A program made the position numbers and the translations under genes. From NCBI GenBank assembly GCA_021732745.1, contig JAKFUK010000002.1:868001-932000 (forward strand): a stretch of 64,000 bases of DNA, given 5' to 3'. Origin of the DNA: Nevskia sp. (lineage in GTDB: Bacteria > Pseudomonadota > Gammaproteobacteria > Nevskiales > Nevskiaceae). Shown here piece by piece: positions 1 through 64,000 of the stretch. Position 1 is the stretch's first letter. The number at the start of each line of letters is the position of its first letter. The notes under the pieces were generated by a model. That model was not told the DNA's origin. It saw only the letters and a list, made by a program, of their open reading frames with translations, and ran no database searches.

Positions 1-1184
1 TCCGCCACCGCTTCTTCATGCACCGCGACATCGGCGTCCGCCATCCGGCTCGCCAGTTCCCGATCCCAGGATGCGGCAACGGCAGCACCGGCAAGCCCTT
101 GGGTGCCGACGTGCGGCTGATAGTCGGACGCGCTGAAACACCAGGGCTGTGCGGCAAAGCGGCTCATCATGAAATTGCCGATGGCGATGCCGGGCCAATC
201 GAAATCGCCGTGATAAAGCAATTGCGCGCCGGCCTCGATCAACTGCCGCAGCAGCGCCTGCTGGGCGGCGGCGGGCATGCCGTCGGTGCAGACCAGCGGC
301 GCGCAGGCGGCACCCAGGCGATCTGCGGCCAGCGCGACGATGCTCGGGTTCTCGCAGACATGGACCCTGCGGGCGGCAAGCCGCCAGCGCGGCGGCGAAT
401 GCAGCAAGGCGCGCAACGACAGATGCAGCGGCTCGCCGTGCTGGCGGGCTGTTTCAACCAGCGCGCCGACCGCCGTGTCCGCCCCCGACGACAGGTTCAA
501 GCACAGCACCGGTCGCGCCAGCGCGTTGACGGCCACGCCGAGCTGCGCCCAGCGCACCCGCGCCGATTCCGCATCTTCGTCATCAGCGGACGGCGCGCGC
601 GCATGAAGGACGAGATTCGCCAGCGGCCGGCCGGCATCAAGCGCGTGGGCATCACCAACGCTGCGCGCGGCCAGCCAGGCCAGCGGCATGCCGGGTGCCG
701 GCAGCGCGGCGATCACCGCCTGCGCCTGCGCCAGCAGTTCGGCGGCGCGCGCGGGATCGCCAGCGGCGGCGCGCTTGAGCCGTCCGAATGCGGCCGCCGT
801 TTGCAGCGAGGCGCGCAGGGACGGTTCGGCAATGCCATCGAGCAGCGCCGCCCAGGCGCGGGCCTGTGCGCTGCGCTCGGCCTTGTGATCGCGCAGCGGG
901 CCGTCGAGATGTTCGAGTGCCGCGCGCAGGCTCGGTGCCAGCCCGGCGCGGAACAGCGCTTGATCCAGCTCGGCAAGGCTCAGCCGCAGCGAATCAGACG
1001 ACCGCTTCGACGGCCTGCCCAGCAGGCCGGCGAGACTGGCGTGATCGGCAGCCGTCAGGCCCGACAGCGTGCGCAGCGCGGCCGGATCGCCGCCATCGAC
1101 ACAGCGTTCGGCCAGCCGGCGGCGCAGCGCTGCCCGTTCATCACCGCCGAGCAGACGTTCGAGCCGGGATGCGTCGAGCGTCAT
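1..1184 (-). CDS. jetD: Wadjet component JetD (DUF3323/DUF2399, Toprim-like nuclease subunit), 3' end beyond the window
   Basis: The frame is open from an ATG that overlaps the JetC stop (ATGA) to the window edge, giving 394 codons without a stop. Two stretches place it in the TIGR02679 family: CENPSI at residues 277-282, followed by an LVCTDG segment, and YHGDFDWPG around residues 324-332, the acidic GDFD being the Toprim-type metal site. In characterised Wadjet systems JetD is the endonuclease that cuts circular plasmid DNA after the SMC complex has extruded it. Only a few C-terminal residues should be missing, since family members are about 400-420 residues. It is the last visible gene of the jetABCD operon. 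Function is assigned from family knowledge plus context. Confidence 0.88.
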   Translation of the reverse strand, partial: MTLDASRLERLLGGDERAALRRRLAERCVDGGDPAALRTLSGLTAADHASLAGLLGRPSKRSSDSLRLSLAELDQALFRAGLAPSLRAALEHLDGPLRDHKAERSAQARAWAALLDGIAEPSLRASLQTAAAFGRLKRAAAGDPARAAELLAQAQAVIAALPAPGMPLAWLAARSVGDAHALDAGRPLANLVLHARAPSADDEDAESARVRWAQLGVAVNALARPVLCLNLSSGADTAVGALVETARQHGEPLHLSLRALLHSPPRWRLAARRVHVCENPSIVALAADRLGAACAPLVCTDGMPAAAQQALLRQLIEAGAQLLYHGDFDWPGIAIGNFMMSRFAAQPWCFSASDYQPHVGTQGLAGAAVAASWDRELASRMADADVAVHEEAVA

Positions 1185-4100
1185 TCCAGCGCGATGCCGT
1201 CGGCGGCGACCGGCGGCAGCCGCCGCGCCGGATCGGGCTGCGGCTGGCGGCTGCGGCCGTCCCACTGCCAGCGCGAGACGTACACCGCGTCCAGCCCTTC
1301 CTGACGCTGTAACTGGCAGATCGCGACACCCGGCAAGGTCGCGTAGCAGCCCCATTCGCGTTCGCTGGTCATCACGAAGTCCAGATCGAACTCGCGGATC
1401 AGCGCCATGCAGTGGCTGCGCGCTTCGTCGTCGATGCCGGCGAAGGCTTCGTCGAGCAGCACCAGCCGAGGCGCCAGCGGCGATTCGCAACTGCCGTAAT
1501 GGCTGGCGGCGGCGGCGAACAGCGGCACCGTCAGGCTCAGCGCCCGCTCGCCGCTGGAGGCTGGGCCGGCCAACGTCTTCCACTGGCCGTCCTGCTGGCG
1601 CTGTACCCGGAAGCGATGCCAGAGGCGGTAGTCGAGTGCTGCCGCCAGATGCTCGGCGAGCGTGCCGCCGCGATCCTGCGCCCGCTCGCTGGCAATTCGC
1701 GCCTGCAGAAAAGCGCCGACCGCCTGCCGATCCTCCGCAGACCAAGCGTCGACGCTGCGATGGATCAACGTCTTGCGCACGGCTTCGAAGCCGGCGGCGG
1801 CTTCGGCGCTGTCATCGGCCGTCGTCTCCCAGCTCAGCCGGAAACGCACGCCGGTGCTGGTCGGGTGGCGATGCAGTTCGCGGTTGATGTCGGCAACCTG
1901 CCGCTCGGCCTCGCGCAGCAGCCGTTGCAGGCTGACCGCGACTTCCGCCTGCAAGTGGTTCTCCATCACTTCGCGTTCGCGGGCAGTGAGAATGCTGCGC
2001 CTCTGTTCGATCTCGTCGGCCAAGATCTGGCTCAGCCGGTCCGGCCGCTCGGCGCGATTCTGCCAGCGCACTCCGACGATCAGGCCGTAGTCGCTCTGGC
2101 TCATCGCCGCCTGCTGGCCCTGCGCGGTCAGCGCAGCACCGAGCGCGGTGTAGTCCTCGGCCACCTTGCTGCGAATGCGCGTCCAGGCCGCGTCGTCGTC
2201 ATCCACTTGCACCAGCAACGCCTCGGCGCGGCGCGCCAGATTCAGGGCGGCATCGACCAGCCAGTTGGCTGGCATCGCCAGTTCCGGCAGCGCCACCGCC
2301 AGCAAGCCGGTGTCGGCAAAGCCCTGCAATTGCGCGGCAGCGGCCAGACGCGCCTTGCTGCCTTCGACCAGGCGCGCTTCCTTTTCGACCACTCGTTGCT
2401 GGCTGACCGCATGGGTCTCGCCGGACTTTTTGGCTTCCTCGCGGGCGAACTTGAGCGATTTTTCGCCTGCGATCACCGCCTGACCGAGTGCGGCCAGCTT
2501 TGCCTTCAGCGCATCGACGCTGCTGCCGAGCGTGTCGCGCAGCACATCGCGGCTGGCGTTCGCGGCGCGTTCGGCGTCCTGGCGGCGTTCCAGTTCGGCT
2601 TCCCGATTGGTCAGATCGTCGCGGGCAATCGCTTCCCGTTCCTGCTGGCCCGCCTGTTCCTCGGCGGCGCGCAGCCGGTCGCGCTGGGCCTGCGCCAGTT
2701 GCTGGATCGCTAGCCGATAGTGATGAATCTCTTGAGCGATGGCTTGAAGCTCAGCTTCATCGACCGGCAACTCAAGATCGTCGGCATCTGATTCGAGCTG
2801 TCGCTGTGCCGCGAGCAGCGCTTGCCGCGCGGACTCGAAGGCGGTGTCGGCAGCCAGCAGGGCTTCCTGCGCGCGTTCGTGGGCGGCGCGACAGGCAGAC
2901 TGCTCCGCATGCGCCTTGCGCAGCGCGCCGTCGTCCGGCGCGCGCTCCGCTTCGGCGTCGAGTGCGGCGCGGCTTGCCAGCAGTGCGCGCCGCTGGTCGC
3001 CGATCTGCTGCACGGCGCTGGTGATTTCCGCCCGCAACGTCGCAAGTTCCGCCAGGCGCTTGAGCCGGGCCGCTTCACGCGCCGTGGCCCCGATGAACTC
3101 GGCCTGCGGCTTGGCCCAGCGGCCACTCAGCGGGCCGAGGCGATACTCGCCCGCGGTCGAAAACCAGGCTTCGGCGCTGCCATCGTCGGTCTCTGCGCAG
3201 CCGATGCCGGCCAGCAGGGCGTCGATGCGGGCGGTATCGACAGCGGCATTGGGCGTGGCCCGCAGCAGGCGTCCGAGATTCGCAGCCTGCGGCATACGCG
3301 CACCGAGCAAGGCATCGAAAGTGCCGGCATCGAGCAGCGCGCCGTTCGGCGTCACCCAGGCATCGAGCAGACCCGCCGCCTGCAAGCCGGCTTCGAGGCC
3401 CGCGCGCGCCGCATCGTCCAGTTCCGGGGCGAATTCGATCAGCGCCCACAGCGGCGCGCCGGATCGCGTGCCGCGGCTGGCTGCGTCGCGCGTCGGCGAC
3501 AGCGGCGGCTCCGGCTGGCGTCCATCGAGCAGGCGCGCTTGTTCGGCAGCCAGCGGCGCGTCCTGCTGGCGCAGCGCCTGCTCGCGGCTGTCGGCATCCG
3601 CTAGCCGGTTCGCGAGCCGCGTGCCGGCTTCGCGCCGCGCGGCATCGACTGCGGCGCGGGCCGGGTTCGGGCCGGTCTGGGTGACCAGCCATTCGGCCAG
3701 CAGATCAAGCGCGCCTTCGGATTCCGGCAGTTGCAGATGAACCAGCCCTTGCAGGTAATCGCGCCACGCCGCGAGCAAGACAGCCGTCGCCCGCTCCAGC
3801 GCCTGATACGCCGCTTGCGCCGCACGCTCGGCCTGCGCGGCGGTGTTGGCGTGGACATCGCGTTCGCCGCGTCGGCGCTCCAGCGCCTGGCGCGCGTGCT
3901 CGCGTTCCTTCAACCGACTGCGCAGGTGTGCGAGCTGCTCGTCGCGACGCGCGGCAAGCTGGCGCAACGCTGCCTGAAGTTCGTCCGGCGCGACCGGCTT
4001 CATCAAGGCCAGATGCGGCTCGCCGATGCCGCAGGCGCTGGCGATCTCGTGCGCGGCGCGGCTGGCGCGGCCGGCTGCAACCTCGGCTTTCAGCAGCTCG

Positions 4101-5257
4101 TCGGCGCGAACTCGGGTCTTTTCGATTTCGGCCATGCAACGCCGCTGCGCGATATCGCGATCGGCCCGCGCCTGCCCGGCTTCGCGCTGGCGGACCACCG
4201 CTTCACGCTCGGCCTTTTCCAGCCGGCTGGCGTCGAGATTGGCCGGGTCGGACTTCAGCGCGTCAAGCGCGGCCCGGTCGTGTTGCCATTGCCCGTCGAT
4301 CGCGGCGACGGCCTGTCCGGCAGCGGCAGCAGCGGCACCGTCGGCACGCTCGGCGTCGCGGGCGGCGTTGACCTCGCCGCTGGCGCGATCGAACTCGGTC
4401 TGCGCCTGGCGCAGCACTTTCGCCTGACGCCGCGCCTGCACCTGCGCATAGCGGCAATAGCGTTCGGTGAACTCGGCGACCGCCCGGTGCAGGCGCTCGT
4501 AGCCGCCCAGCTCATCGCGATAGGCGTCGAGCTGGTTCATCGCTTCGGCAACATCGCCGACCACCCCGGCAGCCAGCGGAGGCAGCGCGTTCGACAACGC
4601 ATCGGACAGACTGCCTTCGTCCGGCTTCTTCGACAGCTGCGGCTGGCGTAACTGGATCAAGAGATCGATCAGCGCGCCGTAGCGGGTCTCGCCAAGCCGG
4701 AACAGGCGCTCGTCGACGGCGCGGCGATAGGCGTCGGCGCGATCGAAGTACAGGCCGCCAGCGGGCTCAATCGCCAGCCGCAGTTGTTCGCGGTTGAGCA
4801 CGCTGCGATTGCTGCCGATCAGCCACAGCGACTCGCCAATCCGCTGCGGGGTGATGAAGTGCCAGCGATCGACCTGCGCCCGGCCCTGCACGGCGGCGAG
4901 GCCGCAGCCCAAGGTCAGGTAGTGCGGCTGGCCTTGCTCGTCGAGCCGCCCGAACTCGATCCAGGCGTAGCCGCTGCGCCGCTCGTGACGGCCCATCAGC
5001 AGGTTCCAGTCCATGCGCTTGCCGCGGTCGCCGTCCGGCTCGACACGGGCCGACGACAGTTGCGCATCGAGCAGGAAAGGCAGGGTCAGCGACAGCACCT
5101 TGCTCTTGCCGGAGCCGTTGTTGCCACGCAGCAGCAGGTGGCCGTCGTGGAAGTGGAATTCCTCGCTGTCGTAATGAAACAGCTCGACCAGACCAATGCG
5201 CAGCGGCTGCCAGCGCGTGCGCACGGGGATCGGCAACGGCGGCGGCGCGCTGCTCAT
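1181..5257 (-). CDS. jetC: Wadjet component JetC, MukB/SbcC-like SMC ATPase (TIGR02680)
   Basis: This 1358-residue protein has the layout of an SMC-type ATPase. A Walker A motif (GNNGSGKS, residues 45-52) follows a short N-terminal segment. Long Ala/Arg/Glu-rich coiled-coil stretches fill the middle. The C-terminus carries the ABC signature SSGERALSL (from about 1233) and Walker B RLVLLDEAF (about 1263-1272). In Wadjet the JetC dimer, with kleisin JetA and KITE-like JetB, extrudes DNA loops and hands small circles to JetD for cleavage. Both ends overlap the neighbouring jet genes by 4 bp, which indicates translational coupling. The ATPase motifs look intact, so the system is probably active. 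Confidence 0.92.
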   Translation of the reverse strand: MSSAPPPLPIPVRTRWQPLRIGLVELFHYDSEEFHFHDGHLLLRGNNGSGKSKVLSLTLPFLLDAQLSSARVEPDGDRGKRMDWNLLMGRHERRSGYAWIEFGRLDEQGQPHYLTLGCGLAAVQGRAQVDRWHFITPQRIGESLWLIGSNRSVLNREQLRLAIEPAGGLYFDRADAYRRAVDERLFRLGETRYGALIDLLIQLRQPQLSKKPDEGSLSDALSNALPPLAAGVVGDVAEAMNQLDAYRDELGGYERLHRAVAEFTERYCRYAQVQARRQAKVLRQAQTEFDRASGEVNAARDAERADGAAAAAAGQAVAAIDGQWQHDRAALDALKSDPANLDASRLEKAEREAVVRQREAGQARADRDIAQRRCMAEIEKTRVRADELLKAEVAAGRASRAAHEIASACGIGEPHLALMKPVAPDELQAALRQLAARRDEQLAHLRSRLKEREHARQALERRRGERDVHANTAAQAERAAQAAYQALERATAVLLAAWRDYLQGLVHLQLPESEGALDLLAEWLVTQTGPNPARAAVDAARREAGTRLANRLADADSREQALRQQDAPLAAEQARLLDGRQPEPPLSPTRDAASRGTRSGAPLWALIEFAPELDDAARAGLEAGLQAAGLLDAWVTPNGALLDAGTFDALLGARMPQAANLGRLLRATPNAAVDTARIDALLAGIGCAETDDGSAEAWFSTAGEYRLGPLSGRWAKPQAEFIGATAREAARLKRLAELATLRAEITSAVQQIGDQRRALLASRAALDAEAERAPDDGALRKAHAEQSACRAAHERAQEALLAADTAFESARQALLAAQRQLESDADDLELPVDEAELQAIAQEIHHYRLAIQQLAQAQRDRLRAAEEQAGQQEREAIARDDLTNREAELERRQDAERAANASRDVLRDTLGSSVDALKAKLAALGQAVIAGEKSLKFAREEAKKSGETHAVSQQRVVEKEARLVEGSKARLAAAAQLQGFADTGLLAVALPELAMPANWLVDAALNLARRAEALLVQVDDDDAAWTRIRSKVAEDYTALGAALTAQGQQAAMSQSDYGLIVGVRWQNRAERPDRLSQILADEIEQRRSILTAREREVMENHLQAEVAVSLQRLLREAERQVADINRELHRHPTSTGVRFRLSWETTADDSAEAAAGFEAVRKTLIHRSVDAWSAEDRQAVGAFLQARIASERAQDRGGTLAEHLAAALDYRLWHRFRVQRQQDGQWKTLAGPASSGERALSLTVPLFAAAASHYGSCESPLAPRLVLLDEAFAGIDDEARSHCMALIREFDLDFVMTSEREWGCYATLPGVAICQLQRQEGLDAVYVSRWQWDGRSRQPQPDPARRLPPVAADGIALE

Positions 5258-6441
5258 GAGGCCAGCAGCGAGGTTTGGGTGAGGCGCGGCTCGGCCAGCG
5301 AATAGCGCAGCAACGCCGGCCGGGCAATCACCGCCGCGCCGTCGCGGCGCACCAGCTTCAGCGCTTCAAGCTGATCGACGGCCTGCCGCACCAGCCCGCG
5401 CTCGGCACCTGGCTCGCGGGCGTCCTTCTTCCAGTAGCGGCCGAAGGATGCGGCCATCAGCCGGACGTGGTGTTGCAGCGCCAGTTCGGTGACCGCCAGC
5501 CCCGGCTCGCTGCGCGCATGTGCAGCCAGATGCTCGGCGACCAGCAGGGTGACATGGGCTTCCGTGCCTTCGGCCGGCATCATCGCGTCGGTCAGGCTGC
5601 CGTCCTCGTCGATCAGCGCCACGCCCTCGGACCGCTGTTCGGGCAGCAGACCGGTGAACTCGGCCAGACGCGCCGCCAGTGGCCCGCGCTGATTGGCAAG
5701 GTAGTCGCGTTCGTCATCGTCCAGCTCGTCGAAATAGACCACCGGATCGTCGAGCAGCCGCCGGCTCAAACGATGGCGCAGGCGGTTGCGGCGTGACTCC
5801 GGCGCATCGAGCACCGGTTCGTCGGCCAATGCGGCGAGCCGCGCGTCGAGCGTGGCGGGTGCCTCGCCGGCAGCAAAGGTCGAAGGCCCGCGCAGGCCGG
5901 CGAACAGCATCGCCAGCAAGCGGCGCTGCACGTCGTAGAGCGCATCCGAGGCCGCACCGCCCTCGCGGGTGTAGGCGTCCTCGTCGCCCTCCACCCGGTG
6001 CAGCACGCCGAGCGCGATCAGGCGTCGGCAGACGAACACCAGATCACGGCGTTCGTGGGCTTGATCGAGCGTGAAACTGAAACCGGTGGCGAGGAGTTCC
6101 GGATCGGCGGCCAGTTCCAGCAGCCGGGTGCCGAGTTCGCGCAGGGTGATCTGCACCTCGGCCCGTTCCAGCACCGCGCAGACCAGACAGAACAGCACAC
6201 TGCGCTGGCGGGCGTCATCGTCGCTGCCGCGGGTGGCGTCGGCGGTATCGGCCGGGCGCTTGTACAGGCGCGCGCCTTCGCGTTCGAGCCCCAGAGTCCA
6301 GCCGGCTTCGCACGACAGCCAGACGCGCAGCGCATCGGCATGCCGCCGCACCAGCGGATAAGCCGGATCGGACGACGACAGCAGTGGCCGCATCAGCAGC
6401 GCATGCAGCGCGCGGCGGCGTTCGTCGTCGGCCGGGCTCAC
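5254..6441 (-). CDS. jetB: Wadjet component JetB (DUF2398/TIGR02678, MukE-like)
   Basis: A 395-residue protein matching the TIGR02678/DUF2398 family in length and in segments such as the N-terminal RRALHALLMRPLL and the central LDDPVVYFDELDDDERDYL. Wadjet JetB proteins are winged-helix KITE subunits that bridge kleisin and SMC heads. The start codon overlaps the jetA stop and its own stop overlaps the jetC start (4 bp each), the arrangement expected for subunits made in fixed proportion. No catalytic motif is expected or seen. The assignment relies on family resemblance and the unmistakable SMC and JetD neighbours. Confidence 0.87.
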   Translation of the reverse strand: MSPADDERRRALHALLMRPLLSSSDPAYPLVRRHADALRVWLSCEAGWTLGLEREGARLYKRPADTADATRGSDDDARQRSVLFCLVCAVLERAEVQITLRELGTRLLELAADPELLATGFSFTLDQAHERRDLVFVCRRLIALGVLHRVEGDEDAYTREGGAASDALYDVQRRLLAMLFAGLRGPSTFAAGEAPATLDARLAALADEPVLDAPESRRNRLRHRLSRRLLDDPVVYFDELDDDERDYLANQRGPLAARLAEFTGLLPEQRSEGVALIDEDGSLTDAMMPAEGTEAHVTLLVAEHLAAHARSEPGLAVTELALQHHVRLMAASFGRYWKKDAREPGAERGLVRQAVDQLEALKLVRRDGAAVIARPALLRYSLAEPRLTQTSLLAS

Positions 6442-7928
6442 GCGAGGCTGATGGTCAGCAGGTGATCGCGGCCGGAAAGTGTGCCGTCATCGGTGTCGAT
6501 GCTGGCCATACCCGGCAGCGGCTTCAAGGTGATGCGCAGACTGCCGTCGGTGGTCAGCCGCTGCACCTCGGCTTCAGGGCCGGGCTGCGCCGCCAGCGCT
6601 TCGCCGATCACGCCGAGCAGCAATCGGAATTCCGGCCGTTGCAGCCAGCCGAGCTGCGACAGCGGCCGTGGCTCGCCGGTGGCCAGACGAGCACGCGCGG
6701 CTTCGGCCTGCTCGCGCTCCTCGGCCAGCCTTGCGGCCAGCAATTGCCGCTCGCGCGAACGATCCTGCACCTTCGCCGCCGGGCCGCGCGGGGTCAGCGT
6801 GGCGCGCTCGCGCAGTCGCGGCGAGATCGCCACCGCACCCGCCCGCGCCCAGGACGTGCTGGCCGGCACGTCGGCCTCGACTTTCAAAGCCAGATGCCGG
6901 GCCGAATTCAGCGCGAAAGCCGCGCGATGCAGGCGATGGGCGGCGGCTTCGTCCTCGCATTCGGCAAACCAGCGGGCCAGCACGCGGTAATCGGCAGAAC
7001 GATCGCTCTTGCCGGCCCTGCGTTCATTGACTGTGCCGATGACCGCCAGCAACGCCGGTATCGCCGCGCGGGCACGGGCTCTGAGCAATTCCGATTGCGC
7101 GGGATTGCGTTCGTCGCCGACGAACCAGCGGCTCAAGCCCTGCCAGCGCTCGCGCCAGCCATCGCGCTTGAGCGCGAAGGCTTCCGCTTCAGCGAGCGGA
7201 TCGTCCGGCGCGGCATCGCGGGCTTCGCGGCGGGCGGCGATGGTGGTCAGGCGTTCGGCCTGCGGCTGCAAGTCCAGCAGCAACTGCGCGATGCGCCCGG
7301 AGCGGCTGACCAGATCGCCGATGAAGCGTTCCAGATAACCGAGCAGCCGATCCTTGTAGCGCAGCACTTCGGCAACCTCGGCGCGTTGCAGATCGACGCT
7401 GCGAGCGAGCCCGGCCATGAAGGCCTGGGCGTTGTCGGCGAGATCGGCAAAGCGCTGGACCAGATCGCGCAGCGCTTCGTGAATCTTGGCGGCATCCGGT
7501 TCGGCTTCGTCGGCAAGCTGGGTGAGCGTCTGCAAGCGGCCGAGGATGTCTTCCAGCGCTACCGATTGCAGCTCGCCCCGCCGCGCCAGCGCCTCATGAA
7601 AGCGCTCCATCGCCCGCTCGACCGCTTCGCCGCCGTGGCTCAGGCGATACAGGAAACGCGCACGGTAGAAATCCTCGATCGACGACACCCGCGCAGTGTC
7701 CGGCTGGGCGATCACATTGCCCCAGTCCTGTAGCTGACCGAGCATCTTCTGGACCTCGTCGATGGTCGGCCGCTCACCATCCGGCCAGCGCGCGAGCGCC
7801 TGCACCTCATCCGGCCGCAGGTGCAGGCGGAACTGCCGTTCGGCATCGGCGAACACGGTCATGATCGCGCGGTAGTGAGCGGCCTTGTCGGCCGTTACGT
7901 GGCGGAAGAGTGTGGTGGCTTCGCTCAT
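6438..7928 (-). CDS. jetA: Wadjet component JetA (DUF2397/TIGR02677, kleisin-like)
   Basis: A 496-residue protein of the TIGR02677/DUF2397 family. The N-terminus (LFRHVTADKAAHYRAIMTVF, then LRPDEVQALARWPDGERPT) is typical. It is rich in helices, as expected for a MukF-like kleisin that links the two SMC heads. It is the first gene of jetABCD and begins 21 bp after the stop of the upstream AlbA_2/HATPase gene. The DUF2397/DUF2398 composition corresponds, to my knowledge, to the Wadjet type II class rather than the DUF3375/DUF4194 class. No strong Shine-Dalgarno precedes the ATG, so expression may depend on reading from the upstream genes. Confidence 0.87.
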   Translation of the reverse strand: MSEATTLFRHVTADKAAHYRAIMTVFADAERQFRLHLRPDEVQALARWPDGERPTIDEVQKMLGQLQDWGNVIAQPDTARVSSIEDFYRARFLYRLSHGGEAVERAMERFHEALARRGELQSVALEDILGRLQTLTQLADEAEPDAAKIHEALRDLVQRFADLADNAQAFMAGLARSVDLQRAEVAEVLRYKDRLLGYLERFIGDLVSRSGRIAQLLLDLQPQAERLTTIAARREARDAAPDDPLAEAEAFALKRDGWRERWQGLSRWFVGDERNPAQSELLRARARAAIPALLAVIGTVNERRAGKSDRSADYRVLARWFAECEDEAAAHRLHRAAFALNSARHLALKVEADVPASTSWARAGAVAISPRLRERATLTPRGPAAKVQDRSRERQLLAARLAEEREQAEAARARLATGEPRPLSQLGWLQRPEFRLLLGVIGEALAAQPGPEAEVQRLTTDGSLRITLKPLPGMASIDTDDGTLSGRDHLLTISLA

Positions 7929-7949
7929 GAAGATGCACTTGGAGTCTAT

Positions 7950-9107
7950 TCAGAACGTAGTGCGGTAAATAATGACCGTGAACTGTTGCGCTTCTCGCTG
8001 GTCCAGAAAATCAATATGCGGATGGAGCTTCAAGCTGCGCGAAATGCCCGAACCAAGGCCGCGATACGGTAGCAACTGAGTTGCATGTGAGAAGATCACC
8101 GGATTGCGGACATTCGAGATGCCGTGGCGGATGTTCTCCACCGTCAGATGATTTGGAAGATGCCCAGGGCTGATCACCTCGAGGCGGTCTGCCAGCATCA
8201 GCAGGCGGATTGGCGCATTGATGAAGTAATCGCGATGAACCAGGGCGTTGACCAGAATTTCCTGGAGAACTTCGGGCGGAATCTCGAGCTCGCCAGTGCT
8301 GTTGAAGTTCTGGTCTGCCTGCACCGAGCGCAAATTGCGACGCAGGAACGCCATGGCTGACGTGTATTGATCGACCAGTGTACCGGCCAGATCCACGCTT
8401 TCATCGTAGACGGTATCACGCCAGTCGGTTCCTGGAAACGCGACCGCCTTGATCATGGCCGTAGGCAAAAACTGTTGTGGGATACTTCCAAACATCAGAA
8501 GGCCCGCGCGATTAAGTTGTCCATTCTCGGTCGCAAGCTGCAGATTCGCGAGCAGCCTCGTCATGGGCACACCAGAGCGTTCCGTCGTCTCGGAGTAGCG
8601 CCTTTCGTAGTAAGTCGTAAAGCGGCGCGCATCCAGATGCGCCAGCGTGGAACCAGCGATTGGAGTCTCGTCGGCGTAGATCAGATCTGCTGCCTGGAAC
8701 ATGCGACGCAGCTCTTCGATTGCCGTCACATGTCTCTTGTCAGCGCCATTCTTGACCCAGATACGGCCATCTTTGTCGGTGTACGGACGATTGACGCCAG
8801 GAGTTATCTGGACCGCGATGACAACACCGGAAGCCGTGGCGATATTCGAGGTCAACGGATTGATTGGCGGGCGGACCCCTTGCGACGCCGTGTTGGACAG
8901 AAGCTGATTGATACGTGAGACCGCAGTCGAGTCAAGCCCGGAAAGACTGCCGTCGTCTTCTACACCGATCAAAAGAACACCACCCGCCGAATTGGAAAAG
9001 GCCACAAGTTCGGCCGCGAGCTGGTCGGGGCTATGCAAATCCCGCTTGAATTGATGTCGACTATCCTCGCCGCGCGCGATGACTTCGAGCAGCTCCGTCA
9101 AGTCCAT
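7950..9107 (-). CDS. Schlafen AlbA_2 domain plus GHKL-type ATPase protein
   Basis: A 385-residue protein with an N-terminal Schlafen/AlbA_2-type domain (about 10-130; DSRHQFKRDL, then AGGVLLIGVEDDG at 41-53) and a C-terminal GHKL ATPase-like domain. The ATPase part shows an N-box EILVNALVHRDY (283-294), a DRLEVISPG box (307-315) and a glycine-rich YRGLGSGISR (348-357). Proteins of this build (COG2865-like) are usually called predicted transcriptional regulators, but AlbA_2 domains also occur in anti-phage systems as nucleic-acid-binding or nuclease-like modules. It overlaps the PHP-ATPase gene by 10 bp and lies 21 bp before jetA. Base composition is AT-richer than that of the jet genes. Function within the island is not known. 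Confidence 0.8.
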   Translation of the reverse strand: MDLTELLEVIARGEDSRHQFKRDLHSPDQLAAELVAFSNSAGGVLLIGVEDDGSLSGLDSTAVSRINQLLSNTASQGVRPPINPLTSNIATASGVVIAVQITPGVNRPYTDKDGRIWVKNGADKRHVTAIEELRRMFQAADLIYADETPIAGSTLAHLDARRFTTYYERRYSETTERSGVPMTRLLANLQLATENGQLNRAGLLMFGSIPQQFLPTAMIKAVAFPGTDWRDTVYDESVDLAGTLVDQYTSAMAFLRRNLRSVQADQNFNSTGELEIPPEVLQEILVNALVHRDYFINAPIRLLMLADRLEVISPGHLPNHLTVENIRHGISNVRNPVIFSHATQLLPYRGLGSGISRSLKLHPHIDFLDQREAQQFTVIIYRTTF

Positions 9108-11746
9108 CGCTGATAGACCTCTTTGCGACGCTCGAAGGCTTCGCGCCCACCCTCCATTATGTCGACGATGGCCTTCTGAATTTCAGGCACATCGACACTG
9201 CCGGCCGCGATCGCCATGTCACCCTCGTTGCGGCAGACGATGACCTGCTCCGCGTCGCCGAGCACAGGGAAACTGGCGTTGTGGGTCGCCAACACGAATT
9301 GCATGGACGGCTTCAGATTTCGCACCCGCGAAATCACTTCCGCGTAAAGCGTCTGATTGTCGAGATCATCTTCGGGTTGATCGATAATCAGCATATCGTG
9401 ATCGTTCTGGCTAAGAATAAACAGGCTTAGTGCCTGCGCCCGCTGGCCGAGAGAGTGATCATGGAGCGGCTTGCCGTGATAGCTGATGTGATAGGCATTT
9501 GACGGCTGCCAGACCAGCAACGCCTTCAACTGCTCGTTGAAGCGGCTCCGGAAGGCTTCGGCACGACCGCCAGCCAGCGTGGAGGCCGCGTCGATATCCG
9601 CATGCACTTGAGCGAAATCTGCATAGCTCTTTACCAGATCGGCAAAGAAGGACTCACGAAGGCCGCTGCCGCGGAACATCTCCTGCGCGAACTGCTTAAA
9701 CCCAGCCTTGTCACCCTTGAACTCGACGCCAACCTGCAGAGGACCTGAGCGGTCGTTGACTGCATTGATCAACGTCTTGATCGTGTTGAATTCTTCCAGC
9801 CAGAGACCGTTCAGACTTGACAGCGCCCTGAGCACCAACTCACGAGCCTGCGCCTGCCGGCTTGTTTTCTCCTTGAGCGATGCAAGCAAACCTAGTAGTT
9901 GCTCTTCCTTGACCTTGAGCACGCGAAACGCATCCGGCGTAATGCTGGTCACTCCGCGCTGTGCCAGTTCGGCTGACATTGCACGCTCAATCTGGGCAAA
10001 GCTTTCTCTCTGGCCGTTGCGCAGCTCCGCGAGTTCTTCGCGCAGACCTTGCAGAACGTCGAGTGAGGCCCCGGCCTGTTTCTCAGCGGCGGCCACCGAT
10101 TGCAAGGAAACCTGGAGGCCAGCACAGGCCTTGCGGTAACGATTCGTGAAATCCACCTGATCAGGCGGCGCCGGTGTATTTACATTGAGAAGCTCGGATT
10201 CATGCTCGCTGCGAACCTCCGCCAGCGCCGTCTTCCAACGCCGGACCGATGTCTCGACATCGCCCGCACGCTTTAGCGACTGATCGTAAGCAATCTGCGT
10301 CTTGAGCTGTTGCTCGATACCGTACTGGCTATAGGTCTTGAGCTGAAACTGGACACTGTCGAGCTGGCTCTGATATTCAGCTTGCTTGTCCGAATCCTGC
10401 GCCAGCCGGATAAGCGCTTCGATGCTTTCCTGAGTCAAAATTTGCTGTTGCCGGATGCGCTGCCGGACATCGTGCAATTGCTCGCCCACGAGCTTGTCCA
10501 CAAGATCCTGGCCGAAGCCGTCGCCTTGAACGGCCAGATCCTTCTGACCGAAGTACAGCGGTTTGCGCAGGATCGCTTCTCGCAGCGCGGCACCGGGCTG
10601 CAATTCGCCGTCCAGATAAACCTCGGCGCGCTCGCCTAGAATTCGACGAATCTCAAAACGTCGTCCGTCACGGTCTTCCGCCTCGATAGTGATCTTGCCT
10701 CCGCTGCCAAGAAAGTATTCCTTGAGCAGCTTCGTTTTGTAACTTTCGTCAGGTGTGCCGACACTCAGTTCCAGACCCAAACCATAGCGCAAGGCTTCGA
10801 GCACGGAAGACTTGCCGCTGCCGCGAATGCCGATCAGACAATTCAGGTGCGGCGACAGATCAATCCGCTTGCCATCGAGGCGGCCGCCGCTGAAGCGGAT
10901 GGCCCGAACATGGGAATGCGCATGCTTGCGCGGCACCGCACTGACTCGGCTCGCATGGTCAAGCAGCGCGTCGTGCACTGCGGAAAATCCGAAGTGGCCG
11001 ATTTTGAGATAGCACTTCCTGCCGCGACCAATCTCGTCGACACGCTTTGCATCGCAGCCCTCAACCTCGGCAGGGTAGGCAGGTCCGAGCCAGTTCTTGA
11101 CTTTTACACGACATTTTTCATCTGGCTTGTCGTGCGTCCTGACTTTTTGAAATGCCAGAACGTGTCGCTGAAATTCAGGATTTTTCGCCAGATCACCAAT
11201 GCGGCCACCATCGAACTCCGACCACAGACCGCTTGGGGCTTCGACATGAGCCATCACGCAAAAAAATGGTCGGTGGCATTCCGACAATTTTCGCAGTACA
11301 TCGATTAAACCGAAGTTGCAGCGACCATTCTCATGTTCATACTGAGCCGGCGACTTGCCGAGAAAGACCGCACTCAAGAACGGATTGATGTAGTCGCTCC
11401 CTGCTTCGATCCACTCGTCCCCGAACACCACCAGCATATGAATGCCGTTGGCTCCGTCGTTCACGGACAGCTCAACTCCGGGCAGCAGGCAAACCCCTCG
11501 CTTCCGAGCCGCTTTTCTTAGAATCCGAAACTCGTCCGCGCTGAACTTGTTGTGGTTGGTGATGACGCCGATGCGAATGTCCGCCGATACAAGCGCATCA
11601 AGATAGCGGCTCACAAACCGTTCAGCATCATCAGCCCGCTTTTCGAATTCTCCGTCTGCGCAGGTGTGAAGATGAAAATCCGCGCGCAGCCACTCGCTGC
11701 CGTGCGCGAACAAAGCTTCATCGAAGAAATTCTGGGCAGCGTCCAT
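9098..11746 (-). CDS. PHP-domain/SMC-like ATPase fusion (TrlF/Ppl-like), candidate defence protein
   Basis: An 882-residue fusion. The N-terminal PHP domain (about 1-270) has the metal motifs DFHLHT (H25, H27), TNHN (H65), PGVELS (E92) and MAHVE (H167). The rest is an SMC/RecN-like ATPase with Walker A GIRGSGKSS (306-314), long coiled coils (about 430-680), an ABC signature-like SLGQRAQAL, Walker B LIIDQPEDD (about 786-794) and an ATHN switch (about 821). The pairing suggests an ATP-gated phosphoesterase or nuclease acting on nucleic acid or nucleotides. PHP-ATPases of this layout are known as TrlF-family proteins, and one (Ppl) was reported as anti-phage. It starts 20 bp after thiC with no clear Shine-Dalgarno and overlaps the AlbA_2 gene. 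Confidence 0.85.
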   Translation of the reverse strand: MDAAQNFFDEALFAHGSEWLRADFHLHTCADGEFEKRADDAERFVSRYLDALVSADIRIGVITNHNKFSADEFRILRKAARKRGVCLLPGVELSVNDGANGIHMLVVFGDEWIEAGSDYINPFLSAVFLGKSPAQYEHENGRCNFGLIDVLRKLSECHRPFFCVMAHVEAPSGLWSEFDGGRIGDLAKNPEFQRHVLAFQKVRTHDKPDEKCRVKVKNWLGPAYPAEVEGCDAKRVDEIGRGRKCYLKIGHFGFSAVHDALLDHASRVSAVPRKHAHSHVRAIRFSGGRLDGKRIDLSPHLNCLIGIRGSGKSSVLEALRYGLGLELSVGTPDESYKTKLLKEYFLGSGGKITIEAEDRDGRRFEIRRILGERAEVYLDGELQPGAALREAILRKPLYFGQKDLAVQGDGFGQDLVDKLVGEQLHDVRQRIRQQQILTQESIEALIRLAQDSDKQAEYQSQLDSVQFQLKTYSQYGIEQQLKTQIAYDQSLKRAGDVETSVRRWKTALAEVRSEHESELLNVNTPAPPDQVDFTNRYRKACAGLQVSLQSVAAAEKQAGASLDVLQGLREELAELRNGQRESFAQIERAMSAELAQRGVTSITPDAFRVLKVKEEQLLGLLASLKEKTSRQAQARELVLRALSSLNGLWLEEFNTIKTLINAVNDRSGPLQVGVEFKGDKAGFKQFAQEMFRGSGLRESFFADLVKSYADFAQVHADIDAASTLAGGRAEAFRSRFNEQLKALLVWQPSNAYHISYHGKPLHDHSLGQRAQALSLFILSQNDHDMLIIDQPEDDLDNQTLYAEVISRVRNLKPSMQFVLATHNASFPVLGDAEQVIVCRNEGDMAIAAGSVDVPEIQKAIVDIMEGGREAFERRKEVYQRWT

Positions 11747-11766
11747 GAGTACGGAGAGTACGTTCT

Positions 11767-13689
<1,923 letters not shown>

Positions 13690-13744
13690 TCATGCGAATT
13701 CAACGGGAAGACGCGACTGCGGCGCGGAAGCCCGCGCGCGGTCA

Positions 13745-13837
13745 CAAGCCTTCCCTACGCCGGACGGTTTGGCGTCGCGGCCAGGTTCCAAGGGTTTGCT
13801 CTCAGCCGCAGGCTTTCGCTGCGGCACCCCCAGCTTT
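13745..13837 (-). promoter_or_regulatory. TPP riboswitch (THI element) in the thiC leader
   Basis: Read on the minus strand, the leader contains the conserved THI-box pieces in order: GGGGGTGCCG, GGCTGAGAG, ACCCTTGGAACCTG and, near the 3' side, GGCGTAGGGAAGGC. These match the P2/P4 consensus of TPP riboswitches (GGGGTGCC, CTGAGA, ACCC.TGAACCTG, TAGGGAA). It ends about 65 bp before the thiC start. TPP binding should lower thiC expression, and possibly that of the genes behind it. Confidence 0.93.
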
Positions 13838-13844
13838 GTTCGGC

Positions 13845-13873
13845 ACGATAGGCGAGCAATCGGGGCATCGCAA
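13845..13873 (-). promoter_or_regulatory. Probable sigma70 promoter for thiC
   Basis: On the minus strand TTGCGA (13873-13868) and TATCGT (13850-13845) are separated by exactly 17 bp. Transcription would begin a few bases before the TPP riboswitch, which is where a riboswitch promoter should be. The divergent Crp/Fnr-type gene begins 41 bp away on the other strand. The call rests on motif match and position only. Confidence 0.6.
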
Positions 13874-13913
13874 GGAAATCTGCCGACCGGCAGCGTCGCT
13901 ACACTGCCCGCCC

Positions 13914-14486
13914 ATGCAAGTCCGCCACCACGCGACGATCTACCAGCAGGGCGATGCTGCCTGCGGCGCGTTCTGCGTGCTCGATGGTCATGTGAAGCTG
14001 ACCCGCCTGCGCCGCGACGGCAGTGCAGCGATGGTGGCGCTGCTGAAAGTCGGCGACTGGTTCGGCGCGCTCGATGGCGACCCGCAGGCCTGCGCCGAAA
14101 CGGCGGTCGCCAAGGGCAGCGTGCGATTGCGGCGATTGCCGCCCGACGCGCCGCGCAGCCTTGCCGATGCGGCCCTGATCATCGAATCCCTGGCCCGCCG
14201 CCAGCGCTTTCTGGAATTGCAGATCGAAGCGCTGACGTGCCTCGACGTCCAGGCCCGTCTGGCCGCCATGCTGTTGCATCTCGCCCATTTCTGCGGCCAG
14301 AACTGTCGTCACGGGCATGAAATCGACATGCGCCTCACCCATGAGGAACTCGCCGAGTTGTCCGGCATCAGCCGTCAGGTGACCACCACCGCCCTCAATC
14401 AATGGCGCAGGAACGGCCTGCTGCACTACACCCGCGCCTATATCTGCATCGACGATCGCGCGCGTCTGGCCGCCCTGCTGGGCTGA
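13914..14486 (+). CDS. Crp/Fnr-family transcriptional regulator
   Basis: A 190-residue protein with an N-terminal cyclic-nucleotide-binding-like beta-roll (TIYQQGDAACGAFCVLDGHV, then VALLKVGDWFGALDG) and a C-terminal winged helix (LTHEELAELSGISRQVTTTA). I start it at the internal ATG at 13914. A longer open frame reaches back to 13692, but it would cover the divergent thiC promoter and riboswitch, and those 74 residues do not resemble the family. No N-terminal FNR-type cysteine cluster is seen, although several cysteines are scattered through the protein. A cytochrome P460 gene follows 84 bp downstream on the same strand and could be a target. Confidence 0.85.
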   Translation: MQVRHHATIYQQGDAACGAFCVLDGHVKLTRLRRDGSAAMVALLKVGDWFGALDGDPQACAETAVAKGSVRLRRLPPDAPRSLADAALIIESLARRQRFLELQIEALTCLDVQARLAAMLLHLAHFCGQNCRHGHEIDMRLTHEELAELSGISRQVTTTALNQWRRNGLLHYTRAYICIDDRARLAALLG

Positions 14487-14570
14487 TTTGTCTTCGCCAA
14501 GACAGACGCAGCAGGCGGCGCTGTCGACAATGGCGCGTTGCAACCCGCAACGACGATCCGGAGTTCCGAC

Positions 14571-15140
14571 ATGCAGCGATTCATCCCCCTCGGCATGGCC
14601 ACCGCGCTGGCCGTGGCATCCCTCGCGCCCTTGACGGTAGCTGCGGCTGACAACCGTTTTTCGGCGCACGTCGACAGCAGCGGCCAGATCAGCCTGCCCA
14701 AGGATTTCCGCAGCACCTGGACCCATCTCGGCAGCTGGGTCGTGCAGCAGGACGGTGCCCCCGGCCAGGGTTTCCACGATGTCTACACCGAGCCGGCCAG
14801 TGCCGCCGCATTCCGCAAGACCGGGCAATGGCCGGACGGCGCAACCCTGGTCAAGGAAATTCGCGCGATCCGCTCAGGCGCACTGACCACCGGCCCGGGC
14901 CTGTGGGCCGGCGACAACAAGGTCTGGTTCGTGATGATCAAGGACAGCAAGGGCCGCTTCAGGAGCCAGGAAAAGACCAAGGGCAACTGGGGCGACGGCT
15001 GGGGCTGGGCGCTGTTCGACGCCAAGGACCCATCGAAGAACATGTCCGCGAGCCACGAAAAGGACTGCAAGGGCTGCCATCTGCCCGCGCAGGCGACTGA
15101 CTGGGTGTTCGTCGAAGGCTATCCGACCTTGCAGCGCTGA
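14571..15140 (+). CDS. Cytochrome P460 family protein
   Basis: A 189-residue secreted haem protein. The N-terminus is a signal peptide (RFIPLGMATALAVASLAPL, cut near AAA). The single c-type haem motif CKGCH sits at 166-170, near the C-terminus, and the aromatic-rich core (DNKVWFVMIKDSKGRF, GWGWALFDA) is typical of cytochrome P460. Characterised P460 enzymes oxidise hydroxylamine, or hydroxylamine plus NO, in the periplasm; the substrate here is not established. The start at 14571 is preferred over 14538 because a CCGGAG site precedes it and it begins the signal peptide directly. Confidence 0.82.
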   Translation: MQRFIPLGMATALAVASLAPLTVAAADNRFSAHVDSSGQISLPKDFRSTWTHLGSWVVQQDGAPGQGFHDVYTEPASAAAFRKTGQWPDGATLVKEIRAIRSGALTTGPGLWAGDNKVWFVMIKDSKGRFRSQEKTKGNWGDGWGWALFDAKDPSKNMSASHEKDCKGCHLPAQATDWVFVEGYPTLQR

Positions 15141-15152
15141 AGCGGCCGCAAC

Positions 15153-15572
15153 CTACTTCCAGCCCAGCACCTCGTAGCCCTGATCGCGCAGACAGCGGTC
15201 GACATAGGCCTTGTACAGCGGGCTCGGTCCGGACGAACGGAACAGCCCGCCGATCAAGCCGTGCGCGCCGCCACCGGCAGCACCGCTGGCCGCACCGCGC
15301 CCGGCATTGCCGAACACCGCACCGACAGCCGCCCCGGTCGCCGCACCAACGGCGGCCCCGACGCCGGTCGATCTCGCGACTTCCGCTGCCTGCCCGTCAT
15401 CGACATTCGCGGCATCGGCCTTGCGCTGGCAATCCTCCACTGCGAGCTTGCTGACCGCCGGGCCGCTCTGATTCAGCTTCGGGTTCGGATACAGCACCGG
15501 GCGCGCTGTCGCGCAAGCAGCAAGGCTTGCAACGACCAGCGCGACAGCAGCAGGGAGGGCCAGGGATTTCAT
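15153..15572 (-). CDS. Glycine-zipper lipoprotein
   Basis: A 139-residue protein with a lipoprotein signal (lipobox LAAC at about residues 17-20), a cysteine-containing middle and a Gly/Ala-rich zipper around 70-105 (VGAAVGAATGAAVGAVFGNA) of the kind seen in small outer-membrane proteins such as SlyB/YMGG families. It ends with another cysteine-containing segment (DRCLRDQGYEVLGW). It probably sits in the outer membrane. It is convergent with the P460 gene, with only 12 bp between the two. The role is unknown. Confidence 0.75.
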   Translation of the reverse strand: MKSLALPAAVALVVASLAACATARPVLYPNPKLNQSGPAVSKLAVEDCQRKADAANVDDGQAAEVARSTGVGAAVGAATGAAVGAVFGNAGRGAASGAAGGGAHGLIGGLFRSSGPSPLYKAYVDRCLRDQGYEVLGWK

Positions 15573-15637
15573 CGACGGTCACCACGGCGAAAATTCGCGT
15601 TCACGATAAACCCGCGCGCTGCCGTTCGGAAATCATG

Positions 15638-16159
15638 TCAGCGTACGAGCTGCGCCAGAAACCACAGGCCGACGTAAACACGCGGATCAACCCGCTTGCC
15701 GGCTGCCATCTGCGCCAGTAGCCAGGGCTGGATGGTGGCGATCGGCACCCGATGCACGGTGATGTTCTCGCCTTCCACGCCGCCGCCGTCATGCACCCGC
15801 ATGAGCTGTGTGGCGACATAGAAATGCAGCAGTTCGGAGGACATGCCGGGCGCTGTGGGGCCGGTCAGGATGTGTTCGATGCAGCCGGCGCGATAACCGG
15901 TTTCCTCTTCCAGTTCGCGCAGGGCGGCAGTCTCGAAATCCTCGTCGGCGAACGCCGCTTCGTCGCCGACGATGCCGGCTGGCAGCTCGATGCAGGCGCG
16001 CTGCAAGGGCACCCGGAACTGCTCGACCAGCAGCAGTTCATCGTCGTCGGTCCGCGCCGCGATGAACGCCGCGCCGCGCGCATGCGGGCGGGCCACGTAC
16101 TCCCAGTTGCCATTGCGATACAGGCGCAGGAAGCGGCCGTCGTGCAGGGTTTCGATCAT
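15638..16159 (-). CDS. NUDIX hydrolase (ADP-ribose pyrophosphatase-like)
   Basis: A 173-residue protein with a slightly extended Nudix box (GIVGDE ... AALRELEEETGY, roughly residues 65-95), including the REL.EETG metal-binding core. The strand before the box (LVEQFRVPLQRACIELPAG) resembles ADP-sugar pyrophosphatases such as NudF/ADPRase. It is expected to hydrolyse a nucleoside diphosphate linked to a small moiety in the cytoplasm. It appears to be transcribed alone. The exact substrate cannot be read from the sequence. Confidence 0.85.
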   Translation of the reverse strand: MIETLHDGRFLRLYRNGNWEYVARPHARGAAFIAARTDDDELLLVEQFRVPLQRACIELPAGIVGDEAAFADEDFETAALRELEEETGYRAGCIEHILTGPTAPGMSSELLHFYVATQLMRVHDGGGVEGENITVHRVPIATIQPWLLAQMAAGKRVDPRVYVGLWFLAQLVR

Positions 16160-16240
16160 GGTGTCGCGGCTGTCGGTGAGGAACCCGCCGCGATTATCCG
16201 ATGGTTCGACTCGGCCGCCGGTCGCGGACGGTGTCCGCTT

Positions 16241-16693
16241 TCAAGACATCGGCGGACGCTTGAGACCAGGCGGCAGGATGCGGTCATCGCGCAGCGCCAG
16301 CACCAGAAACGCGAAGGCCGCGCCATGAAACAGCAGCGAGGCCGCGCCCAGCCAGACCGACTGCCAGATCAGCACTGTCGCCGCCGTCACGGTCCACACG
16401 CTGAACAGATAACCCGCCGCCACCGGTCGGCTGACCGGCCGCCCGAAGCGCCAGATCACCAACCCCGCCATCGCCGCAACGAAGGCCAGCTTGATCAGCG
16501 CCATGCCTTGCAGCAGGCGGGTCAATGCGGGATCGGCTTCAGCCGTCGGTACCGATGCCGCGGGCGCGATGGCGAACGCCGCCACGGCGCTGATCAGCGC
16601 ACCGGCCAGCAACACGGCCGCCAACGCGGCGCGATTCGGCGTACTCGATACCCGAGCCGAGCCAATCGCCGTATGCAAAGTCGAGGTGGACAT
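16241..16693 (-). CDS. Small integral membrane protein, unknown function
   Basis: A 150-residue protein with about four hydrophobic segments (AALAAVLLAGALISAVAAFA; LIKLAFVAAMAGLVIW; AGYLFSVWTVTAATVLIWQS; AASLLFHGAAFAFLVLAL). I chose the ATG at 16693 because GGAGG lies 5 bp before it; the frame could be opened further upstream to 16744, but without that support. No catalytic motif is visible. It lies between the NUDIX gene and rlmJ on the same strand. Confidence 0.6.
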   Translation of the reverse strand: MSTSTLHTAIGSARVSSTPNRAALAAVLLAGALISAVAAFAIAPAASVPTAEADPALTRLLQGMALIKLAFVAAMAGLVIWRFGRPVSRPVAAGYLFSVWTVTAATVLIWQSVWLGAASLLFHGAAFAFLVLALRDDRILPPGLKRPPMS

Positions 16694-16774
16694 CGCAGCC
16701 TCCTGAAACAGCATTTCGAGTGAAAGCCTGCGAACGCTAGCCAATTCCGGAGGAAACGACCAGTCGGCTCGCTA

Positions 16775-17644
16775 TCAAGCGACGACGTTCACCGCCCAAC
16801 CCGCCTTCGGCCCCTGCGCCAGCAGCGGCGCGATGAACGCCAGCGCCGCACTTGCCTCCTCGGCAAACCCGAACGGCGGATTGACCACCACCAGGCCGCA
16901 GGCCGTCATCGGATGCTTGACGATGCCATTGGCATCCGGCGCACGCGGCGGCGCATCGGTTTCGATCATCAGCTCCAGCGTCGGCCGCCCAGACTCGCGC
17001 GCCACCCGCTGCACGAACTTGGTAGCGACGTGGGCGTTCTTCAGCGGATACCAGGCGGCATAAACGCCGTTGGCAAAGCGCGCCACCGACTTCCGGATCA
17101 GCTCGGCAGCGGCCTCGAATTCGTCGCCGCGCTCGAACGGCGGGTCGATCAGCATCAACCCGCGCTTTTCCGGCGGCGGCATCAAGGCATGCGCCTCGTA
17201 GCCATCGCGAACATGGATCGCCGCATTTGCGCCGCGCACAGCCCGGCGCAATTCGTCCGCCACTTCCTCGACCTTCTCGCAAAGCACCAGCCGATCCCCG
17301 ATCTCCGGCCGCGCCAGCCACTGCGCCAATCGCGGCGAGCCAGGATAGAAGCGAAAGCCACCATCGACATTGGCCGCCCGGACCAGCTTCAGGTAATGCG
17401 CCACCAGCGCCGGCACGTCCTCTCCATCGGCATCGACTTCCGCCAGCGTAGCGATGCCATTGCGCCACTCGCCAGTCGTGCCCGCCGCAATATGACCAAG
17501 ATCGTAATCCCCGGCCCCCGCATGGCTATCCAGAAAAGCCCAAGGCTTGTCCTTGCGGCTGAGGCCGGTCAGCAGGCCGGTGAGCAGGACGTGCTTGAAG
17601 ACGTCGGCAAAGTTGGCGGCGTGGTAGGCGTGGTGGTAGTGCAT
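16775..17644 (-). CDS. rlmJ: 23S rRNA (adenine-2030-N6)-methyltransferase RlmJ
   Basis: A 289-residue protein starting MHYHHAYHAANFADVFKH, the signature opening of RlmJ (formerly YhiR). The SAM-binding loop LDSHAGAGDYDL lies near residue 40 and the N6-adenine methylase motif LIDPPFE near 165, followed by KHPMTACGLVVVNPPFG-like segments. RlmJ methylates A2030 of 23S rRNA during ribosome assembly. Length agrees with the family (about 280 residues). Monocistronic by context. Confidence 0.95.
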   Translation of the reverse strand: MHYHHAYHAANFADVFKHVLLTGLLTGLSRKDKPWAFLDSHAGAGDYDLGHIAAGTTGEWRNGIATLAEVDADGEDVPALVAHYLKLVRAANVDGGFRFYPGSPRLAQWLARPEIGDRLVLCEKVEEVADELRRAVRGANAAIHVRDGYEAHALMPPPEKRGLMLIDPPFERGDEFEAAAELIRKSVARFANGVYAAWYPLKNAHVATKFVQRVARESGRPTLELMIETDAPPRAPDANGIVKHPMTACGLVVVNPPFGFAEEASAALAFIAPLLAQGPKAGWAVNVVA

Positions 17645-17684
17645 GGCGGACGGCTCGTGGGCGGCCGAGTGTACGGGGTCACAA

Positions 17685-19691
17685 TCAGTGCGCGTGCGAT
17701 CTAACCGAGCTCTTTACATCTCCGTCATACCGCAAGGACACCGTCATCGAATCGAATTGCAAGCCGGGACGATCTTCAACGGCAACCAAAACGCCATCCG
17801 GAGATCCCCTCGCCGGAAAGATAGCGATCTCTATGTTCGATCGTGGTCCGGAAGTACCTCCCGCAGCGGCCGCCAACACATCAAAAATTGGCTCGGTCAC
17901 ATCTACTAGCGAGTCAGACTGATGATGGTTGCCATTGTTATCACTACCTCGAATCGGAGTGGCAAAATTGCTGATTGTCGATAGATAGCGCCAAGGTACG
18001 CTCGAGCAACGCATTGAATCCCAGCAGGCACGACCGGCGACGACATAAACACCGGAACCCTTCGGTGTTTCGAGTAAGCGTGTCCGATCAAGGCTCAGCA
18101 CTACGGCACGTCGTCGCAATTTCTCCCGCTGGAGCTTGGAAAGTGATTTCCAAGACTCCCGTAACCGACGCTGGGTTTGCTTACCGATCCGTACATCGGC
18201 AAGCAGGATGCTAAAGCGAGCACCCGATCCGACCACCGTGAGTTGACCGTCCCGGCTCGCGAACCGCCGCTGCCAACTGGAATCACCCGACATCACACCC
18301 AAATGCACGACGGCACTCTTGTCGATCGCCCCAATCAGCTTCGAAACGTCAGGCGGTGGCTGGGATGGAGGCGATGGCAGCACTACTCGATCATAGAGAT
18401 AGCCAAGTCGTATAGATGGATCTACCTCGCCAACCACGGTGGGCGCGACATCCAAAAAGGGCGGCTGGTACCAGACAACGCGATCTCCGCAAACCACTGG
18501 GAAACGTGCTCGTTTCAAGATCCATGCTTTCTCCAAGGCCGAGCCGATTCCGGCCTGCTGGTTCAAATCGTTAGCGACTTCCGCTCCCCGCCCGGTGACC
18601 GCAGCAACCCAAGCGACGAGTAACTGGTCGACATAAGAATGGTGGACCCAGAAAGCGGGATCAAAGACTGCCGAGTGCGGCTTAAACATCCAGCCGGTTC
18701 CTTTCCCTCCGGGAGAAAATCCAGTCCCACCGACAGCGGTGTGAATCCCATCATGCCAAGTAGATTCAAGTTCTAGATTGAAACGGACAAAGTCAGAATG
18801 CGTCATATCTATTGGCAATATGCCTCGCACCGGCGTCCATAGCGGAGTCCCTGTGCGCGTCGCGGCAGCACGAAAATCAACGTAGAGTGGATTGGGATGA
18901 CCACGATCTGTATCCTCGTCGAGGTGCAATTCCGATTCTTTGATCGGGCAGTCAAGTTCCGAAGGAACTGCATCTCGGCAGCGCAGGGCGTTCGGGAACT
19001 GGCGTAACTCGACCCAGTTCCAATATGGAATTCCGACGCCCTCCCTTGCCAGTACATGAGTTTCAGGGTGAGCCGCCAACAAGGAATTCACGCTGATCTC
19101 GAAAGCACGAACATAGGCTCGATGCCAGAGCAGGAACAGCGGTCCATCGCGTAGATTATTGGAAATGCCGTGTACGCAGCTATCCCATAAACGGATCGAC
19201 TGGTCACCGGTACCATCGTCTTCCGGTTGTTCCGGCTTGAGTCGATGCGGACTCGGATGACCGTGTATTGCCCGGATGGCCTCATATGCGTCGAGATTCA
19301 AAACCCGACGCGAATCGCTTTCACGGCTACCATCACGCGACTTCAAGATGGCTACCGCTGTCTTGATCGCTGCACGATCTCGTACCGCAACCTCCGACGA
19401 ATCATTGATATCGCGACGTACGACTCGACTACGAAGCACGATGCGGTCGACGACCTCGCCACCAGCGAAGTCATTCGGCTGTGCATCAGGATTGCCATCA
19501 TTATCGGCATCGGTCCTACCTTCCCAAGAAGCTTCGCAGACTGCTACGCCATCTGCCTTCACGTCTCCAGAAGACCCCCACAGATAAAGTAACAGCACAA
19601 TGATCGCGAACATTGACGCGAACAGGCTTATCCAAGGTAGCTTCCAGGCTGTGAACCGACGCACTGATCGCGGCTCAGGAGACGACATCAT
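17685..19691 (-). CDS. Membrane-anchored tyrosinase-family copper protein
   Basis: A 668-residue protein. One N-terminal transmembrane helix (about 20-38) places the rest in the periplasm. A short Asp-rich calcium-type repeat (TDADNDGNPD, 60-69) follows. The tyrosinase core has CuA ligands around HGH (143-145), H174 and H190 (FLLWHRAYVRAFE) and CuB ligands H313/H317 (HDGIH) and H350 (DPAFWVHHSYVD), so both copper sites seem intact. After about residue 430 is a further 240-residue region I do not recognise. Tyrosinases oxidise phenols, but the substrate is unknown. The start overlaps the preceding gene by 17 bp. Base composition is AT-richer than in flanking rlmJ. Confidence 0.8.
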   Translation of the reverse strand: MMSSPEPRSVRRFTAWKLPWISLFASMFAIIVLLLYLWGSSGDVKADGVAVCEASWEGRTDADNDGNPDAQPNDFAGGEVVDRIVLRSRVVRRDINDSSEVAVRDRAAIKTAVAILKSRDGSRESDSRRVLNLDAYEAIRAIHGHPSPHRLKPEQPEDDGTGDQSIRLWDSCVHGISNNLRDGPLFLLWHRAYVRAFEISVNSLLAAHPETHVLAREGVGIPYWNWVELRQFPNALRCRDAVPSELDCPIKESELHLDEDTDRGHPNPLYVDFRAAATRTGTPLWTPVRGILPIDMTHSDFVRFNLELESTWHDGIHTAVGGTGFSPGGKGTGWMFKPHSAVFDPAFWVHHSYVDQLLVAWVAAVTGRGAEVANDLNQQAGIGSALEKAWILKRARFPVVCGDRVVWYQPPFLDVAPTVVGEVDPSIRLGYLYDRVVLPSPPSQPPPDVSKLIGAIDKSAVVHLGVMSGDSSWQRRFASRDGQLTVVGSGARFSILLADVRIGKQTQRRLRESWKSLSKLQREKLRRRAVVLSLDRTRLLETPKGSGVYVVAGRACWDSMRCSSVPWRYLSTISNFATPIRGSDNNGNHHQSDSLVDVTEPIFDVLAAAAGGTSGPRSNIEIAIFPARGSPDGVLVAVEDRPGLQFDSMTVSLRYDGDVKSSVRSHAH

Positions 19692-20496
19692 CCACGCGAT
19701 CCATATCGTCTTTCTGTTCCTGCGTAGGCTTGTGAGCCAAGTATTTTTTCTTTTCGGCCTTGATGGCGTCCGGCTTTTTATCGTCCGAAAACATCACGAT
19801 ATCCGCTGGGACATGTGTAGGGATAATCGTGGAAACATCCTTGCCTTTGTATTTTCGCTTGCTTTTACCCGATTCGAACATCATCAGCGGTGCATGCATA
19901 GCCAGCTTCGCAGCGACTGCGGCAGCAGCACTCGCGATTGTCGCCTCAGTTGTCGCAAGTTCGAGCAGTTGATTAGCTGCGGAGACGACGGCATGCGCCT
20001 GAACGGAAATTTTTGCAGTAGCTGTCTTCGCCGCATCGAGAGCCGCTGAAGCGACAACTGCGCTGGCAAACGATGCCTGAGTAGCAACGACCGCAGATCC
20101 TGCAAGCGCGGCCGCGGCAGCAAAACTCGAGCCTGACAGGTAAGTCGGCCTGCATACTGCAGTGGCCGCAGACGCACCGAACTTCCAAGTGTCGAATGCT
20201 TCAGCATCAGAATTTTTTGCTACACCTAAAGGACTCGATGAAGCTTCGAGTTCTTCCAGTTTATCTTTAAGTGCCTCCTTGTTATCGGAGTTGCCAAGAA
20301 AATCGTACTGCTGCTTGTCTAGTATGCTTTTATTAGTAGTACCAGACCTGAAGACCAGATGATCTCCTCCGTCCGCAACTACTTGGTAAACAGCTGACAA
20401 CCCCCCTGGCACCCCATCAAACGCTTTCTGAAATGCCGCGAGTATGGATACATATTTAGCTGGCTTGGCAGCTGGATTCAGCAACATCGTAGGCAT
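19675..20496 (-). CDS. Unknown Ala-rich protein encoded between a kinase and a tyrosinase
   Basis: A 273-residue protein I do not recognise. The N-terminal third is mixed (PAAKPAKYVSILAAFQKAFD). Residues about 110-205 are very rich in alanine, serine and valine with short hydrophobic runs (SSFAAAAALAGSAVVAT; ATIASAAAAVAAKLA), possibly a long amphipathic helix or a membrane-interacting segment. The C-terminus is charged and lysine-rich. No signal peptide is evident. It is flanked by a 12-bp gap to the kinase and a 17-bp overlap with the tyrosinase, so the three genes almost certainly form one operon. Confidence 0.65.
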   Translation of the reverse strand: MPTMLLNPAAKPAKYVSILAAFQKAFDGVPGGLSAVYQVVADGGDHLVFRSGTTNKSILDKQQYDFLGNSDNKEALKDKLEELEASSSPLGVAKNSDAEAFDTWKFGASAATAVCRPTYLSGSSFAAAAALAGSAVVATQASFASAVVASAALDAAKTATAKISVQAHAVVSAANQLLELATTEATIASAAAAVAAKLAMHAPLMMFESGKSKRKYKGKDVSTIIPTHVPADIVMFSDDKKPDAIKAEKKKYLAHKPTQEQKDDMDRVDDVVS

Positions 20497-20508
20497 CTTC
20501 TAGGCTCC

Positions 20509-23106
20509 TCAATGCTTGGGATTACGCGCAGTAGGCCTAAATATGGCCTGAATTGGTTTCAGCGGAATACGGCCGGATCGGAGACCTTCGAGATCGACGG
20601 CGATCAAACGAGCTAAAGGATGAGCCTCGCCGTCGAGAGCTGCATTATCGAGGGTGACTTGAGCACTTTGTAGCGCTTGCTGCATGAATGCGATAGCCTC
20701 ATCGTGACGACCAAGCTGTGCTAACGCCAGCGCGAAGGGGCGATTTTCGGTATAACTCTGATCGAAGCCGCTCGCGTCCTGATCGGCAACGAGCATTTTC
20801 AGGTCCTTTAGAGTTACAAACGCACGCTCTGCTTCGTGCTCGTGCAGATCTAGCCATGCCGTATACAGTCGAACTGTAAGCGGCAAGGTACCGTCCTCGC
20901 GACTCCACTCAGCCGCTATTGATGCTGCAGCGTCGAGTTCGCGGCGCGATTCCCGATAGCGACCAGTTTCGTAGTAGACCCTCCCCAGCCTCATGCGCGC
21001 AGTCGCGACATCAAGGTGACGTGGCCCCCGAAGCTGAGTGGCGCTCTCGACAACATCGTTAAGCAGATACTCGGCTTTCGCATAATCGCCAAGATCAATG
21101 AGGACATAGGCGAGCGAGCGCTTGACGAGGTTGCGGTAACTCTGGTCGTACCCGTTACTATCTTGCACAACAACAAGTGCCTCAGTTAATTCGCCCGCGC
21201 CTCGCTGCCATTGACCAAGCTGCACTCGGCCTCTCGCTAACGATACCTTCAGCCGGAGCACTGCCGGGTGTGTCGAGCCGAGTTCGGCCTCGCCCGCAGC
21301 CAGCACAGACTGGTAATGCGGCAGACGTTCTGGCAGTTGCCCAAGCGGCCACTTCAGCCCGATGACTTCCTCGGTTAGGCGTAGCGTGGATTCCGCTCCG
21401 AGACCAGATTCACGTTCATGTAATGCAATAGCGGAGTCAAGTGCGATGACGGCGTCCTCACCGTATTCCAACGCGATGAATGAACGTCCCAAGGACTCAT
21501 AGACACTTGCCGCTATTGCTGGCTCGTTCTCGAACCGTTTCGGCACCGCGCTCAACGCAACACGCAGTAGCTCGCGAACAGTGAGGTCGCGGACTGGGCG
21601 CTCGTCAGTTGAGGCAGCGCTGAACATATCCTGGCCAAGAAAATCCGCAACCTTCTCCGCACGCTTCTGCTCGGTCTCCGCCCGCAGCGCCTGCTGCTGC
21701 GCAAGATCGCGCGCCTTGCGCGCATCCACATACAACCAAGCACTGGTCACAAAACCAATCGCCAGCGCCGCGAACGCCGCCAGCAGGCCCACGCGCCGGG
21801 CCTTGATGCGTTCCAGTTGTCGGGCGACGCGCTCGGCTTTTTCCCGCGCTGCGCGTTCGGCGTTGAGGGCGATGCGGCGGGTTTCGATCGTGCGCAGGCG
21901 GCGGGCAAGCTCGGCTGCATCGGCGAGTCTGCGATCAGGGTTGCCGTCCGTAGACGCGGCGATATCTTCGCGAAGGATTTCGTCGTCGATCTCGGCTTCC
22001 CAGCCGGTTGCCAATTGGCGGCTCAGGTTGCCGGTGGCGAACTGGTAGAGCATCAGGCCGAGTGCGTAGATGTCGGCCCGGACGGTGGCGGGTTGGCCGG
22101 CGGAAACTTCCGGCGCCAGATACAGCAAGGTGCCGGAGTGCGCGCCGGAGAGCATCTGGGTAAAGCCGGCACGGGTGATTTCGAGGCGTTGCAGGAAGGC
22201 GGTGTCGTGCAGGCCGGAGCTGCCGAAATCGGCGAGGCGGATGGTCGGTCGACCGTCGTCGTTGATGACGACGAAGACATTGGCGGGCTTCAGGTCCTTG
22301 TGCAGGACGCCGACGGCGTGGACGGCGGCGAGCGCTTCGGCGATCTGGATGATGAGGTCGAGCCGGGTGGCAAACGGAATCTTGTCGACACCGCCCTGGG
22401 CGGCGAACCATTCCTGAAGGCTGCCGGACGGGCAGTATTCGGCTTCGATGAACCAGGGGGCTTCGTCGAAATTCCAGTCGAGCAGGTCGACGTAGCAGAC
22501 CTTGTCGCCCAGGCTTTCGCGCAGCAGGCGATAGATGGTGACTTCGCGCTTCAGCGCCGACAGGCCGTGTTCTTCGTTGCTGAACTTGAAGACGCGGCGG
22601 GCGCGGCTCTTGATGTGTTCCACCAGCCAGCTATCGCCGGACAGGCCGAGCCGACGCACCAGCCGCCAGTTGGGGCGCATCGGCGGGGCATCGCCGGCCT
22701 TGAAGTCGAGCTTGGGTGGTGCGGCGACGGCGGTCTGGTCGAGTTGCAGTTTCGGTTCGGCATCGAAGCGATAGCCGAATCCGAACACGGTCTTGATCAG
22801 CGTCGGGCCATCGTCGCCGAGCGCGGTGCGCAGTCTGGCCACGCAATTGCCGAGCATGGCGTCGGTGGCGATGCCGTTCGGCCACAGGGCGTTGATCAGG
22901 TCGTTCTTAGTGATCAGTTCGTCCGGTTGGCGCAGGAAGGCCATCAACAGGTTCAACGGCTTGCTTTCGATTTTCAGCAGTTCGCCGTCACGGCGCAATT
23001 CCAGGCGCTTTTCGTTGAGATCGAAGGCACCGAACTGCCAGCGCGCGCCCAGCAGCACTGGGCCCGCGTCGCCGTCATCGACTTCGGATAGCGCCTTCCT
23101 CGACAT
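20509..23106 (-). CDS. Winged-helix/Ser-Thr protein kinase/TPR membrane protein
   Basis: An 865-residue chimera. It begins with an OmpR/CadC-type winged helix (about 23-114; ELLKIESKPLNLLMAFLR, KTVFGFGYRF). A Hanks-type kinase follows (about 147-405) with K174 in RVFKF, catalytic HKDLKPAN (D271, N276), DFG (293-295) and APE (331-333). Then come a charged coiled coil, one transmembrane helix (about 440-460) and a periplasmic region of TPR-like repeats to the end. This would let an outside signal reach a kinase and a DNA-binding domain in one chain. It is first in an operon with the Ala-rich and tyrosinase genes. The 5' part of the gene is clearly GC-richer than the TPR part. Confidence 0.85.
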   Translation of the reverse strand: MSRKALSEVDDGDAGPVLLGARWQFGAFDLNEKRLELRRDGELLKIESKPLNLLMAFLRQPDELITKNDLINALWPNGIATDAMLGNCVARLRTALGDDGPTLIKTVFGFGYRFDAEPKLQLDQTAVAAPPKLDFKAGDAPPMRPNWRLVRRLGLSGDSWLVEHIKSRARRVFKFSNEEHGLSALKREVTIYRLLRESLGDKVCYVDLLDWNFDEAPWFIEAEYCPSGSLQEWFAAQGGVDKIPFATRLDLIIQIAEALAAVHAVGVLHKDLKPANVFVVINDDGRPTIRLADFGSSGLHDTAFLQRLEITRAGFTQMLSGAHSGTLLYLAPEVSAGQPATVRADIYALGLMLYQFATGNLSRQLATGWEAEIDDEILREDIAASTDGNPDRRLADAAELARRLRTIETRRIALNAERAAREKAERVARQLERIKARRVGLLAAFAALAIGFVTSAWLYVDARKARDLAQQQALRAETEQKRAEKVADFLGQDMFSAASTDERPVRDLTVRELLRVALSAVPKRFENEPAIAASVYESLGRSFIALEYGEDAVIALDSAIALHERESGLGAESTLRLTEEVIGLKWPLGQLPERLPHYQSVLAAGEAELGSTHPAVLRLKVSLARGRVQLGQWQRGAGELTEALVVVQDSNGYDQSYRNLVKRSLAYVLIDLGDYAKAEYLLNDVVESATQLRGPRHLDVATARMRLGRVYYETGRYRESRRELDAAASIAAEWSREDGTLPLTVRLYTAWLDLHEHEAERAFVTLKDLKMLVADQDASGFDQSYTENRPFALALAQLGRHDEAIAFMQQALQSAQVTLDNAALDGEAHPLARLIAVDLEGLRSGRIPLKPIQAIFRPTARNPKH

Positions 23107-23432
23107 CCCCGGAACCCTTCCCCTGTGCGAGCTGTTGTCGCTCGCTGTCGACGCGCTGCTGCCTTGACGGCAGCCGTATATGGACTATCTGTCGGCTGGT
23201 TCAGGTTGTCGAGTCCCCGGCGATGAAAGTCGGGGAACAGGGTGTGAATTGCCGACAGCGTCACGCTCGTGAGCGCAAGCAGACCACGGTCACGCTCGGT
23301 CCGATCATCGCCTCGGGCGATCCGGAGTGGGGATGGCGGGTAAGACCGCACTGTGAACTGACGCACAAAAGCCGACGCGAAGTCGGCTTTTGTGGAGCAC
23401 AGGGACCACGGGACGCGCCGAAGCGCGATGGT
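23107..23432. other. Intergenic region between the kinase gene and the DoxX-like gene
   Basis: 326 bp without a convincing gene. It holds the upstream region of the kinase operon and, near its right end, a strong hairpin listed separately. Open frames crossing it in either direction are antisense extensions with no recognisable domain. No clear promoter could be chosen. Confidence 0.5.
23364..23394 (-). terminator. Terminator-like hairpin after the DoxX-like gene
   Basis: Perfect 13-bp inverted repeat CACAAAAGCCGAC / GTCGGCTTTTGTG with a 5-nt loop. It lies 38 bp after the stop of the minus-strand DoxX-like gene. The run of T inside the 3' arm fits a rho-independent terminator. Because it is symmetrical it may work in both directions. 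Confidence 0.7.
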
Positions 23433-23924
23433 TTACGCAGGAACGGCTTGTCGCTGGCCGATCAGCGACAGCAGCTCGTCCCGCCTGGCGATGATCAGCA
23501 CCACCGACGACACCCAGACCAGGCAGGCCATGATGAACAACTCGCCGCCGTCCGGGCTGCCATCGGCATTGATCACTTCCACACCCAGCGGCGTGAACAG
23601 GTGGAAAAAGATCGCGCCGCTGATGACGCCGAACGCGAGCAGCGCACCGAAGCCCTGGATCAATCGGCGGCCGGCCACGAAGGTGCCGAACAGCAACAGC
23701 GCGGAAGCCACCAGTTCGGCACTGCCGATCACATAGGCGCTGAAGATGCCGCCGGGCACGAACAGGCCCGGAAAGCCCAAGCCGGCGGCCCAGGGTTCGA
23801 GCTTGGCTTCGAAGATGTTGATGGTTTCGGGATGTCGCGTGAACTTGAAGAACAGCGACTGGATGAACACGAAGCAGATGAACAGGGCCGGCAGCTTGAG
23901 GCCGTGTTTCTTGAGGATGTCCAT
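23433..23924 (-). CDS. DoxX/DUF-type small membrane protein
   Basis: A 163-residue protein with four hydrophobic segments (LKLPALFICFVFIQSLFFKF; IFSAYVIGSAELVASALLLF; GFGALLAFGVISGAIFFHLF; LFIMACLVWVSSVVLIIA). The layout and the F-x-K-F-T-x-HPET motif after the first helix resemble DoxX-like or DUF-type inner-membrane proteins linked with redox or stress functions. Start chosen at the ATG preceded by CAGGAGAA. A conserved 17-bp element shared with the YHS gene region lies about 97 bp upstream, so the two may be co-regulated. Confidence 0.7.
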   Translation of the reverse strand: MDILKKHGLKLPALFICFVFIQSLFFKFTRHPETINIFEAKLEPWAAGLGFPGLFVPGGIFSAYVIGSAELVASALLLFGTFVAGRRLIQGFGALLAFGVISGAIFFHLFTPLGVEVINADGSPDGGELFIMACLVWVSSVVLIIARRDELLSLIGQRQAVPA

Positions 23925-24020
23925 GGGTTTTCTCCTGCGAGCGGTGACCGGATTCTGTGATCCAGCGGAGCCTGAGCTTGAACTTAGCCACGCCCAACTG
24001 CCAGTAGGGCGCGTTCGTGC

Positions 24021-24037
24021 TTTGCTACCGATCGTTC
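24021..24037. promoter_or_regulatory. Shared 17-bp element, copy 1
   Basis: TTTGCTACCGATCGTTC occurs here and again, letter for letter, at 27517-27533. Both copies lie upstream of minus-strand genes (DoxX-like protein, YHS protein) at similar distances, and similarity continues in the next 20 bp on the low-coordinate side (GCCAGT..GGGCG). The centre ACCGATCGTT is an imperfect palindrome, as in many repressor operators. The binding factor is unknown. Confidence 0.5.
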
Positions 24038-24068
24038 ATCCTGCCTGCGACTACTTGCGGCTGCGGCT

Positions 24069-25181
24069 TCAGAACCAGCGCTCGCCGCGCTGCATGTCGG
24101 CCCGCCAGAGCTTGAGCAATTCGATGAAACCGATGGTCGGTGCACCCTGCGCGGCATTGGCTTCGCCGATCTCGATGGCCAGCCGCCATTGGTCGATCAT
24201 CGCTTTCCAACCGACCAGCAGCGGCGTGTCGGGATGGTAGATGTGCGCGGATTCGGCCGTGACGCCGTTCATTTCCAGCACTTTCAGGCCGCGACCGGCG
24301 ACGAAATGCGCTTCGTCCGGGCAGCGCAGGTCGATGCGGCCGAAGTGGTAGCCGGGCACGGCGTCGAGCATCGCGGTCATCGTCAGCCGTAGCGGCTCGG
24401 ACTTCAAGCGATTGCCGTCGAGGAACAGCGAACCGCGGCTGTGGGCACCGATCTCGACCAATTGCACGAGTTCGCCGGCCGCCGGAATCTGGTCCAGCCG
24501 TTCGGCCATGCGCCGGAACAGGCCTTCGGCGATCAGGCGGGCGCGGGGGTCATCGAGAATCAGCTCGCCGAGCGTGCGACTGCCGTCGCCGGTCACCGTC
24601 GGGAAACATTTGTTGACGATCGACAGGATCTCGACCCGCGCAGTTTTGGGATCGCGGTAGACGAAAACGCCGTATTCGGTGCCCGCAACGTGGCGCTGGG
24701 CGACGACATCGTCCTGGGCACTGGCGAGGTAATCGGCTGCCTGGGCTTCGCTGCGAATCACGGCGACGCCGCGGCCGCGCTGGCCGATATCGGGCTTGAG
24801 CACCACCGGATAGCCCGGACCCGCCGCCATGAAGTCGCGCAGGGCTTCCAGACGCTGGGCTACCGGCCAGGCCGCGCGCAGCATGGTGAATTCGGCGACG
24901 TACTCGCGCGCGTTCGCTTGCAGCGGGGCGAGCGCGTCTTCCTTGGTCTCGCCGACGATGCCGCTGGCGCGCAGGCAGGGATTGGCTGCGGTGACAGCCA
25001 TGAACGGCTTCGCTCGCGCCGAACGCGCGAAGATGAAGACCACAATCGGCGGATAGAAGGCCCAGGACGGCCAGAATTCCCAGCGCGCCAGACGCGACAG
25101 CTTGATGCCGACGCGATCCCGCAGCGTGGTGCGAAAACGCGCGGTGCCCGCTGCGGCGGACCGCGTGTTGCCGCCCATCAA
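24069..25181 (-). CDS. ATP-grasp family protein
   Basis: A 370-residue protein. The central part carries ATP-grasp features: VVLKPDIGQRGRGVAVI (about 126-142, lysine and glycine-rich loop), an EYGVFVYRDP strand (about 168-177) and the metal-binding end FGRIDLRCPDE ... LKVLEMNGVTAES (about 293-325; conserved Glu and Asn). ATP-grasp enzymes join a carboxylate to an amine or thiol through an acylphosphate. The N-terminal 60 residues include a hydrophobic stretch (WPSWAFYPPIVVFIF), so it may associate with the membrane. It overlaps the DinB-like gene by 4 bp. Substrate unknown. Confidence 0.78.
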   Translation of the reverse strand: MMGGNTRSAAAGTARFRTTLRDRVGIKLSRLARWEFWPSWAFYPPIVVFIFARSARAKPFMAVTAANPCLRASGIVGETKEDALAPLQANAREYVAEFTMLRAAWPVAQRLEALRDFMAAGPGYPVVLKPDIGQRGRGVAVIRSEAQAADYLASAQDDVVAQRHVAGTEYGVFVYRDPKTARVEILSIVNKCFPTVTGDGSRTLGELILDDPRARLIAEGLFRRMAERLDQIPAAGELVQLVEIGAHSRGSLFLDGNRLKSEPLRLTMTAMLDAVPGYHFGRIDLRCPDEAHFVAGRGLKVLEMNGVTAESAHIYHPDTPLLVGWKAMIDQWRLAIEIGEANAAQGAPTIGFIELLKLWRADMQRGERWF

Positions 25182-25693
25182 GCGTTCTGCTCGCGCTCGT
25201 AACGGATGGTCGCGGCAGCCTTGCCGATCGACTCTGGAAGGTTCAGGCCGCGCTGCTTGAGTACCAGACGCAGCAGCGCGTAGTGGTGAACGGCGTGACC
25301 GGCCACGAACAGCAGTTCGCGCAAGGGGGTGGAACCGCTGACGAAGCGGTCATCGCCGGCGACGCCGCCGTCAAAAGCAACCGCAATGGTCTCCGGCCAA
25401 GGCCGGTCGAGCCGCTGCGTCAGACCATCGGCAAGGGCATGGCAGCGTGCGACTGCGATTACCGGATCGCGCTCGACCTGGCGGTCGCGGCTGCGATTGT
25501 CGTAATCGACCACACCGAGGTCGATGCCGGACAGCAGCGCTTCGTAGTGCTCGATGATGTGCCGCAGATGCGGGCCGATCTGGTCATCGAACGGCAAACC
25601 CGCGCGCTCGGAAACCTCGGCGATGCCGGCACCCTGCCGCAGCATGTCGATGGCGTAGACAACGGCACGGCCCAGGGGATCACGCGCGTGCAT
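25178..25693 (-). CDS. DinB-like metal-binding protein
   Basis: A 171-residue helical protein with a histidine in the first part (LRHIIEHYEALL) and a C-terminal VAGHAVHHYALLRLVLKQRG motif. Together these resemble the three-histidine metal site of the DinB/YfiT fold. I start it at the ATG at 25693 with CCGGAG before it; an in-frame start 42 bp earlier is possible. It overlaps the ATP-grasp gene downstream by 4 bp and the membrane-protein gene upstream by 14 bp, so the three are co-transcribed. DinB-fold enzymes often use low-molecular-weight thiols, but no substrate can be named. Confidence 0.72.
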   Translation of the reverse strand: MHARDPLGRAVVYAIDMLRQGAGIAEVSERAGLPFDDQIGPHLRHIIEHYEALLSGIDLGVVDYDNRSRDRQVERDPVIAVARCHALADGLTQRLDRPWPETIAVAFDGGVAGDDRFVSGSTPLRELLFVAGHAVHHYALLRLVLKQRGLNLPESIGKAAATIRYEREQNA

Positions 25694-26153
25694 GCGGGTC
25701 TCCGGAAGTGCCGAACAGCGAGGTGCGACGGGCAATGCTGGTGGCCGAACGCGGATCGCCCGATTCGCGCAGCAGCAGACTCGAATAAATGGCGGCGAAA
25801 CCGATGGTTGGCAGCATGCCGGGTGCCAGGGTCAACAGGATGTTCGGGGTACCGATGTACCAATGCACGCTGACCAGCAAGGTGTAGGTGACCAGCAGGC
25901 TGCCCGCGATCGACAACCAGGCACCGTTGCGCGGCCGTGCCGGCATCCAGAACAGCGTGCGCATCAGCACAACACAACCGAGGGTGATGGCAACGCTCAT
26001 CATCCAGTGCGTGAAGCCGATCAGCGCCGCATGCGGCAAGCCGGCATGCCGGTTGACGAAAAACGCCCAAAGGCCATAGACCAGACCGCCGAGAACAGCA
26101 CCCAGAGGGCTGTCCATCAGGCGATAAAGGCCTCCCAGAAAGCGGTCACGCAT
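25680..26153 (-). CDS. Small integral membrane protein, unknown function
   Basis: A 157-residue protein with about four hydrophobic segments (LGAVLGGLVYGLWAFFV; ALIGFTHWMMSVAITLGCVV; GAWLSIAGSLLVTYTLLVSV; NILLTLAPGMLPTIGFAAIY). The ATG at 26153 is preceded by GGAG at a suitable distance; the frame opens further to 26249 but with no Shine-Dalgarno. It is the first gene of a trio with the DinB-like and ATP-grasp genes. Nothing identifies its activity; a membrane partner for the two soluble proteins is a guess. Confidence 0.6.
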   Translation of the reverse strand: MRDRFLGGLYRLMDSPLGAVLGGLVYGLWAFFVNRHAGLPHAALIGFTHWMMSVAITLGCVVLMRTLFWMPARPRNGAWLSIAGSLLVTYTLLVSVHWYIGTPNILLTLAPGMLPTIGFAAIYSSLLLRESGDPRSATSIARRTSLFGTSGDPHARA

Positions 26154-26443
26154 CAGTCGCAACTCCAATCGGACGCGCAGCGCGCCATTATTGACAATAC
26201 CTTGACGACTCGGGAACCCATGCGACATGGCCGCAGACCCCGATTTCATGACCGATCCTACGGATGGACCGGATCGACGGACGCAGTTCTTGAACCTGCT
26301 TGCGGTCGACTACCCCGCAAACGCTGGTTTTCGCTGAATTCTGCCGGTTTACCTGCCGATTCTACCGTGCGGCGGGCGTGCGCAACCGGTGGCGCTGCTC
26401 GCAGCGGCTCCGCGCCATCATTGCAGACGGCGCGGAGGCGGGC

Positions 26444-26914
26444 TCACTCCCCTTCGACGGGGCCACTCAGCAGCTTGGGGAACACTGCATCGGCTTCGGC
26501 GTTGTAGCCGATGACGTCCTTCTTCCAGCGCGTCCGCACCTGTTCGTTGTAGTTCAGGTACAGCTTGCCGTCGATCACCGCCCAGGCCGCCGGCTGCGTC
26601 GGGGCCAGATGGCCCTTGGCGGTGCCGTAGGCGCAGTAGCCACCGTATTGCGGGGCGTATTTTTCGGGGGTGGCCAGAAACAGGTCGCGATTGGCGGCGC
26701 TGGCGAACTTCCAGCGCGCACCGTTCCACTCGGTGGTGAAATCGTCGGTACCCTTGACCGGCTTGGACTCGGTGAAATACGCGACCGGGTCGTAGCCGCG
26801 GATGGCGACGCCATCGGGCGAGAACACCGCCGGTGCTGCCTGGGAAATGCCGGCAACCATGCCGGACGCCAGCACCAGCGTCGCAACGATAGAACGAAGT
26901 GTTGGCATGGTCAT
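26444..26914 (-). CDS. YHS-domain exported protein, second of a tandem pair
   Basis: A 156-residue protein with a signal peptide (LRSIVATLVLASGMVAGISQ, cut near QAA) and a YHS-domain core: GYDPVAYFTESKPVKGTDDF, then WKFASAANRDLFLATPEKYAPQYGGYCAYG. It is clearly homologous to the preceding gene. Its ATG shares one base with that gene's stop (TAATG), so translation is probably coupled. YHS domains often bind metals or act in copper/redox proteins; the function of this exported type is not defined. Between this gene and the next one down (25680-26153) is 290 bp of sequence with no gene that I could identify. Confidence 0.8.
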   Translation of the reverse strand: MTMPTLRSIVATLVLASGMVAGISQAAPAVFSPDGVAIRGYDPVAYFTESKPVKGTDDFTTEWNGARWKFASAANRDLFLATPEKYAPQYGGYCAYGTAKGHLAPTQPAAWAVIDGKLYLNYNEQVRTRWKKDVIGYNAEADAVFPKLLSGPVEGE

Positions 26915-27396
26915 TATTTCTTGATCAGTTTGTCGAACGAACCGTTGGCCTTGGTGATGTAGCCGGCGGTGTCCTTCTTCCATTTCTTGGAGATGTCGGC
27001 GTCGTAATTCAGGTACAGCTTGCCGTCGACGACCGTCCACTGATCGGGCTCGATCTTCACGATGTTGCCATTGGCGACGCCGTAGGCGCAGTAGCCGCCG
27101 TATTGCGGCGCGTACTTCGCCGGTTCGGCCTTGAACTTGTCGAGATGGTCCTGGCTGGCGAACTTCCACTTCGCGCCCATCCATTCATGGACGAACTTGT
27201 CGCTGCCCTTGACCGGCTTGCCATCGGTGAAATAGGCCACCGGGTCGTAGCCGCGTATCGCGGTGTCGGTGCGCTTGGGATCGGTGAAATAACCGCCGCC
27301 TTCGCCGAAGGTGTTGATCACCGGGGCGGCGTGCAACGAACCGGCTGCCGCCAGACCCAGCGCGATGGCGATGCCAAAAGATTTGATTGGATTCAT
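26914..27396 (-). CDS. YHS-domain exported protein, first of a tandem pair
   Basis: A 160-residue protein with an N-terminal signal peptide (SFGIAIALGLAAAGSLHAA) and the YHS core GYDPVAYFTDGKPVKGSDKF followed by WKFASQDHLDKFKAEPAKYAPQYGGYCAYG. AACGAGGAGAACACTC before the ATG gives a good ribosome site. The conserved 17-bp element at 27517-27533 lies 121 bp upstream. Together with its neighbour it looks like a recent tandem duplication that has since diverged. Confidence 0.82.
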   Translation of the reverse strand: MNPIKSFGIAIALGLAAAGSLHAAPVINTFGEGGGYFTDPKRTDTAIRGYDPVAYFTDGKPVKGSDKFVHEWMGAKWKFASQDHLDKFKAEPAKYAPQYGGYCAYGVANGNIVKIEPDQWTVVDGKLYLNYDADISKKWKKDTAGYITKANGSFDKLIKK

Positions 27397-27516
27397 GAGT
27401 GTTCTCCTCGTTATCAGGGCTGGATGATCGCTTGTTGATGCTGAACCACAGCTTTCCAGCCTGTCACATCAGCATGCGGGGGTGATGACCAGCAGGCCAG
27501 TCGTGGGCGTCCACGT

Positions 27517-27533
27517 TTTGCTACCGATCGTTC
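27517..27533. promoter_or_regulatory. Shared 17-bp element, copy 2
   Basis: TTTGCTACCGATCGTTC, identical to copy 1 at 24021-24037. It lies between the divergent YHS gene (minus) and amidohydrolase gene (plus), so it could act on either; its orientation relative to the minus-strand gene is the same as in copy 1. A TetR-family regulator is encoded in the adjacent plus-strand operon and is one possible binder. Confidence 0.5.
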
Positions 27534-27608
27534 GCTGAATTTAGATTGCATTCACTCTCTAAGTTCATTACCGTCCATCGAGTGCTACACCGCCATGACG
27601 AGTACCCC

Positions 27609-29429
27609 ATGCGTCCCGACCCTGCTCGAAACCTGCCGTTCGATCTCATCATCTGCAATGGTCGCCATTTTGACGGCACCGGCGGCCCGTCAGCGATCCG
27701 CCACCTCGGCATCCGCGATGGCCGCGTGGTCGCTGTCGGCACCGAACCGCTGGACGAAACCGGCTGCGGGCAAGTGATCAATGCCGCAGGCCTGTGGGTG
27801 ACACCAGGCTTCCTCGACACCCACACCCATTACGACGCCGAACTGCTGGCCGGCCCGGGCTTGAAGGAAAGCGTGCGCCATGGCGTGACCACGGTGACCT
27901 TCGGCTCCTGCTCGATCGGCATGGTCTGTTCCGACGCCGAGGACTGCTCGGACCTGTTCACCCGCGTCGAGTCGATTCCGCGCGAGGAAGTGCTGCCGCT
28001 GTTGAAGCGCACCAAAACCTGGAACACGCCGCGCGGCTATGTCGACGCGCTGGAGAAGATGCCGCTGGGGCCTAATGTCACCGCGTTTCTCGGCCATTCC
28101 GACCTGCGGGTGTCGGTGATGGGCCTGTCGCGTGCTGTCGACAAGGCCACGCAGCCGACCGAAGCCGAAATGCAGCACATGGAAGCGGTGCTCGAAGAAG
28201 GGCTGGACGTCGGCCTGCTCGGCCTGTCGACCATGACCACCAAGTGGGACAAGCTCGACGGCGACCGCGAGCGCTCGAAATCGCTGCCGACCACCTACGC
28301 TAAGTGGAAGGAATACGCGCGCCTGAACCGGGTGCTGCGGCGCCGCGAGCGCATTCATCAGGGCGCGCCGGACATCGTCACCAAGATCAACATGTTCGCC
28401 TTCCTGTTCGCCTCGTTCGGCTGGTTCCGGAAGCCGCTGAAGACCACGCTGATCACCTTGATGGACGTGAAGTCGAACGGCCTGCTGCACCGCATGGTCG
28501 GCAAGCTGGCGCACTTCTGCAACCGCTACTTCAACGCCAACTTCCGCTGGCAGGCCCTGCCCTGCCCGTTCGAGGTTCATGCCGACGGCATCGACCTGGT
28601 GATCTTCGAGGAGTTCGGCGCTGGCGAAGCGGCCCTGCATCTGGCCAACGAAGTCGAGCGCAACGTGCTGCTCAAGGACGAGAAGTACCGCCGCTGGTTC
28701 CGCAAGAACTACGAATCGAAGCTCACGCCGCGCGTCTGGCATCGCGATTTCCACGACGCCGAGATCGTCGGCTGCCCGGATGCCAGTGTCATCGGCAAGA
28801 GCTTCGGGGCGGTGGCCGATGCCCGCGGCATCCATCCGGTTGATGCCTTTCTCGATCTGGTGGTCGAGCATGGCAAGGCGCTGCGCTGGAAAACAACCAT
28901 CGGCAACTACCGCAAGCACCGCCTTGAAGCCATCGTGCAGGACAAGGGCGCGATCCTGTCGTTTTCCGATGCCGGTGCCCACATCCGCAACATGGCCTTC
29001 TACAACTTCCCGCTGCGGATGCTGAAGCTGGTCAACGATGCCAACGTCGAAGGCCGCAGCTTCATGAGCATGGAACACGCCGTGTGGCGGCTGACCGGCG
29101 AACTCGGCGACTGGTTCGGCATCGACGCCGGTCATCTGCGGCTCGGTGATCGCGCCGACATCGCCATCATCGACCCGCGCGGGCTTGATGCCTCGACCGC
29201 CGCCTATGCCGAAGCGCCGATGCCGGAATTCGGTGGCGTGATGCGCATGGTCAACCGCAACGATGCGGCCGTGGCTGCGACCATCATCAACGGCCGCATC
29301 GCCTATCGGCAGACCCGCTTCGCCGCCGATTTCGGCGAACAGCGCGGTTACGGCCGATTCCTGCGCGCGGGCGAAATTCCGGCGCGTGACGCAGCGTCCG
29401 TCGAGGCCAGCCTGGCCCGAGCCGCCTGA
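27609..29429 (+). CDS. Amidohydrolase, N-acyl-D-amino-acid deacylase-like
   Basis: A 606-residue metal-dependent hydrolase. LIICNGRHFDGTGGP and GIRDGRVVAVG form the usual N-terminal beta-sandwich; VTPGFLDTHTHYDAEL carries the HxH metal ligands; SFSDAGAHIRNMAF near residue 457 gives the late Asp; and LGDRADIAIIDP closes the sandwich. The set matches the D-aminoacylase branch of the amidohydrolase superfamily, though at over 600 residues it is longer than classical D-aminoacylases. Start taken at 27609, because the additional 21 codons upstream are unlike the family. A TetR regulator gene follows 2 bp after the stop. Confidence 0.82.
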   Translation: MRPDPARNLPFDLIICNGRHFDGTGGPSAIRHLGIRDGRVVAVGTEPLDETGCGQVINAAGLWVTPGFLDTHTHYDAELLAGPGLKESVRHGVTTVTFGSCSIGMVCSDAEDCSDLFTRVESIPREEVLPLLKRTKTWNTPRGYVDALEKMPLGPNVTAFLGHSDLRVSVMGLSRAVDKATQPTEAEMQHMEAVLEEGLDVGLLGLSTMTTKWDKLDGDRERSKSLPTTYAKWKEYARLNRVLRRRERIHQGAPDIVTKINMFAFLFASFGWFRKPLKTTLITLMDVKSNGLLHRMVGKLAHFCNRYFNANFRWQALPCPFEVHADGIDLVIFEEFGAGEAALHLANEVERNVLLKDEKYRRWFRKNYESKLTPRVWHRDFHDAEIVGCPDASVIGKSFGAVADARGIHPVDAFLDLVVEHGKALRWKTTIGNYRKHRLEAIVQDKGAILSFSDAGAHIRNMAFYNFPLRMLKLVNDANVEGRSFMSMEHAVWRLTGELGDWFGIDAGHLRLGDRADIAIIDPRGLDASTAAYAEAPMPEFGGVMRMVNRNDAAVAATIINGRIAYRQTRFAADFGEQRGYGRFLRAGEIPARDAASVEASLARAA

Positions 29430-29431
29430 AC

Positions 29432-30061
29432 ATGGCGGACGACGCGCCACCACGGCGCACCCAGGCCGAACGCCGCGCCGGCAGCCTGCGGCGGCTGCTC
29501 GACGCCGCAACTTCCGCACTGATCGAGATCGGCTACTACCGCACCACGATCGCGGAAATCTGCGCCCGTGCCGGACTGTCGCAGGGGGCCTTGTTCCGCC
29601 ACTTCGATACCCGCATCGCGCTGCTGATCGCGGTTGCCGAAGATATCGACGAGGGCTTGCGCGCGCTGTATCGCCGCGATTTCGAGCAGCTGCATCCAGC
29701 CCAGACCGATGAACTGCTGCTGGCCATGTCGGTGCTGCGCGCCAATGTCGCCTCGCCGCTGCATCAGGCCTGGTTCGAACTGTTGATGGCGGCGCGCACC
29801 GATGCAGCACTCCACGCCGCCCTGCTGCCGATCTGGCAGCGCCGCGCTGCGGACGACCAGGCGCTGGCTGCGCTGCTGCTGCCCGATGCGGCGCAGCACT
29901 TGCCGGATTTCGCGGTGATCGTCGACACCATGGTCACCCTGTTTCACGGCGAAGGTGTCGACCGTTTCCTGCGTCACGATCCTGACGCCGAAGCACGCCG
30001 CATGGCCTGGCTGATCGACCGCCTGCGGCCGCTGCTCGAGCAGGCCGATATCCGGAAATGA
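29432..30061 (+). CDS. TetR/AcrR-family transcriptional regulator
   Basis: A 209-residue regulator with an N-terminal helix-turn-helix (TTIAEICARAGLSQGALFRHF, about residues 39-58, split into two helices) and a helical ligand-binding C-terminus. The gene begins 2 bp after the amidohydrolase stop, so it is translated from the same message and probably controls that operon. The 17-bp palindrome-like element in front of the operon (27517-27533) is a candidate operator, which is inference from position only. Confidence 0.87.
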   Translation: MADDAPPRRTQAERRAGSLRRLLDAATSALIEIGYYRTTIAEICARAGLSQGALFRHFDTRIALLIAVAEDIDEGLRALYRRDFEQLHPAQTDELLLAMSVLRANVASPLHQAWFELLMAARTDAALHAALLPIWQRRAADDQALAALLLPDAAQHLPDFAVIVDTMVTLFHGEGVDRFLRHDPDAEARRMAWLIDRLRPLLEQADIRK

Positions 30062-30215
30062 TCCTGCGGCAAGTCGCACAAAATGGGGCGGCAAAGTGCC
30101 GCCGATAGAGCGTTTGACTCACGTACGCGGGCGGCACCTTCATTTATAGTGCGGCGACGGCCTTCGTCCGGAATGCTGCTGCACGATCGTGATCTGACCG
30201 CCTGACGCCGACTGG

Positions 30216-32357
30216 ATGAAGAACCCGTTTCTCAGCGTACGAATGCGCCTGCTGGCCTTGTGCCTGGGCTCCGTATTGGTGCTGGGTGGTGCCAGCGCCT
30301 TCATCGTGCTGCTGATGGTGCAGGATCAGCAGGACCGCGAGGAGCGGCAGACCCAGTTCGAGCGCTACGAAACGGTGCACGCCGTGCAGCAGGCGCAAGG
30401 CCTGTTCCGGCATCGCAGCGGCCAGACCACGTCGGCCAACGCCATGGGCGACAAGGCCGCCCTCGATGCTGCACGCACGGCGCAGCAAGTCGCGAAAACC
30501 AATCTCGATCGCGAGTTGCTCCGCTTCGCCCGCTTCGACGAAACCAGCGCCAAGCGGATCGAAGATGCCAACAGCGCGGTCGCCGATCTGTCGGACCGTG
30601 CGATCGCCGCGATGGTCGCCGGCCGCCAGCCGGAAGTCGTCAGCAACCTGACCGACTTGCAGCAAAGGCTTGACCAGATCGAGGAAACGCTGCGCGCCGC
30701 CAAGCTGCGCGAGCAGACCCAGTTGCACCAGCGGCAGACCGGCGAACGGCAGCGCGTGGAAAACGCGATCCGCTTCGCGAGCCTGGTGATCGGCGGCGCG
30801 ATCATTCTCGGCTTGATCGCCACCTTCACGGTGGTGCGCTCGGTGATCCGGCCGCTGCAGATCACCACCGATGCGATCCGCCAGGTCAATGCCGGGGCCA
30901 TCGAGATCGACCTGCCGCCGATTCGCCCCGACGAGTTCGGCGACATGGCCGTGGCCCTGCGCCAGTTCCGCGATCAGGCCGAGCGCCTGCGCCGTCTGGC
31001 CTATTACGACCCGCTGACCGGCCTCGGCAACCGTGCCCGGCTGGAGGAAAGCCTGCAAAGGGCCATTGACCGCTCGCGCCAGACGCGCGAGCCGGTCGCC
31101 CTGTTCTATGTCGATCTCGACAACTTCCGCGCCGTCAACGACAAGTTCGGCCACAAGGCCGGCGATCGCTATCTGGGCGAAGCTGCCAGCCGCCTGAACC
31201 GTTTCATGCCGCCGGGCGCGCAGCTCTGCCGGCACAGCGGTGACAAGTTCGCGATCACCATTGATCGGCTCGACGCCGGTTCGTCGCTGGAAAATACGCT
31301 GCGCGAGCAGGCCGACAGCGTGTTGCGCGGCGTGTCGGAAAGCTATCCGCTGGGCGATCACCTGCTGCACATGGCGGTGTCGATCGGCATTGCGGTGTTC
31401 CCCGGTGACGGCGAAACCGCCGAACAGATCATCGCCAGCGCCGAAGCGGCGATGTACGTCGCCAAGAAGAACGGCCGCAACAACGCCCGCTTCGCCTCCG
31501 CCCAGCTCACCGGCACCATGCGCAAGCAACTGGCGCTGGCCAGCGAAATCCGGCGCGGCCTGGAACGCGGCGAATTCGAGCCGTTCTACCAGCCGGTGGT
31601 CGATGTCGAACAGGGCCGGGTGATCGGTGCCGAAGCGCTGCTGCGCTGGCGGCATCCGGAAAACGGCCTGATGCCGCCGAGCGATTTCATCCAGGTGGCG
31701 GAAGAGTCCGGGCTGATCAACCAATTGGGCGAGCTGTGCCTGATCAAGGCGCACGAACAGGCGCAGGTCTGGGCGTCCAGGAACCGGCGCATCCGGGTGT
31801 CGGTGAACCTGTCGGTGCGCCAGGTGCACGATGGGAAAATCTTGCAGATCCTGCGCGGCTTCGGCAGCTCGCCCGGCTCGCGCGAGCGGCTGATCGACTT
31901 CGAGCTGACCGAATCGGCCTTGCTCGATTCCACCGAGTACAGCCACACCATGCTCACCGAGATCAAGCGTCTCGGCTTTCGCATCGGGCTTGATGATTTC
32001 GGCACCGGTTATTCCTCGTTCAGCTATCTGCAACGGCTGCCGATCGACAAGATCAAGATCGACCGCCAGTTCGTGACCGCGATGGGCGCGTCCAAGCAGG
32101 CGCTGGCGATCGTCTCAGCCACCCTGACCCTGGCCCAGAACCTTGATCTGGGCGTGATCGCCGAAGGCGTGGAAAGCACCGAGCAGATGCGCCAGCTGCG
32201 CATTCTTGGCTGCAAGCTGCAACAGGGTTTTTACTTCACTCGCGCGCTGCCGGCGGCAGATTTCGAGGCCTGGTCGATCGCTTTCGAGCGCGGCGGCATG
32301 GAGGCCCATGCGCTCTCCGTCGCCACTCGCGAGCCGGTCACCATCGGCTTGCGCTGA
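30216..32357 (+). CDS. Membrane HAMP-GGDEF-EAL protein, probable c-di-GMP phosphodiesterase
   Basis: A 713-residue protein. Transmembrane helices at about 10-35 and 186-208 enclose a periplasmic helical sensor, then a HAMP domain (about 205-258), a GGDEF domain (about 262-425) and an EAL domain (about 437-690). The GGDEF signature is replaced by SGDKF (341-345), so diguanylate cyclase activity is unlikely. The EAL motifs are intact: E473-A-L, NLSVRQ, DDFGTGYSS (593-601) and IAEGVES. The expected activity is hydrolysis of cyclic di-GMP, with the dead GGDEF perhaps binding GTP. It is monocistronic and opposed to the HEAT-repeat genes. Confidence 0.9.
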   Translation: MKNPFLSVRMRLLALCLGSVLVLGGASAFIVLLMVQDQQDREERQTQFERYETVHAVQQAQGLFRHRSGQTTSANAMGDKAALDAARTAQQVAKTNLDRELLRFARFDETSAKRIEDANSAVADLSDRAIAAMVAGRQPEVVSNLTDLQQRLDQIEETLRAAKLREQTQLHQRQTGERQRVENAIRFASLVIGGAIILGLIATFTVVRSVIRPLQITTDAIRQVNAGAIEIDLPPIRPDEFGDMAVALRQFRDQAERLRRLAYYDPLTGLGNRARLEESLQRAIDRSRQTREPVALFYVDLDNFRAVNDKFGHKAGDRYLGEAASRLNRFMPPGAQLCRHSGDKFAITIDRLDAGSSLENTLREQADSVLRGVSESYPLGDHLLHMAVSIGIAVFPGDGETAEQIIASAEAAMYVAKKNGRNNARFASAQLTGTMRKQLALASEIRRGLERGEFEPFYQPVVDVEQGRVIGAEALLRWRHPENGLMPPSDFIQVAEESGLINQLGELCLIKAHEQAQVWASRNRRIRVSVNLSVRQVHDGKILQILRGFGSSPGSRERLIDFELTESALLDSTEYSHTMLTEIKRLGFRIGLDDFGTGYSSFSYLQRLPIDKIKIDRQFVTAMGASKQALAIVSATLTLAQNLDLGVIAEGVESTEQMRQLRILGCKLQQGFYFTRALPAADFEAWSIAFERGGMEAHALSVATREPVTIGLR

Positions 32358-32361
32358 AGTT

Positions 32362-33252
32362 TCAGCTGCCGCGCCAGCCGGCCAGCCGCGCCCGCGCTTC
32401 ATTGGCCACCAGCGGGGCGCTGTCGCTGCAGGCCCGTTCCCAGATCTTCAGCGCATCGTCGGGCAATAGCCGCGCCAGCGCTTCGTAGGCGGTGAGCCGC
32501 GTGCGTCGACAGGGATGACGGCGCGCGAGATCGCCCAGCAACTGGCAGGTTTCGCCGTTGCCGGCGTGGCCGGCCATGGCCACCGCGTCGATGCGCCGCG
32601 CGGTGTCGGTATGGGCACCGAAACCCGCGATGGTACGGCGCTGCAAGTCGAAATAGAACTGGTCGCGGGCGTTGAGCACCGGGGAATCGAACATCAGGCT
32701 CAGGGTGATGCTGATCTCGTCCGGCGGAAACTGGACGTGGAGATCGCGGCTTCCGCGATACAGCATGGCCCGGCCGCTGGCGAAGCGGGTTCGCTCCAGA
32801 AAGCGCAATTCGACTGCCTCGCCGACATAGCCTTCGATGGCGTCGTGGTCGTACTCGTAGATTTCGGTGACGTAGCCATCGCCGAAGTAGCCGACGGTCA
32901 GGAAATGGAAGTTGTGATCGTGGGCTACGTCGTAGCGTGGCTCGCTCATCTGCACGCGGCCGGCAGTGAGATCGGCAGACGAAGGCCAGATGTTGGCGCG
33001 CAGCCGGAAATCCTTGCCGCTGCCGAGCGGAATCGCCTGCGCCAATGCCGTCGAGCCGCCGTCGACCCGGCCGCCCAGACGCCGGTTCAGCAGCCGCACA
33101 ATCAGTTCGCGGTCGTTGACCAGGGCACCCAGAACAGGGGCCAGCGACGCCAGACTGTTGGGATCATCGCGGTCGCCCAGGCGGCGGGCGCGGTCGATGA
33201 CCTCCTCGACACTGACGAGCTGATCGCTGGCACAAGCAATCGTCAGCGCCAT
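32362..33252 (-). CDS. HEAT-repeat-like protein, second of a pair, unknown function
   Basis: A 296-residue protein I cannot name. Residues about 80-205 look beta-rich (YDVAHDHNFHFLTVGYFGDG; ISITLSLMFDSPVLNARDQF), possibly a cupin- or jelly-roll-like domain. The last 90 residues are helical repeats of HEAT type (HPCRRTRLTAYEALARLLPD; SAPLVANEARARLAGW). Its ATG comes right after the upstream gene's stop (TGACATG), and both proteins share the order beta-rich domain then HEAT repeats, so they may be diverged tandem copies. No signal peptide or catalytic motif seen. Confidence 0.6.
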   Translation of the reverse strand: MALTIACASDQLVSVEEVIDRARRLGDRDDPNSLASLAPVLGALVNDRELIVRLLNRRLGGRVDGGSTALAQAIPLGSGKDFRLRANIWPSSADLTAGRVQMSEPRYDVAHDHNFHFLTVGYFGDGYVTEIYEYDHDAIEGYVGEAVELRFLERTRFASGRAMLYRGSRDLHVQFPPDEISITLSLMFDSPVLNARDQFYFDLQRRTIAGFGAHTDTARRIDAVAMAGHAGNGETCQLLGDLARRHPCRRTRLTAYEALARLLPDDALKIWERACSDSAPLVANEARARLAGWRGS

Positions 33253-33253
33253 G

Positions 33254-34096
33254 TCAGCGATCCCGCTGGCGGCTGGGGGCCGGATCGTCGCGATCCAGCG
33301 CCTGCCGCGCCGACAGGCGCACCTGCGGATGCGGATCGTCCAGCGCTGCGTTGAGCAGCTTGCGGGCCAGCGAGCGGCTCAGCCGGCCAATGTTCTGAAG
33401 CGCCGCGCCGCGCACGCCGGGGTTGGGATGCGCAGCCAGCGCCTGCAGCGGCTTCAGCGAGGTGTGGTGCGCCAGTCGGCCCGCCAGCCAGGCGGCAGCT
33501 TTCAGATCGGTGGTGTCGGGATCGGCGTCGGTGCATTGCCAGGCGTGCAGGCTGTCCCTGCTGAAACGCCATTCAAGCAGCGCCTGCGGGGCCGATTCGA
33601 GCATCAGGATCAGCAGCGGTGCCTCGATGCGGTAATCGAAGACCAGACCGGCCACCGGCATCCGCAGCAGTTCACCGGGGGCAACGGATATCGAGCCGGC
33701 GCGGCTCAGCCGCTGCGCCGGATCGAACACGGCATCGCGGAATCCGTCCGGTAGCTGATAGCGATCAAGCCGCAGCGGCAGGCTGCCGATCGGCGCCACC
33801 AGCGTGTCGCGAACGGTGCTGTGAAGGTAGCGGCGTGCCTGCGTCAACAAGCGCAGGGACAAAGTCCAGGCCGCGCCCTGAGCCAGTTGCAGGGTGGGTC
33901 CGCCCGAGCTGCCGACGGCAGCGGGATCGTCGACCAGCGCCTGCAAGCGTTCGTTGATCACCGCTTCGGCGACCTGCGGATCGAGCAGAAGCCGGAACAG
34001 CGGCTCGCAGGTCCAGAACGTATCCGCCCAGGCCGGCGAGTAACGCTTGCCGACCTGTGCCGCGAATGCCGCCACCAAAGGGTTCTGGACGATCAT
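33254..34096 (-). CDS. HEAT-repeat-like protein, first of a pair, unknown function
   Basis: A 280-residue protein when started at the ATG at 34096. The frame is open much further upstream but there it runs antisense through the DUF2807 gene, so that part is rejected. The N-terminal half is mixed (PLVAAFAAQVGKRYSPAWAD), the middle is beta-rich (LRMPVAGLVFDYRIEAPLLI), and the C-terminus has HEAT repeats (HPNPGVRGAALQNIGRLS; DPHPQVRLSARQAL). It seems to be a diverged paralogue of the following gene, and the two are translationally close. HEAT arrays generally mediate protein contacts. Confidence 0.6.
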   Translation of the reverse strand: MIVQNPLVAAFAAQVGKRYSPAWADTFWTCEPLFRLLLDPQVAEAVINERLQALVDDPAAVGSSGGPTLQLAQGAAWTLSLRLLTQARRYLHSTVRDTLVAPIGSLPLRLDRYQLPDGFRDAVFDPAQRLSRAGSISVAPGELLRMPVAGLVFDYRIEAPLLILMLESAPQALLEWRFSRDSLHAWQCTDADPDTTDLKAAAWLAGRLAHHTSLKPLQALAAHPNPGVRGAALQNIGRLSRSLARKLLNAALDDPHPQVRLSARQALDRDDPAPSRQRDR

Positions 34097-34249
34097 CGCG
34101 CTGCAGTCGCGTCCTTGTGAGGCAGGCAGGATGCTGCACTGTGCCACGTTGCTGTCGAAAGCGGTCGGCCACGGCGCTGCGCAAGCCTGCCGACTGCATC
34201 CAATCGTCGCTGCGGCGCATCCAAGGGCCATCAACCCGGGAGCTTCGCC

Positions 34250-34930
34250 ATGAACCATCGCCTCGTCGTGATCAGCAGCCTGCTGTGCGCCTTCGTCTGG
34301 CTCGGCATCAACAGTGCGCAGGAAGTGTCCGCCCACGACAGCGACGACAGCGTCAAGGGCTCGGGCAAGCGCGTCAGCGTCAGCCGCAGTCTGCCGCCAT
34401 TCACCGCCATCGACCTGCGCGACGCCAGCGACCTTGATCTGCGCATCGGCACCGACACCAGTGTGATCGTCGAAGCCGACGGCAACCTGATCGAGCGCAT
34501 CGTCACCGAAGTGGAAGGCGACACCCTGATCGTTCGCTCGAAAGGCGGCTATTCCATGCGCAAGAGCCCGAAACTGACGGTGACCCTGCCGCGCCTGACC
34601 GCACTGACCATCCACGGCAGCGGCGACGCCGACCTGCGCGGACTCGACAGCGAAAGCCTGAATTTGTCGATCCGCGGCTCCGGCGATATCGAAGCCGAGG
34701 GCCGCGCCGCAGTTCTCGGCGTGAGCATTCACGGCAGCGGCGATGCCGCGCTGGCCAAGCTCGTGGCCCGGCAGGTGCGGGCGTCGATCCACGGCAGCGG
34801 CGATATCGACGTCGAAGCGCGCGAATCACTCGATGCGGAAGTCAACGGCAGCGGCGACATCGTCTACGGCGGCCATCCTGCCCGGCTTTCGAAGCGAGTC
34901 CACGGCAGCGGCGAGATCGCGGCGCGCTGA
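34250..34930 (+). CDS. Exported DUF2807 (head GIN domain) protein
   Basis: A 226-residue protein with an N-terminal signal segment (RLVVISSLLCAFVWLGINSA) and a DUF2807 domain. The C-terminal half contains a run of HGSGD/RGSGD/NGSGD repeats about every 18-22 residues (positions about 123-223), which should form a right-handed beta-helix, with one GSGD turn per coil. FTAIDLRDASDLDLRIGTD is the typical domain start. Such proteins are extracytoplasmic and of unknown function. It is divergent from the HEAT-repeat genes, with about 150 bp between the two starts. Confidence 0.8.
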   Translation: MNHRLVVISSLLCAFVWLGINSAQEVSAHDSDDSVKGSGKRVSVSRSLPPFTAIDLRDASDLDLRIGTDTSVIVEADGNLIERIVTEVEGDTLIVRSKGGYSMRKSPKLTVTLPRLTALTIHGSGDADLRGLDSESLNLSIRGSGDIEAEGRAAVLGVSIHGSGDAALAKLVARQVRASIHGSGDIDVEARESLDAEVNGSGDIVYGGHPARLSKRVHGSGEIAAR

Positions 34931-35013
34931 ATCGGGAGAACAAGTGTTCCATTTCCGGACGAAGGCGGCGCTATCCTTGTCGCCTTGAATTTCCCCTGTC
35001 CTGGAGTGACCTG

Positions 35014-36189
35014 ATGAACGCCCCCCTGCCCGCCGGTGCCGCTGTGGCCGTCGATGCTGCCGAACTCGAATTGTTTCGCGACAACGTCCGCCGCTTCTTC
35101 ACTGAGAACGTCGAACCGCACTACGAACAGTGGGAGCGGGACGGCAAGTTTCCGGCCTCGCTGTACCTGGAAATGGGCGCCAACGGCCTGCTCTGCGTCG
35201 ACATGCCGGAAGCCTACGGCGGTGCTGGCGCGCCGTTCGAGTTCTCGATGGTGGTGATCGAGGAAGCCGCGCGCATGGGCTTCCTGGCGCTGGCCTCGAA
35301 CCTGTCGGTGCATTCCGACATCGCCGCCCCCTACATCCTGCATCTGGGCAGCGATTTCCAGCGCCAGAAGTACCTGCCGCGAATGGCCAGCGGCGAGTGC
35401 ATCGGCGCCATCGGCATGTCCGAACCCGGTGCCGGTTCCGACCTGCAGGGCATCAAGACTTCGGCCCTGCCAGACGGCGACGGCGGCTACATCATCAACG
35501 GCTCGAAGACCTTCATCACCAACGGCCAGCACGCCGGTGTCGTGATCCTCGCCACCAAAACCGATCCGAAAGCCGGTGCCAAGGGCACGACGCTGTTCAC
35601 TTTCGACACCGCCTTGCCTGGCTTCAAGCGCGGCCGCAACCTCGACAAGATCGGCTTGCACTCGGCCGACACCAGCGAGCTTTTCTTCGACAACGTGAAG
35701 ATTTCGGCTGACGAAGTGCTGGGCCGGGTCGGCGGCGGCTTTGGTCATCTGGTCGATGAACTCCCGCGCGAGCGTCTGGCACTGGCCGTCACCGCCGTCG
35801 GCCACGCAGAAGGTGCCTTGGAGAAGACCATCAAGTACACGATGGAGCGCAAGGCCTTCGGCAACCCGATCGCCAGCTTCCAGAACACCCGCTTCGAGTT
35901 GGCCAAGTGCAAGACTGACATCGAGGTGCACCGCGCCTTCGTCGAGAAGTGCAACGCCCAATACGCGATTGGCAAGCTCGACGTGCCGACCGCCGCGATG
36001 GTCAAACTCGCCACCACCGAGATGGAAGGCCGGGTCACCGATGCCTGCCTGCAGTTGTTCGGTGGCTACGGCTACATGACCGAATACCCGATCAGCCGCT
36101 ACTGGGCCGATGCGCGCATCCAGCGCATCTACGGCGGCACCAGCGAAATCATGAAGGAAGTGATCGCCCGCAGCCTGGTTGGTCGCTGA
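35014..36189 (+). CDS. Acyl-CoA dehydrogenase
   Basis: A 391-residue flavoenzyme with the full family set: GAIGMSEPGAGSDLQGIKT for FAD binding (about 131-149), NGSKTFITNG, ERKAFGNPIASFQ, LQLFGGYGYMTEYP and, at the end, RIYGGTSEIMKEVIARSL. The loop around 245-250 has LPRERLALAV. Length fits short/branched- or medium-chain acyl-CoA dehydrogenases. It introduces the 2,3-double bond in an acyl-CoA, passing electrons to ETF. A CTGGAGTGACCTG site precedes the ATG. Which acyl chain is used cannot be told. Confidence 0.9.
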   Translation: MNAPLPAGAAVAVDAAELELFRDNVRRFFTENVEPHYEQWERDGKFPASLYLEMGANGLLCVDMPEAYGGAGAPFEFSMVVIEEAARMGFLALASNLSVHSDIAAPYILHLGSDFQRQKYLPRMASGECIGAIGMSEPGAGSDLQGIKTSALPDGDGGYIINGSKTFITNGQHAGVVILATKTDPKAGAKGTTLFTFDTALPGFKRGRNLDKIGLHSADTSELFFDNVKISADEVLGRVGGGFGHLVDELPRERLALAVTAVGHAEGALEKTIKYTMERKAFGNPIASFQNTRFELAKCKTDIEVHRAFVEKCNAQYAIGKLDVPTAAMVKLATTEMEGRVTDACLQLFGGYGYMTEYPISRYWADARIQRIYGGTSEIMKEVIARSLVGR

Positions 36190-36210
36190 CTTCGCGGCTC
36201 GCCTCGCCGC

Positions 36211-36855
36211 TCAGAACGCCGCGCGCTGGATCAGGAAGTACGACACCACCAGCGCGCCGGTGTAGAAAACGCTGACCGCTGCGGCGGCTGCAATCCGCAT
36301 GGCGATGCCGGCACCGCCGACCTCTCGATACGCGAATGCAGTCGCCCAGCCGAGCAGGGCTTCGGGCAGCAGCACGTAGTCGGCGATGCCGTAATGGGTG
36401 CTGACGTTGCGCGGCCGCCAGATGCCGAACAGCGGTGCCGCCCATTCAGAAGCCGCGAACACCGCCAGCGCCAGCACGCCGGCCAGCATTGTCGAGCCGC
36501 GGGCAATCAGCAGCACCCAGAACAGCGGAATCACCCACATGCCGGCCATGTAGACCGGCACATGACCACCGATGCGCGGCGCGCCGAGATCCGGGAAGCT
36601 GAGGATGCCGATCAGCTGCGACAGCACCCAGTCCGGCACCACCTGAAAGATCGACAACGGCAGCAGGAACCACCACAAATCGAGCCAATGACCGTGGCCG
36701 CTGCTACGCGCGAACAGCGGCAGCAGCAGATTGAAAGCCACGACCAGCGCCAGCACCGCCAGCCCGAGCATCGGCGCATGCAGGTACTGGAACGCCGCCC
36801 AGCCGCCTGCGGCGAGCAGGCCGTTGAGGATCAGCGCGTCGCGGGCTTCACGCAT
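36211..36855 (-). CDS. Integral membrane protein, unknown function
   Basis: A 214-residue protein with six or so hydrophobic segments, for example AAFQYLHAPMLGLAVLALVV, GLHVIPLF-like VYMAGMWVIPLFWVLLIARG and VSVFYTGALVVSYFLIQRAA. No enzyme motif was recognised. It lies convergent to the acyl-CoA dehydrogenase and just upstream (19 bp) of the glutathione peroxidase gene's end, on the same strand as the peroxidase. Possibly an uncharacterised DUF-family membrane protein. Confidence 0.62.
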   Translation of the reverse strand: MREARDALILNGLLAAGGWAAFQYLHAPMLGLAVLALVVAFNLLLPLFARSSGHGHWLDLWWFLLPLSIFQVVPDWVLSQLIGILSFPDLGAPRIGGHVPVYMAGMWVIPLFWVLLIARGSTMLAGVLALAVFAASEWAAPLFGIWRPRNVSTHYGIADYVLLPEALLGWATAFAYREVGGAGIAMRIAAAAAVSVFYTGALVVSYFLIQRAAF

Positions 36856-36874
36856 CGGCCAGAGCGGGCGCGGT

Positions 36875-37360
36875 TCAGGCGGCGAGCAGCTTTTCGATGT
36901 CCTTGGCGATCGCGGCCGGGGTGTCGATCGAACCGTAGCGCCTCAGCACTTCGCCGTTCTTCGCGACCAGGAACTTGGTGAAGTTCCACTTGATCGCCTC
37001 CGAGCCGAGGATGCCTTTCTCTTCGGATTTCAGGAACTTGTAGAGCGGATGCGCATCGTCGCCATTGACCTTGATCTTGGCGAACATCGGGAAGCTGACG
37101 TCATAGGTCAGCGAGCAGAACTGCTGGATTTCCTTTTCATCGCCCGGTTCCTGATGACCGAACTGGTCGCAGGGAAAGCCGAGGATTTCCATACCTTTGT
37201 CATGCAAATCCCGGTAGGCCGCTTCCAGCCCCTTGTACTGCGGCGTGAAGCCGCATTTGGAGGCGACGTTGACGATCAACAGAACCTTGCCTTTGAACTC
37301 GGCCAGGGAAACGGTCTTGCCGTCGATGGTGGTGGCGTTGAAATCGTAGATGGAGGGCAT
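36875..37360 (-). CDS. Glutathione peroxidase family protein
   Basis: A 161-residue thiol peroxidase. The catalytic cysteine lies in NVASKCGFTPQYKGLE (about residue 35), the conserved glutamine in GFPCDQFGHQEPG and the Trp/Asn in KWNFTKFLV. The enzyme uses cysteine, not selenocysteine. Such bacterial proteins reduce peroxides, often with thioredoxin. I start it at the ATG giving MPSIYDFNAT rather than 27 bp earlier, because the family starts there. It follows the toxin gene of the TA pair on the same strand. Confidence 0.93.
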   Translation of the reverse strand: MPSIYDFNATTIDGKTVSLAEFKGKVLLIVNVASKCGFTPQYKGLEAAYRDLHDKGMEILGFPCDQFGHQEPGDEKEIQQFCSLTYDVSFPMFAKIKVNGDDAHPLYKFLKSEEKGILGSEAIKWNFTKFLVAKNGEVLRRYGSIDTPAAIAKDIEKLLAA

Positions 37361-37383
37361 GGCGTGCTCGTTGGAACCTGGAA

Positions 37384-37677
37384 TCAATGAATGCGGTTAA
37401 CCCAATAGGCCGGGTCGCGACGATGATGACTGACCGCGAAGATCATGATGTAAGTCGGGTGTGCTTCGTACACCAGCCAGTACGGATACGGCTTGATCGT
37501 CCGACGTCTGAAGCCATCCTGATCGGCGTTTGCGCGTAGCGGGTGCTGGGCAGCCGATACGGCGGCGCTGTAGATCGCGCGGAGAAACTTTCCCCCTGAT
37601 CCGGCGCGCTGCAAGTCGTACCAACGCGCCGCCTCCAGCAGCTCGGCGTGCGCTTCCAAATGGAAGCGGATGCTCAC
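37384..37677 (-). CDS. ParE/RelE-superfamily toxin
   Basis: A 97-residue protein with the ParE-type plan: FHLEAHAELLEAARWYD N-terminal helices, RRTIKPYPYWLVYEA and IMIFAVSHHRRDPAYW at the end. These proteins poison gyrase (ParE) or cut ribosome-bound mRNA (RelE); the sequence does not decide which. Its start overlaps the antitoxin stop by 4 bp, so the pair is co-translated in the usual antitoxin-first order. Confidence 0.88.
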   Translation of the reverse strand: MSIRFHLEAHAELLEAARWYDLQRAGSGGKFLRAIYSAAVSAAQHPLRANADQDGFRRRTIKPYPYWLVYEAHPTYIMIFAVSHHRRDPAYWVNRIH

Positions 37678-37916
37678 GCCGGTCGCTCGACTCCGAATTC
37701 AGCGAACAACTCGTCAAACACTCGCTGGCCGTCCAGCATCACCGACGGATCAAGCCGCGCTTGATCCCGGCGGCGGAGCAACTCGGCACGCCATTCCGCG
37801 GTGACCGCCGGGTCAGAAGTGTCATCAAGGCTCGAAAACAGCGCCGCCGCAAGCAATTCCCGATCATCGACGGGCAAGGCAAGCGCCTGCTCCAGCAGCG
37901 TCTTCTTCAGTTCCAT
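37674..37916 (-). CDS. Addiction-module antitoxin (TIGR02574-like)
   Basis: An 80-residue protein starting MELKKTLLEQALALPVDDRE, followed by LAAALFSSLDDTSDP and AEWRAELLRRRDQ. This is the pattern of the putative addiction module component family that accompanies ParE-type toxins. The ATG at 37916 is preferred over one 27 bp upstream because it gives the standard N-terminus. It is expected to neutralise the toxin and repress its own promoter. Confidence 0.85.
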   Translation of the reverse strand: MELKKTLLEQALALPVDDRELLAAALFSSLDDTSDPAVTAEWRAELLRRRDQARLDPSVMLDGQRVFDELFAEFGVERPA

Positions 37917-37964
37917 GACCTGTCGATCCCCCAAAGAAACCACTGCCGGAGCTTAAACCGGCCC

Positions 37965-39710
37965 TCAGAAATTCGCTGCATCCAGCGCCATCAACTCGCT
38001 GGCTGGCTGGCGCACGTTGGCGCACAGGCTCATCACCTGCGGCAGCATGCGGGCGGCGAAGAACTGCGCGGTGTTGAGCTTCTGCTGCTTGAAGATCTCG
38101 TCGCTGGAATTGCTCGCGGCCTTGGCCATGCGCAGCCAGTTGTAGCCGAGGTAGGTCAGCGAGAACGCGCGCTGGAAATCCACCGCGCCGAAGCCGGCGT
38201 CGTTCGGGTTGGTCTTGAACGATTCCTGCAGCCAGGCGGTGGTCTTTTCCAGTTCGTCGAGCGCTTCGCGCAGCGGCTTGGCGATGAAGCCGAGCGGCGC
38301 GTCGCCGGTCGATTCCGAGCGCACCTTGGCGAAGAAGCGCTTCGGCAGGCGACCGTTGTCGATCATCAGCTTGCGGCGCACCAGATCCATCGCCTGAATG
38401 CCGTTGGTGCCTTCGTAAAGACACAGGATTTTGGCGTCGCGCATGATCTGCTCGACCCCGTGTTCGCGGATGAAGCCGTGGCCGCCGTAGACCTGGATCG
38501 CCAGGCTGCCGAGGTCGACGGCCGAGTCGGTGCAGAAACTCTTGACCAGCGGCGTGTTCAGCTCGACCCAGTCATTGGCTTCCTCGCGGACCGCCGGGTC
38601 CGGGTGGTGATGGGCCATGTCGACATACATGCCGGTCTCGTAGGCCAGCACGCGGGCGCCTTCGGTGGTCGCGCGCATGGTCAGCAGCATGCGGCGCACG
38701 TCCGGGTGGTCGATGATCGTCGCCCCACCATTGAAAGCCTTGCCCTGCTTGCGGTCCTTGGCGTAAGCAATCGCGTTCTGGGTGGCCAGCTCGCAAAGCC
38801 CCAAGCCCTGCATGCCGACCAGGATGCGCGCGAGATTCATCATCACGAACATGTTCTGGATGCCGGTATTAGGCAGCCCGACCAGCCAGCCCGTCGCCCC
38901 CTCGAACTGCAAGGCGCAGGTGCAGGAACCGTGAATGCCCATCTTGTGCTCGATGGATGTACAGGTGACCTTGTTGCGGGCGCCGATCGAGCCGTCGGCA
39001 TTGACCAGGAACTTCGGCACCGCGAAGGTCGTCAGCCCCTTCACACCCGCCGGGCCGCCTTCGATGCGGGCCAGCACGAAGTGAATGATGTTGTCGGCCA
39101 TCGTGTGCTCGCCGGAGGTGATGAAAATCTTGCCTCCTTCGAGCGAATAGCTGCCGTCGGCGTTCGGGATCGCCTTGGTCTTGATCGAACCCAGGTCGGT
39201 GCCGGCCTGCGGCTCGGTGATGCACATGGTGCCGGTCCACTCGCCGGTGGCGAGCTTCGGCAAATAGGTCTGCTTCACGTCATCGGAACCGGCTGCGAGG
39301 ATGCCCTCGAAGCAGCCGACGGTCAGGCCCGGATACAGCGCGAAGGCAACATCCGCCGAGCACAGCATCTCGTCAATGACCTTGCCAAGGGTGTACGGCA
39401 GGCCGGCACCGCCCCATTCCGCCGGGTTGGAAATGCCGACCCAGCCGGCTTCCTGATACTGCTTGTAGGCTTCCTTGAAGCCTTTCGGCACCGTCACATC
39501 GCCGTTGCTGAGCTTGCAGCCTTCAGCATCGCCGGGCGCGTTCAGCGGCGCGACCTGATTCTCGATCAGCTTGGCGGCTTCCTCGATCAGGCCGTTCAAG
39601 GTGTCCGGCGTGGCATCGGCCATGGCCGGCATGTCGGCGAGCGTGCCGACATTCAGCACGTCGTTGAGAACAAACTGAATTTCGCGCACGGGCGCTGTGT
39701 AGGTCGCCAT
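37965..39710 (-). CDS. Acyl-CoA dehydrogenase, long form with C-terminal domain
   Basis: A 581-residue dehydrogenase of the type with an extra N-terminal helix and a C-terminal acyl-dehydrogenase domain (about 470-580). FAD-binding region GTMCITEPQAGTDLGSIKTK; substrate/flavin segments ITSGEHTMADNIIHFVLARI and YGGHGFIREHG; CLYEGTNGIQAMDLVRRKL carries the position of the catalytic base. It acts on acyl-CoA in fatty-acid breakdown. Its start follows a GGAGTTGCTCTGTC site. The TA pair lies directly downstream on the same strand. Confidence 0.9.
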   Translation of the reverse strand: MATYTAPVREIQFVLNDVLNVGTLADMPAMADATPDTLNGLIEEAAKLIENQVAPLNAPGDAEGCKLSNGDVTVPKGFKEAYKQYQEAGWVGISNPAEWGGAGLPYTLGKVIDEMLCSADVAFALYPGLTVGCFEGILAAGSDDVKQTYLPKLATGEWTGTMCITEPQAGTDLGSIKTKAIPNADGSYSLEGGKIFITSGEHTMADNIIHFVLARIEGGPAGVKGLTTFAVPKFLVNADGSIGARNKVTCTSIEHKMGIHGSCTCALQFEGATGWLVGLPNTGIQNMFVMMNLARILVGMQGLGLCELATQNAIAYAKDRKQGKAFNGGATIIDHPDVRRMLLTMRATTEGARVLAYETGMYVDMAHHHPDPAVREEANDWVELNTPLVKSFCTDSAVDLGSLAIQVYGGHGFIREHGVEQIMRDAKILCLYEGTNGIQAMDLVRRKLMIDNGRLPKRFFAKVRSESTGDAPLGFIAKPLREALDELEKTTAWLQESFKTNPNDAGFGAVDFQRAFSLTYLGYNWLRMAKAASNSSDEIFKQQKLNTAQFFAARMLPQVMSLCANVRQPASELMALDAANF

Positions 39711-39880
39711 GACAGAGCAACTCCGGGGTCAGGATGAAGGGGTTTATCGACGCCGCCTCAGCAGCCGGAAGGCAGCCGGAAGGCAGCCGTGAGCAGCGTG
39801 GAAAAACCGATTCTGGAATAAAAGGCTAGCACGACGAGCCGCGATTTCGACTCGACCAGGGCTTTTCGACAGCGTCCGGC

Positions 39881-40408
39881 TCAGATCGGCGGCACCACTT
39901 CCGGATAGGCCACGAAACGCAATTCGATCTTCGCGGCGGCCGCCGCCGCAGAAACCTCGGCGCGTTGCGGGTCCGGGCCGACGTAGATCAGGATCATGCC
40001 GCTCAAGTCCTCGCTGCGATGGGCGGCAAGTGCCGCCAGCAGGGTGCGGCGGTTGCGTTCGGGATCCGGACCGGCGATGCCGAGGTAGTCGCGCTCGGCC
40101 GATGCTGCCTGCAATTTCTTGCCCAGTTCGGCGATGTCCTGCGCTTCCGGTGCCGCCTCGATCATCGCGAAGAAATAGAAACTGTCGAGTTCCGGCGGCA
40201 CCTGGGTGCCAGCCAGACGCATGGCGGTGTCCAGACTGAATGCGCTGTCGGCCGGCTCGCTGGTCGACACAGGAGAAGCCGCCGGCAGTTCCGATGGCGA
40301 CCGCCAGGCCAGCAGCAGCGCTGCCACGATCACGGCGCAGATCGCCACTGCGGTTTTCAGGTCGCGGGACGGCAAGGTGGCGGCTGCGGTCATCGGAATC
40401 AGGGTCAT
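39881..40408 (-). CDS. Hypothetical membrane-anchored protein
   Basis: A 175-residue protein with one hydrophobic segment near the N-terminus (DLKTAVAICAVIVAALLLAW), presumably an anchor or signal, and a soluble helical remainder containing GKKLQAASAERDYLGIAG and SGMILIYVGPDPQRAEV. The start could be either ATG at 40408 or at 40393; longer frames upstream run into the yajC promoter region and are rejected. The product is not recognised. It is divergent from yajC. Confidence 0.55.
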   Translation of the reverse strand: MTLIPMTAAATLPSRDLKTAVAICAVIVAALLLAWRSPSELPAASPVSTSEPADSAFSLDTAMRLAGTQVPPELDSFYFFAMIEAAPEAQDIAELGKKLQAASAERDYLGIAGPDPERNRRTLLAALAAHRSEDLSGMILIYVGPDPQRAEVSAAAAAAKIELRFVAYPEVVPPI

Positions 40409-40563
40409 CGGCGGTCGGGCACGAAGCCTAGCATTGCCCACAGGCAATTCCGGCACTCCGGCAAGCCGGAATTGGCTCGAAAACCACTGCCGGAACGCAG
40501 AAAAGCCCGTCAAAAGCCCTGTGGCATAATCCAGCCCCTTTTGCCGCGCCTTAGGTTTCCGAC

Positions 40564-40905
40564 GTGCTGGAATTGCTCGATCTGCTGATCCCGGTTGCCC
40601 ACGCCCAGAGCGCTGCCCCTTCGCAGCCGGGCCTGCTCGCCGCCACCTGGCCGCTGCTGGTGATGCTGCCGCTGTTCTATTTCCTGATGATCCGGCCACA
40701 GATGCGGCGCTCGAAGGAAGCCCGGGAAATGCTCGGCAAGCTGGCCAAGGGCGACGAAGTGGTGTCCAGCGGCGGGCTCGCCGGCCGAATCACCGCCATC
40801 GGCGAGAACTATCTGACCGTCGAGATTGCTGACAAGGTCGAGGTCAAGTTCCAGAAGGCCGCCGTCACCACCGTGTTGCCGAAAGGCACGCTGAAGAACC
40901 TTTAA
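40564..40905 (+). CDS. yajC: Sec translocon accessory protein YajC
   Basis: A 113-residue inner-membrane protein with the typical single helix (LLAATWPLLVMLPLFYFLMI), then RPQMRRSKEAREMLGKLAKGDEVVSSGGLAG. It starts with GTG. YajC binds SecDF and AcrB-type complexes. secD and secF follow on the same strand, the standard order. The usual upstream tgt gene is not present in this window; an unknown divergent gene is there instead. Confidence 0.95.
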   Translation: MLELLDLLIPVAHAQSAAPSQPGLLAATWPLLVMLPLFYFLMIRPQMRRSKEAREMLGKLAKGDEVVSSGGLAGRITAIGENYLTVEIADKVEVKFQKAAVTTVLPKGTLKNL

Positions 40906-41016
40906 GCCGCTCGCGGCAAGATTCCGGGGCTTGACTGCCCGGACAGCGGCCGCAATACCTTGAGAATCCCGGAGCGGCGTCGCTGACGCCGATCCCTCGC
41001 AGCCCGACGAACCGCC

Positions 41017-42885
41017 ATGCATCACTACCCCTTCTGGAAGCCCGTGACGTTGATCATCGTCACGCTGCTTGGCGCGCTCTATGCGCTGCCGAATCTTTAT
41101 GGCGAAGACCTCGCCGTGCAGATCAGCACCAGCTCCGGCGATCCCCTGCCAGCGGATTTCGGCGACACCGTGGCCAAGACCCTGGACGCCGGACAGCTGA
41201 CGGCGATCGGCTCGCGCCTTGAAGGCACGCAATGGGTGGCCCGCTTCGACAGCCCGGAAACGCAGCTGAAAGCCGTTGATGCGCTGAAGCGCGATCTCGA
41301 TGGCAAAGGCTATGTCGCCGCGCTCAACCTCGCATCAAAGACGCCGAAGTGGCTGTCCGCACTCGGCGGCAAGCCGATGGCGCTTGGCCTCGATCTGCGC
41401 GGCGGCGTGCATTTCCTGCTGCAAGTCGCGGTGGAGGACGTCAAGAAGGCGGCCGTCAAGCGGTTGATCAATGACGTGCCGAAACTCTTGCGCGACAAGG
41501 ACATCCGCTACACCGGCCGTCGCGAAGCCGGCGAGTCGATCGTCATCGAATTCGCCGATGCCGAACGGCTGGAAAAGGGTCGCGCTGCCATCGCCACGGA
41601 AAACCCCGACCTGACGCTGGCCACGCCGCCAGACGCTACCGGTCCGGCGCTGCTGGTGACCTTGTCGGAAGTCGCCGCCAAGCGTCTGATCGACGATGCC
41701 GTCGACAAAAACCTGATCACCCTGCGCAATCGCGTCAACCAGTTCGGCGTTGCCGAGCCGATCGTGCAGCGCCAAGGGGCCGATCGCATCGTCGTGCAGT
41801 TGCCGGGCGTGCAAGACCCGACGCGCGTCAAGGAATTGCTCGGCGCGACCGCCACGCTGGAATACCGCGCAGTCGACGAGAACGCCGATGCCGCCGGTGC
41901 TGCCGCCAGCGGCATCATTCCGGCCGGTGACGAGCTGTATTACGAGCGCGGCACCCGTCGGCCGTTCCTGTTGAAGCGTGAAGCGATCGCCAGCGGTGCC
42001 GAGCTGACCAGCGCCCAGCCGACCGTCGACCAGGAATCCGGCACGCCGGCCGTCAGCGTCACGCTCGATGCCAATGGTGCCAAGCGGATGCTCGATTTCA
42101 CCTCGAAGAACGTCGGCAAGCTGATGGCGGTCGTCTATCGCGAAACCGAGATCAAGACCACCTACAACGCGCGTGGCGACGCGATCCGCGAACGCCGCGA
42201 CGTGCAGGAAGTGATTTCCGCCGCCACCATTCGCGGCGTCTTCGGTTCGCGCTTCCAGACCACCGGTCTGGAAAGCCGCGAAGCCCGTGACCTTGCCGAC
42301 CTGCTCAAGGCTGGTGCCCTGGTCGCCCCGATCGAGATCATCGAGGAACGCACCATCGGCCCGAGCTTGGGCGCCGACAACATCCGTCGCGGCATGTCGG
42401 CGGCACTCCTGGGCCTGGGCCTGGTGATGGTGTTCATGGTCGTCTACTACCGCGTGTTCGGCCTGTTCGCGATTGCCGCGCTCACCGTCAACCTGCTGCT
42501 GCTGACCGCCGTGCTGTCGCTGTTCCAAGCCACGCTGACCATGCCCGGCATCGCCGGCATCGTGTTGCACATGGGTATCGCGGTCGACGCCAACGTGCTG
42601 ATCTACGAGCGCATTCGTGAAGAACTGCGCGCCGGCCTCAAACCCCATCAGGCGATCGACGCCGGTTACGACCGCGCTTTCCTGACCATCGCCGACGCCA
42701 ATGTCACCGTGTTGATCGGCACGCTGATCCTGTTCTTCCTCGGTGCTGGTGCGCTCAAAGGTTTTGCGATCACGCTGGCCATCGGTATCGTCACTTCGCA
42801 GTTCACGGCGATCGTGGGTAGTCGCACGCTTGCCCACTGGGTGTTCGGCAAACGCCAGAACCTCAAAGATCTGCCGATCTGGTAA
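41017..42885 (+). CDS. secD: Protein translocase subunit SecD
   Basis: A 622-residue six-helix membrane protein. PMALGLDLRGGVHFLLQVAV (residues about 121-140) is the D1 motif containing DLRGG. The large periplasmic P1 domain follows, and the C-terminal RND-like half has the motif VLHMGIAVDANVLIYERIRE around helix 4. SecD with SecF uses the proton gradient to help complete protein export. It lies between yajC and secF, with secF starting 15 bp later. Confidence 0.97.
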   Translation: MHHYPFWKPVTLIIVTLLGALYALPNLYGEDLAVQISTSSGDPLPADFGDTVAKTLDAGQLTAIGSRLEGTQWVARFDSPETQLKAVDALKRDLDGKGYVAALNLASKTPKWLSALGGKPMALGLDLRGGVHFLLQVAVEDVKKAAVKRLINDVPKLLRDKDIRYTGRREAGESIVIEFADAERLEKGRAAIATENPDLTLATPPDATGPALLVTLSEVAAKRLIDDAVDKNLITLRNRVNQFGVAEPIVQRQGADRIVVQLPGVQDPTRVKELLGATATLEYRAVDENADAAGAAASGIIPAGDELYYERGTRRPFLLKREAIASGAELTSAQPTVDQESGTPAVSVTLDANGAKRMLDFTSKNVGKLMAVVYRETEIKTTYNARGDAIRERRDVQEVISAATIRGVFGSRFQTTGLESREARDLADLLKAGALVAPIEIIEERTIGPSLGADNIRRGMSAALLGLGLVMVFMVVYYRVFGLFAIAALTVNLLLLTAVLSLFQATLTMPGIAGIVLHMGIAVDANVLIYERIREELRAGLKPHQAIDAGYDRAFLTIADANVTVLIGTLILFFLGAGALKGFAITLAIGIVTSQFTAIVGSRTLAHWVFGKRQNLKDLPIW

Positions 42886-42900
42886 CCCGGAGCCCAGCCC

Positions 42901-43866
42901 ATGAAAATTTTCGCGAATGTTCCGAACATCGACTTCATGCGCCAGCGCAAGGTCGGCCTCGTGGTGTCGGCGCTGCTGACCACCGCGTCGATCCTGCTGG
43001 TGCTGTTCCGTGGCTTGAATTTCGGTATCGACTTCACTGGCGGCGTGCTGGTGGAAGTGCAGTTCCCGCAGTCGGTGCAGCTCGAAAAGGTCCGCGAGGA
43101 TCTGGGCCGTGGCGGCTACGAGCACGGCATCGTCCAGTATTTCGGCGGCTCCTCCACCGTACTGATCCGCCTGCCGCCGAACCAGGAAACCTCGGCGTCC
43201 CTGAGCAGCAAGGTGCTGGCCGCAGTCGGTGCCGGTGAAGCCGGGGTGGAGATGCGCCGCGTCGAATTCGTCGGCCCGCAGGTCGGCGAGGAACTGAGCG
43301 AGAAGGGTTCGATCGCGATGCTGGTGGCATTTGGCCTGATCGCAGCGTTCATCGCCTTCCGCTTCGAATGGAAGTTCGCGATCGGTGCGATTGCCGCACT
43401 GATTCACGACGCGGTGATGGTGCTCGGTTTCCTGTCGCTGACCTGGGTCGAGTTCGACCTGACCACGCTCGCGGCGATCCTGGCGCTGATCGGCTACTCG
43501 AACAACGAAACCATCGTCATCTTTGATCGCGTTCGCGAAAACCTCATTCGCACGCGCAAGGCGACGGTATTCGAGGTGGTGAATCTCTCGGTCAACCAGA
43601 CCCTGCTGCGCTCGATCATCACCCACGTCACCACCCTGCTGGTCTGCGTGGCGCTGTTCACGCTGGGCGGCTCGACGGTGCACAGCTTCTCGGTGTCGAT
43701 GATCGTCGGCGTGATCGTCGCGACCTATTCCTCGATCTACGTCTCCACCGGCCTCGCCGTGGCGCTCGGTGTGAAGCGCGACGATCTGCTGCCGCCGGAA
43801 GAGAAGGACGAGAAGGTCAAGGCGGAGAAGCTGGCCAAGGCGGAGAACGACGGCGCGGTGGTCTGA
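42901..43866 (+). CDS. secF: Protein translocase subunit SecF
   Basis: A 321-residue membrane protein with the SecF opening (IDFMRQRKVGLVVSALLTTAS), LNFGIDFTGGVLVEVQF and the helix motif ALIGYSNNETIVIFDRVREN. It pairs with SecD. The C-terminal tail is highly charged (EEKDEKVKAEKLAKAEND). A rho-independent terminator follows 27 bp after the stop, so yajC-secDF ends here. Confidence 0.97.
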   Translation: MKIFANVPNIDFMRQRKVGLVVSALLTTASILLVLFRGLNFGIDFTGGVLVEVQFPQSVQLEKVREDLGRGGYEHGIVQYFGGSSTVLIRLPPNQETSASLSSKVLAAVGAGEAGVEMRRVEFVGPQVGEELSEKGSIAMLVAFGLIAAFIAFRFEWKFAIGAIAALIHDAVMVLGFLSLTWVEFDLTTLAAILALIGYSNNETIVIFDRVRENLIRTRKATVFEVVNLSVNQTLLRSIITHVTTLLVCVALFTLGGSTVHSFSVSMIVGVIVATYSSIYVSTGLAVALGVKRDDLLPPEEKDEKVKAEKLAKAENDGAVV

Positions 43867-43892
43867 TCCACCTGCAGCGCCGCGCAAGGCCT

Positions 43893-43922
43893 ATGGCCCT
43901 GACCCAGGTCAGGGCCATTTTT
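43893..43922 (+). terminator. Rho-independent terminator after secF
   Basis: Stem ATGGCCCTGAC / GTCAGGGCCAT with a 4-nt loop followed by TTTTT. It sits in a 306-bp stretch (43867-44172) between secF and the SEL1 gene, in which I see no gene. A TTGACA hexamer at 44115 may be part of a promoter for the SEL1 gene but has no good -10 partner. Confidence 0.87.
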
Positions 43923-44172
43923 GTATGCGGCGCTTGCGGCCGGCCGCGCCGAGGCTCGCTGCAGGCAGGCGCGCGAATTTTCCGAGCGGGATTTTCTTGT
44001 AGTGGCGCGACCGACAGCCGCCGTGCTTAGATTGATGCAGGCCAGCAAACAATCCCCGTCGGGCGCTGCGAACAGAAGCCGTTTTGCCCCTTCGGACAGC
44101 AAGCAGAATCATTGTTGACAGGCCTTGGGGTTGTCTGCGGTTTGCAGATCATTCGGGTAGCGGAGAAAGGGA

Positions 44173-45324
44173 ATGCTCGGATTTCCTTCGCGAATGCGGT
44201 GGCTGTCGGCAGCCTTGGCAGCCGCGCTGGGCGTGGCCGGCTGTGCCGGCCCGGCGGCCAAGCCGCCTGCGGTCGTCAAGACCAGCCCGCCTCCGCCTGC
44301 TGTGAAGAAGGCGCCCGCAGCCAGGATCGCGTTGAGCGAAGAAGAGCGGGCCGCCGCCGAGGCAGCACTGCAACTGGGCCTGCGCTACAGCAGCGGCAGC
44401 GGTGTGCCGAAGGACAATGCCCAGGCTTTCAGCTGGTTCAAGCGCGCCGCGAATGCCGGCCTTGCCGAAGGCCAGTCGGCCGTGGGGTCCTGCTATCTGT
44501 ACGGCCTGGGCGTGCCGAAGAACGATGCGACCGCTGCCCAGTGGTACGGCAAGGCCGCAGCACAGGGCAATGCGCTGGCCCAGGTTCGGCTCGGAGCCCT
44601 GTATTTTTCCGGTCGCGGCGTTGTGCAGGATGACCGCAAGGCGGCCAACTTTTTCGCTCGGGCGGCTGCGTCGGGCGATCTCCAGGGCAAATACAACCTG
44701 GCGCTGCTGCGTCTGGTCGGCCGTGGCGTTGCACTCGACCGGCCCAAGGCCATCGCGACGATCATGGAGACGGCGCGCGCCGGCTTGCCGGACGCGCAGG
44801 TCAAGCTGGCAGCGATGTATTTCCAGGGGGTCGGCCTGAAGAAGGACCAGGCGCAGGCGATGGTCTGGGTCCGGAAAGCGGCCGAACAGGATGACCCGAT
44901 CGGCCAGGCCTCCCTGGCCGCCGAATATGTGCGCGGCGTGCTGCTGCCCAAGAACGAAGCGCTCGCCTTCAGCTGGATGACGAAAGCGGCGGCGCATGGC
45001 GAGCCCGAGCACCTGTATGAACTCAGCCGCTTTCACTCGGCCGGTCTCGGCACCGCCAAGAACCCTGTCGAGGCGGTCAGGCTGCTGAAGCAATCGTCCG
45101 AACTCGGCTACGCCCTGGCGCAATACAGCCTGGCGCTCTGTTATTCCTCCGGCGATGGTGTTGCGCGCAACCAGGAAGAAGCAGCGAAATGGTTCCGGCT
45201 GGCGGCTGCGCAGGGCGCTGCCGACAAGCCTGCTGCAGCGACAACCAGGGCCACAGCCGGCTACGCCTCCTCGTCCCAGCCGGTGACGTCCGTGATTCCG
45301 GGACGTTCCATCATCAACCCGTAA
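44173..45324 (+). CDS. SEL1-repeat lipoprotein
   Basis: A 383-residue protein with a lipoprotein signal (lipobox VAGC near residue 24), a short proline-rich linker and about eight SEL1/TPR-like repeats of 36 residues (for example GSGVPKDNAQAFSWFKRAA, GLGVPKNDATAAQWYGKAA, GRGVVQDDRKAANFFARAA) covering about 60-355. SEL1 arrays act as protein-binding scaffolds, here at the periplasmic face of a membrane. It is the first of three plus-strand genes lying between secF and suhB. The AGAAAGGGA site before the ATG supports the start. Confidence 0.87.
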   Translation: MLGFPSRMRWLSAALAAALGVAGCAGPAAKPPAVVKTSPPPPAVKKAPAARIALSEEERAAAEAALQLGLRYSSGSGVPKDNAQAFSWFKRAANAGLAEGQSAVGSCYLYGLGVPKNDATAAQWYGKAAAQGNALAQVRLGALYFSGRGVVQDDRKAANFFARAAASGDLQGKYNLALLRLVGRGVALDRPKAIATIMETARAGLPDAQVKLAAMYFQGVGLKKDQAQAMVWVRKAAEQDDPIGQASLAAEYVRGVLLPKNEALAFSWMTKAAAHGEPEHLYELSRFHSAGLGTAKNPVEAVRLLKQSSELGYALAQYSLALCYSSGDGVARNQEEAAKWFRLAAAQGAADKPAAATTRATAGYASSSQPVTSVIPGRSIINP

Positions 45325-45363
45325 AGCGCGCCGACACTGCTGCCACTGAGGTTCCGAGCCACC

Positions 45364-47286
45364 ATGGAAGACATCCCGCAGCGAGTACGGATTGCGCTTT
45401 TCGCCTTGATCGGCTGGGCGCTGCTGCTGCCGGGGCCGGAGGTCCGGGCCGCTGGGGCTGGCTCCATTCACGAGGGCCAGGACGTCCGCATCAAGCGGCT
45501 GCACATCGACCTGGTGGTGAACGCCGACGGCAGCTACAGCCAGACGATGGACCTGGTCGAGCAGCTCAATTCCCTGCGCGCGGTCGAACAGGCCGGGCAG
45601 ATCAAGCTGCCCTACAGCGCCAGTCTCGACACGCTCGACATCCTGGAGGCGAACACGCTCAAGGCGGACGGCCGCAAGCTGCCGGTGGCGCGGACGTCGA
45701 TCTTCACCCAGGACGGACTGATTTCTGCCGAAGGCCTGACCTCGTTCCAGGATCTGAAGACGACGGTGGCGGTGTTTCCGACGCTGGAACCGGGCGACAG
45801 CATCGGCATCCGCTTCCGGGTGACGCGGCGCAAGCCGACGCTGCCGGGCGTGTTCACCTACACCCACACCTTCGCCGGCGACATTCAGAACGACGACGCG
45901 GTGATCACCCTGGTGGCACCGCGGAACTACCCGCTGAGCATCGAGAATCCCGGCCTAAAGGTGACGATGAGCGAGGCCCCGGGCGGCCTGCGGAAATGGA
46001 CCTGGACCTACCGGAACAGTCGTGTGGAGTGGCCGGAAGATGGTTCGATCGACCCCATCACCTACCGACCGCGCCTGCTGATTTCATCGCTGGCCAGCTA
46101 TCAGGATCTGGCCGTCGCCGCGAACCGCCAGTTCGCCGGCAAGGCGGCAGTGACGCCGGCCATACGGGCGGCGGCAGCGAAGATCACGGCCGGCACGAGC
46201 GACCCGCTGACCCAGACCAAGAAAATCTTCGACTGGGTGGCGAGGAACATCCGCTATTTTTCGATCACGCTGGATGTCGGCGGCTACATTCCTCGCAGCG
46301 CCGACGAAGTGCTCGCCTCCCGCTTCGGCGACTGCAAGGACCACACCGTCATCGTCGCCGCCCTGCTCGCGGCCCAGGGAATTCCGAGCATGCCGGCGCT
46401 GCTGACCACGGAGTCGATCTACGAATTGCCGAAGGTGCCGGTTCTGGCGGTGTTCAACCACGCCATCGTCTTTGTGCCCAGCCTGAACGTCTATCTGGAC
46501 ACCAACACCTCGTCGATTTCCTACGGCGCGCTGCCGGAAGTCGATGCCGACAAACCGGTTCTGCTGCTGGGCACGCCGCAAGCGCTGGCGCGCACGCCGG
46601 TGCTGGCCGCCGAAACCAATGGCACGCGGCTGGTCAGCAAGATCAGCATCGCCGCAGACGGTTCGGCCTCCGGCCGCGACGTGCTCACCGCCAGTGGCAG
46701 CACCGGCATCGCCTACGGTGGCTTTGCCGATGCCGTTTCCAGCACCGATCCGGTGCGGCTGACGCGCACCATCCTGCTGGCCAAGGGCTTCGCGGGCGAA
46801 GGCACCGCCACCGCCCGCCGGATCACCAACGAAGCCGATTTCCGCTTTGAACTGCTCTACGAACTGCGCGACCTGGCCTGGCTCGACCAGCCGGGCGGCG
46901 TGCGTGCCGAAGCGCCGATGGAATTCCTTGGCTCGTCGGTGCGCGCGGAGATCTCCAGCTCCCCCAATCGGACCGTGCCCTACGTCTGCTCGGCGCGAAC
47001 CGACGTCGAAATCCTCGACCTCAGCTTCCCTGCCGGCCTGAGTCTGGCCCTGCCTCGCGGCGTGCATGCCGTCGGCCCCGATCGCAGCTACGACTCCAGC
47101 TACAGCCTCAAGGGCAGCACCGTGCATGTCGAACGCCGGTACGTCTCCCGCAGCCCGCGCGGTTACTGCGATCCCGCAGAATTTTCCGAACTTCGGCAGT
47201 TCCGCGAGAAAATCCTGCGCGATCTGCGCGCGGAGATTCGCTTCAGTCCGGCCAGCACGGCCACCGCAGTTTCGGGGCAACCATGA
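45364..47286 (+). CDS. DUF3857/transglutaminase-like exported protein
   Basis: A 640-residue protein with a signal peptide, an N-terminal DUF3857 domain (about 40-230) and a transglutaminase-like core. Its Cys-His-Asp triad is visible in RFGDCKDHTVIVAALLA, FNHAIVFV and NVYLDTN (about 320-380). The C-terminal third is beta-rich and carries further domain-like segments. Such proteins occur in periplasmic or surface polymer processing but lack a defined substrate. The downstream FKBP gene overlaps its stop by 4 bp (ATGA). Confidence 0.87.
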   Translation: MEDIPQRVRIALFALIGWALLLPGPEVRAAGAGSIHEGQDVRIKRLHIDLVVNADGSYSQTMDLVEQLNSLRAVEQAGQIKLPYSASLDTLDILEANTLKADGRKLPVARTSIFTQDGLISAEGLTSFQDLKTTVAVFPTLEPGDSIGIRFRVTRRKPTLPGVFTYTHTFAGDIQNDDAVITLVAPRNYPLSIENPGLKVTMSEAPGGLRKWTWTYRNSRVEWPEDGSIDPITYRPRLLISSLASYQDLAVAANRQFAGKAAVTPAIRAAAAKITAGTSDPLTQTKKIFDWVARNIRYFSITLDVGGYIPRSADEVLASRFGDCKDHTVIVAALLAAQGIPSMPALLTTESIYELPKVPVLAVFNHAIVFVPSLNVYLDTNTSSISYGALPEVDADKPVLLLGTPQALARTPVLAAETNGTRLVSKISIAADGSASGRDVLTASGSTGIAYGGFADAVSSTDPVRLTRTILLAKGFAGEGTATARRITNEADFRFELLYELRDLAWLDQPGGVRAEAPMEFLGSSVRAEISSSPNRTVPYVCSARTDVEILDLSFPAGLSLALPRGVHAVGPDRSYDSSYSLKGSTVHVERRYVSRSPRGYCDPAEFSELRQFREKILRDLRAEIRFSPASTATAVSGQP

Positions 47287-48203
47287 GCGCAGCTGGCCGT
47301 GGTTGCTGTCTGGCGGTGCTGGCCTTGCTGCTCGCCATGCCGGCAAGCGCTGCTCCGGCACCAGCGGCGGCGGCGCTGGTGCTGAGCGGCCGCGCCCAGC
47401 AGCATGCCTATGCAATCGGCTACAGCTATGGCGAGAAACTGCGTCCGCAGCGCAGCACGATCCTGTTCGATTTTCTGGTCGAGGGCCTCTACGACGTTCG
47501 CCTGCGAAAGGCCTTGCTCTACGGCGACCGGGAGCGCCAGAGCGCAGTCGCGGCTGTGACTGCGCGCAACGCCGGCACCGGCCCGGCGGCAGCGCCGCTG
47601 TCGGCGCAGCAGCTTTCCGTCTACGCCTATGCGCTCGGCATCGAAATCTCGCAGGTGCTGAGTCCGATCGGCGACCGCATTGATTTTCACAGCCTTGAGG
47701 CCGGCCTTCGGGACGGTCTGGACGGCGCGAAGCCGAGGCTGGTGCAGCCGGATTTTGCTGCCACGCTCGCCGACGTCCAGACCGAGCTTGACGCCGCCAC
47801 CCTGACCATCGCCGCGCGCAACGGCGCGGATTCCGCAGAGTTCCTGATCCGCAACGGCCGCCGTCACGGTGTGGTCACCACCGCCAGCGGCTTGCAATAC
47901 GAAATCATCCAGCAGGGCCAGGGTCCCCGCCCAAAAAGCAGCCATCTGGTGACCGTGAACTACAACGGCCGGCTGATCAGCGGCGAAATCTTCGACAACA
48001 GCCACGACAAGGGCAAGCCGGTGAGTTTCAAGCCGGCCCAGGTCATTGCCGGCATGCGCGAGGGCATCCTGCTGATGCCGGTAGGCAGCCGCTTCCGCTT
48101 GTTCGTGCCGCCCTATCTGGCCTATGCCGACCGCGGGGCCGGCACCAGCATCGGCCCGAATCAGTTGCTGATCTTTGAAGTGCTGTTGCTGCGGACGAAG
48201 TGA
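47283..48203 (+). CDS. Exported FKBP-type peptidyl-prolyl isomerase
   Basis: A 306-residue protein with a signal peptide (CCLAVLALLLAMPASAAPA), an N-terminal FKBP_N-like helical domain with two related halves (HAYAIGYSYGEKLRP and YAYALGIEISQVLSP), and a C-terminal FKBP domain from about 200 (TASGLQYEIIQQGQG; VTVNYNGRLISGEIFDNS; VIAGMREGILLMPVGSRFRL). It resembles Mip/FkpA-type periplasmic foldases. Translational coupling to the transglutaminase-like gene suggests they act together. Confidence 0.88.
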   Translation: MSAAGRGCCLAVLALLLAMPASAAPAPAAAALVLSGRAQQHAYAIGYSYGEKLRPQRSTILFDFLVEGLYDVRLRKALLYGDRERQSAVAAVTARNAGTGPAAAPLSAQQLSVYAYALGIEISQVLSPIGDRIDFHSLEAGLRDGLDGAKPRLVQPDFAATLADVQTELDAATLTIAARNGADSAEFLIRNGRRHGVVTTASGLQYEIIQQGQGPRPKSSHLVTVNYNGRLISGEIFDNSHDKGKPVSFKPAQVIAGMREGILLMPVGSRFRLFVPPYLAYADRGAGTSIGPNQLLIFEVLLLRTK

Positions 48204-48210
48204 GCGCCGC

Positions 48211-49011
48211 CTACTCCTCAGTCACGATCGGCCGCGCCACCCCGCGCAATGCCTCCGACAGCTGCGCATGCAGCTTGTGCGGTGCCGCCAGGATGTGGCC
48301 GGTGCTCATCACGTCGCCGCGCGAGTCGTACAGCTCGGTGACCGTGCCGCCGGCTTCCTGCACCAGCACGATGCCCGCTGCCATGTCCCAGGGCTTGAGG
48401 CCCAGCTCGAAGTAGCCATCGAGGCGGCCGGCCGCGACATAGGCCAGATCGAGTGCTGCCGAACCGGCGCGACGAATGCCGGCCGAGTTGCCGGCGACGG
48501 TCTTCAGCATCGGCAGGTAGGCGTCGAGCAGATCGGCCCTGATCGGCACGCCGGTGCCGATCAGGGCGCTGTCGAGTTCCTTGGCCGTGCTGCCGCGAAT
48601 CTTGCGGTTGTTCAGCGTGGCGCCCGAGCCTTTCGTCGCGATGTACAGATCCTGGGTGCAGGGCGCATAGATCACGCCGTGTTCGAGCTTGCCGCGCACC
48701 TGGATACCGATCGACACCGCGAAGTGCGGCAGGCCGTGCAGGAAGTTGGTGGTGCCATCGAGCGGGTCGACGATCCAGACCACTTCGTTGCTGCCGCTCG
48801 CGCCGCCTTCCTCACCGAGAATCGCGTGCTGCGGGTAGGCCTTGCGGATGATCTTGACGATCTCGCCTTCGGCGCTGCGGTCGATCTGGGTGACGAAATC
48901 GTTGCGGCCCTTGCTTTCGACGGTCAGCTGATCGACCCGATCGAGGTTGCGCATGATGAAATTGCCGGCGGAACGGGCAGCGGCGACGGCAATGTTGACG
49001 AGGGGGTGCAT
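48211..49011 (-). CDS. suhB: Inositol-1-monophosphatase SuhB
   Basis: A 266-residue phosphatase starting MHPLVNIAVAAARSAGNFI. The metal-binding motifs are present: GEEGG (about 71-75), WIVDPLDGTTNFLHGLPHFA (about 84-103) and WDMAAGIVLVQEAGG (about 212-226). Besides inositol phosphatase activity, SuhB in enterobacteria binds RNA polymerase/NusA in rRNA antitermination. In Pseudomonas it also stands next to trmJ; here the two are divergent, 86 bp apart. Confidence 0.95.
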   Translation of the reverse strand: MHPLVNIAVAAARSAGNFIMRNLDRVDQLTVESKGRNDFVTQIDRSAEGEIVKIIRKAYPQHAILGEEGGASGSNEVVWIVDPLDGTTNFLHGLPHFAVSIGIQVRGKLEHGVIYAPCTQDLYIATKGSGATLNNRKIRGSTAKELDSALIGTGVPIRADLLDAYLPMLKTVAGNSAGIRRAGSAALDLAYVAAGRLDGYFELGLKPWDMAAGIVLVQEAGGTVTELYDSRGDVMSTGHILAAPHKLHAQLSEALRGVARPIVTEE

Positions 49012-49068
49012 GGCAGGAAGCGGGTCCGGTGAACAAGGTTGCGGCGCGACACTGGCGTCCGCACGATC

Positions 49069-49090
49069 AAAGCCGGAAACTTCCGGCTTT
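49069..49090. other. Hairpin between suhB and trmJ
   Basis: AAAGCCGGAA and TTCCGGCTTT form a perfect 10-bp stem with a two-base gap; in RNA the innermost pairs would open to form a loop. It ends 7 bp before the trmJ start, a place where it would lie over the ribosome-binding region of that message. No other Shine-Dalgarno is visible there. Confidence 0.5.
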
Positions 49091-49097
49091 GCCGTCG

Positions 49098-49892
49098 ATG
49101 AATCAAGAAGTGGAACTATTATCCCGCATCCGGGTGGTACTCGTGGCTACGCGCCATCCCGGCAACATCGGTTCGGCCGCGCGCGCCATGCGCAACATGG
49201 GGCTGCGCGATCTGGCCCTGGTGACCCCGCATCGCTTTCCAGACCCCGAAGCCACTGCGCTGGCGTCCGGCGCTGACAGCATCCTCGAAAGCGCCACGAT
49301 CCACGCCAGCTTGGCCGATGCCGTTGCCGACTGCGAGCACGTCATCGCCACCACGGCGCGCGTGCGCTACGTGTCGATCCCGTTCTCCGAGCCGCGCGAA
49401 TGCGTGGCGAAGCTGGCAGCGGGCGCGCATCCGGGCCGCATCGCCATCGTTTTCGGCCGCGAGCGCATCGGCCTGACCAACGAGGAACTCGACCATTGCC
49501 GCGAAGCGGTGGCGATCCCCACCGATCCCGAATTCGGCTCGATGAACCTTGCCGCCGCCGTGCAGATCATGGCCTACGAGCTGCGCCTGGCCGCCGGTGC
49601 CAAGCTGCCCGAGTTGCCGGAACACCAGCCGGTGCCGCAGGGGCAGATGGAGCACTTCTTCGAGCATCTGGAGCGCGTGCTGATCGCCACCACCTTCATC
49701 GACCCCGCCGCGCCGCGCTTCATCATGCGGCGCATGCGCCGCATGTTCGGCCGCGCCGCCCCGGACAGTCACGAAGCCAACATCCTGCGTGGCATCCTCA
49801 CCTCGGTCGAGGAAGCCCTGGGTCTGAAGCCGACCAGCAAGTCCTACCCCCATCTTCCCCATCCACCGCCATCCGCGAAGCAGGAACCATGA
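49098..49892 (+). CDS. trmJ: tRNA (cytidine/uridine-2'-O-)-methyltransferase TrmJ
   Basis: A 264-residue SPOUT methyltransferase. RIRVVLVATRHPGNIGSAARAM is motif 1, IAIVFGRERIGLTNEEL (about 117-133) motif 2, and IPTDPEFGSMNLAAAVQIMAYEL motif 3. The enzyme methylates position 32 of tRNAs. Start at 49098 gives the family N-terminus; the frame opens 69 bp earlier with a GTG but that leader is unlike TrmJ. The stop overlaps the next gene's ATG. Confidence 0.93.
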   Translation: MNQEVELLSRIRVVLVATRHPGNIGSAARAMRNMGLRDLALVTPHRFPDPEATALASGADSILESATIHASLADAVADCEHVIATTARVRYVSIPFSEPRECVAKLAAGAHPGRIAIVFGRERIGLTNEELDHCREAVAIPTDPEFGSMNLAAAVQIMAYELRLAAGAKLPELPEHQPVPQGQMEHFFEHLERVLIATTFIDPAAPRFIMRRMRRMFGRAAPDSHEANILRGILTSVEEALGLKPTSKSYPHLPHPPPSAKQEP

Positions 49893-50821
49893 CCGGCGTC
49901 CCGACCCTTGATTTCCGCCGTTATCACACGGACCGCAGCGCTTTTGTCGCCGAACTGGGCGCGGCCTACCGCGAATACGGCTTCTGCGGCCTGAGCCACC
50001 ACGGCATTCCGAAGTCACTGATCGACGAGGCGTATCAGGTCTTCCAGGCCTTCTTCGCGCTGCCGGATGCCGCGAAGCGGCAATACGTCGCCGGCCCCGG
50101 CGGCACCCGCGGGCTGACGCCGTTCAAGGTCGAAACGGCGAAAGGTGCAGCGTTGCCAGACTTGAAGGAGTTCTGGCACATCGGCCGCGAAATCCCGCGT
50201 GATTCCAAGTACGCCGCGATCATGGCCCCGAACGTCTGGCCTGCCGAAGTGCCGGACTTCCAGGCCAGGGGCTACGCGCTGTACAGCGCACTCGGCGCAC
50301 TCGGCGCGCGGGTGCTGTCGGCGCTGGCGCTGCACATCGGCCTGCCCGAACACTGGTTCGACGACAAGATCGACAGCGGCAACGCCATCCTGCGGGCGAT
50401 CCACTACCCGCCGATCACCTCCGACGACATCCCGAATGTCCGCGCCGGCGCCCACGAAGACATCAACCTGATCACCCTGCTGGTCGGTGCCAGCGAAGGC
50501 GGACTGGAGGTCAAGACCCGCAAGGGCGAATGGCTGCCGATCACCACCGAAGGCGATGCCATCGTCGTCAACATCGGCGACATGCTGCAAAGGCTGACCA
50601 ACCACGTCTATCCGTCGACGACGCACCGCGTGGTCAATCCGCAAGGCGATGCTGCACGCCGCGCCCGGTTTTCAGTGCCCTATTTCCTGCACCCGAACCC
50701 GGATTTCCTGATCGACGTGCTGCCGTCCTGCGTGACCCCGGACAACCCCAGCCGCTATCCGACGCCGATCACCGCCAACGATTACCTGTGGGAGCGGCTG
50801 CGGGAGATCAAGCTGGGCTGA
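49889..50821 (+). CDS. 2-oxoglutarate/Fe(II) oxygenase, isopenicillin-N-synthase family
   Basis: A 310-residue protein with a DIOX_N region (FVAELGAAYREYGFCGLSHH) and a C-terminal double-stranded beta-helix. Iron ligands are H and D in AHEDINLITLLVG (about 189-191) and H in STTHRVVNP, and the co-substrate Arg lies in ARFSVPYFLHPN. Members oxidise small molecules or nucleosides using 2-oxoglutarate. The ATG overlaps the trmJ stop (ATGA). The position is where related bacteria carry cysE and iscR. An inverted repeat follows 16 bp later. Confidence 0.87.
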   Translation: MTGVPTLDFRRYHTDRSAFVAELGAAYREYGFCGLSHHGIPKSLIDEAYQVFQAFFALPDAAKRQYVAGPGGTRGLTPFKVETAKGAALPDLKEFWHIGREIPRDSKYAAIMAPNVWPAEVPDFQARGYALYSALGALGARVLSALALHIGLPEHWFDDKIDSGNAILRAIHYPPITSDDIPNVRAGAHEDINLITLLVGASEGGLEVKTRKGEWLPITTEGDAIVVNIGDMLQRLTNHVYPSTTHRVVNPQGDAARRARFSVPYFLHPNPDFLIDVLPSCVTPDNPSRYPTPITANDYLWERLREIKLG

Positions 50822-50836
50822 GCTTTCAGAGCTTTC

Positions 50837-50945
50837 CTCACGCAGAGAACGCGGAGGACGCAGAGAACGGCAACAGCAGGAAAGCCTTTACGGAAGGTCT
50901 TCTCATTTTCGTTTTTCTCTGCGTCCTCCGCGTTCTCTGCGTGAG
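50837..50945. repeat. Inverted-repeat element with perfect 31-bp arms
   Basis: The arms 50837-50867 and 50915-50945 are perfect reverse complements. They consist of direct sub-repeats of the CGCAGAGAACGCGG / GACGCAGAGAA kind around a 47-bp AT-richer spacer. Read through, the arms give meaningless peptides of the AENAEDAE and CVLRVLCV type, known from many genomes as a mark of this intergenic repeat class. It could fold as a very strong hairpin and act as a terminator between the oxygenase and desulfurase genes. Confidence 0.85.
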
Positions 50946-50990
50946 ATCAAGTTTTTATTGCTTTTCCGGCTAGCGACTAAACTTCGCGTC

Positions 50991-52121
50991 ATGCCGATCT
51001 ATCTCGATCACAACGCCACCACGCCGCTTGATCCGCGGGTGCTGAACGCGATGCTGCCGTACCTGTCCGGGCCTTACGGCAATGCTTCCAGCGTGCACCG
51101 CTACGGGCGGGCTGCGCGTGACGCCATTGAGGCGGCGCGGGTACAGGTCGCGGCACTGGTCGGGGCTGAAGCCTCTGAAGTCAGCTTCACCAGCGGTGCC
51201 ACCGAATCGAACAATCTTGCGATCAAGGGCTTGACCGAAGGCCGTGCGCCGACGCGCCTGCTGTACGGCGCAACCGAACATCCGGCGATTCTTGAAGCCG
51301 CCGAATCGCGGCGAGCGCATGGCTGGGGTGTGGAAACCATCGCCATCGACGCGGCGGGCCTTGTCGACTGGCCTGCTTTCCAAACTCAGTCGTCTCGCGG
51401 CCCGGTGCGGGTCGCAGCACTAATGCTCGCCAACAACGAAACCGGCGTGATCCAGGACTGCGCACGCGCCGCGCGGATGGTCCACGCGGCTGGCGCGCTG
51501 TTCCACGTCGATGCCGTGCAGGCGGCCGGCAAGCTGCCGTTCTCCTTCGCTGAAACGGGCGCGGACTTGATGTGCCTGTCGGCGCACAAGCTGTACGGGC
51601 CGAAGGGCGTCGGGGCGCTGCTGGTGAAATCCCACGTCGAACTGACGACCCAACTGCATGGCGGCGGGCAGGAGCGCGGCCTCAGAGGCGGCACCGAGAA
51701 TCTGGCGGCGATCGTGGGATTTGGCGCGGCCTGCGAACTGGCTGCGGCGGAAGTCGGGCAGCGCATCGCCCGCTGGACCGAATTGACGACGCGCCTCGAA
51801 ACCGGGCTGCGCGCCCTGTCGGGCATCACCATCTTCGGCGACGGCAGCCCGCGGCTGTCGAACACTGCGCAGTTCGGCGTCGCGGGCTGGGAAGGCGAGG
51901 CGCTGCTGATGGCGCTGGATCGCAAGGGCATTGCCGTGTCCAGCGGTTCGGCCTGCGCGTCCGGCACTGGCGAACCCAGCCATGTGCTGCTAGGCATGGG
52001 CTGGGACCGCGACACGGCGTTCTCGGCGATCCGCGTCAGCCTCGGTGTCGCCACCACGGACGCCGAGATCGACCGCTTCCTCGCCGTGCTCGGCGATCTG
52101 CGCTTGCAGGTCGCCGCATGA
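50991..52121 (+). CDS. Cysteine desulfurase, NifS-like (first of a tandem pair)
   Basis: A 376-residue PLP enzyme beginning MPIYLDHNATTPLDPRV. The PLP lysine is in SAHKLYGPKG (about 204), the histidine stack in GATEHPAILE, and the catalytic cysteine in SSGSACASGTGEPSHVLLG (about 330). It takes sulfur from cysteine for Fe-S clusters or other thio-products. Its stop overlaps the start of a second desulfurase gene by 4 bp. Both have all catalytic residues, so neither looks degraded. Start chosen at the conserved N-terminus; 33 bp more are open upstream. Confidence 0.9.
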   Translation: MPIYLDHNATTPLDPRVLNAMLPYLSGPYGNASSVHRYGRAARDAIEAARVQVAALVGAEASEVSFTSGATESNNLAIKGLTEGRAPTRLLYGATEHPAILEAAESRRAHGWGVETIAIDAAGLVDWPAFQTQSSRGPVRVAALMLANNETGVIQDCARAARMVHAAGALFHVDAVQAAGKLPFSFAETGADLMCLSAHKLYGPKGVGALLVKSHVELTTQLHGGGQERGLRGGTENLAAIVGFGAACELAAAEVGQRIARWTELTTRLETGLRALSGITIFGDGSPRLSNTAQFGVAGWEGEALLMALDRKGIAVSSGSACASGTGEPSHVLLGMGWDRDTAFSAIRVSLGVATTDAEIDRFLAVLGDLRLQVAA

Positions 52122-53296
52122 TCTATCTCGACTACGCCGCCACCACGCCGCTCGACGAGCGCGTGTTCGAAGCGATGCTGCCCTACCTGAAACCGGACGG
52201 CCTGCACGGCAATCCGGCTTCGACTCACGGCCCCGGCTTCAAGGCGCGGGCAGCGGTGGAAGCGGCGCGCAGGCAGGTGGCGTCGCTGATCGGCGCGGAT
52301 GCTTCCGAGATCATCTGGACCAGCGGCGCCACCGAATCGAACAATCTCGCGATCAAGGGCGCGCTGGAGTTTCGTGGTCTCCCGAAAGCCGGCAAGCCAG
52401 CGCACATCGTCACCTCGAAAACCGAGCACAAGTGCGTGCTCGACACCTGCCGGCATCTGGAAACCCTCGGTGCTCGCGTCACTTATCTGAAGCCCGACGC
52501 TGACGGCCGGGTGTCGCCAGAAGCGGTGATGGCGGCGATCACGCCGGATACCGCGCTGGTATCGCTGATGTGGGTCAACAACGAGATCGGCGCGGTCAAC
52601 GACATCGAGCGCCTTGCGCCGAGCTTGCGCGAGCGCGGCGTGATGCTGCATGTCGATGCCGCACAGGCCGCCGGCAAGCTGGCGATTGATCTGGCCGCCG
52701 TGCCGATCGACCTGCTGAGCCTGTCGGCGCACAAGCTGTACGGCCCGAAAGGCGTCGGTGCGCTGTTCGTGCGCCGCAAGCCGCGCGCACGGCTGAGCCC
52801 CCAGATGCACGGCGGTGGCCACGAGCAGGGCATGCGTTCGGGCACGCTGGCACCCCATCAGGTGGTCGGCATGGGCGCTGCCTGCGCGCTGGCCGCTGAA
52901 CGATTCGAAGCCGACATCGCGCATTGGAGCGGGCTGCGTGACGCACTTTGGACACGCCTGCGCGAGGTTCCCGGCGTGCTGCGCAACGGTCCGGCTGAGG
53001 GCACGCGCGCCGCGCCGCATCTGCTGAACCTGAGCTTCCCGGGCGTCGAAGGCGAAGCGCTGCGGGCATCGCTGGGCGGCATTGCCGTATCGAGCGGCTC
53101 CGCCTGTTCATCGGCGACTGCCGAGCCGTCCTACGTGCTGCGCGCGCTCGGTCGCGATGACGAAACCGCCAATGCGTCCTTGCGCTTCTCGTTCGGGCGC
53201 AAGACGACGCTGGCCGAGATCGAAACGGTCGCCCGCACGGTGATCGAGCAGGTCGCCTGGCTGCGCGAGCTGTCCCCGCTGCCGAGGACCTGGTAA
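52118..53296 (+). CDS. Cysteine desulfurase IscS-like (second of a tandem pair)
   Basis: A 392-residue PLP enzyme: MIYLDYAATTPLDERVFEAM at the start, VTSKTEHKCVLDTCRHLE, PLP lysine in LSAHKLYGPKGVGALFV, catalytic cysteine in SSGSACSSATAEPSYVLRALG. It is closer to classical IscS than its neighbour and is followed directly by the IscU-like and IscA genes. Its TAA shares a base with the next ATG. It is the likely sulfur donor to these. Confidence 0.9.
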   Translation: MIYLDYAATTPLDERVFEAMLPYLKPDGLHGNPASTHGPGFKARAAVEAARRQVASLIGADASEIIWTSGATESNNLAIKGALEFRGLPKAGKPAHIVTSKTEHKCVLDTCRHLETLGARVTYLKPDADGRVSPEAVMAAITPDTALVSLMWVNNEIGAVNDIERLAPSLRERGVMLHVDAAQAAGKLAIDLAAVPIDLLSLSAHKLYGPKGVGALFVRRKPRARLSPQMHGGGHEQGMRSGTLAPHQVVGMGAACALAAERFEADIAHWSGLRDALWTRLREVPGVLRNGPAEGTRAAPHLLNLSFPGVEGEALRASLGGIAVSSGSACSSATAEPSYVLRALGRDDETANASLRFSFGRKTTLAEIETVARTVIEQVAWLRELSPLPRTW

Positions 53297-53700
53297 TGAG
53301 CGAACTCGACGACAGCAACCCCTTCGGTTACGCCCCGGAAATCTGGCGGCTGTTCCAGCGCGCCCCGAACGCCGGCTCGTTCGCCGACGATGTGCAAGGG
53401 GTGGTGAGTGCCGAAGCCGGCACGCCGGCCGCGCGTTCGGTGCTTCGGCTGGCGCTGCGATTCGACGGTGATCGGGTGGTCGATGCCCGTTTCCGGGCTT
53501 ACGGCTGCCCGGCGTCGATCGCCGTCGGCGCGTACATCGCCGGCTGGGCGCAAGGCCGGAATCCGCAGGAATTGAGCCTGCTCAAAGCCGCCGACCTGCG
53601 CGCCGCGCTTGAAATTCCGGAGGATCGTGCACACTGTGCCCTGCTTGGGGAAGACGCGCTGCGCGCGGTGCTGACCCGATACAAGGAGCAACAGGCATGA
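53296..53700 (+). CDS. IscU/NifU-like scaffold protein lacking the first cysteine
   Basis: A 134-residue protein with IscU features: [20 protein letters not shown] (C71), then [16 protein letters not shown] (H113, C114). At the place of the first conserved cluster ligand, where IscU has GAPACGD, this protein reads GTPAARS: cysteine is replaced by A46 and the nearby aspartate by S48. Two of three cluster cysteines remain. It sits between IscS-like and IscA genes with overlaps on both sides. It may carry sulfur or bind a cluster with an outside ligand, or have lost the scaffold role. Confidence 0.85.
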
Positions 53701-54023
53701 GCATCGAACTGACGGAAAGCGCGGCAAAACGCATCCAGGCGCAGATCGCCAAGCGCGGCAAGGGCTATGGCCTGCGCATCGCAGTGAAGAAATCCGGCTG
53801 TTCCGGCTACGCCTACGTGCTCGATTACGCGGAAAGCGCGAGCGCCGAAGACCAGGTGTTCGACGCCTTCGGTGCCAAGGTCGTGGTGGCGAAGGAGCAC
53901 CTGTCGTTCCTCGACGGCCTGACCCTGGATTTCCAGCGCGATGGCCTGAACGAAGCCTTCAAGTTCCGCAATCCCAACGTCACCGGCGAGTGCGGCTGCG
54001 GCGAGAGTTTCGCGGTCGGATAA
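53697..54023 (+). CDS. iscA: Iron-sulfur cluster assembly protein IscA
   Basis: A 108-residue A-type carrier with [20 protein letters not shown], then [15 protein letters not shown] (C35) and the C-terminal GECGCGESF (C99, C101), the three ligands of the family. It accepts clusters or iron and passes them to apo-proteins. The ATG overlaps the IscU-like stop by 4 bp. The expected next genes hscB, hscA and fdx are missing; ndk comes next. Confidence 0.93.
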
Positions 54024-54057
54024 GGCTTGGCAGCAGGCTTGCTGCAACGCCGCAGAT

Positions 54058-54086
54058 TGCCGCTGTCACACGCAAACCGTTAACAT
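54058..54086 (+). promoter_or_regulatory. Probable sigma70 promoter for ndk
   Basis: TTGCCG (54058-54063) and TAACAT (54081-54086) with 17 bp between them, in the 130-bp gap between iscA and ndk. The transcript would have a leader of about 60 bases. Motif match and position only. Confidence 0.55.
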
Positions 54087-54153
54087 TCCGTGTTTTTCCG
54101 CCCCCGAAGCTTTTCGTGGGCGCTTATTTCATCAAAACACACGGAACATCATC

Positions 54154-54585
54154 ATGGCGGTTGAACGCACCCTTTCGATCATCAAGCCCGACGCCGTTGC
54201 CAAGAACGTCATCGGTGGCATCTATTCGCGCTTCGAAGCCGCCGGCCTGCGCATCGTCGCCGCCCGCATGGAGCACATGACCCGCGAAGAAGCCGAAGGT
54301 TTCTACGCCGTGCACAGCGCCCGTCCGTTCTTCAAGGACCTGGTCAGCTTCATGATCTCAGGCCCGGTCATCATCCAGGTGCTGGAAGGCGAAGACGCGG
54401 TTGCCAAGCACCGCGACATCATGGGTGCCACCGATCCGAAGAAGGCAGCAGCAGGCACGATCCGTGCTGATTTCGCTGACTCGATCGACGAAAACGCCGT
54501 TCACGGTTCGGACAGCCTGGAAAATGCCGCCCGCGAAATCAGCTACTTCTTCCGCATCACCGAACTCGCGCCGCGTACGCGCTGA
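54154..54585 (+). CDS. ndk: Nucleoside diphosphate kinase
   Basis: A 143-residue enzyme with the standard opening [20 protein letters not shown] and the phospho-histidine motif [16 protein letters not shown] (His about 117). It moves the gamma-phosphate between nucleoside tri- and diphosphates. Its place upstream of rlmN, pilW and rodZ is conserved in gammaproteobacteria. Only 11 bp after its stop a repeat element begins. Confidence 0.97.
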
Positions 54586-54596
54586 GTCGGTTGACC

Positions 54597-54792
54597 GTGA
54601 GGGGTGAGGCGTGAGGCGTGAGGCGGAAAAGCGGGTGGTCGACGAGGGGCGGATTGCTCCTCTCGACACTGGCTTGCCTGCCGTAGCCCCGGGGCTGCCG
54701 CCCGGTGAAATCGGGCTCGGAAGTGCCATTCAAGGCTCTTCCGAAAACGCGCCCGATTCCACGCCTCACGCCTCACCCCTCACGCCTCACGC
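54597..54792. repeat. Inverted-repeat element between ndk and rlmN
   Basis: Two perfect 23-bp arms (54597-54619 and 54761-54783, reverse complements) made of GTGAGGC-type tandem units, with extra units outside each arm, around a 141-bp core. The element starts right after ndk and ends just before the first codon of the conserved RlmN sequence. Its DNA is open in the rlmN frame, so the annotated N-terminus of RlmN may come from it. Confidence 0.8.
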
Positions 54793-55906
54793 CCGGGTCA
54801 ATCTTTTCGGGCTAGACCGCGCCGCGCTGCGCGCCGAGTTCGAAAAGATGGGCGAATCCGGCTACCGCGCCGACCAGATCATGCTGTGGATCTACCGGCG
54901 CGGCGTGGTCGATTTCGAGCAGATGAGCAATGTCGGCAAGGCCTTGCGCGCCCGGCTCGAAGCGCATTTCGTGATCCGCCCGCCGGAACTGGTCACCGAG
55001 CAGGTGTCGACCGATGGCACCCGCAAATGGGTGCTCAGGCTCGAGGAACGCGAGGGTCGGCCGGAAACGATGATCGAGACGGTCTACATCCCGGAAGCCA
55101 ATCGCGGCACCTTGTGCATCAGCTCGCAGGCCGGCTGCGCGATGGACTGCTCGTTCTGTTCGACGGCCCAGGGTGGCTTTTCGCGCAACATGACCACGGC
55201 GGAAATCGTGGCCCAGGTGTACTTCGCCGGCAAGGCGCTCGGCGGTGACTTCCAGAACGAGAAAGTCATCTCCAACGTCGTGTTCATGGGCATGGGCGAG
55301 CCTCTCGCCAACTACAACGCGGTGCTGCCGGCGATCCGCATCCTGCTCGATGACTTCGGCTTTGGCCTCAGCAAGCGCCGAGTCACGGTGTCGACCTCCG
55401 GCCTGGTGCCGTTCATCGACCGTCTTGGCGATGATGTCGACACCGCACTCGCGATTTCGCTGCACGCGCCGAACGATCAGCTTCGCGATCAACTGGTGCC
55501 GATCAACAAGAAATACCCGATTGCCGAATTGATGGACGCCTGCCGCCGCTATCTGGCCGGCAAGGATCGCAAGGCGCACATCGTCTACGAATACGTGATG
55601 CTCGAAGGCGTCAACGACCAGCCCGAGCACGCGCGCGAACTCGCGAAGCTGCTCAACGCCGCCCACGGCGGTTACTCGGCGAAGGTCAACCTGATTCCCT
55701 TCAACCCGTTTCCGAACGCGCGCTACACGCGCTCGAAGCCGGACGTGATCAGCCGTTTCTCCGACATCCTGCGCGCCAAGGGCCTGCTGACGATGACCCG
55801 CCGCACCCGCGGTGACGATATCGACGCGGCCTGCGGGCAGCTCGTCGGCAAGGTTCAGAGCAAGCAGAAGAAGCGGCTCGGTGACATACCGGTGCGCGTG
55901 CAATGA
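54611..55906 (+). CDS. rlmN: Dual-specificity RNA methyltransferase RlmN
   Basis: A radical-SAM methyltransferase that makes 2-methyladenosine in 23S rRNA (A2503) and tRNA. VNLFGLDRAALRAEF is the true family start (near codon 63). The CxxxCxxC motif is in GCAMDCSFCSTAQGG, and the second catalytic cysteine in AACGQLVGK close to the end. The first ~62 codons from GTG 54611 fall inside the repeat element and do not resemble RlmN. The real start is uncertain (GTG 54611, GTG 54635 or a later rare codon), since no ATG occurs before the conserved part. A second copy of the last 24 codons lies 90 bp after its stop. Confidence 0.9.
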   Translation: MRREAEKRVVDEGRIAPLDTGLPAVAPGLPPGEIGLGSAIQGSSENAPDSTPHASPLTPHARVNLFGLDRAALRAEFEKMGESGYRADQIMLWIYRRGVVDFEQMSNVGKALRARLEAHFVIRPPELVTEQVSTDGTRKWVLRLEEREGRPETMIETVYIPEANRGTLCISSQAGCAMDCSFCSTAQGGFSRNMTTAEIVAQVYFAGKALGGDFQNEKVISNVVFMGMGEPLANYNAVLPAIRILLDDFGFGLSKRRVTVSTSGLVPFIDRLGDDVDTALAISLHAPNDQLRDQLVPINKKYPIAELMDACRRYLAGKDRKAHIVYEYVMLEGVNDQPEHARELAKLLNAAHGGYSAKVNLIPFNPFPNARYTRSKPDVISRFSDILRAKGLLTMTRRTRGDDIDAACGQLVGKVQSKQKKRLGDIPVRVQ

Positions 55907-55995
55907 AGAGCCCGCAGGCCGCGCGCCCGACTCGCCTTGCTCCGATCCCCACCGCTGTCGCGGCGGGGCCCCTCGTCGGGGGCTCGCGTGCTTCC

Positions 55996-56070
55996 TGTGG
56001 CCAATTGGTCGGAAAAGTGCAGAGCAAGCAGAAAAAGCGCCTCGGCGACATCCCCGTGAGGGTGCAGTGA
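55996..56070 (+). pseudogene. Left-over 3' end of a second rlmN copy
   Basis: 75 bp encode, in frame, the same last 24 residues and stop as rlmN (CGQLVGKVQ ... PVRVQ). They differ from the complete gene's end (55832-55906) at 16 bases in 14 codons, every one synonymous. The stop overlaps the pilW start as GTGA, the kind of coupling expected of the original gene order. It therefore looks like the tail of the previous rlmN, kept when the rest was replaced. The 89 bp between the two (55907-55995) contain a GC-rich palindromic stretch and no gene. Confidence 0.85.
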
Positions 56071-56834
56071 TCCGTGGCCTTGCGGCCGCTGCGCTGCTGC
56101 TGGTGTCGCTGACCGCCTGCGTCACCGAAACCAGCGGCGAGCTGCGCCCGCAGTCGCCGCCGGATCTGGAGGAAGCGGCAAAGATCAACACCCAGCTGGG
56201 TGTCGATTACGCGCGTCAGGGCCGCTTCGATGTGGCCGAGGAAAAGCTGCGCAAGGCCGTCGAACAGGACGAGAACTACGCGCAGGCGCACAGCATGCTG
56301 GCCTATGTGCTGACCCAGATCGGCGATCGCGAGGGTGCTGAGCGCGAGTACCGCCGCGCGCTGGCGCTGGCACCGGGTGACGCGGCCACGCACAACAATT
56401 TCGGCGTTTTCCTCTGCGATCTGGGCAAGACCAAGGAAGCCGATCGCGAATTCCAGACCGCCCTCGCCGATCGCAACTACCCGACGCCCGAGGCCGCCTG
56501 GACCAATGCCGGCATCTGCCAGCAGCAGGCGAAAGACCCGCGCGCCGAAGACAGTTTTCGCGCCGCACTCAAGATCAATCCCGAATACCGGGCGGCGCTG
56601 GCGCAGATCGCGGCCTTGACCTACCGCAAGAGCGACTGGCAACGCACCGATGCTTTCGTCAAGCGTTACGAAAAGCTCGGCAGTCTGACGCCGGACTTGC
56701 TGCTGATCGCCGCCCGCACCCAGCGCAAGCTCGGTGACAAGGTGGCTGCGCGGCGCTACGAACAAACCCTTCTGCGCGATTTCCCCGAATCCGACCAGGC
56801 CGTGCAACTGCTGAAGAACCCGCCTGCACCATGA
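56067..56834 (+). CDS. pilW: Type IV pilus biogenesis/stability lipoprotein PilW (PilF)
   Basis: A 255-residue protein read from a GTG that overlaps the rlmN remnant stop. It has a lipoprotein signal (GLAAAALLLVSLTAC) and about six TPR units (NTQLGVDYARQGRFDVAEEK; AHSMLAYVLTQIGDREGAER; THNNFGVFLCDLGKTKEADR). In Pseudomonas this protein helps the PilQ secretin assemble. A longer open frame upstream (to 55812) is antisense-like and crosses rlmN, so it is not used. rodZ overlaps its stop by 4 bp. Confidence 0.92.
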   Translation: MIRGLAAAALLLVSLTACVTETSGELRPQSPPDLEEAAKINTQLGVDYARQGRFDVAEEKLRKAVEQDENYAQAHSMLAYVLTQIGDREGAEREYRRALALAPGDAATHNNFGVFLCDLGKTKEADREFQTALADRNYPTPEAAWTNAGICQQQAKDPRAEDSFRAALKINPEYRAALAQIAALTYRKSDWQRTDAFVKRYEKLGSLTPDLLLIAARTQRKLGDKVAARRYEQTLLRDFPESDQAVQLLKNPPAP

Positions 56835-57841
56835 ATCCCGATCCGATTTCCCCCACACTGCGCGCGGCGTCCGAAGGCGCGGAAGCCACGCTGGTTTCCG
56901 CCACTGCCGGTCCCGGCCGGGTGATCCGCCAGGCGCGCGAACGCGCCAAGCTGGCCATCGAAGAGCTGGCCACCCTGACCCGGCTGGCCAAGTCCACGCT
57001 CGAAGCGCTGGAGCGCGATGACTTTTCGACGCTGACCGAAGCCGTTTACGTGCGCGGCTACTACCGCAAGTGCGCCAAGGTGCTGAATCTGCCCGAGGCG
57101 GAGCTGATTGCCGCCTACGACAAGCTTTACGCGCCGAAAACCTCGCCGATGCCGACCAAGCTGCTGCTCGGCACCAGCGGTTCGACCATGGGCTCCAGCC
57201 GCAGCAACAGCAGTGGTGGCGGCTGGAGCCTCACCCTGGTCGTGCTCGCGGTTCTGATCGGTGCGGCTGTCTGGTTCCTGAACCAGGACGCCCCCGAACG
57301 GGCGCAGTCGCAGGCTGCGGCAACGCCGGCGGTGGTGGAAACGCCGTCAGCCGCGCCGTCGATCCCCGCCAGCGAGCTGATTGCCCCGTCGACAACGACC
57401 CCGGCAGCCGACCCCGCCGCACCCGTCGCAACGCCTGCTGAAGCCGCAGCCGCCGACGCCGCCCTGCTCGATGCCGCCAGCGGCACACCGCCAGCCCCGC
57501 CGATCGGCCTTGCGCTGGCACCGGCGACCACGCTGTCGACGCCGCCGACCGGGATCGCCCCGGCACCGCCCGCCGCCACCGAACCCGACGCCCTGGTGCT
57601 CGACTTCAAGTCCGCGTCCTGGGTGCGCATCGAGGATGCCGACGGCCGCACCTTGCTGTCCGGCACCATTCCGTCCGGCGACCGGCAGGTGTTGCGCGGC
57701 CGTACGCCGTATTCGCTGTTCATCGGCTACGCGCCGGGCGTGGCCGTGGAATTCGACGGCAAGCCCTTCGATCTGACGCCGCACGTCCGCCAGAACTCGA
57801 CGGCACGCCTCAACCTGCCGTACGTTCCCGCCCCCCAATAG
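56831..57841 (+). CDS. rodZ: Cytoskeletal protein RodZ
   Basis: A 336-residue protein with an N-terminal helix-turn-helix of RodZ type (VIRQARERAKLAIEELATLT; VYVRGYYRKCAKVLNLPE), a juxtamembrane Ser/Gly-rich linker, one transmembrane helix (SLTLVVLAVLIGAAVWFL, about 133-151), a long Pro/Ala-rich periplasmic linker and a C-terminal DUF4115 domain (SASWVRIEDADGRTLLSGTI). RodZ binds MreB and maintains rod shape. The usual next gene, ispG, is missing; hisS follows after 51 bp. Confidence 0.92.
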   Translation: MNPDPISPTLRAASEGAEATLVSATAGPGRVIRQARERAKLAIEELATLTRLAKSTLEALERDDFSTLTEAVYVRGYYRKCAKVLNLPEAELIAAYDKLYAPKTSPMPTKLLLGTSGSTMGSSRSNSSGGGWSLTLVVLAVLIGAAVWFLNQDAPERAQSQAAATPAVVETPSAAPSIPASELIAPSTTTPAADPAAPVATPAEAAAADAALLDAASGTPPAPPIGLALAPATTLSTPPTGIAPAPPAATEPDALVLDFKSASWVRIEDADGRTLLSGTIPSGDRQVLRGRTPYSLFIGYAPGVAVEFDGKPFDLTPHVRQNSTARLNLPYVPAPQ

Positions 57842-57892
57842 CCGCGTCGACCGGCCCCGCCGCCGGTTGCGCCCCTCGCAAAGCTCCGCCTC

Positions 57893-59161
57893 ATGAAGAT
57901 CCAGTCCGTTCGCGGCATGAACGATGTCCTGCCTGCCGATTCAGCGGCCTGGCAGCACGTTCATGCGGTCGCCGCGCAGGTGTTTGCCGCTTATGGCTAC
58001 GGCGAACTGCGGCTGCCGGTGGTCGAGCGTACCGAGTTGTTCAAGCGCGCGGTCGGTGAAGTGACCGATGTCGTCGAGAAGGAGATGTACTCGTTCGAGG
58101 ATCGCGGCGGCGAAGCGCTGAGCCTGCGCCCGGAGCTGACGGCGGGCGTGGTTCGCGCCGGCATCGAGCACGGCATCCTGTTCAACCAGCAGCAGCGCGT
58201 CTGGTGCACCGGCCCGGTATTCCGCTACGAGCGCCCGCAGGCCGGCCGCTATCGGCAGTTTCATCAGCTGGATGTCGAAGCCTTCGGCATTGCCACGCCG
58301 GACGCCGATGTCGAAGTGATCGCCATCGCCGCCCAGCTCTGGAAGCGGCTCGGCCTGTCCGGCTTCGAGTTGCAGATCAACACCCTGGGCACGCCGGGCT
58401 GCCGCGCCAAGCACCGCGCCGCGCTGATCGCCTATCTGGAACAGCACGAAGCCGGGCTCGATGAAGACGCCCAGCGCCGCCTGCACAGCAATCCGCTGCG
58501 CGTGCTCGATTCCAAGGTGCCGGCCACCCAGGCGATCGTCGAAGGCGCGCCGAAGCTGCTCGATTACCTGGACGAAGCCTCGATCGCCCATTTCGATGCC
58601 GTGAAAGCCGGGCTCGATGCGCTGGGCATCGCTTTCCGGGTCAATCCGCGTCTGGTTCGCGGGCTCGACTACTACACTCACACGGTGTTCGAGTGGGTCA
58701 CCGACCAGCTCGGCGCCCAGGGCACGGTCTGCGCGGGCGGGCGTTACGACGGTCTCGTCGAACAGCTAGGCGGCCCGAAGACCACCGGCGTCGGCTTTGG
58801 CCTGGGCATCGAGCGACTGATCCTGCTGATGGGCGTGCAGCAGGTCGCGGTCACTTCCAATGCGCCGCAGGTCTACATCTGCCGCATGGGTGCAGCGGCG
58901 GAAGTGCAGGCGCTGCAACTCGCCGAAGCGCTGCGCGACCAGTTCCCGACGCTGCGCCTGGTGCTCAATGCCGGCGGCGGCAGCCTGAAGTCGCAATTGA
59001 AGCGCGCCGACCAGTCCGGTGCCCGTTACGCGCTGGTGATCGGCGACGACGAAGCGGCGGCCGGCAGCGTTCAAGTAAAATCCCTGCGCGGCGAAGGCGA
59101 TGCCTTCCCGTGCCCCCGATCGGATGTGGCTGCGGAACTCGGCAGCCGGCTCGCGCTCTGA
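57893..59161 (+). CDS. hisS: Histidyl-tRNA synthetase
   Basis: A 422-residue class II synthetase. SVRGMNDVLPADSAAWQHVH is the family start; RPELTAGVVRAGIEHG (motif 2 region), VFRYERPQAGRYRQFHQLDVE and RGLDYYTHTVFEW carry catalytic contacts; GFGLGIERLILLM is motif 3. The C-terminal anticodon-binding domain follows (about 330-422). Context hisS-yfgM-bamB-der is the standard gammaproteobacterial order. Confidence 0.97.
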   Translation: MKIQSVRGMNDVLPADSAAWQHVHAVAAQVFAAYGYGELRLPVVERTELFKRAVGEVTDVVEKEMYSFEDRGGEALSLRPELTAGVVRAGIEHGILFNQQQRVWCTGPVFRYERPQAGRYRQFHQLDVEAFGIATPDADVEVIAIAAQLWKRLGLSGFELQINTLGTPGCRAKHRAALIAYLEQHEAGLDEDAQRRLHSNPLRVLDSKVPATQAIVEGAPKLLDYLDEASIAHFDAVKAGLDALGIAFRVNPRLVRGLDYYTHTVFEWVTDQLGAQGTVCAGGRYDGLVEQLGGPKTTGVGFGLGIERLILLMGVQQVAVTSNAPQVYICRMGAAAEVQALQLAEALRDQFPTLRLVLNAGGGSLKSQLKRADQSGARYALVIGDDEAAAGSVQVKSLRGEGDAFPCPRSDVAAELGSRLAL

Positions 59162-59233
59162 CGTCGCGAGCCGTCCTTCACTCACCAGAACAACCAGAAC
59201 TGGCGACAACCCGTCGCCACGCGAGAACGAGAC

Positions 59234-59896
59234 ATGAGCACCCATTACGACGACGAAGCCCAAGTCGAAGACCTGCGCCGCTGGTGGAAGGAAAACTGGC
59301 TGGCGCTGGCCATCGGCCTCGGCCTGGGCCTCGGCGCGATTTTCGGCTGGGAGTATTACCAGCGCGAGAAAAACTACACGCGCGCCCAGGCGTCGCAGTT
59401 GTTCGAAGAACTGAAGAAAGCCACCACGGCCAAGCAGTACGACAACGCGGCCAGCATCGGCGATCGCCTGATCGCCGAGTTCGCGTCCACCCCGTACGCG
59501 GTGGCCGGGGCGATGAAGCTGGCGCAGGCGGCGGTCGCGGAAACCAAACTCGATGATGCCCGCAGCCGCCTCGAATGGGCCGCCGCGCACAGCGATGACG
59601 CCGCCCTCAAGCCGCTGATCCAGCTACGCCTCGCCCGCGTGCTCTGGCAGCAGGGCAAGCCTGTCGATGCGCTGAAGCTGCTCGACGGCGACGCCAGCAC
59701 CTACGCTGTGCTTTTTGAAGAGCTGCGCGGTGACATCAAGCTGGCTGAAGGCGATCGCCCGGCCGCCCTCGCCGCCTACTCGAAAGCGCTTGCCAGCCTG
59801 GGCGCTGCCACCACCGGCACGCCGAACGCCCCGATCGCCGAAGCGCTGCAGGAAAAGATCGACGATCTGGCCGATGTCGCCTCGGTGAAATCGTGA
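59234..59896 (+). CDS. yfgM: YfgM-family tetratricopeptide membrane protein
   Basis: A 220-residue protein of YfgM/TPR_21 type: DEAQVEDLRRWWKENWLALA, one transmembrane helix (LALAIGLGLGLGAIFGWEYY) and periplasmic TPR repeats. In E. coli YfgM (AncillaryC SecYEG subunit) works with PpiD at the translocon. The stop overlaps the bamB GTG start (GTGA). Confidence 0.93.
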   Translation: MSTHYDDEAQVEDLRRWWKENWLALAIGLGLGLGAIFGWEYYQREKNYTRAQASQLFEELKKATTAKQYDNAASIGDRLIAEFASTPYAVAGAMKLAQAAVAETKLDDARSRLEWAAAHSDDAALKPLIQLRLARVLWQQGKPVDALKLLDGDASTYAVLFEELRGDIKLAEGDRPAALAAYSKALASLGAATTGTPNAPIAEALQEKIDDLADVASVKS

Positions 59897-61047
59897 ATTC
59901 ACGGTTTGCCTGGCTGCTGATCGCAGCGGCGGTCGCCGTTGCCGGCTGCTCGTCGAAGCCCAAGGTTCGCCAGCCGACCAAGCTGGTTGAAATCAAGCAG
60001 CCGGAAGCAAAGGCCCGCGAGATCTGGTCGCGCTCGGCCGGCAACGGCAGCAACACCCTGTATTCCGGCCTGCGTCTGGCGGTGGAAGCCGATGCGCTGT
60101 ACGCGGCTTCGATCAATGGCCAGGTGTTTGCCATGGTGCCGAAGACCGGTGCCACGATCTGGCGCACGTCGACCAAGACCCGCGTCATCGCCGGGCCGAC
60201 CGTGTCCGGCGATCTGGTGCTGGTCGGCACGCTCGATGGCGACGTCATCGCGCTCAAGCGCGCAACCGGTGTCGAAGTCTGGCGCGCCGTGCTGCCCAGC
60301 GAGGTGCTGGCACCGCTGGCAGTCGGCGGCGACATCGTGGTGGCCCGGGCAGCGGACGGCCGGGAATTCGGCCTGTCGGCCACCGACGGCAGCCGCGTCT
60401 GGAGCTTCGATCGCACCATCCCGAACCTGACCCTGCGCGGGCTTTCCAAGCCGCTGATCCTCGGCAACCGCGTCTACACCGGGCTCGACAACGGCAAGCT
60501 GGCTGCGCTGAACTTGAGCGACGGCGTGCCTGCCTGGGAACAGAACGTGTCGGTGCCGACCGGCCGCTCGGAACTCGAACGCCTCACCGACATCGACGCC
60601 GACCTGATCGCCGCCGACAACGGCATCTACGCGGTCACCTACGGCAACGACATCGCCCTGCTCGACCCCACGCGCGGCGAAAGCCGCTGGCGGCGCAGCA
60701 TCAAGAGCTATTCGGGCATGGTGGCCACCGACAAGGCGCTCTTTGTCACCGACAACGACGGCGTGCTGTGGGCGCTCGACCCGGTCACCGGGGCCGTGAT
60801 CTGGAAGCAGGAGTCGCTCAAGTTTCGCCGCCTGTCGCCGCCTGCTGTGTTCGGCGAATACGTGATCGTGGCCGACTACAAGGGCTACGTTCACATCTTC
60901 GAGCCGCGCGACGGCCGCGCTGTCGCCCGCGTCAATCTGGGCGGCGATCCGGTGATTTCGGCCCCGGTCAGCGATGGCGAGCGCATCTACGTGCTCGACA
61001 CCGACGGCGATATCGCCGCGTATCAGATCGAAGCGCTGAAGCCGTAA
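59893..61047 (+). CDS. bamB: Outer membrane protein assembly factor BamB
   Basis: A 384-residue lipoprotein (signal FAWLLIAAAVAVAGC) forming an eight-bladed beta-propeller; PQQ-like repeats such as GDLVLVGTLDGDVIALKRAT, RVYTGLDNGKLAALNLSDG and GVLWALDPVTGAVIW are regular. It supports the BamA barrel in outer-membrane protein insertion. GTG start. A terminator lies 25 bp after the stop. Confidence 0.95.
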   Translation: MNSRFAWLLIAAAVAVAGCSSKPKVRQPTKLVEIKQPEAKAREIWSRSAGNGSNTLYSGLRLAVEADALYAASINGQVFAMVPKTGATIWRTSTKTRVIAGPTVSGDLVLVGTLDGDVIALKRATGVEVWRAVLPSEVLAPLAVGGDIVVARAADGREFGLSATDGSRVWSFDRTIPNLTLRGLSKPLILGNRVYTGLDNGKLAALNLSDGVPAWEQNVSVPTGRSELERLTDIDADLIAADNGIYAVTYGNDIALLDPTRGESRWRRSIKSYSGMVATDKALFVTDNDGVLWALDPVTGAVIWKQESLKFRRLSPPAVFGEYVIVADYKGYVHIFEPRDGRAVARVNLGGDPVISAPVSDGERIYVLDTDGDIAAYQIEALKP

Positions 61048-61072
61048 GGCCCGGCGGTTCGCGAGGTTCCCC

Positions 61073-61101
61073 GCCCCGGGCGCAATGCGTCCGGGGCTTT
61101 T
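61073..61101 (+). terminator. Rho-independent terminator after bamB
   Basis: GCCCCGGGCGCA / TGCGTCCGGGGC pair (one mismatch) around a single-base gap, followed by TTTT. It separates hisS-yfgM-bamB from der, which begins 64 bp further on and would then need its own promoter. Confidence 0.82.
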
Positions 61102-61164
61102 GTCGTCTTGGCGATGCTCAGCGTAGGCTGCCGCCAGCGATGGTTTTCCAGATGGTCGTGAATC

Positions 61165-62622
61165 ATGAGCAGCATCCCTGAAGTGCCCCCCGTTGCAATC
61201 CCGGCCGCTGAAGCCGCCGAGCCGAAGATGTTGCCGGTCATCGCCCTGGTCGGCCGCCCGAACGTCGGCAAGTCGACCCTGTTCAACCGCTTCACCAACA
61301 GCCGCGACGCCCTGGTCGCCGACTACGCCGGCCTGACTCGCGATCGCCAGTACGGGCAGGGCAGCTACGACAAGAAGCGCTTCATCGTCGTCGACACCGG
61401 CGGCCTGATGCCGGAGTCGACCGATGCGCTGGCCGCCCTCGCCGAAGCGCAGGCGCGGATCGCCATCGAGGACGCTGACACCGTGCTGTTCCTGGTCGAT
61501 GCCAAGGCCGGGCTGATGCCGTCGGACATCGAGATCGCCAACGTCCTGCGCAAGCTCGGCAAGCCGGTGCGCTTGCTGGCGAACAAGTCCGAAGGCATGA
61601 CCAAGTCCTTCGTCGCCGATTTCTACAAACTGGGGCTCGGCGAGCCGACCGTGATCTCCGCCGAATTCGGCGACGGCATCAACGGTCTCTTGCGCGAACT
61701 GCTGGCCGCAACACCGCAGAACATGGAAGAGCCGGAGTGGGATGACGGCACCATCCGGGTGGCGATTGTTGGTCGCCCGAACGCCGGCAAGTCCACCCTG
61801 GTCAACCGCCTGATCGGCGAGGACCGGGTGCTGTCGTCCGACCAGCCGGGCACCACGCGCGACTCGATCTCCGTGCCGTTCGAGTGGGGCGGTCGCAAGT
61901 TCCAGCTGATCGACACGGCTGGTGTCCGGCGCAAGTCGCGGGTCACCGAAGTGATCGAAAAGTTCTCGATCGTCAAGACCTTGCAGGCCATCGACCGCGC
62001 CCATGTGGTGATCGCCATGGTCGACGCCCACGACGAGATCGGCACCCACGACGCCCGGATCATGGGCCTGGTCGCCCATCACGGCCGGGCGATGGTGCTG
62101 GCGGTCAACAAGTGGGACGGCCTGGACATGGACAAGCGCAAGTGGGTGCGCGAGATGGTCGACTACAAGCTGCCGTTCCTCGACTACGTGCCGGTCGATT
62201 TCGTCTCCGCACTGCACGGCTCGGGCCTGCGCGAGCTGATGGAACACGTCGTCGCCGGCTACGAAGCGACCACGCGCGAAATGGCCACGCCGGAACTGAA
62301 CCGGGTGCTGATCGCCGCCGTGGAAAAGCACGCGCCGCACGCCATCCTCGGCCGCCGCATCAAGCTCCGCTACTGCCACCAGAGCGGCCGCAATCCGCCG
62401 GCGATCATGATTCACGGCAACCAGACCGACAAACTGAAAGACAGCTACGTCAGCTATCTCGCCAACACCTTCCGCGAAGCCTTCAAGCTGCAGGGCGTGC
62501 CGCTGAAGCTCGAATTCAAGACCGGCGACAACCCGTTCAAGAACAAGAAAAGCGACCTGTCGCCGGCCATGCAGATGAAGGCCAAGCGGCTGGCGGCGCA
62601 GTCGGCAAGGACCAAGAAGTAG
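61165..62622 (+). CDS. der: Ribosome biogenesis GTPase Der (EngA)
   Basis: A 485-residue protein with two GTPase domains in tandem: first P-loop GRPNVGKSTLFN (about 30-41) with DTGG, second GRPNAGKSTLVN (about 206-217) with DTAGVRRK and NKWDG. A C-terminal KH-like domain (HKIL-type GRRIKLRYCHQSGRNPPAIM) and a basic tail (KAKRLAAQSARTKK) follow. Der acts in 50S subunit assembly. The first G4 motif reads NKSEG instead of the more common NKxDG. Confidence 0.96.
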   Translation: MSSIPEVPPVAIPAAEAAEPKMLPVIALVGRPNVGKSTLFNRFTNSRDALVADYAGLTRDRQYGQGSYDKKRFIVVDTGGLMPESTDALAALAEAQARIAIEDADTVLFLVDAKAGLMPSDIEIANVLRKLGKPVRLLANKSEGMTKSFVADFYKLGLGEPTVISAEFGDGINGLLRELLAATPQNMEEPEWDDGTIRVAIVGRPNAGKSTLVNRLIGEDRVLSSDQPGTTRDSISVPFEWGGRKFQLIDTAGVRRKSRVTEVIEKFSIVKTLQAIDRAHVVIAMVDAHDEIGTHDARIMGLVAHHGRAMVLAVNKWDGLDMDKRKWVREMVDYKLPFLDYVPVDFVSALHGSGLRELMEHVVAGYEATTREMATPELNRVLIAAVEKHAPHAILGRRIKLRYCHQSGRNPPAIMIHGNQTDKLKDSYVSYLANTFREAFKLQGVPLKLEFKTGDNPFKNKKSDLSPAMQMKAKRLAAQSARTKK

Positions 62623-62648
62623 GGTCGACGCGGGGGCGGAGCGAGGCG

Positions 62649-64000
62649 ATGACGCAGGCAACGGAGGTCGTCGTGGTTGCCGCCAAGCGTTACAGCGAAT
62701 CGAGTGCGCGAAAGTCATCGGGCACGGTCTACACGCCCAAGCGATTCGCCGGTTTTGCGGCTGAGCAGATGCTGTCGCTGGTGACGGTCCCGAACAGCCA
62801 GCCGCTGCTTCTGCTGGACCCGGCCTGCGGCGATGGATCACTGCTGATGGCGGTCCTTGAACGGCTGCCCGCTGCCGTGCGGGATTGTCTTGTGGTCCAC
62901 GGCTTCGATACCGATGACGTTGCGGTGCGGGCGACCAGCGCACGCATTCGCGATCGCTTTCCGGACCAGCAACTGCGGATCGAGCAGCGGGATTTCCTCG
63001 AATACCTGGCGGGCCGCAATGACGATCTGTTCTCGGCGTCGTCGAGCCGGGAGCAGTTCGATCTGGTCATCGCCAATCCGCCCTATGTCCGTACTCAAGT
63101 GCTGGGGGCTGCCGAGGCGGCGAGGCTCGCCACTCGATTCGGATTGACCGGCCGCGTCGATCTCTACTACCCGTTCGTGCTGGGTATCGGCGAGGTGCTG
63201 GCACCGCGCGGGGTGGCCGGCGTCATCGTGTCGAACCGGTTCATGACCACGCGTTCCGGTCAGGCGGTTCGCAGCGGCCTGCGCGCGGCGATGAACATCC
63301 GCCACGTGTGGGATCTGGGCGACACCCGCTTGTTCGACGCCGCCGTGCTGCCCGCATTCATCCTCGCTACCGGGACAGCGGCCGCCGCTGCGGGTCCAGC
63401 GGGCTTCTCGACGATCTACGCCTGCGATCAAGCGGCTACCGCAACGAGTCCCGATCCTCTGACTGCGCTCGGGCAGCCGGATGGTGCCGTGGTCGCAATG
63501 CCCGACGGTCAGACTTTCGCCATCAAGCACGGCGAACTGTCGCTGAACACTGATCGCGGTGCGGTTTGGCGGCTTTCGGGAGTCACCGCAGACCATTGGC
63601 TCAAGCGCGTTGCCGACCGTACCTGGGACAGCTTCGAACGGATCGGCAAGATCAAGGTCGGGGTGAAGTCCACGGCTGATCGCGTGTTCATCCGCTCGGA
63701 CTGGCATCTCATGCCAGTAGCGGAACGCCCGGAACTGCTGCGCCCCTTGACCACCCGGCACTGCGCGCGCCGCTTCCGCCCGATCGACGATCCGAAATGT
63801 CGGCAAATCCTTTATCCACATGAAGCGAGCGCGAACGGCCGGGCAGCCGTCGATCTGCGTCAGTATCCGAACGCGGCGCGTTATCTCGACGAACACCGTG
63901 CAGTGCTGGAAGCGCGTGATTACCTGATCGCTGCCGGCCGCCGGTGGTACGAAATCTGGGTGCCCCACGATCCGGAAGCCTGGGCGCAACCCAAGCTAGT
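62649..64000 (+). CDS. N6-adenine DNA methyltransferase, TaqI/Eco57I-like, 3' end beyond the window
   Basis: The frame runs open from ATG 62649 to the window end (450 codons). SAM motif DPACGDGSLL (about 59-68), VHGFDTDD, and the catalytic NPPY within FDLVIANPPYVRTQ (about 140-150) mark an N6-adenine methyltransferase. LYYPFVLGIGEVLAPRGVAG follows, and IGKIKVGVKSTADRVFI (from about 333) is the start of the specificity (TaqI C-terminal) part. It could be the M subunit of a type II system or a single-chain type IIG enzyme; the missing 3' side decides. It lies 26 bp after der, at the start of a likely accessory region. Confidence 0.85.
   Translation, partial: MTQATEVVVVAAKRYSESSARKSSGTVYTPKRFAGFAAEQMLSLVTVPNSQPLLLLDPACGDGSLLMAVLERLPAAVRDCLVVHGFDTDDVAVRATSARIRDRFPDQQLRIEQRDFLEYLAGRNDDLFSASSSREQFDLVIANPPYVRTQVLGAAEAARLATRFGLTGRVDLYYPFVLGIGEVLAPRGVAGVIVSNRFMTTRSGQAVRSGLRAAMNIRHVWDLGDTRLFDAAVLPAFILATGTAAAAAGPAGFSTIYACDQAATATSPDPLTALGQPDGAVVAMPDGQTFAIKHGELSLNTDRGAVWRLSGVTADHWLKRVADRTWDSFERIGKIKVGVKSTADRVFIRSDWHLMPVAERPELLRPLTTRHCARRFRPIDDPKCRQILYPHEASANGRAAVDLRQYPNAARYLDEHRAVLEARDYLIAAGRRWYEIWVPHDPEAWAQPKL

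What the first reader, a model, noticed from the sequence alone, without database searches (positions are those of the whole stretch)
7950..11746. Two-gene PHP-ATPase plus AlbA_2/HATPase unit: candidate undescribed defence system
Two overlapping genes encode a PHP-metallophosphoesterase/SMC-like ATPase fusion (882 residues, all ATPase motifs seen) and a Schlafen-AlbA_2/GHKL ATPase (385 residues). They sit directly before a Wadjet operon. PHP-ATPases alone (TrlF/Ppl type) are known or suspected anti-phage proteins, but I know of no described system pairing one with an AlbA_2/HATPase partner. Two ATPases plus two possible nucleic-acid-processing domains suggest a sensor-effector arrangement.
Basis: partly seen in the sequence, partly recalled or inferred. 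Interest (0 to 1): 0.85.

Follow-up and report, generated by a model that had tools for sequence, protein, structure and literature searches.

The report
TrlF–TrlG operon, probable phage-defence module
Two overlapping bacterial genes, already in print as a growth-arresting "temperature restriction" pair, turn out to travel together across many phyla and to sit inside other antivirus operons, which makes them a likely but untested phage-defence module.

Summary
The genes are real, at the stated coordinates, directly upstream of a Wadjet operon. The 882-aa protein passes NCBI's TrlF cut-off (471 vs 350 bits) and fails the Ppl cut-off (158 vs 1000). The 385-aa protein is AlbA_2 + GHKL ATPase. The pairing is not unknown: it is the trlF-trlG pair of the Photorhabdus TRL operon (PMC7554251, 2020), where trlG changes relieve growth arrest at 36 °C. 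A 2025 paper noted very probably the same pair between hsdS and hsdR. In the parts I read neither calls it a tested defence system, and no PADLOC 2.0.0 model recognised it.

New here: 60 of 80 TrlF loci carry an adjoining TrlG, in 13 named phyla; TrlF and TrlG distances correlate (r = 0.95); 31 of 66 pairs lie in or beside type I R-M, BREX, type IIG-like or Wadjet genes, against 0 of 20 control stretches. In the window's clade the second Schlafen catalytic Glu is replaced, nearly always by Gln, and a PHP ligand is Lys; another clade lost the PHP HxH motif but keeps both AlbA_2 glutamates. TrlR of pYR3 has the RptR defence-repressor signature.

Reading: a nested defence module, TrlF sensing and TrlG arresting growth. 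Defence is likely; the chemistry is open.

The parts
9098..11746 (-). trlF: 882-aa PHP-domain / SMC-like ABC ATPase fusion, TrlF family
   Evidence: NCBIfam NF045780 471 bits, cut-off 350; 46 relatives aligned; AlphaFold2 mean pLDDT 84.2
10937..11695 (-). PHP part of TrlF (about residues 18-270): H25-x-H27, D31, N64-H65, E92, H103, H167, D232-x-K234; the last canonical His is Lys
   Evidence: conserved columns; domain limits are approximate; which residues are PHP metal ligands is recalled from the literature
10808..10831 (-). Walker A of TrlF (residues 306-313, GIRGSGKS)
   Evidence: G306, G311, K312, S313 in 66 of 66 paired rows
9359..9457 (-). ABC signature (HSLGQR, 764-769) to Walker B (IIDQPEDDLD, to 796) of TrlF
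   Evidence: S765, G767, Q768, D789, Q790, E792, D794, D796 in 66 of 66 paired rows
7950..9107 (-). trlG: 385-aa AlbA_2 (Schlafen-like) + GHKL ATPase protein
   Evidence: Pfam; 66 pairs in hand, the window's included; AlphaFold2 mean pLDDT 89.6; best Foldseek matches 3lmm chains, then SLFN14, further Schlafens and a SAMD9 tRNase domain
8727..9068 (-). AlbA_2 domain of TrlG (residues 14-127); E14, Q19, D51 align with SLFN13 E205, E210, D248
   Evidence: the residue match is read by eye from the alignment
8031..8261 (-). GHKL ATP-binding region of TrlG (residues 283-359; E283, N287, G315, G350, G352)
   Evidence: the motif names are recalled
9098..9107 (-). 10-nt overlap of trlF stop and trlG start (translational coupling likely)
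   Evidence: the 66 pairs overlap by 10-31 nt, except one gap of +26 (L042, where the start was not found)
11767..13680 (-). thiC; trlF starts 20 nt after its stop codon
   Evidence: Pfam ThiC_Rad_SAM 6.4e-187; thiC found in 16 of 18 genomes of the genus, the window's included
6438..7928 (-). jetA (Wadjet), 21 nt after trlG
   Evidence: PADLOC JetA2 8.5e-185
5254..6441 (-). jetB (Wadjet)
   Evidence: PADLOC JetB2 4e-125
1181..5257 (-). jetC (Wadjet SMC)
   Evidence: PADLOC JetC2, E = 0
1..1184 (-). jetD (Wadjet), 3' end about 30 nt beyond the window's left edge (L187:7970-9184)
   Evidence: PADLOC JetD2 7.3e-123

Best explanation
The locus is a divergent member of the trlF-trlG module, and that module is most probably an antiviral growth-arrest system. 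Proposed working: TrlF, an SMC-like ABC ATPase with a PHP domain (architecture of the anti-phage exonuclease Ppl), senses an infection signal such as DNA ends or nucleotide depletion; TrlG, an AlbA_2 protein driven by a GHKL ATPase, is the arm that stops growth. Shown here by computation: architecture, overlap, co-variation, nesting in R-M and BREX operons. Shown by others: TRL- and TrlG-dependent growth arrest in Photorhabdus. Inferred: phage as the trigger, TrlF as sensor, TrlG as effector, and that the Photorhabdus temperature phenotype is auto-activation. Probability that it is a defence module: about 0.8. Probability of this division of labour: about 0.45.
For: Adjoining same-strand TrlG in 60 of 80 relatives. 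TrlF-TrlG distance correlation 0.948 over 40 dereplicated pairs, 0 of 2000 permutations as high. 31 of 66 pairs have type I R-M, BREX, type IIG-like or Wadjet genes within 5 kb; 22 of the 34 with at least 2 kb on both sides (cluster identities); 0 of 20 control stretches, 385 kb. Several are nested: hsdR-trlF-trlG-hsdS with 4-nt overlaps, and PglX-trlF-trlG-PglX-PglZ in three loci. PrrC-like genes lie near in 9 loci. TrlF relatives, paired or not, are on 1136 plasmid records (222 with at least 80% of the query covered) and 7 phage records. Solo TrlF also lies between hsdS and hsdR (L112, L244). In Photorhabdus trlG mutants and the operon deletion grow at 36 °C, and the cloned operon restores the arrest; the 11 published missense positions map to residues identical in the window. 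TrlR of pYR3 has the RptR residues and three sites 9 nt apart.
Against: My searches showed no phage test of the pair. AlbA_2 position 19 is never Glu in this clade (Gln in 64 of 65), and E205A and E210A abolished SLFN13 activity, so TrlG may not be a Schlafen-type RNase. The PHP site also carries a change (K234). 18 of 78 testable relatives lack TrlG (three of them with under 1.2 kb behind trlF), so TrlF can probably work alone. TrlG relatives of 40-61% identity without TrlF occur in chromosomes. 35 of 66 pairs had no such neighbour found, 23 of them on short flanks. The window lacks TrlR. Some tolerant Photorhabdus isolates had no trlG change; they did not regrow at 36 °C after freezing, and two had fur or spoT changes. 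The mapping of the published positions used L072 numbering, not the Photorhabdus sequence.
Confidence: 0.5

Rival explanations
1. Toxin-antitoxin-like guard: TrlG is the toxin and TrlF restrains it; attack on the host R-M/BREX system or on TrlF itself releases TrlG.
For: The authors report changes in trlG and none in the longer trlF, as expected if TrlF loss does not relieve arrest. Nesting inside hsd operons beside PrrC-like genes resembles the PrrC guard arrangement (the PrrC guard model is recalled).
Against: TrlF is often alone (18 of 78 testable loci), unusual for an antitoxin; TrlG-like proteins also exist alone in chromosomes; TrlF keeps conserved ATPase motifs and most PHP residues.
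Confidence: 0.22
2. TrlF is the DNA-attacking effector, a Ppl-like 3'-5' exonuclease, and TrlG is an ATP-driven accessory clamp or specificity factor.
For: Ppl is reported as an ssDNA 3'-5' exonuclease gated by NTPs (review PMC12904381, passages). The window's clade keeps H25, H27, D31, H65, E92, H103, H167, D232 while AlbA_2 has lost E19. TrlF occurs without TrlG.
Against: D-x-H is D-x-K in 65 of 66 paired rows. Clade B TrlF lost the HxH motif in 8 of 8, so PHP catalysis seems dispensable there. Photorhabdus suppressors spare trlF.
Confidence: 0.2
3. A stress or temperature regulator of growth, as the TRL authors propose, not antiviral.
For: Transcription rises on temperature up-shift and the operon restricts growth at 36 °C (PMC7554251).
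Against: Patchy distribution, plasmid and phage carriage of TrlF relatives, nesting in R-M and BREX operons; a defence-type repressor (RptR) signature in the pYR3 TrlR.
Confidence: 0.07

Closest known systems
TRL operon trlR-trlF-trlG of Photorhabdus laumondii (PMC7554251)
   Same: Same two proteins: TrlG with AlbA_2 (14-128) and HATPase_c_4 (298-365), and an upstream 'histidinol phosphatase' TrlF; 11 of 11 published missense positions fall on residues identical in the window.
   Different: No trlR in the window; the genes follow thiC and precede Wadjet; TrlF is at most 49% identical to any other row of the tree. The Photorhabdus sequences themselves were not on hand.
[quoted passage not shown]
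   Same: Very probably the same pair, reported between hsdS and hsdR in four genomes.
   Different: Function called unknown there; no sequences in the section read, so identity is inferred from annotation wording and position.
Ppl, single-gene anti-phage PHP-ATPase
   Same: PHP + SMC-like ATPase architecture; PADLOC Ppl model 132 bits in two stretches.
   Different: Fails the NCBIfam Ppl cut-off (158 of 1000 bits); has a conserved partner gene.
Schlafen / SAMD9 AlbA_2 RNases; DIP2311 (3lmm)
   Same: Fold match, and alignable E14 and D51.
   Different: Second catalytic Glu is Gln; a GHKL-type ATPase follows, a combination that 3lmm shares by sequence alignment.
PrrC anticodon nuclease in hsd operons
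   Same: PrrC-like genes lie near the pair in 9 of the loci with type I R-M genes.
   Different: Different proteins; a guard role of TrlFG is untested.

Membership tests
TrlF family (NCBIfam NF045780) | score over curated cut-off 350 bits | tested here: met
   471.3 bits, residues 15-879
Ppl (NCBIfam NF042955) | score over curated cut-off 1000 bits | tested here: not met
   157.8 bits
TRL operon (trlR-trlF-trlG) | trlF followed by trlG with AlbA_2 + HATPase_c_4 | tested here: met
   Pfam boundaries nearly equal to the published ones
TRL operon (trlR-trlF-trlG) | trlR regulator gene upstream | tested here: not met
   thiC ends 20 nt upstream of trlF
TRL operon (trlR-trlF-trlG) | temperature-dependent growth arrest | not testable with these tools
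   needs experiment
Schlafen-type AlbA_2 RNase | three acidic catalytic residues (SLFN13 E205, E210, D248) | tested here: not met
   E14 and D51 present, second position Q19; Gln in 64 of 65 TrlG rows with a letter there, Lys in shortened L089, never Glu
GHKL ATPase | N-box E..N and glycine boxes (recalled) | tested here: met
   E283, N287, G350, G352 in 64 of 64 and G315 in 65 of 65 rows with a letter there
PHP metallo-enzyme | HxH, D/H, H, E, H, H, DxH ligands (recalled) | tested here: inconclusive
   8 of 9 positions kept; final His is Lys
Anti-phage defence system | protects against phage | not testable with these tools
   indirect support only: neighbourhood and mobility
PADLOC-DB 2.0.0 named system | a model that recognises the pair | tested here: not met
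   best matches Ppl 132 bits and pAgo 56 bits, both partial; the same two models lead for the IncC pair
DefenseFinder system | a model that recognises the pair | not testable with these tools
   library not on hand
Wadjet (neighbour) | jetA-D in order | tested here: met
   JetA2, B2, C2 and D2

The most novel reading that the evidence does not exclude
TrlF-TrlG is a very widespread antiviral guard module that nests, translationally coupled, inside R-M and BREX operons, in some hosts under a defence-island repressor, and whose catalytic centre has shifted during evolution: canonical PHP residues with an intact AlbA_2 partner in one group, a destroyed PHP HxH motif with both AlbA_2 glutamates kept in another, and a Glu-to-Gln AlbA_2 with a Lys-bearing PHP in the window's clade. 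Photorhabdus 'temperature restriction' would then be auto-immunity of a phage-defence system.
Probability: 0.4. Interest if true: 0.78.

Novelty: new member of a known kind. Interest (0 to 1): 0.56.

Why it matters
It links literatures that, in the parts I read, do not name each other: a heat-linked growth arrest in an insect pathogen (2020), an unexplained gene pair in hsd operons under RptR (2025; the word TrlF does not occur in it) and Schlafen-type genes in BREX (2026). If right, a known growth-restriction phenotype is the visible cost of an antiviral system, directly testable with a cloned two-gene operon. The group-wise changes in the two candidate active sites say which residues to test to learn which protein is the effector. 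The pair already sits on conjugative plasmids (for example IncC) and in 38 of 5,426 E. coli complete genomes (close relatives of the IncC copy only), so it may shape phage sensitivity of common strains.

Tried and rejected
Rejected: (1) chance adjacency: recurs in 60 of 80 loci. (2) 'Ppl': cut-off not met. [quoted passage not shown] (4) PADLOC candidate PDC-M49 as the same pair: only weak partial PDC-M49A hits to TrlF, and no PDC-M49 hit to TrlG. (5) A regulatory RNA or clear promoter before trlF: no Rfam match at gathering score in the window; 3 promoter-like sites in 5-15 kb against 1.4 (sd 1.4) in shuffles, none of them on the minus strand. (6) TrlG always needs TrlF: no, solo relatives exist. 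(7) A replacement partner in solo loci: none recurrent among the two nearest genes on each side.

Led nowhere: the scan of viral contigs with the window protein alone. Literature: in the listings no title or abstract beginning names the pair a defence system; several listings were cut (13: 30 of 39; 17: 25 of 39; 19: 20 of 28; 22: 30 of 419; 102: 20 of 25). [quoted passage not shown]

Limits of counts: the 80 loci are the best of 420, so remote TrlF forms are under-represented; searches give the wider family. Only five of 1136 plasmid records were opened with the pair in mind (three paired, two solo), and three phage records. Of the 7 phage records two cover at least 80% of the query and two match only 13%; the Yersinia phage is there twice. 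Neighbour clusters were chosen after looking, and the control used cluster members and JetA-C as queries, so the contrast flatters the positive set; control stretches come from class, order, genus and phylum genomes, hardly from the same genomes. Cluster names rest on one representative each. Of the 31, L071 counts through a helicase cluster without a PADLOC match that co-occurs with the type IIG cluster in 4 of 5 loci, L072 through a short fragment, and L081, L114 and L119 through short pieces near contig ends. The phylum survey examined 27 loci of 32 matches over the cut-off (the window's own, the 28th, was counted with the class); L249, called 'up', is a large ORF overlap and was taken as a pair; L232 has its partner 297 nt away. 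Trees are quick searches with SH-aLRT only. L035 and L036 were left out of the tree, and L230 (a fragment) out of the tree.
Full report
WHAT IS THERE. On the minus strand the window carries, in transcription order, thiC (13680-11767; Pfam ThiC), a 20-nt gap, an 882-codon gene (11746-9098), a 10-nt overlap, a 385-codon gene (9107-7950), a 21-nt gap, and jetA-jetB-jetC-jetD. All lie on one strand with almost no space between them. I found no promoter-like site on this strand between 5 and 15 kb and no Rfam element in the window. The two genes have about 57% G+C, against 68-71% over the Wadjet genes and 62-67% over most of the rest. None of the 17 other species of the genus searched carries TrlF. 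thiC was found in 16 of 18 genomes of the genus, the window's included. In two of the 18 congeneric thiC loci fetched (L267, L269) DNA downstream of thiC matches sequence that in the window's genome lies about 1.9-2.3 kb beyond the left window edge, past jetD; the other loci showed no match on that side within their 1.5-kb flanks. TrlFG plus Wadjet therefore look like an insertion, or successive insertions, behind thiC.

IDENTITY. The large protein matches NCBIfam TrlF over its whole length (471 bits, cut-off 350) and falls far short of Ppl (158 of 1000). Pfam sees only the ATPase in it. The small protein is SLFN_AlbA_2 plus HATPase_c_4. AlphaFold2 gives fairly confident models (mean pLDDT 89.6 for TrlG, 84.2 for TrlF). 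Foldseek places the TrlG model nearest DIP2311 (3lmm), then human SLFN14 and other Schlafens and a SAMD9 tRNase domain.

THE PAIR IS CONSERVED. A scan of the genome collection (one genome for each of 84,980 species) found 420 relatives of TrlF; the best 80 were kept. In 60 of the 80 a TrlG homologue adjoins on the same strand (the test asked for the same strand); two more loci are cut at the contig end (L043, L096) and 18 are solo, three of these with under 1.2 kb of sequence behind trlF. Over all 66 pairs in hand (60, three plasmids, one viral contig, G645 and the window) the genes overlap by 10 to 31 nt, except one at +26. The paired rows come from 13 phyla by record title, many of them metagenome bins; 9 rows have no phylum name. 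The presence label needs 5 changes on the TrlF tree against 19.8 for shuffled labels. TrlF and TrlG distances correlate at 0.948 over 40 pairs dereplicated at 90% identity, with 0 of 2000 permutations as high. In E. coli 38 of 5,426 complete genomes carry close relatives of the IncC pair, and all 40 matching records hold at least 80% of the two-gene query. In an even draw of genomes by family cut-off, AlbA_2 partners follow TrlF in 12 of 20 loci (class) and 16 of 27 (phylum; 27 of 32 matches examined). The window's TrlF is a long lone branch, at most 49% identical to any other row. In the wider tree it joins a solo alphaproteobacterial form (98% SH-aLRT), and in the larger tree the 17-row solo clade (94%), which suggests that those solo forms lost trlG.

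THE COMPANY IT KEEPS. Of 66 pairs, 16 lie within 5 kb of type I R-M genes, 8 of BREX genes (PglX, PglZ or BrxC), 6 of a type IIG methylase or its helicase neighbour, and the window's lies against Wadjet: 31 in all, and 22 of the 34 pairs with at least 2 kb on both sides (cluster identities by PADLOC). The same gene sets gave no match in 20 control stretches of 385 kb; the weaknesses of that control are told under Tried and rejected. Many are nested: hsdR-trlF-trlG-hsdS-(prrC)-hsdM, with 4-nt overlaps on both sides in at least seven loci, and PglX-trlF-trlG-PglX-PglZ in three. PrrC-like genes lie near in 9 loci. Solo TrlF too sits between hsdS and hsdR (L112, L244). TrlF relatives occur on 1136 plasmid records (222 covering at least 80% of the query) and 7 phage records, two of them covering at least 80%.

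WHAT IS IN PRINT. Hapeshi et al. 2020 (PMC7554251; passages, Discussion part 1 of 2; author name recalled) named trlR-trlF-trlG. TrlG has AlbA_2 (14-128) and HATPase_c_4 (298-365). Changes in trlG, or deletion of the operon, let P. laumondii grow at 36 °C, the cloned operon restored the restriction, and the authors saw no trlF changes. Isolates without a trlG change did not regrow at 36 °C after freezing. The authors treat it as a life-cycle or stress mechanism. PMC12255303 (2025; [quoted passage not shown] RefSeq calls the two proteins 'RNA-binding domain-containing protein' and 'TrlF family AAA-like ATPase', so this is very probably the same pair. PMC12839542 (2026; passages) lists Schlafen-type genes among backup effectors in BREX. 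None of these names the pair as a tested defence system in the parts I read.

TWO LINKS MADE HERE. First, the 11 published missense positions of TrlG, placed through a relative whose numbering agrees at 11 of 13 published wild-type letters (L072), fall on residues that are all identical in the window's TrlG; 10 of the 11 columns keep one residue in at least 56 of 66 rows. The window's protein is thus likely to be a working TrlG. Second, the 79-residue protein upstream of trlF on plasmid pYR3, which I take to be the TrlR homologue that the 2020 paper reports there, has the length of RptR, carries Glu25, Glu58, Ser60, Lys61, Leu69, Ala72 and Leu74, and has three RptR-type sites spaced 9 nt apart just upstream. 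TrlR is therefore probably RptR, a repressor of defence islands. The window has no trlR, and tblastn with the pYR3 protein found no other copy in the 92 loci.

THE TWO ACTIVE SITES. SLFN13 needs E205, E210 and D248; E205A and E210A were inactive (PMC5862951, passages). These align with TrlG E14, Q19 and D51. Of 66 TrlG rows position 19 is Gln in 64, Lys in L089 (a copy shortened to 148 residues) and missing in L042 (start not found); it is never Glu. Position 51 is Asp in 47, Asn in 17 and Lys in 2. In the same clade TrlF keeps H25, H27, D31, H65, E92, H103, H167 and D232, but the last ligand of the D-x-H motif is Lys in 65 of 66 paired rows (ligand names recalled). Other forms differ. Group A (12 loci) has canonical PHP residues and E-E-D in AlbA_2. 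Clade B (8 loci, one clade at 99%) has lost the PHP HxH motif (QxN in 8 of 8) but keeps both AlbA_2 glutamates in 8 of 8. Clade D (5 loci, one clade at 100%) has D-x-K in PHP and E-E-K in AlbA_2. The two candidate nuclease sites thus decay differently in different groups. This is not a clean see-saw, since the window's clade shows a change in both.

HOW IT PROBABLY WORKS. Nesting, mobility, patchy spread and an RptR-type regulator argue for antiviral defence. The Photorhabdus genetics argue that TrlG is the arm that stops growth and that losing TrlF does not relieve it, since the much longer trlF gave no suppressor. Ppl, the nearest studied PHP-ATPase, is described in a review as a 3'-5' ssDNA exonuclease released by nucleotide depletion and DNA ends (PMC12904381, passages); TrlF may sense such signals. 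I commit to TrlF as sensor and TrlG as growth-arrest arm at about 0.45, and to 'defence module' at about 0.8. The chief rivals are TrlF as restraint on a TrlG toxin, and TrlF as the nuclease with TrlG as clamp.

VERDICT. The claim of an undescribed pairing is wrong, because the pair is in print under another function; the claim of a candidate defence system is well supported by context and, as far as my searches show, untested by experiment. The locus is a new, divergent member of the TrlFG kind. What seems new is the synthesis: the spread, the nesting, the RptR link and the group-wise active-site changes.

Noticed in passing
L188, L189, L190, L191, L193: TrlG-like proteins (40-50% identity, one with 61% over 109 residues) without TrlF beside them, all five with the same Gln (GEDS-x-x-QFK), among genes that look like ordinary chromosomal ones; L190 and L191 may be broken copies. 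A possible ancestral, non-defence role.
   Followed up: partly
L083:4237-5478, L065:11632-12891, L050, L115: A second, different AlbA_2 protein near TrlFG, in three of the four loci together with BREX genes.
   Followed up: partly
L035 (PQ189346.1), 1343-3959: TrlF-like protein split over two annotated ORFs in a 14-kb Vibrio virus classed in Vinavirales, next to a putative integrase.
   Followed up: no
L036 (NC_070913.1), 8001-10619: A Peduoviridae Yersinia phage carries a solo TrlF annotated as chromosome partition protein, between the replication and portal genes.
   Followed up: no
L033 (NC_019069.1): On an IncC plasmid the hsd operon with TrlFG lies just downstream of a TnsD-family Tn7-like gene, which suggests targeted mobility.
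   Followed up: no
L089:10616-11062: TrlG shortened to 148 residues, with Lys at position 19, beside a full-length TrlF and hsd genes.
   Followed up: partly
window 17685-23106: A tyrosinase-domain protein (668 aa), a 273-aa protein with no family match and an 865-aa winged-helix / protein kinase / TPR protein on one strand, with low G+C (55-57%) over 18-22 kb; possibly another acquired cassette.
   Followed up: no
L112, L244: Solo TrlF nested between hsdS and hsdR, so the nesting does not depend on TrlG.
   Followed up: partly
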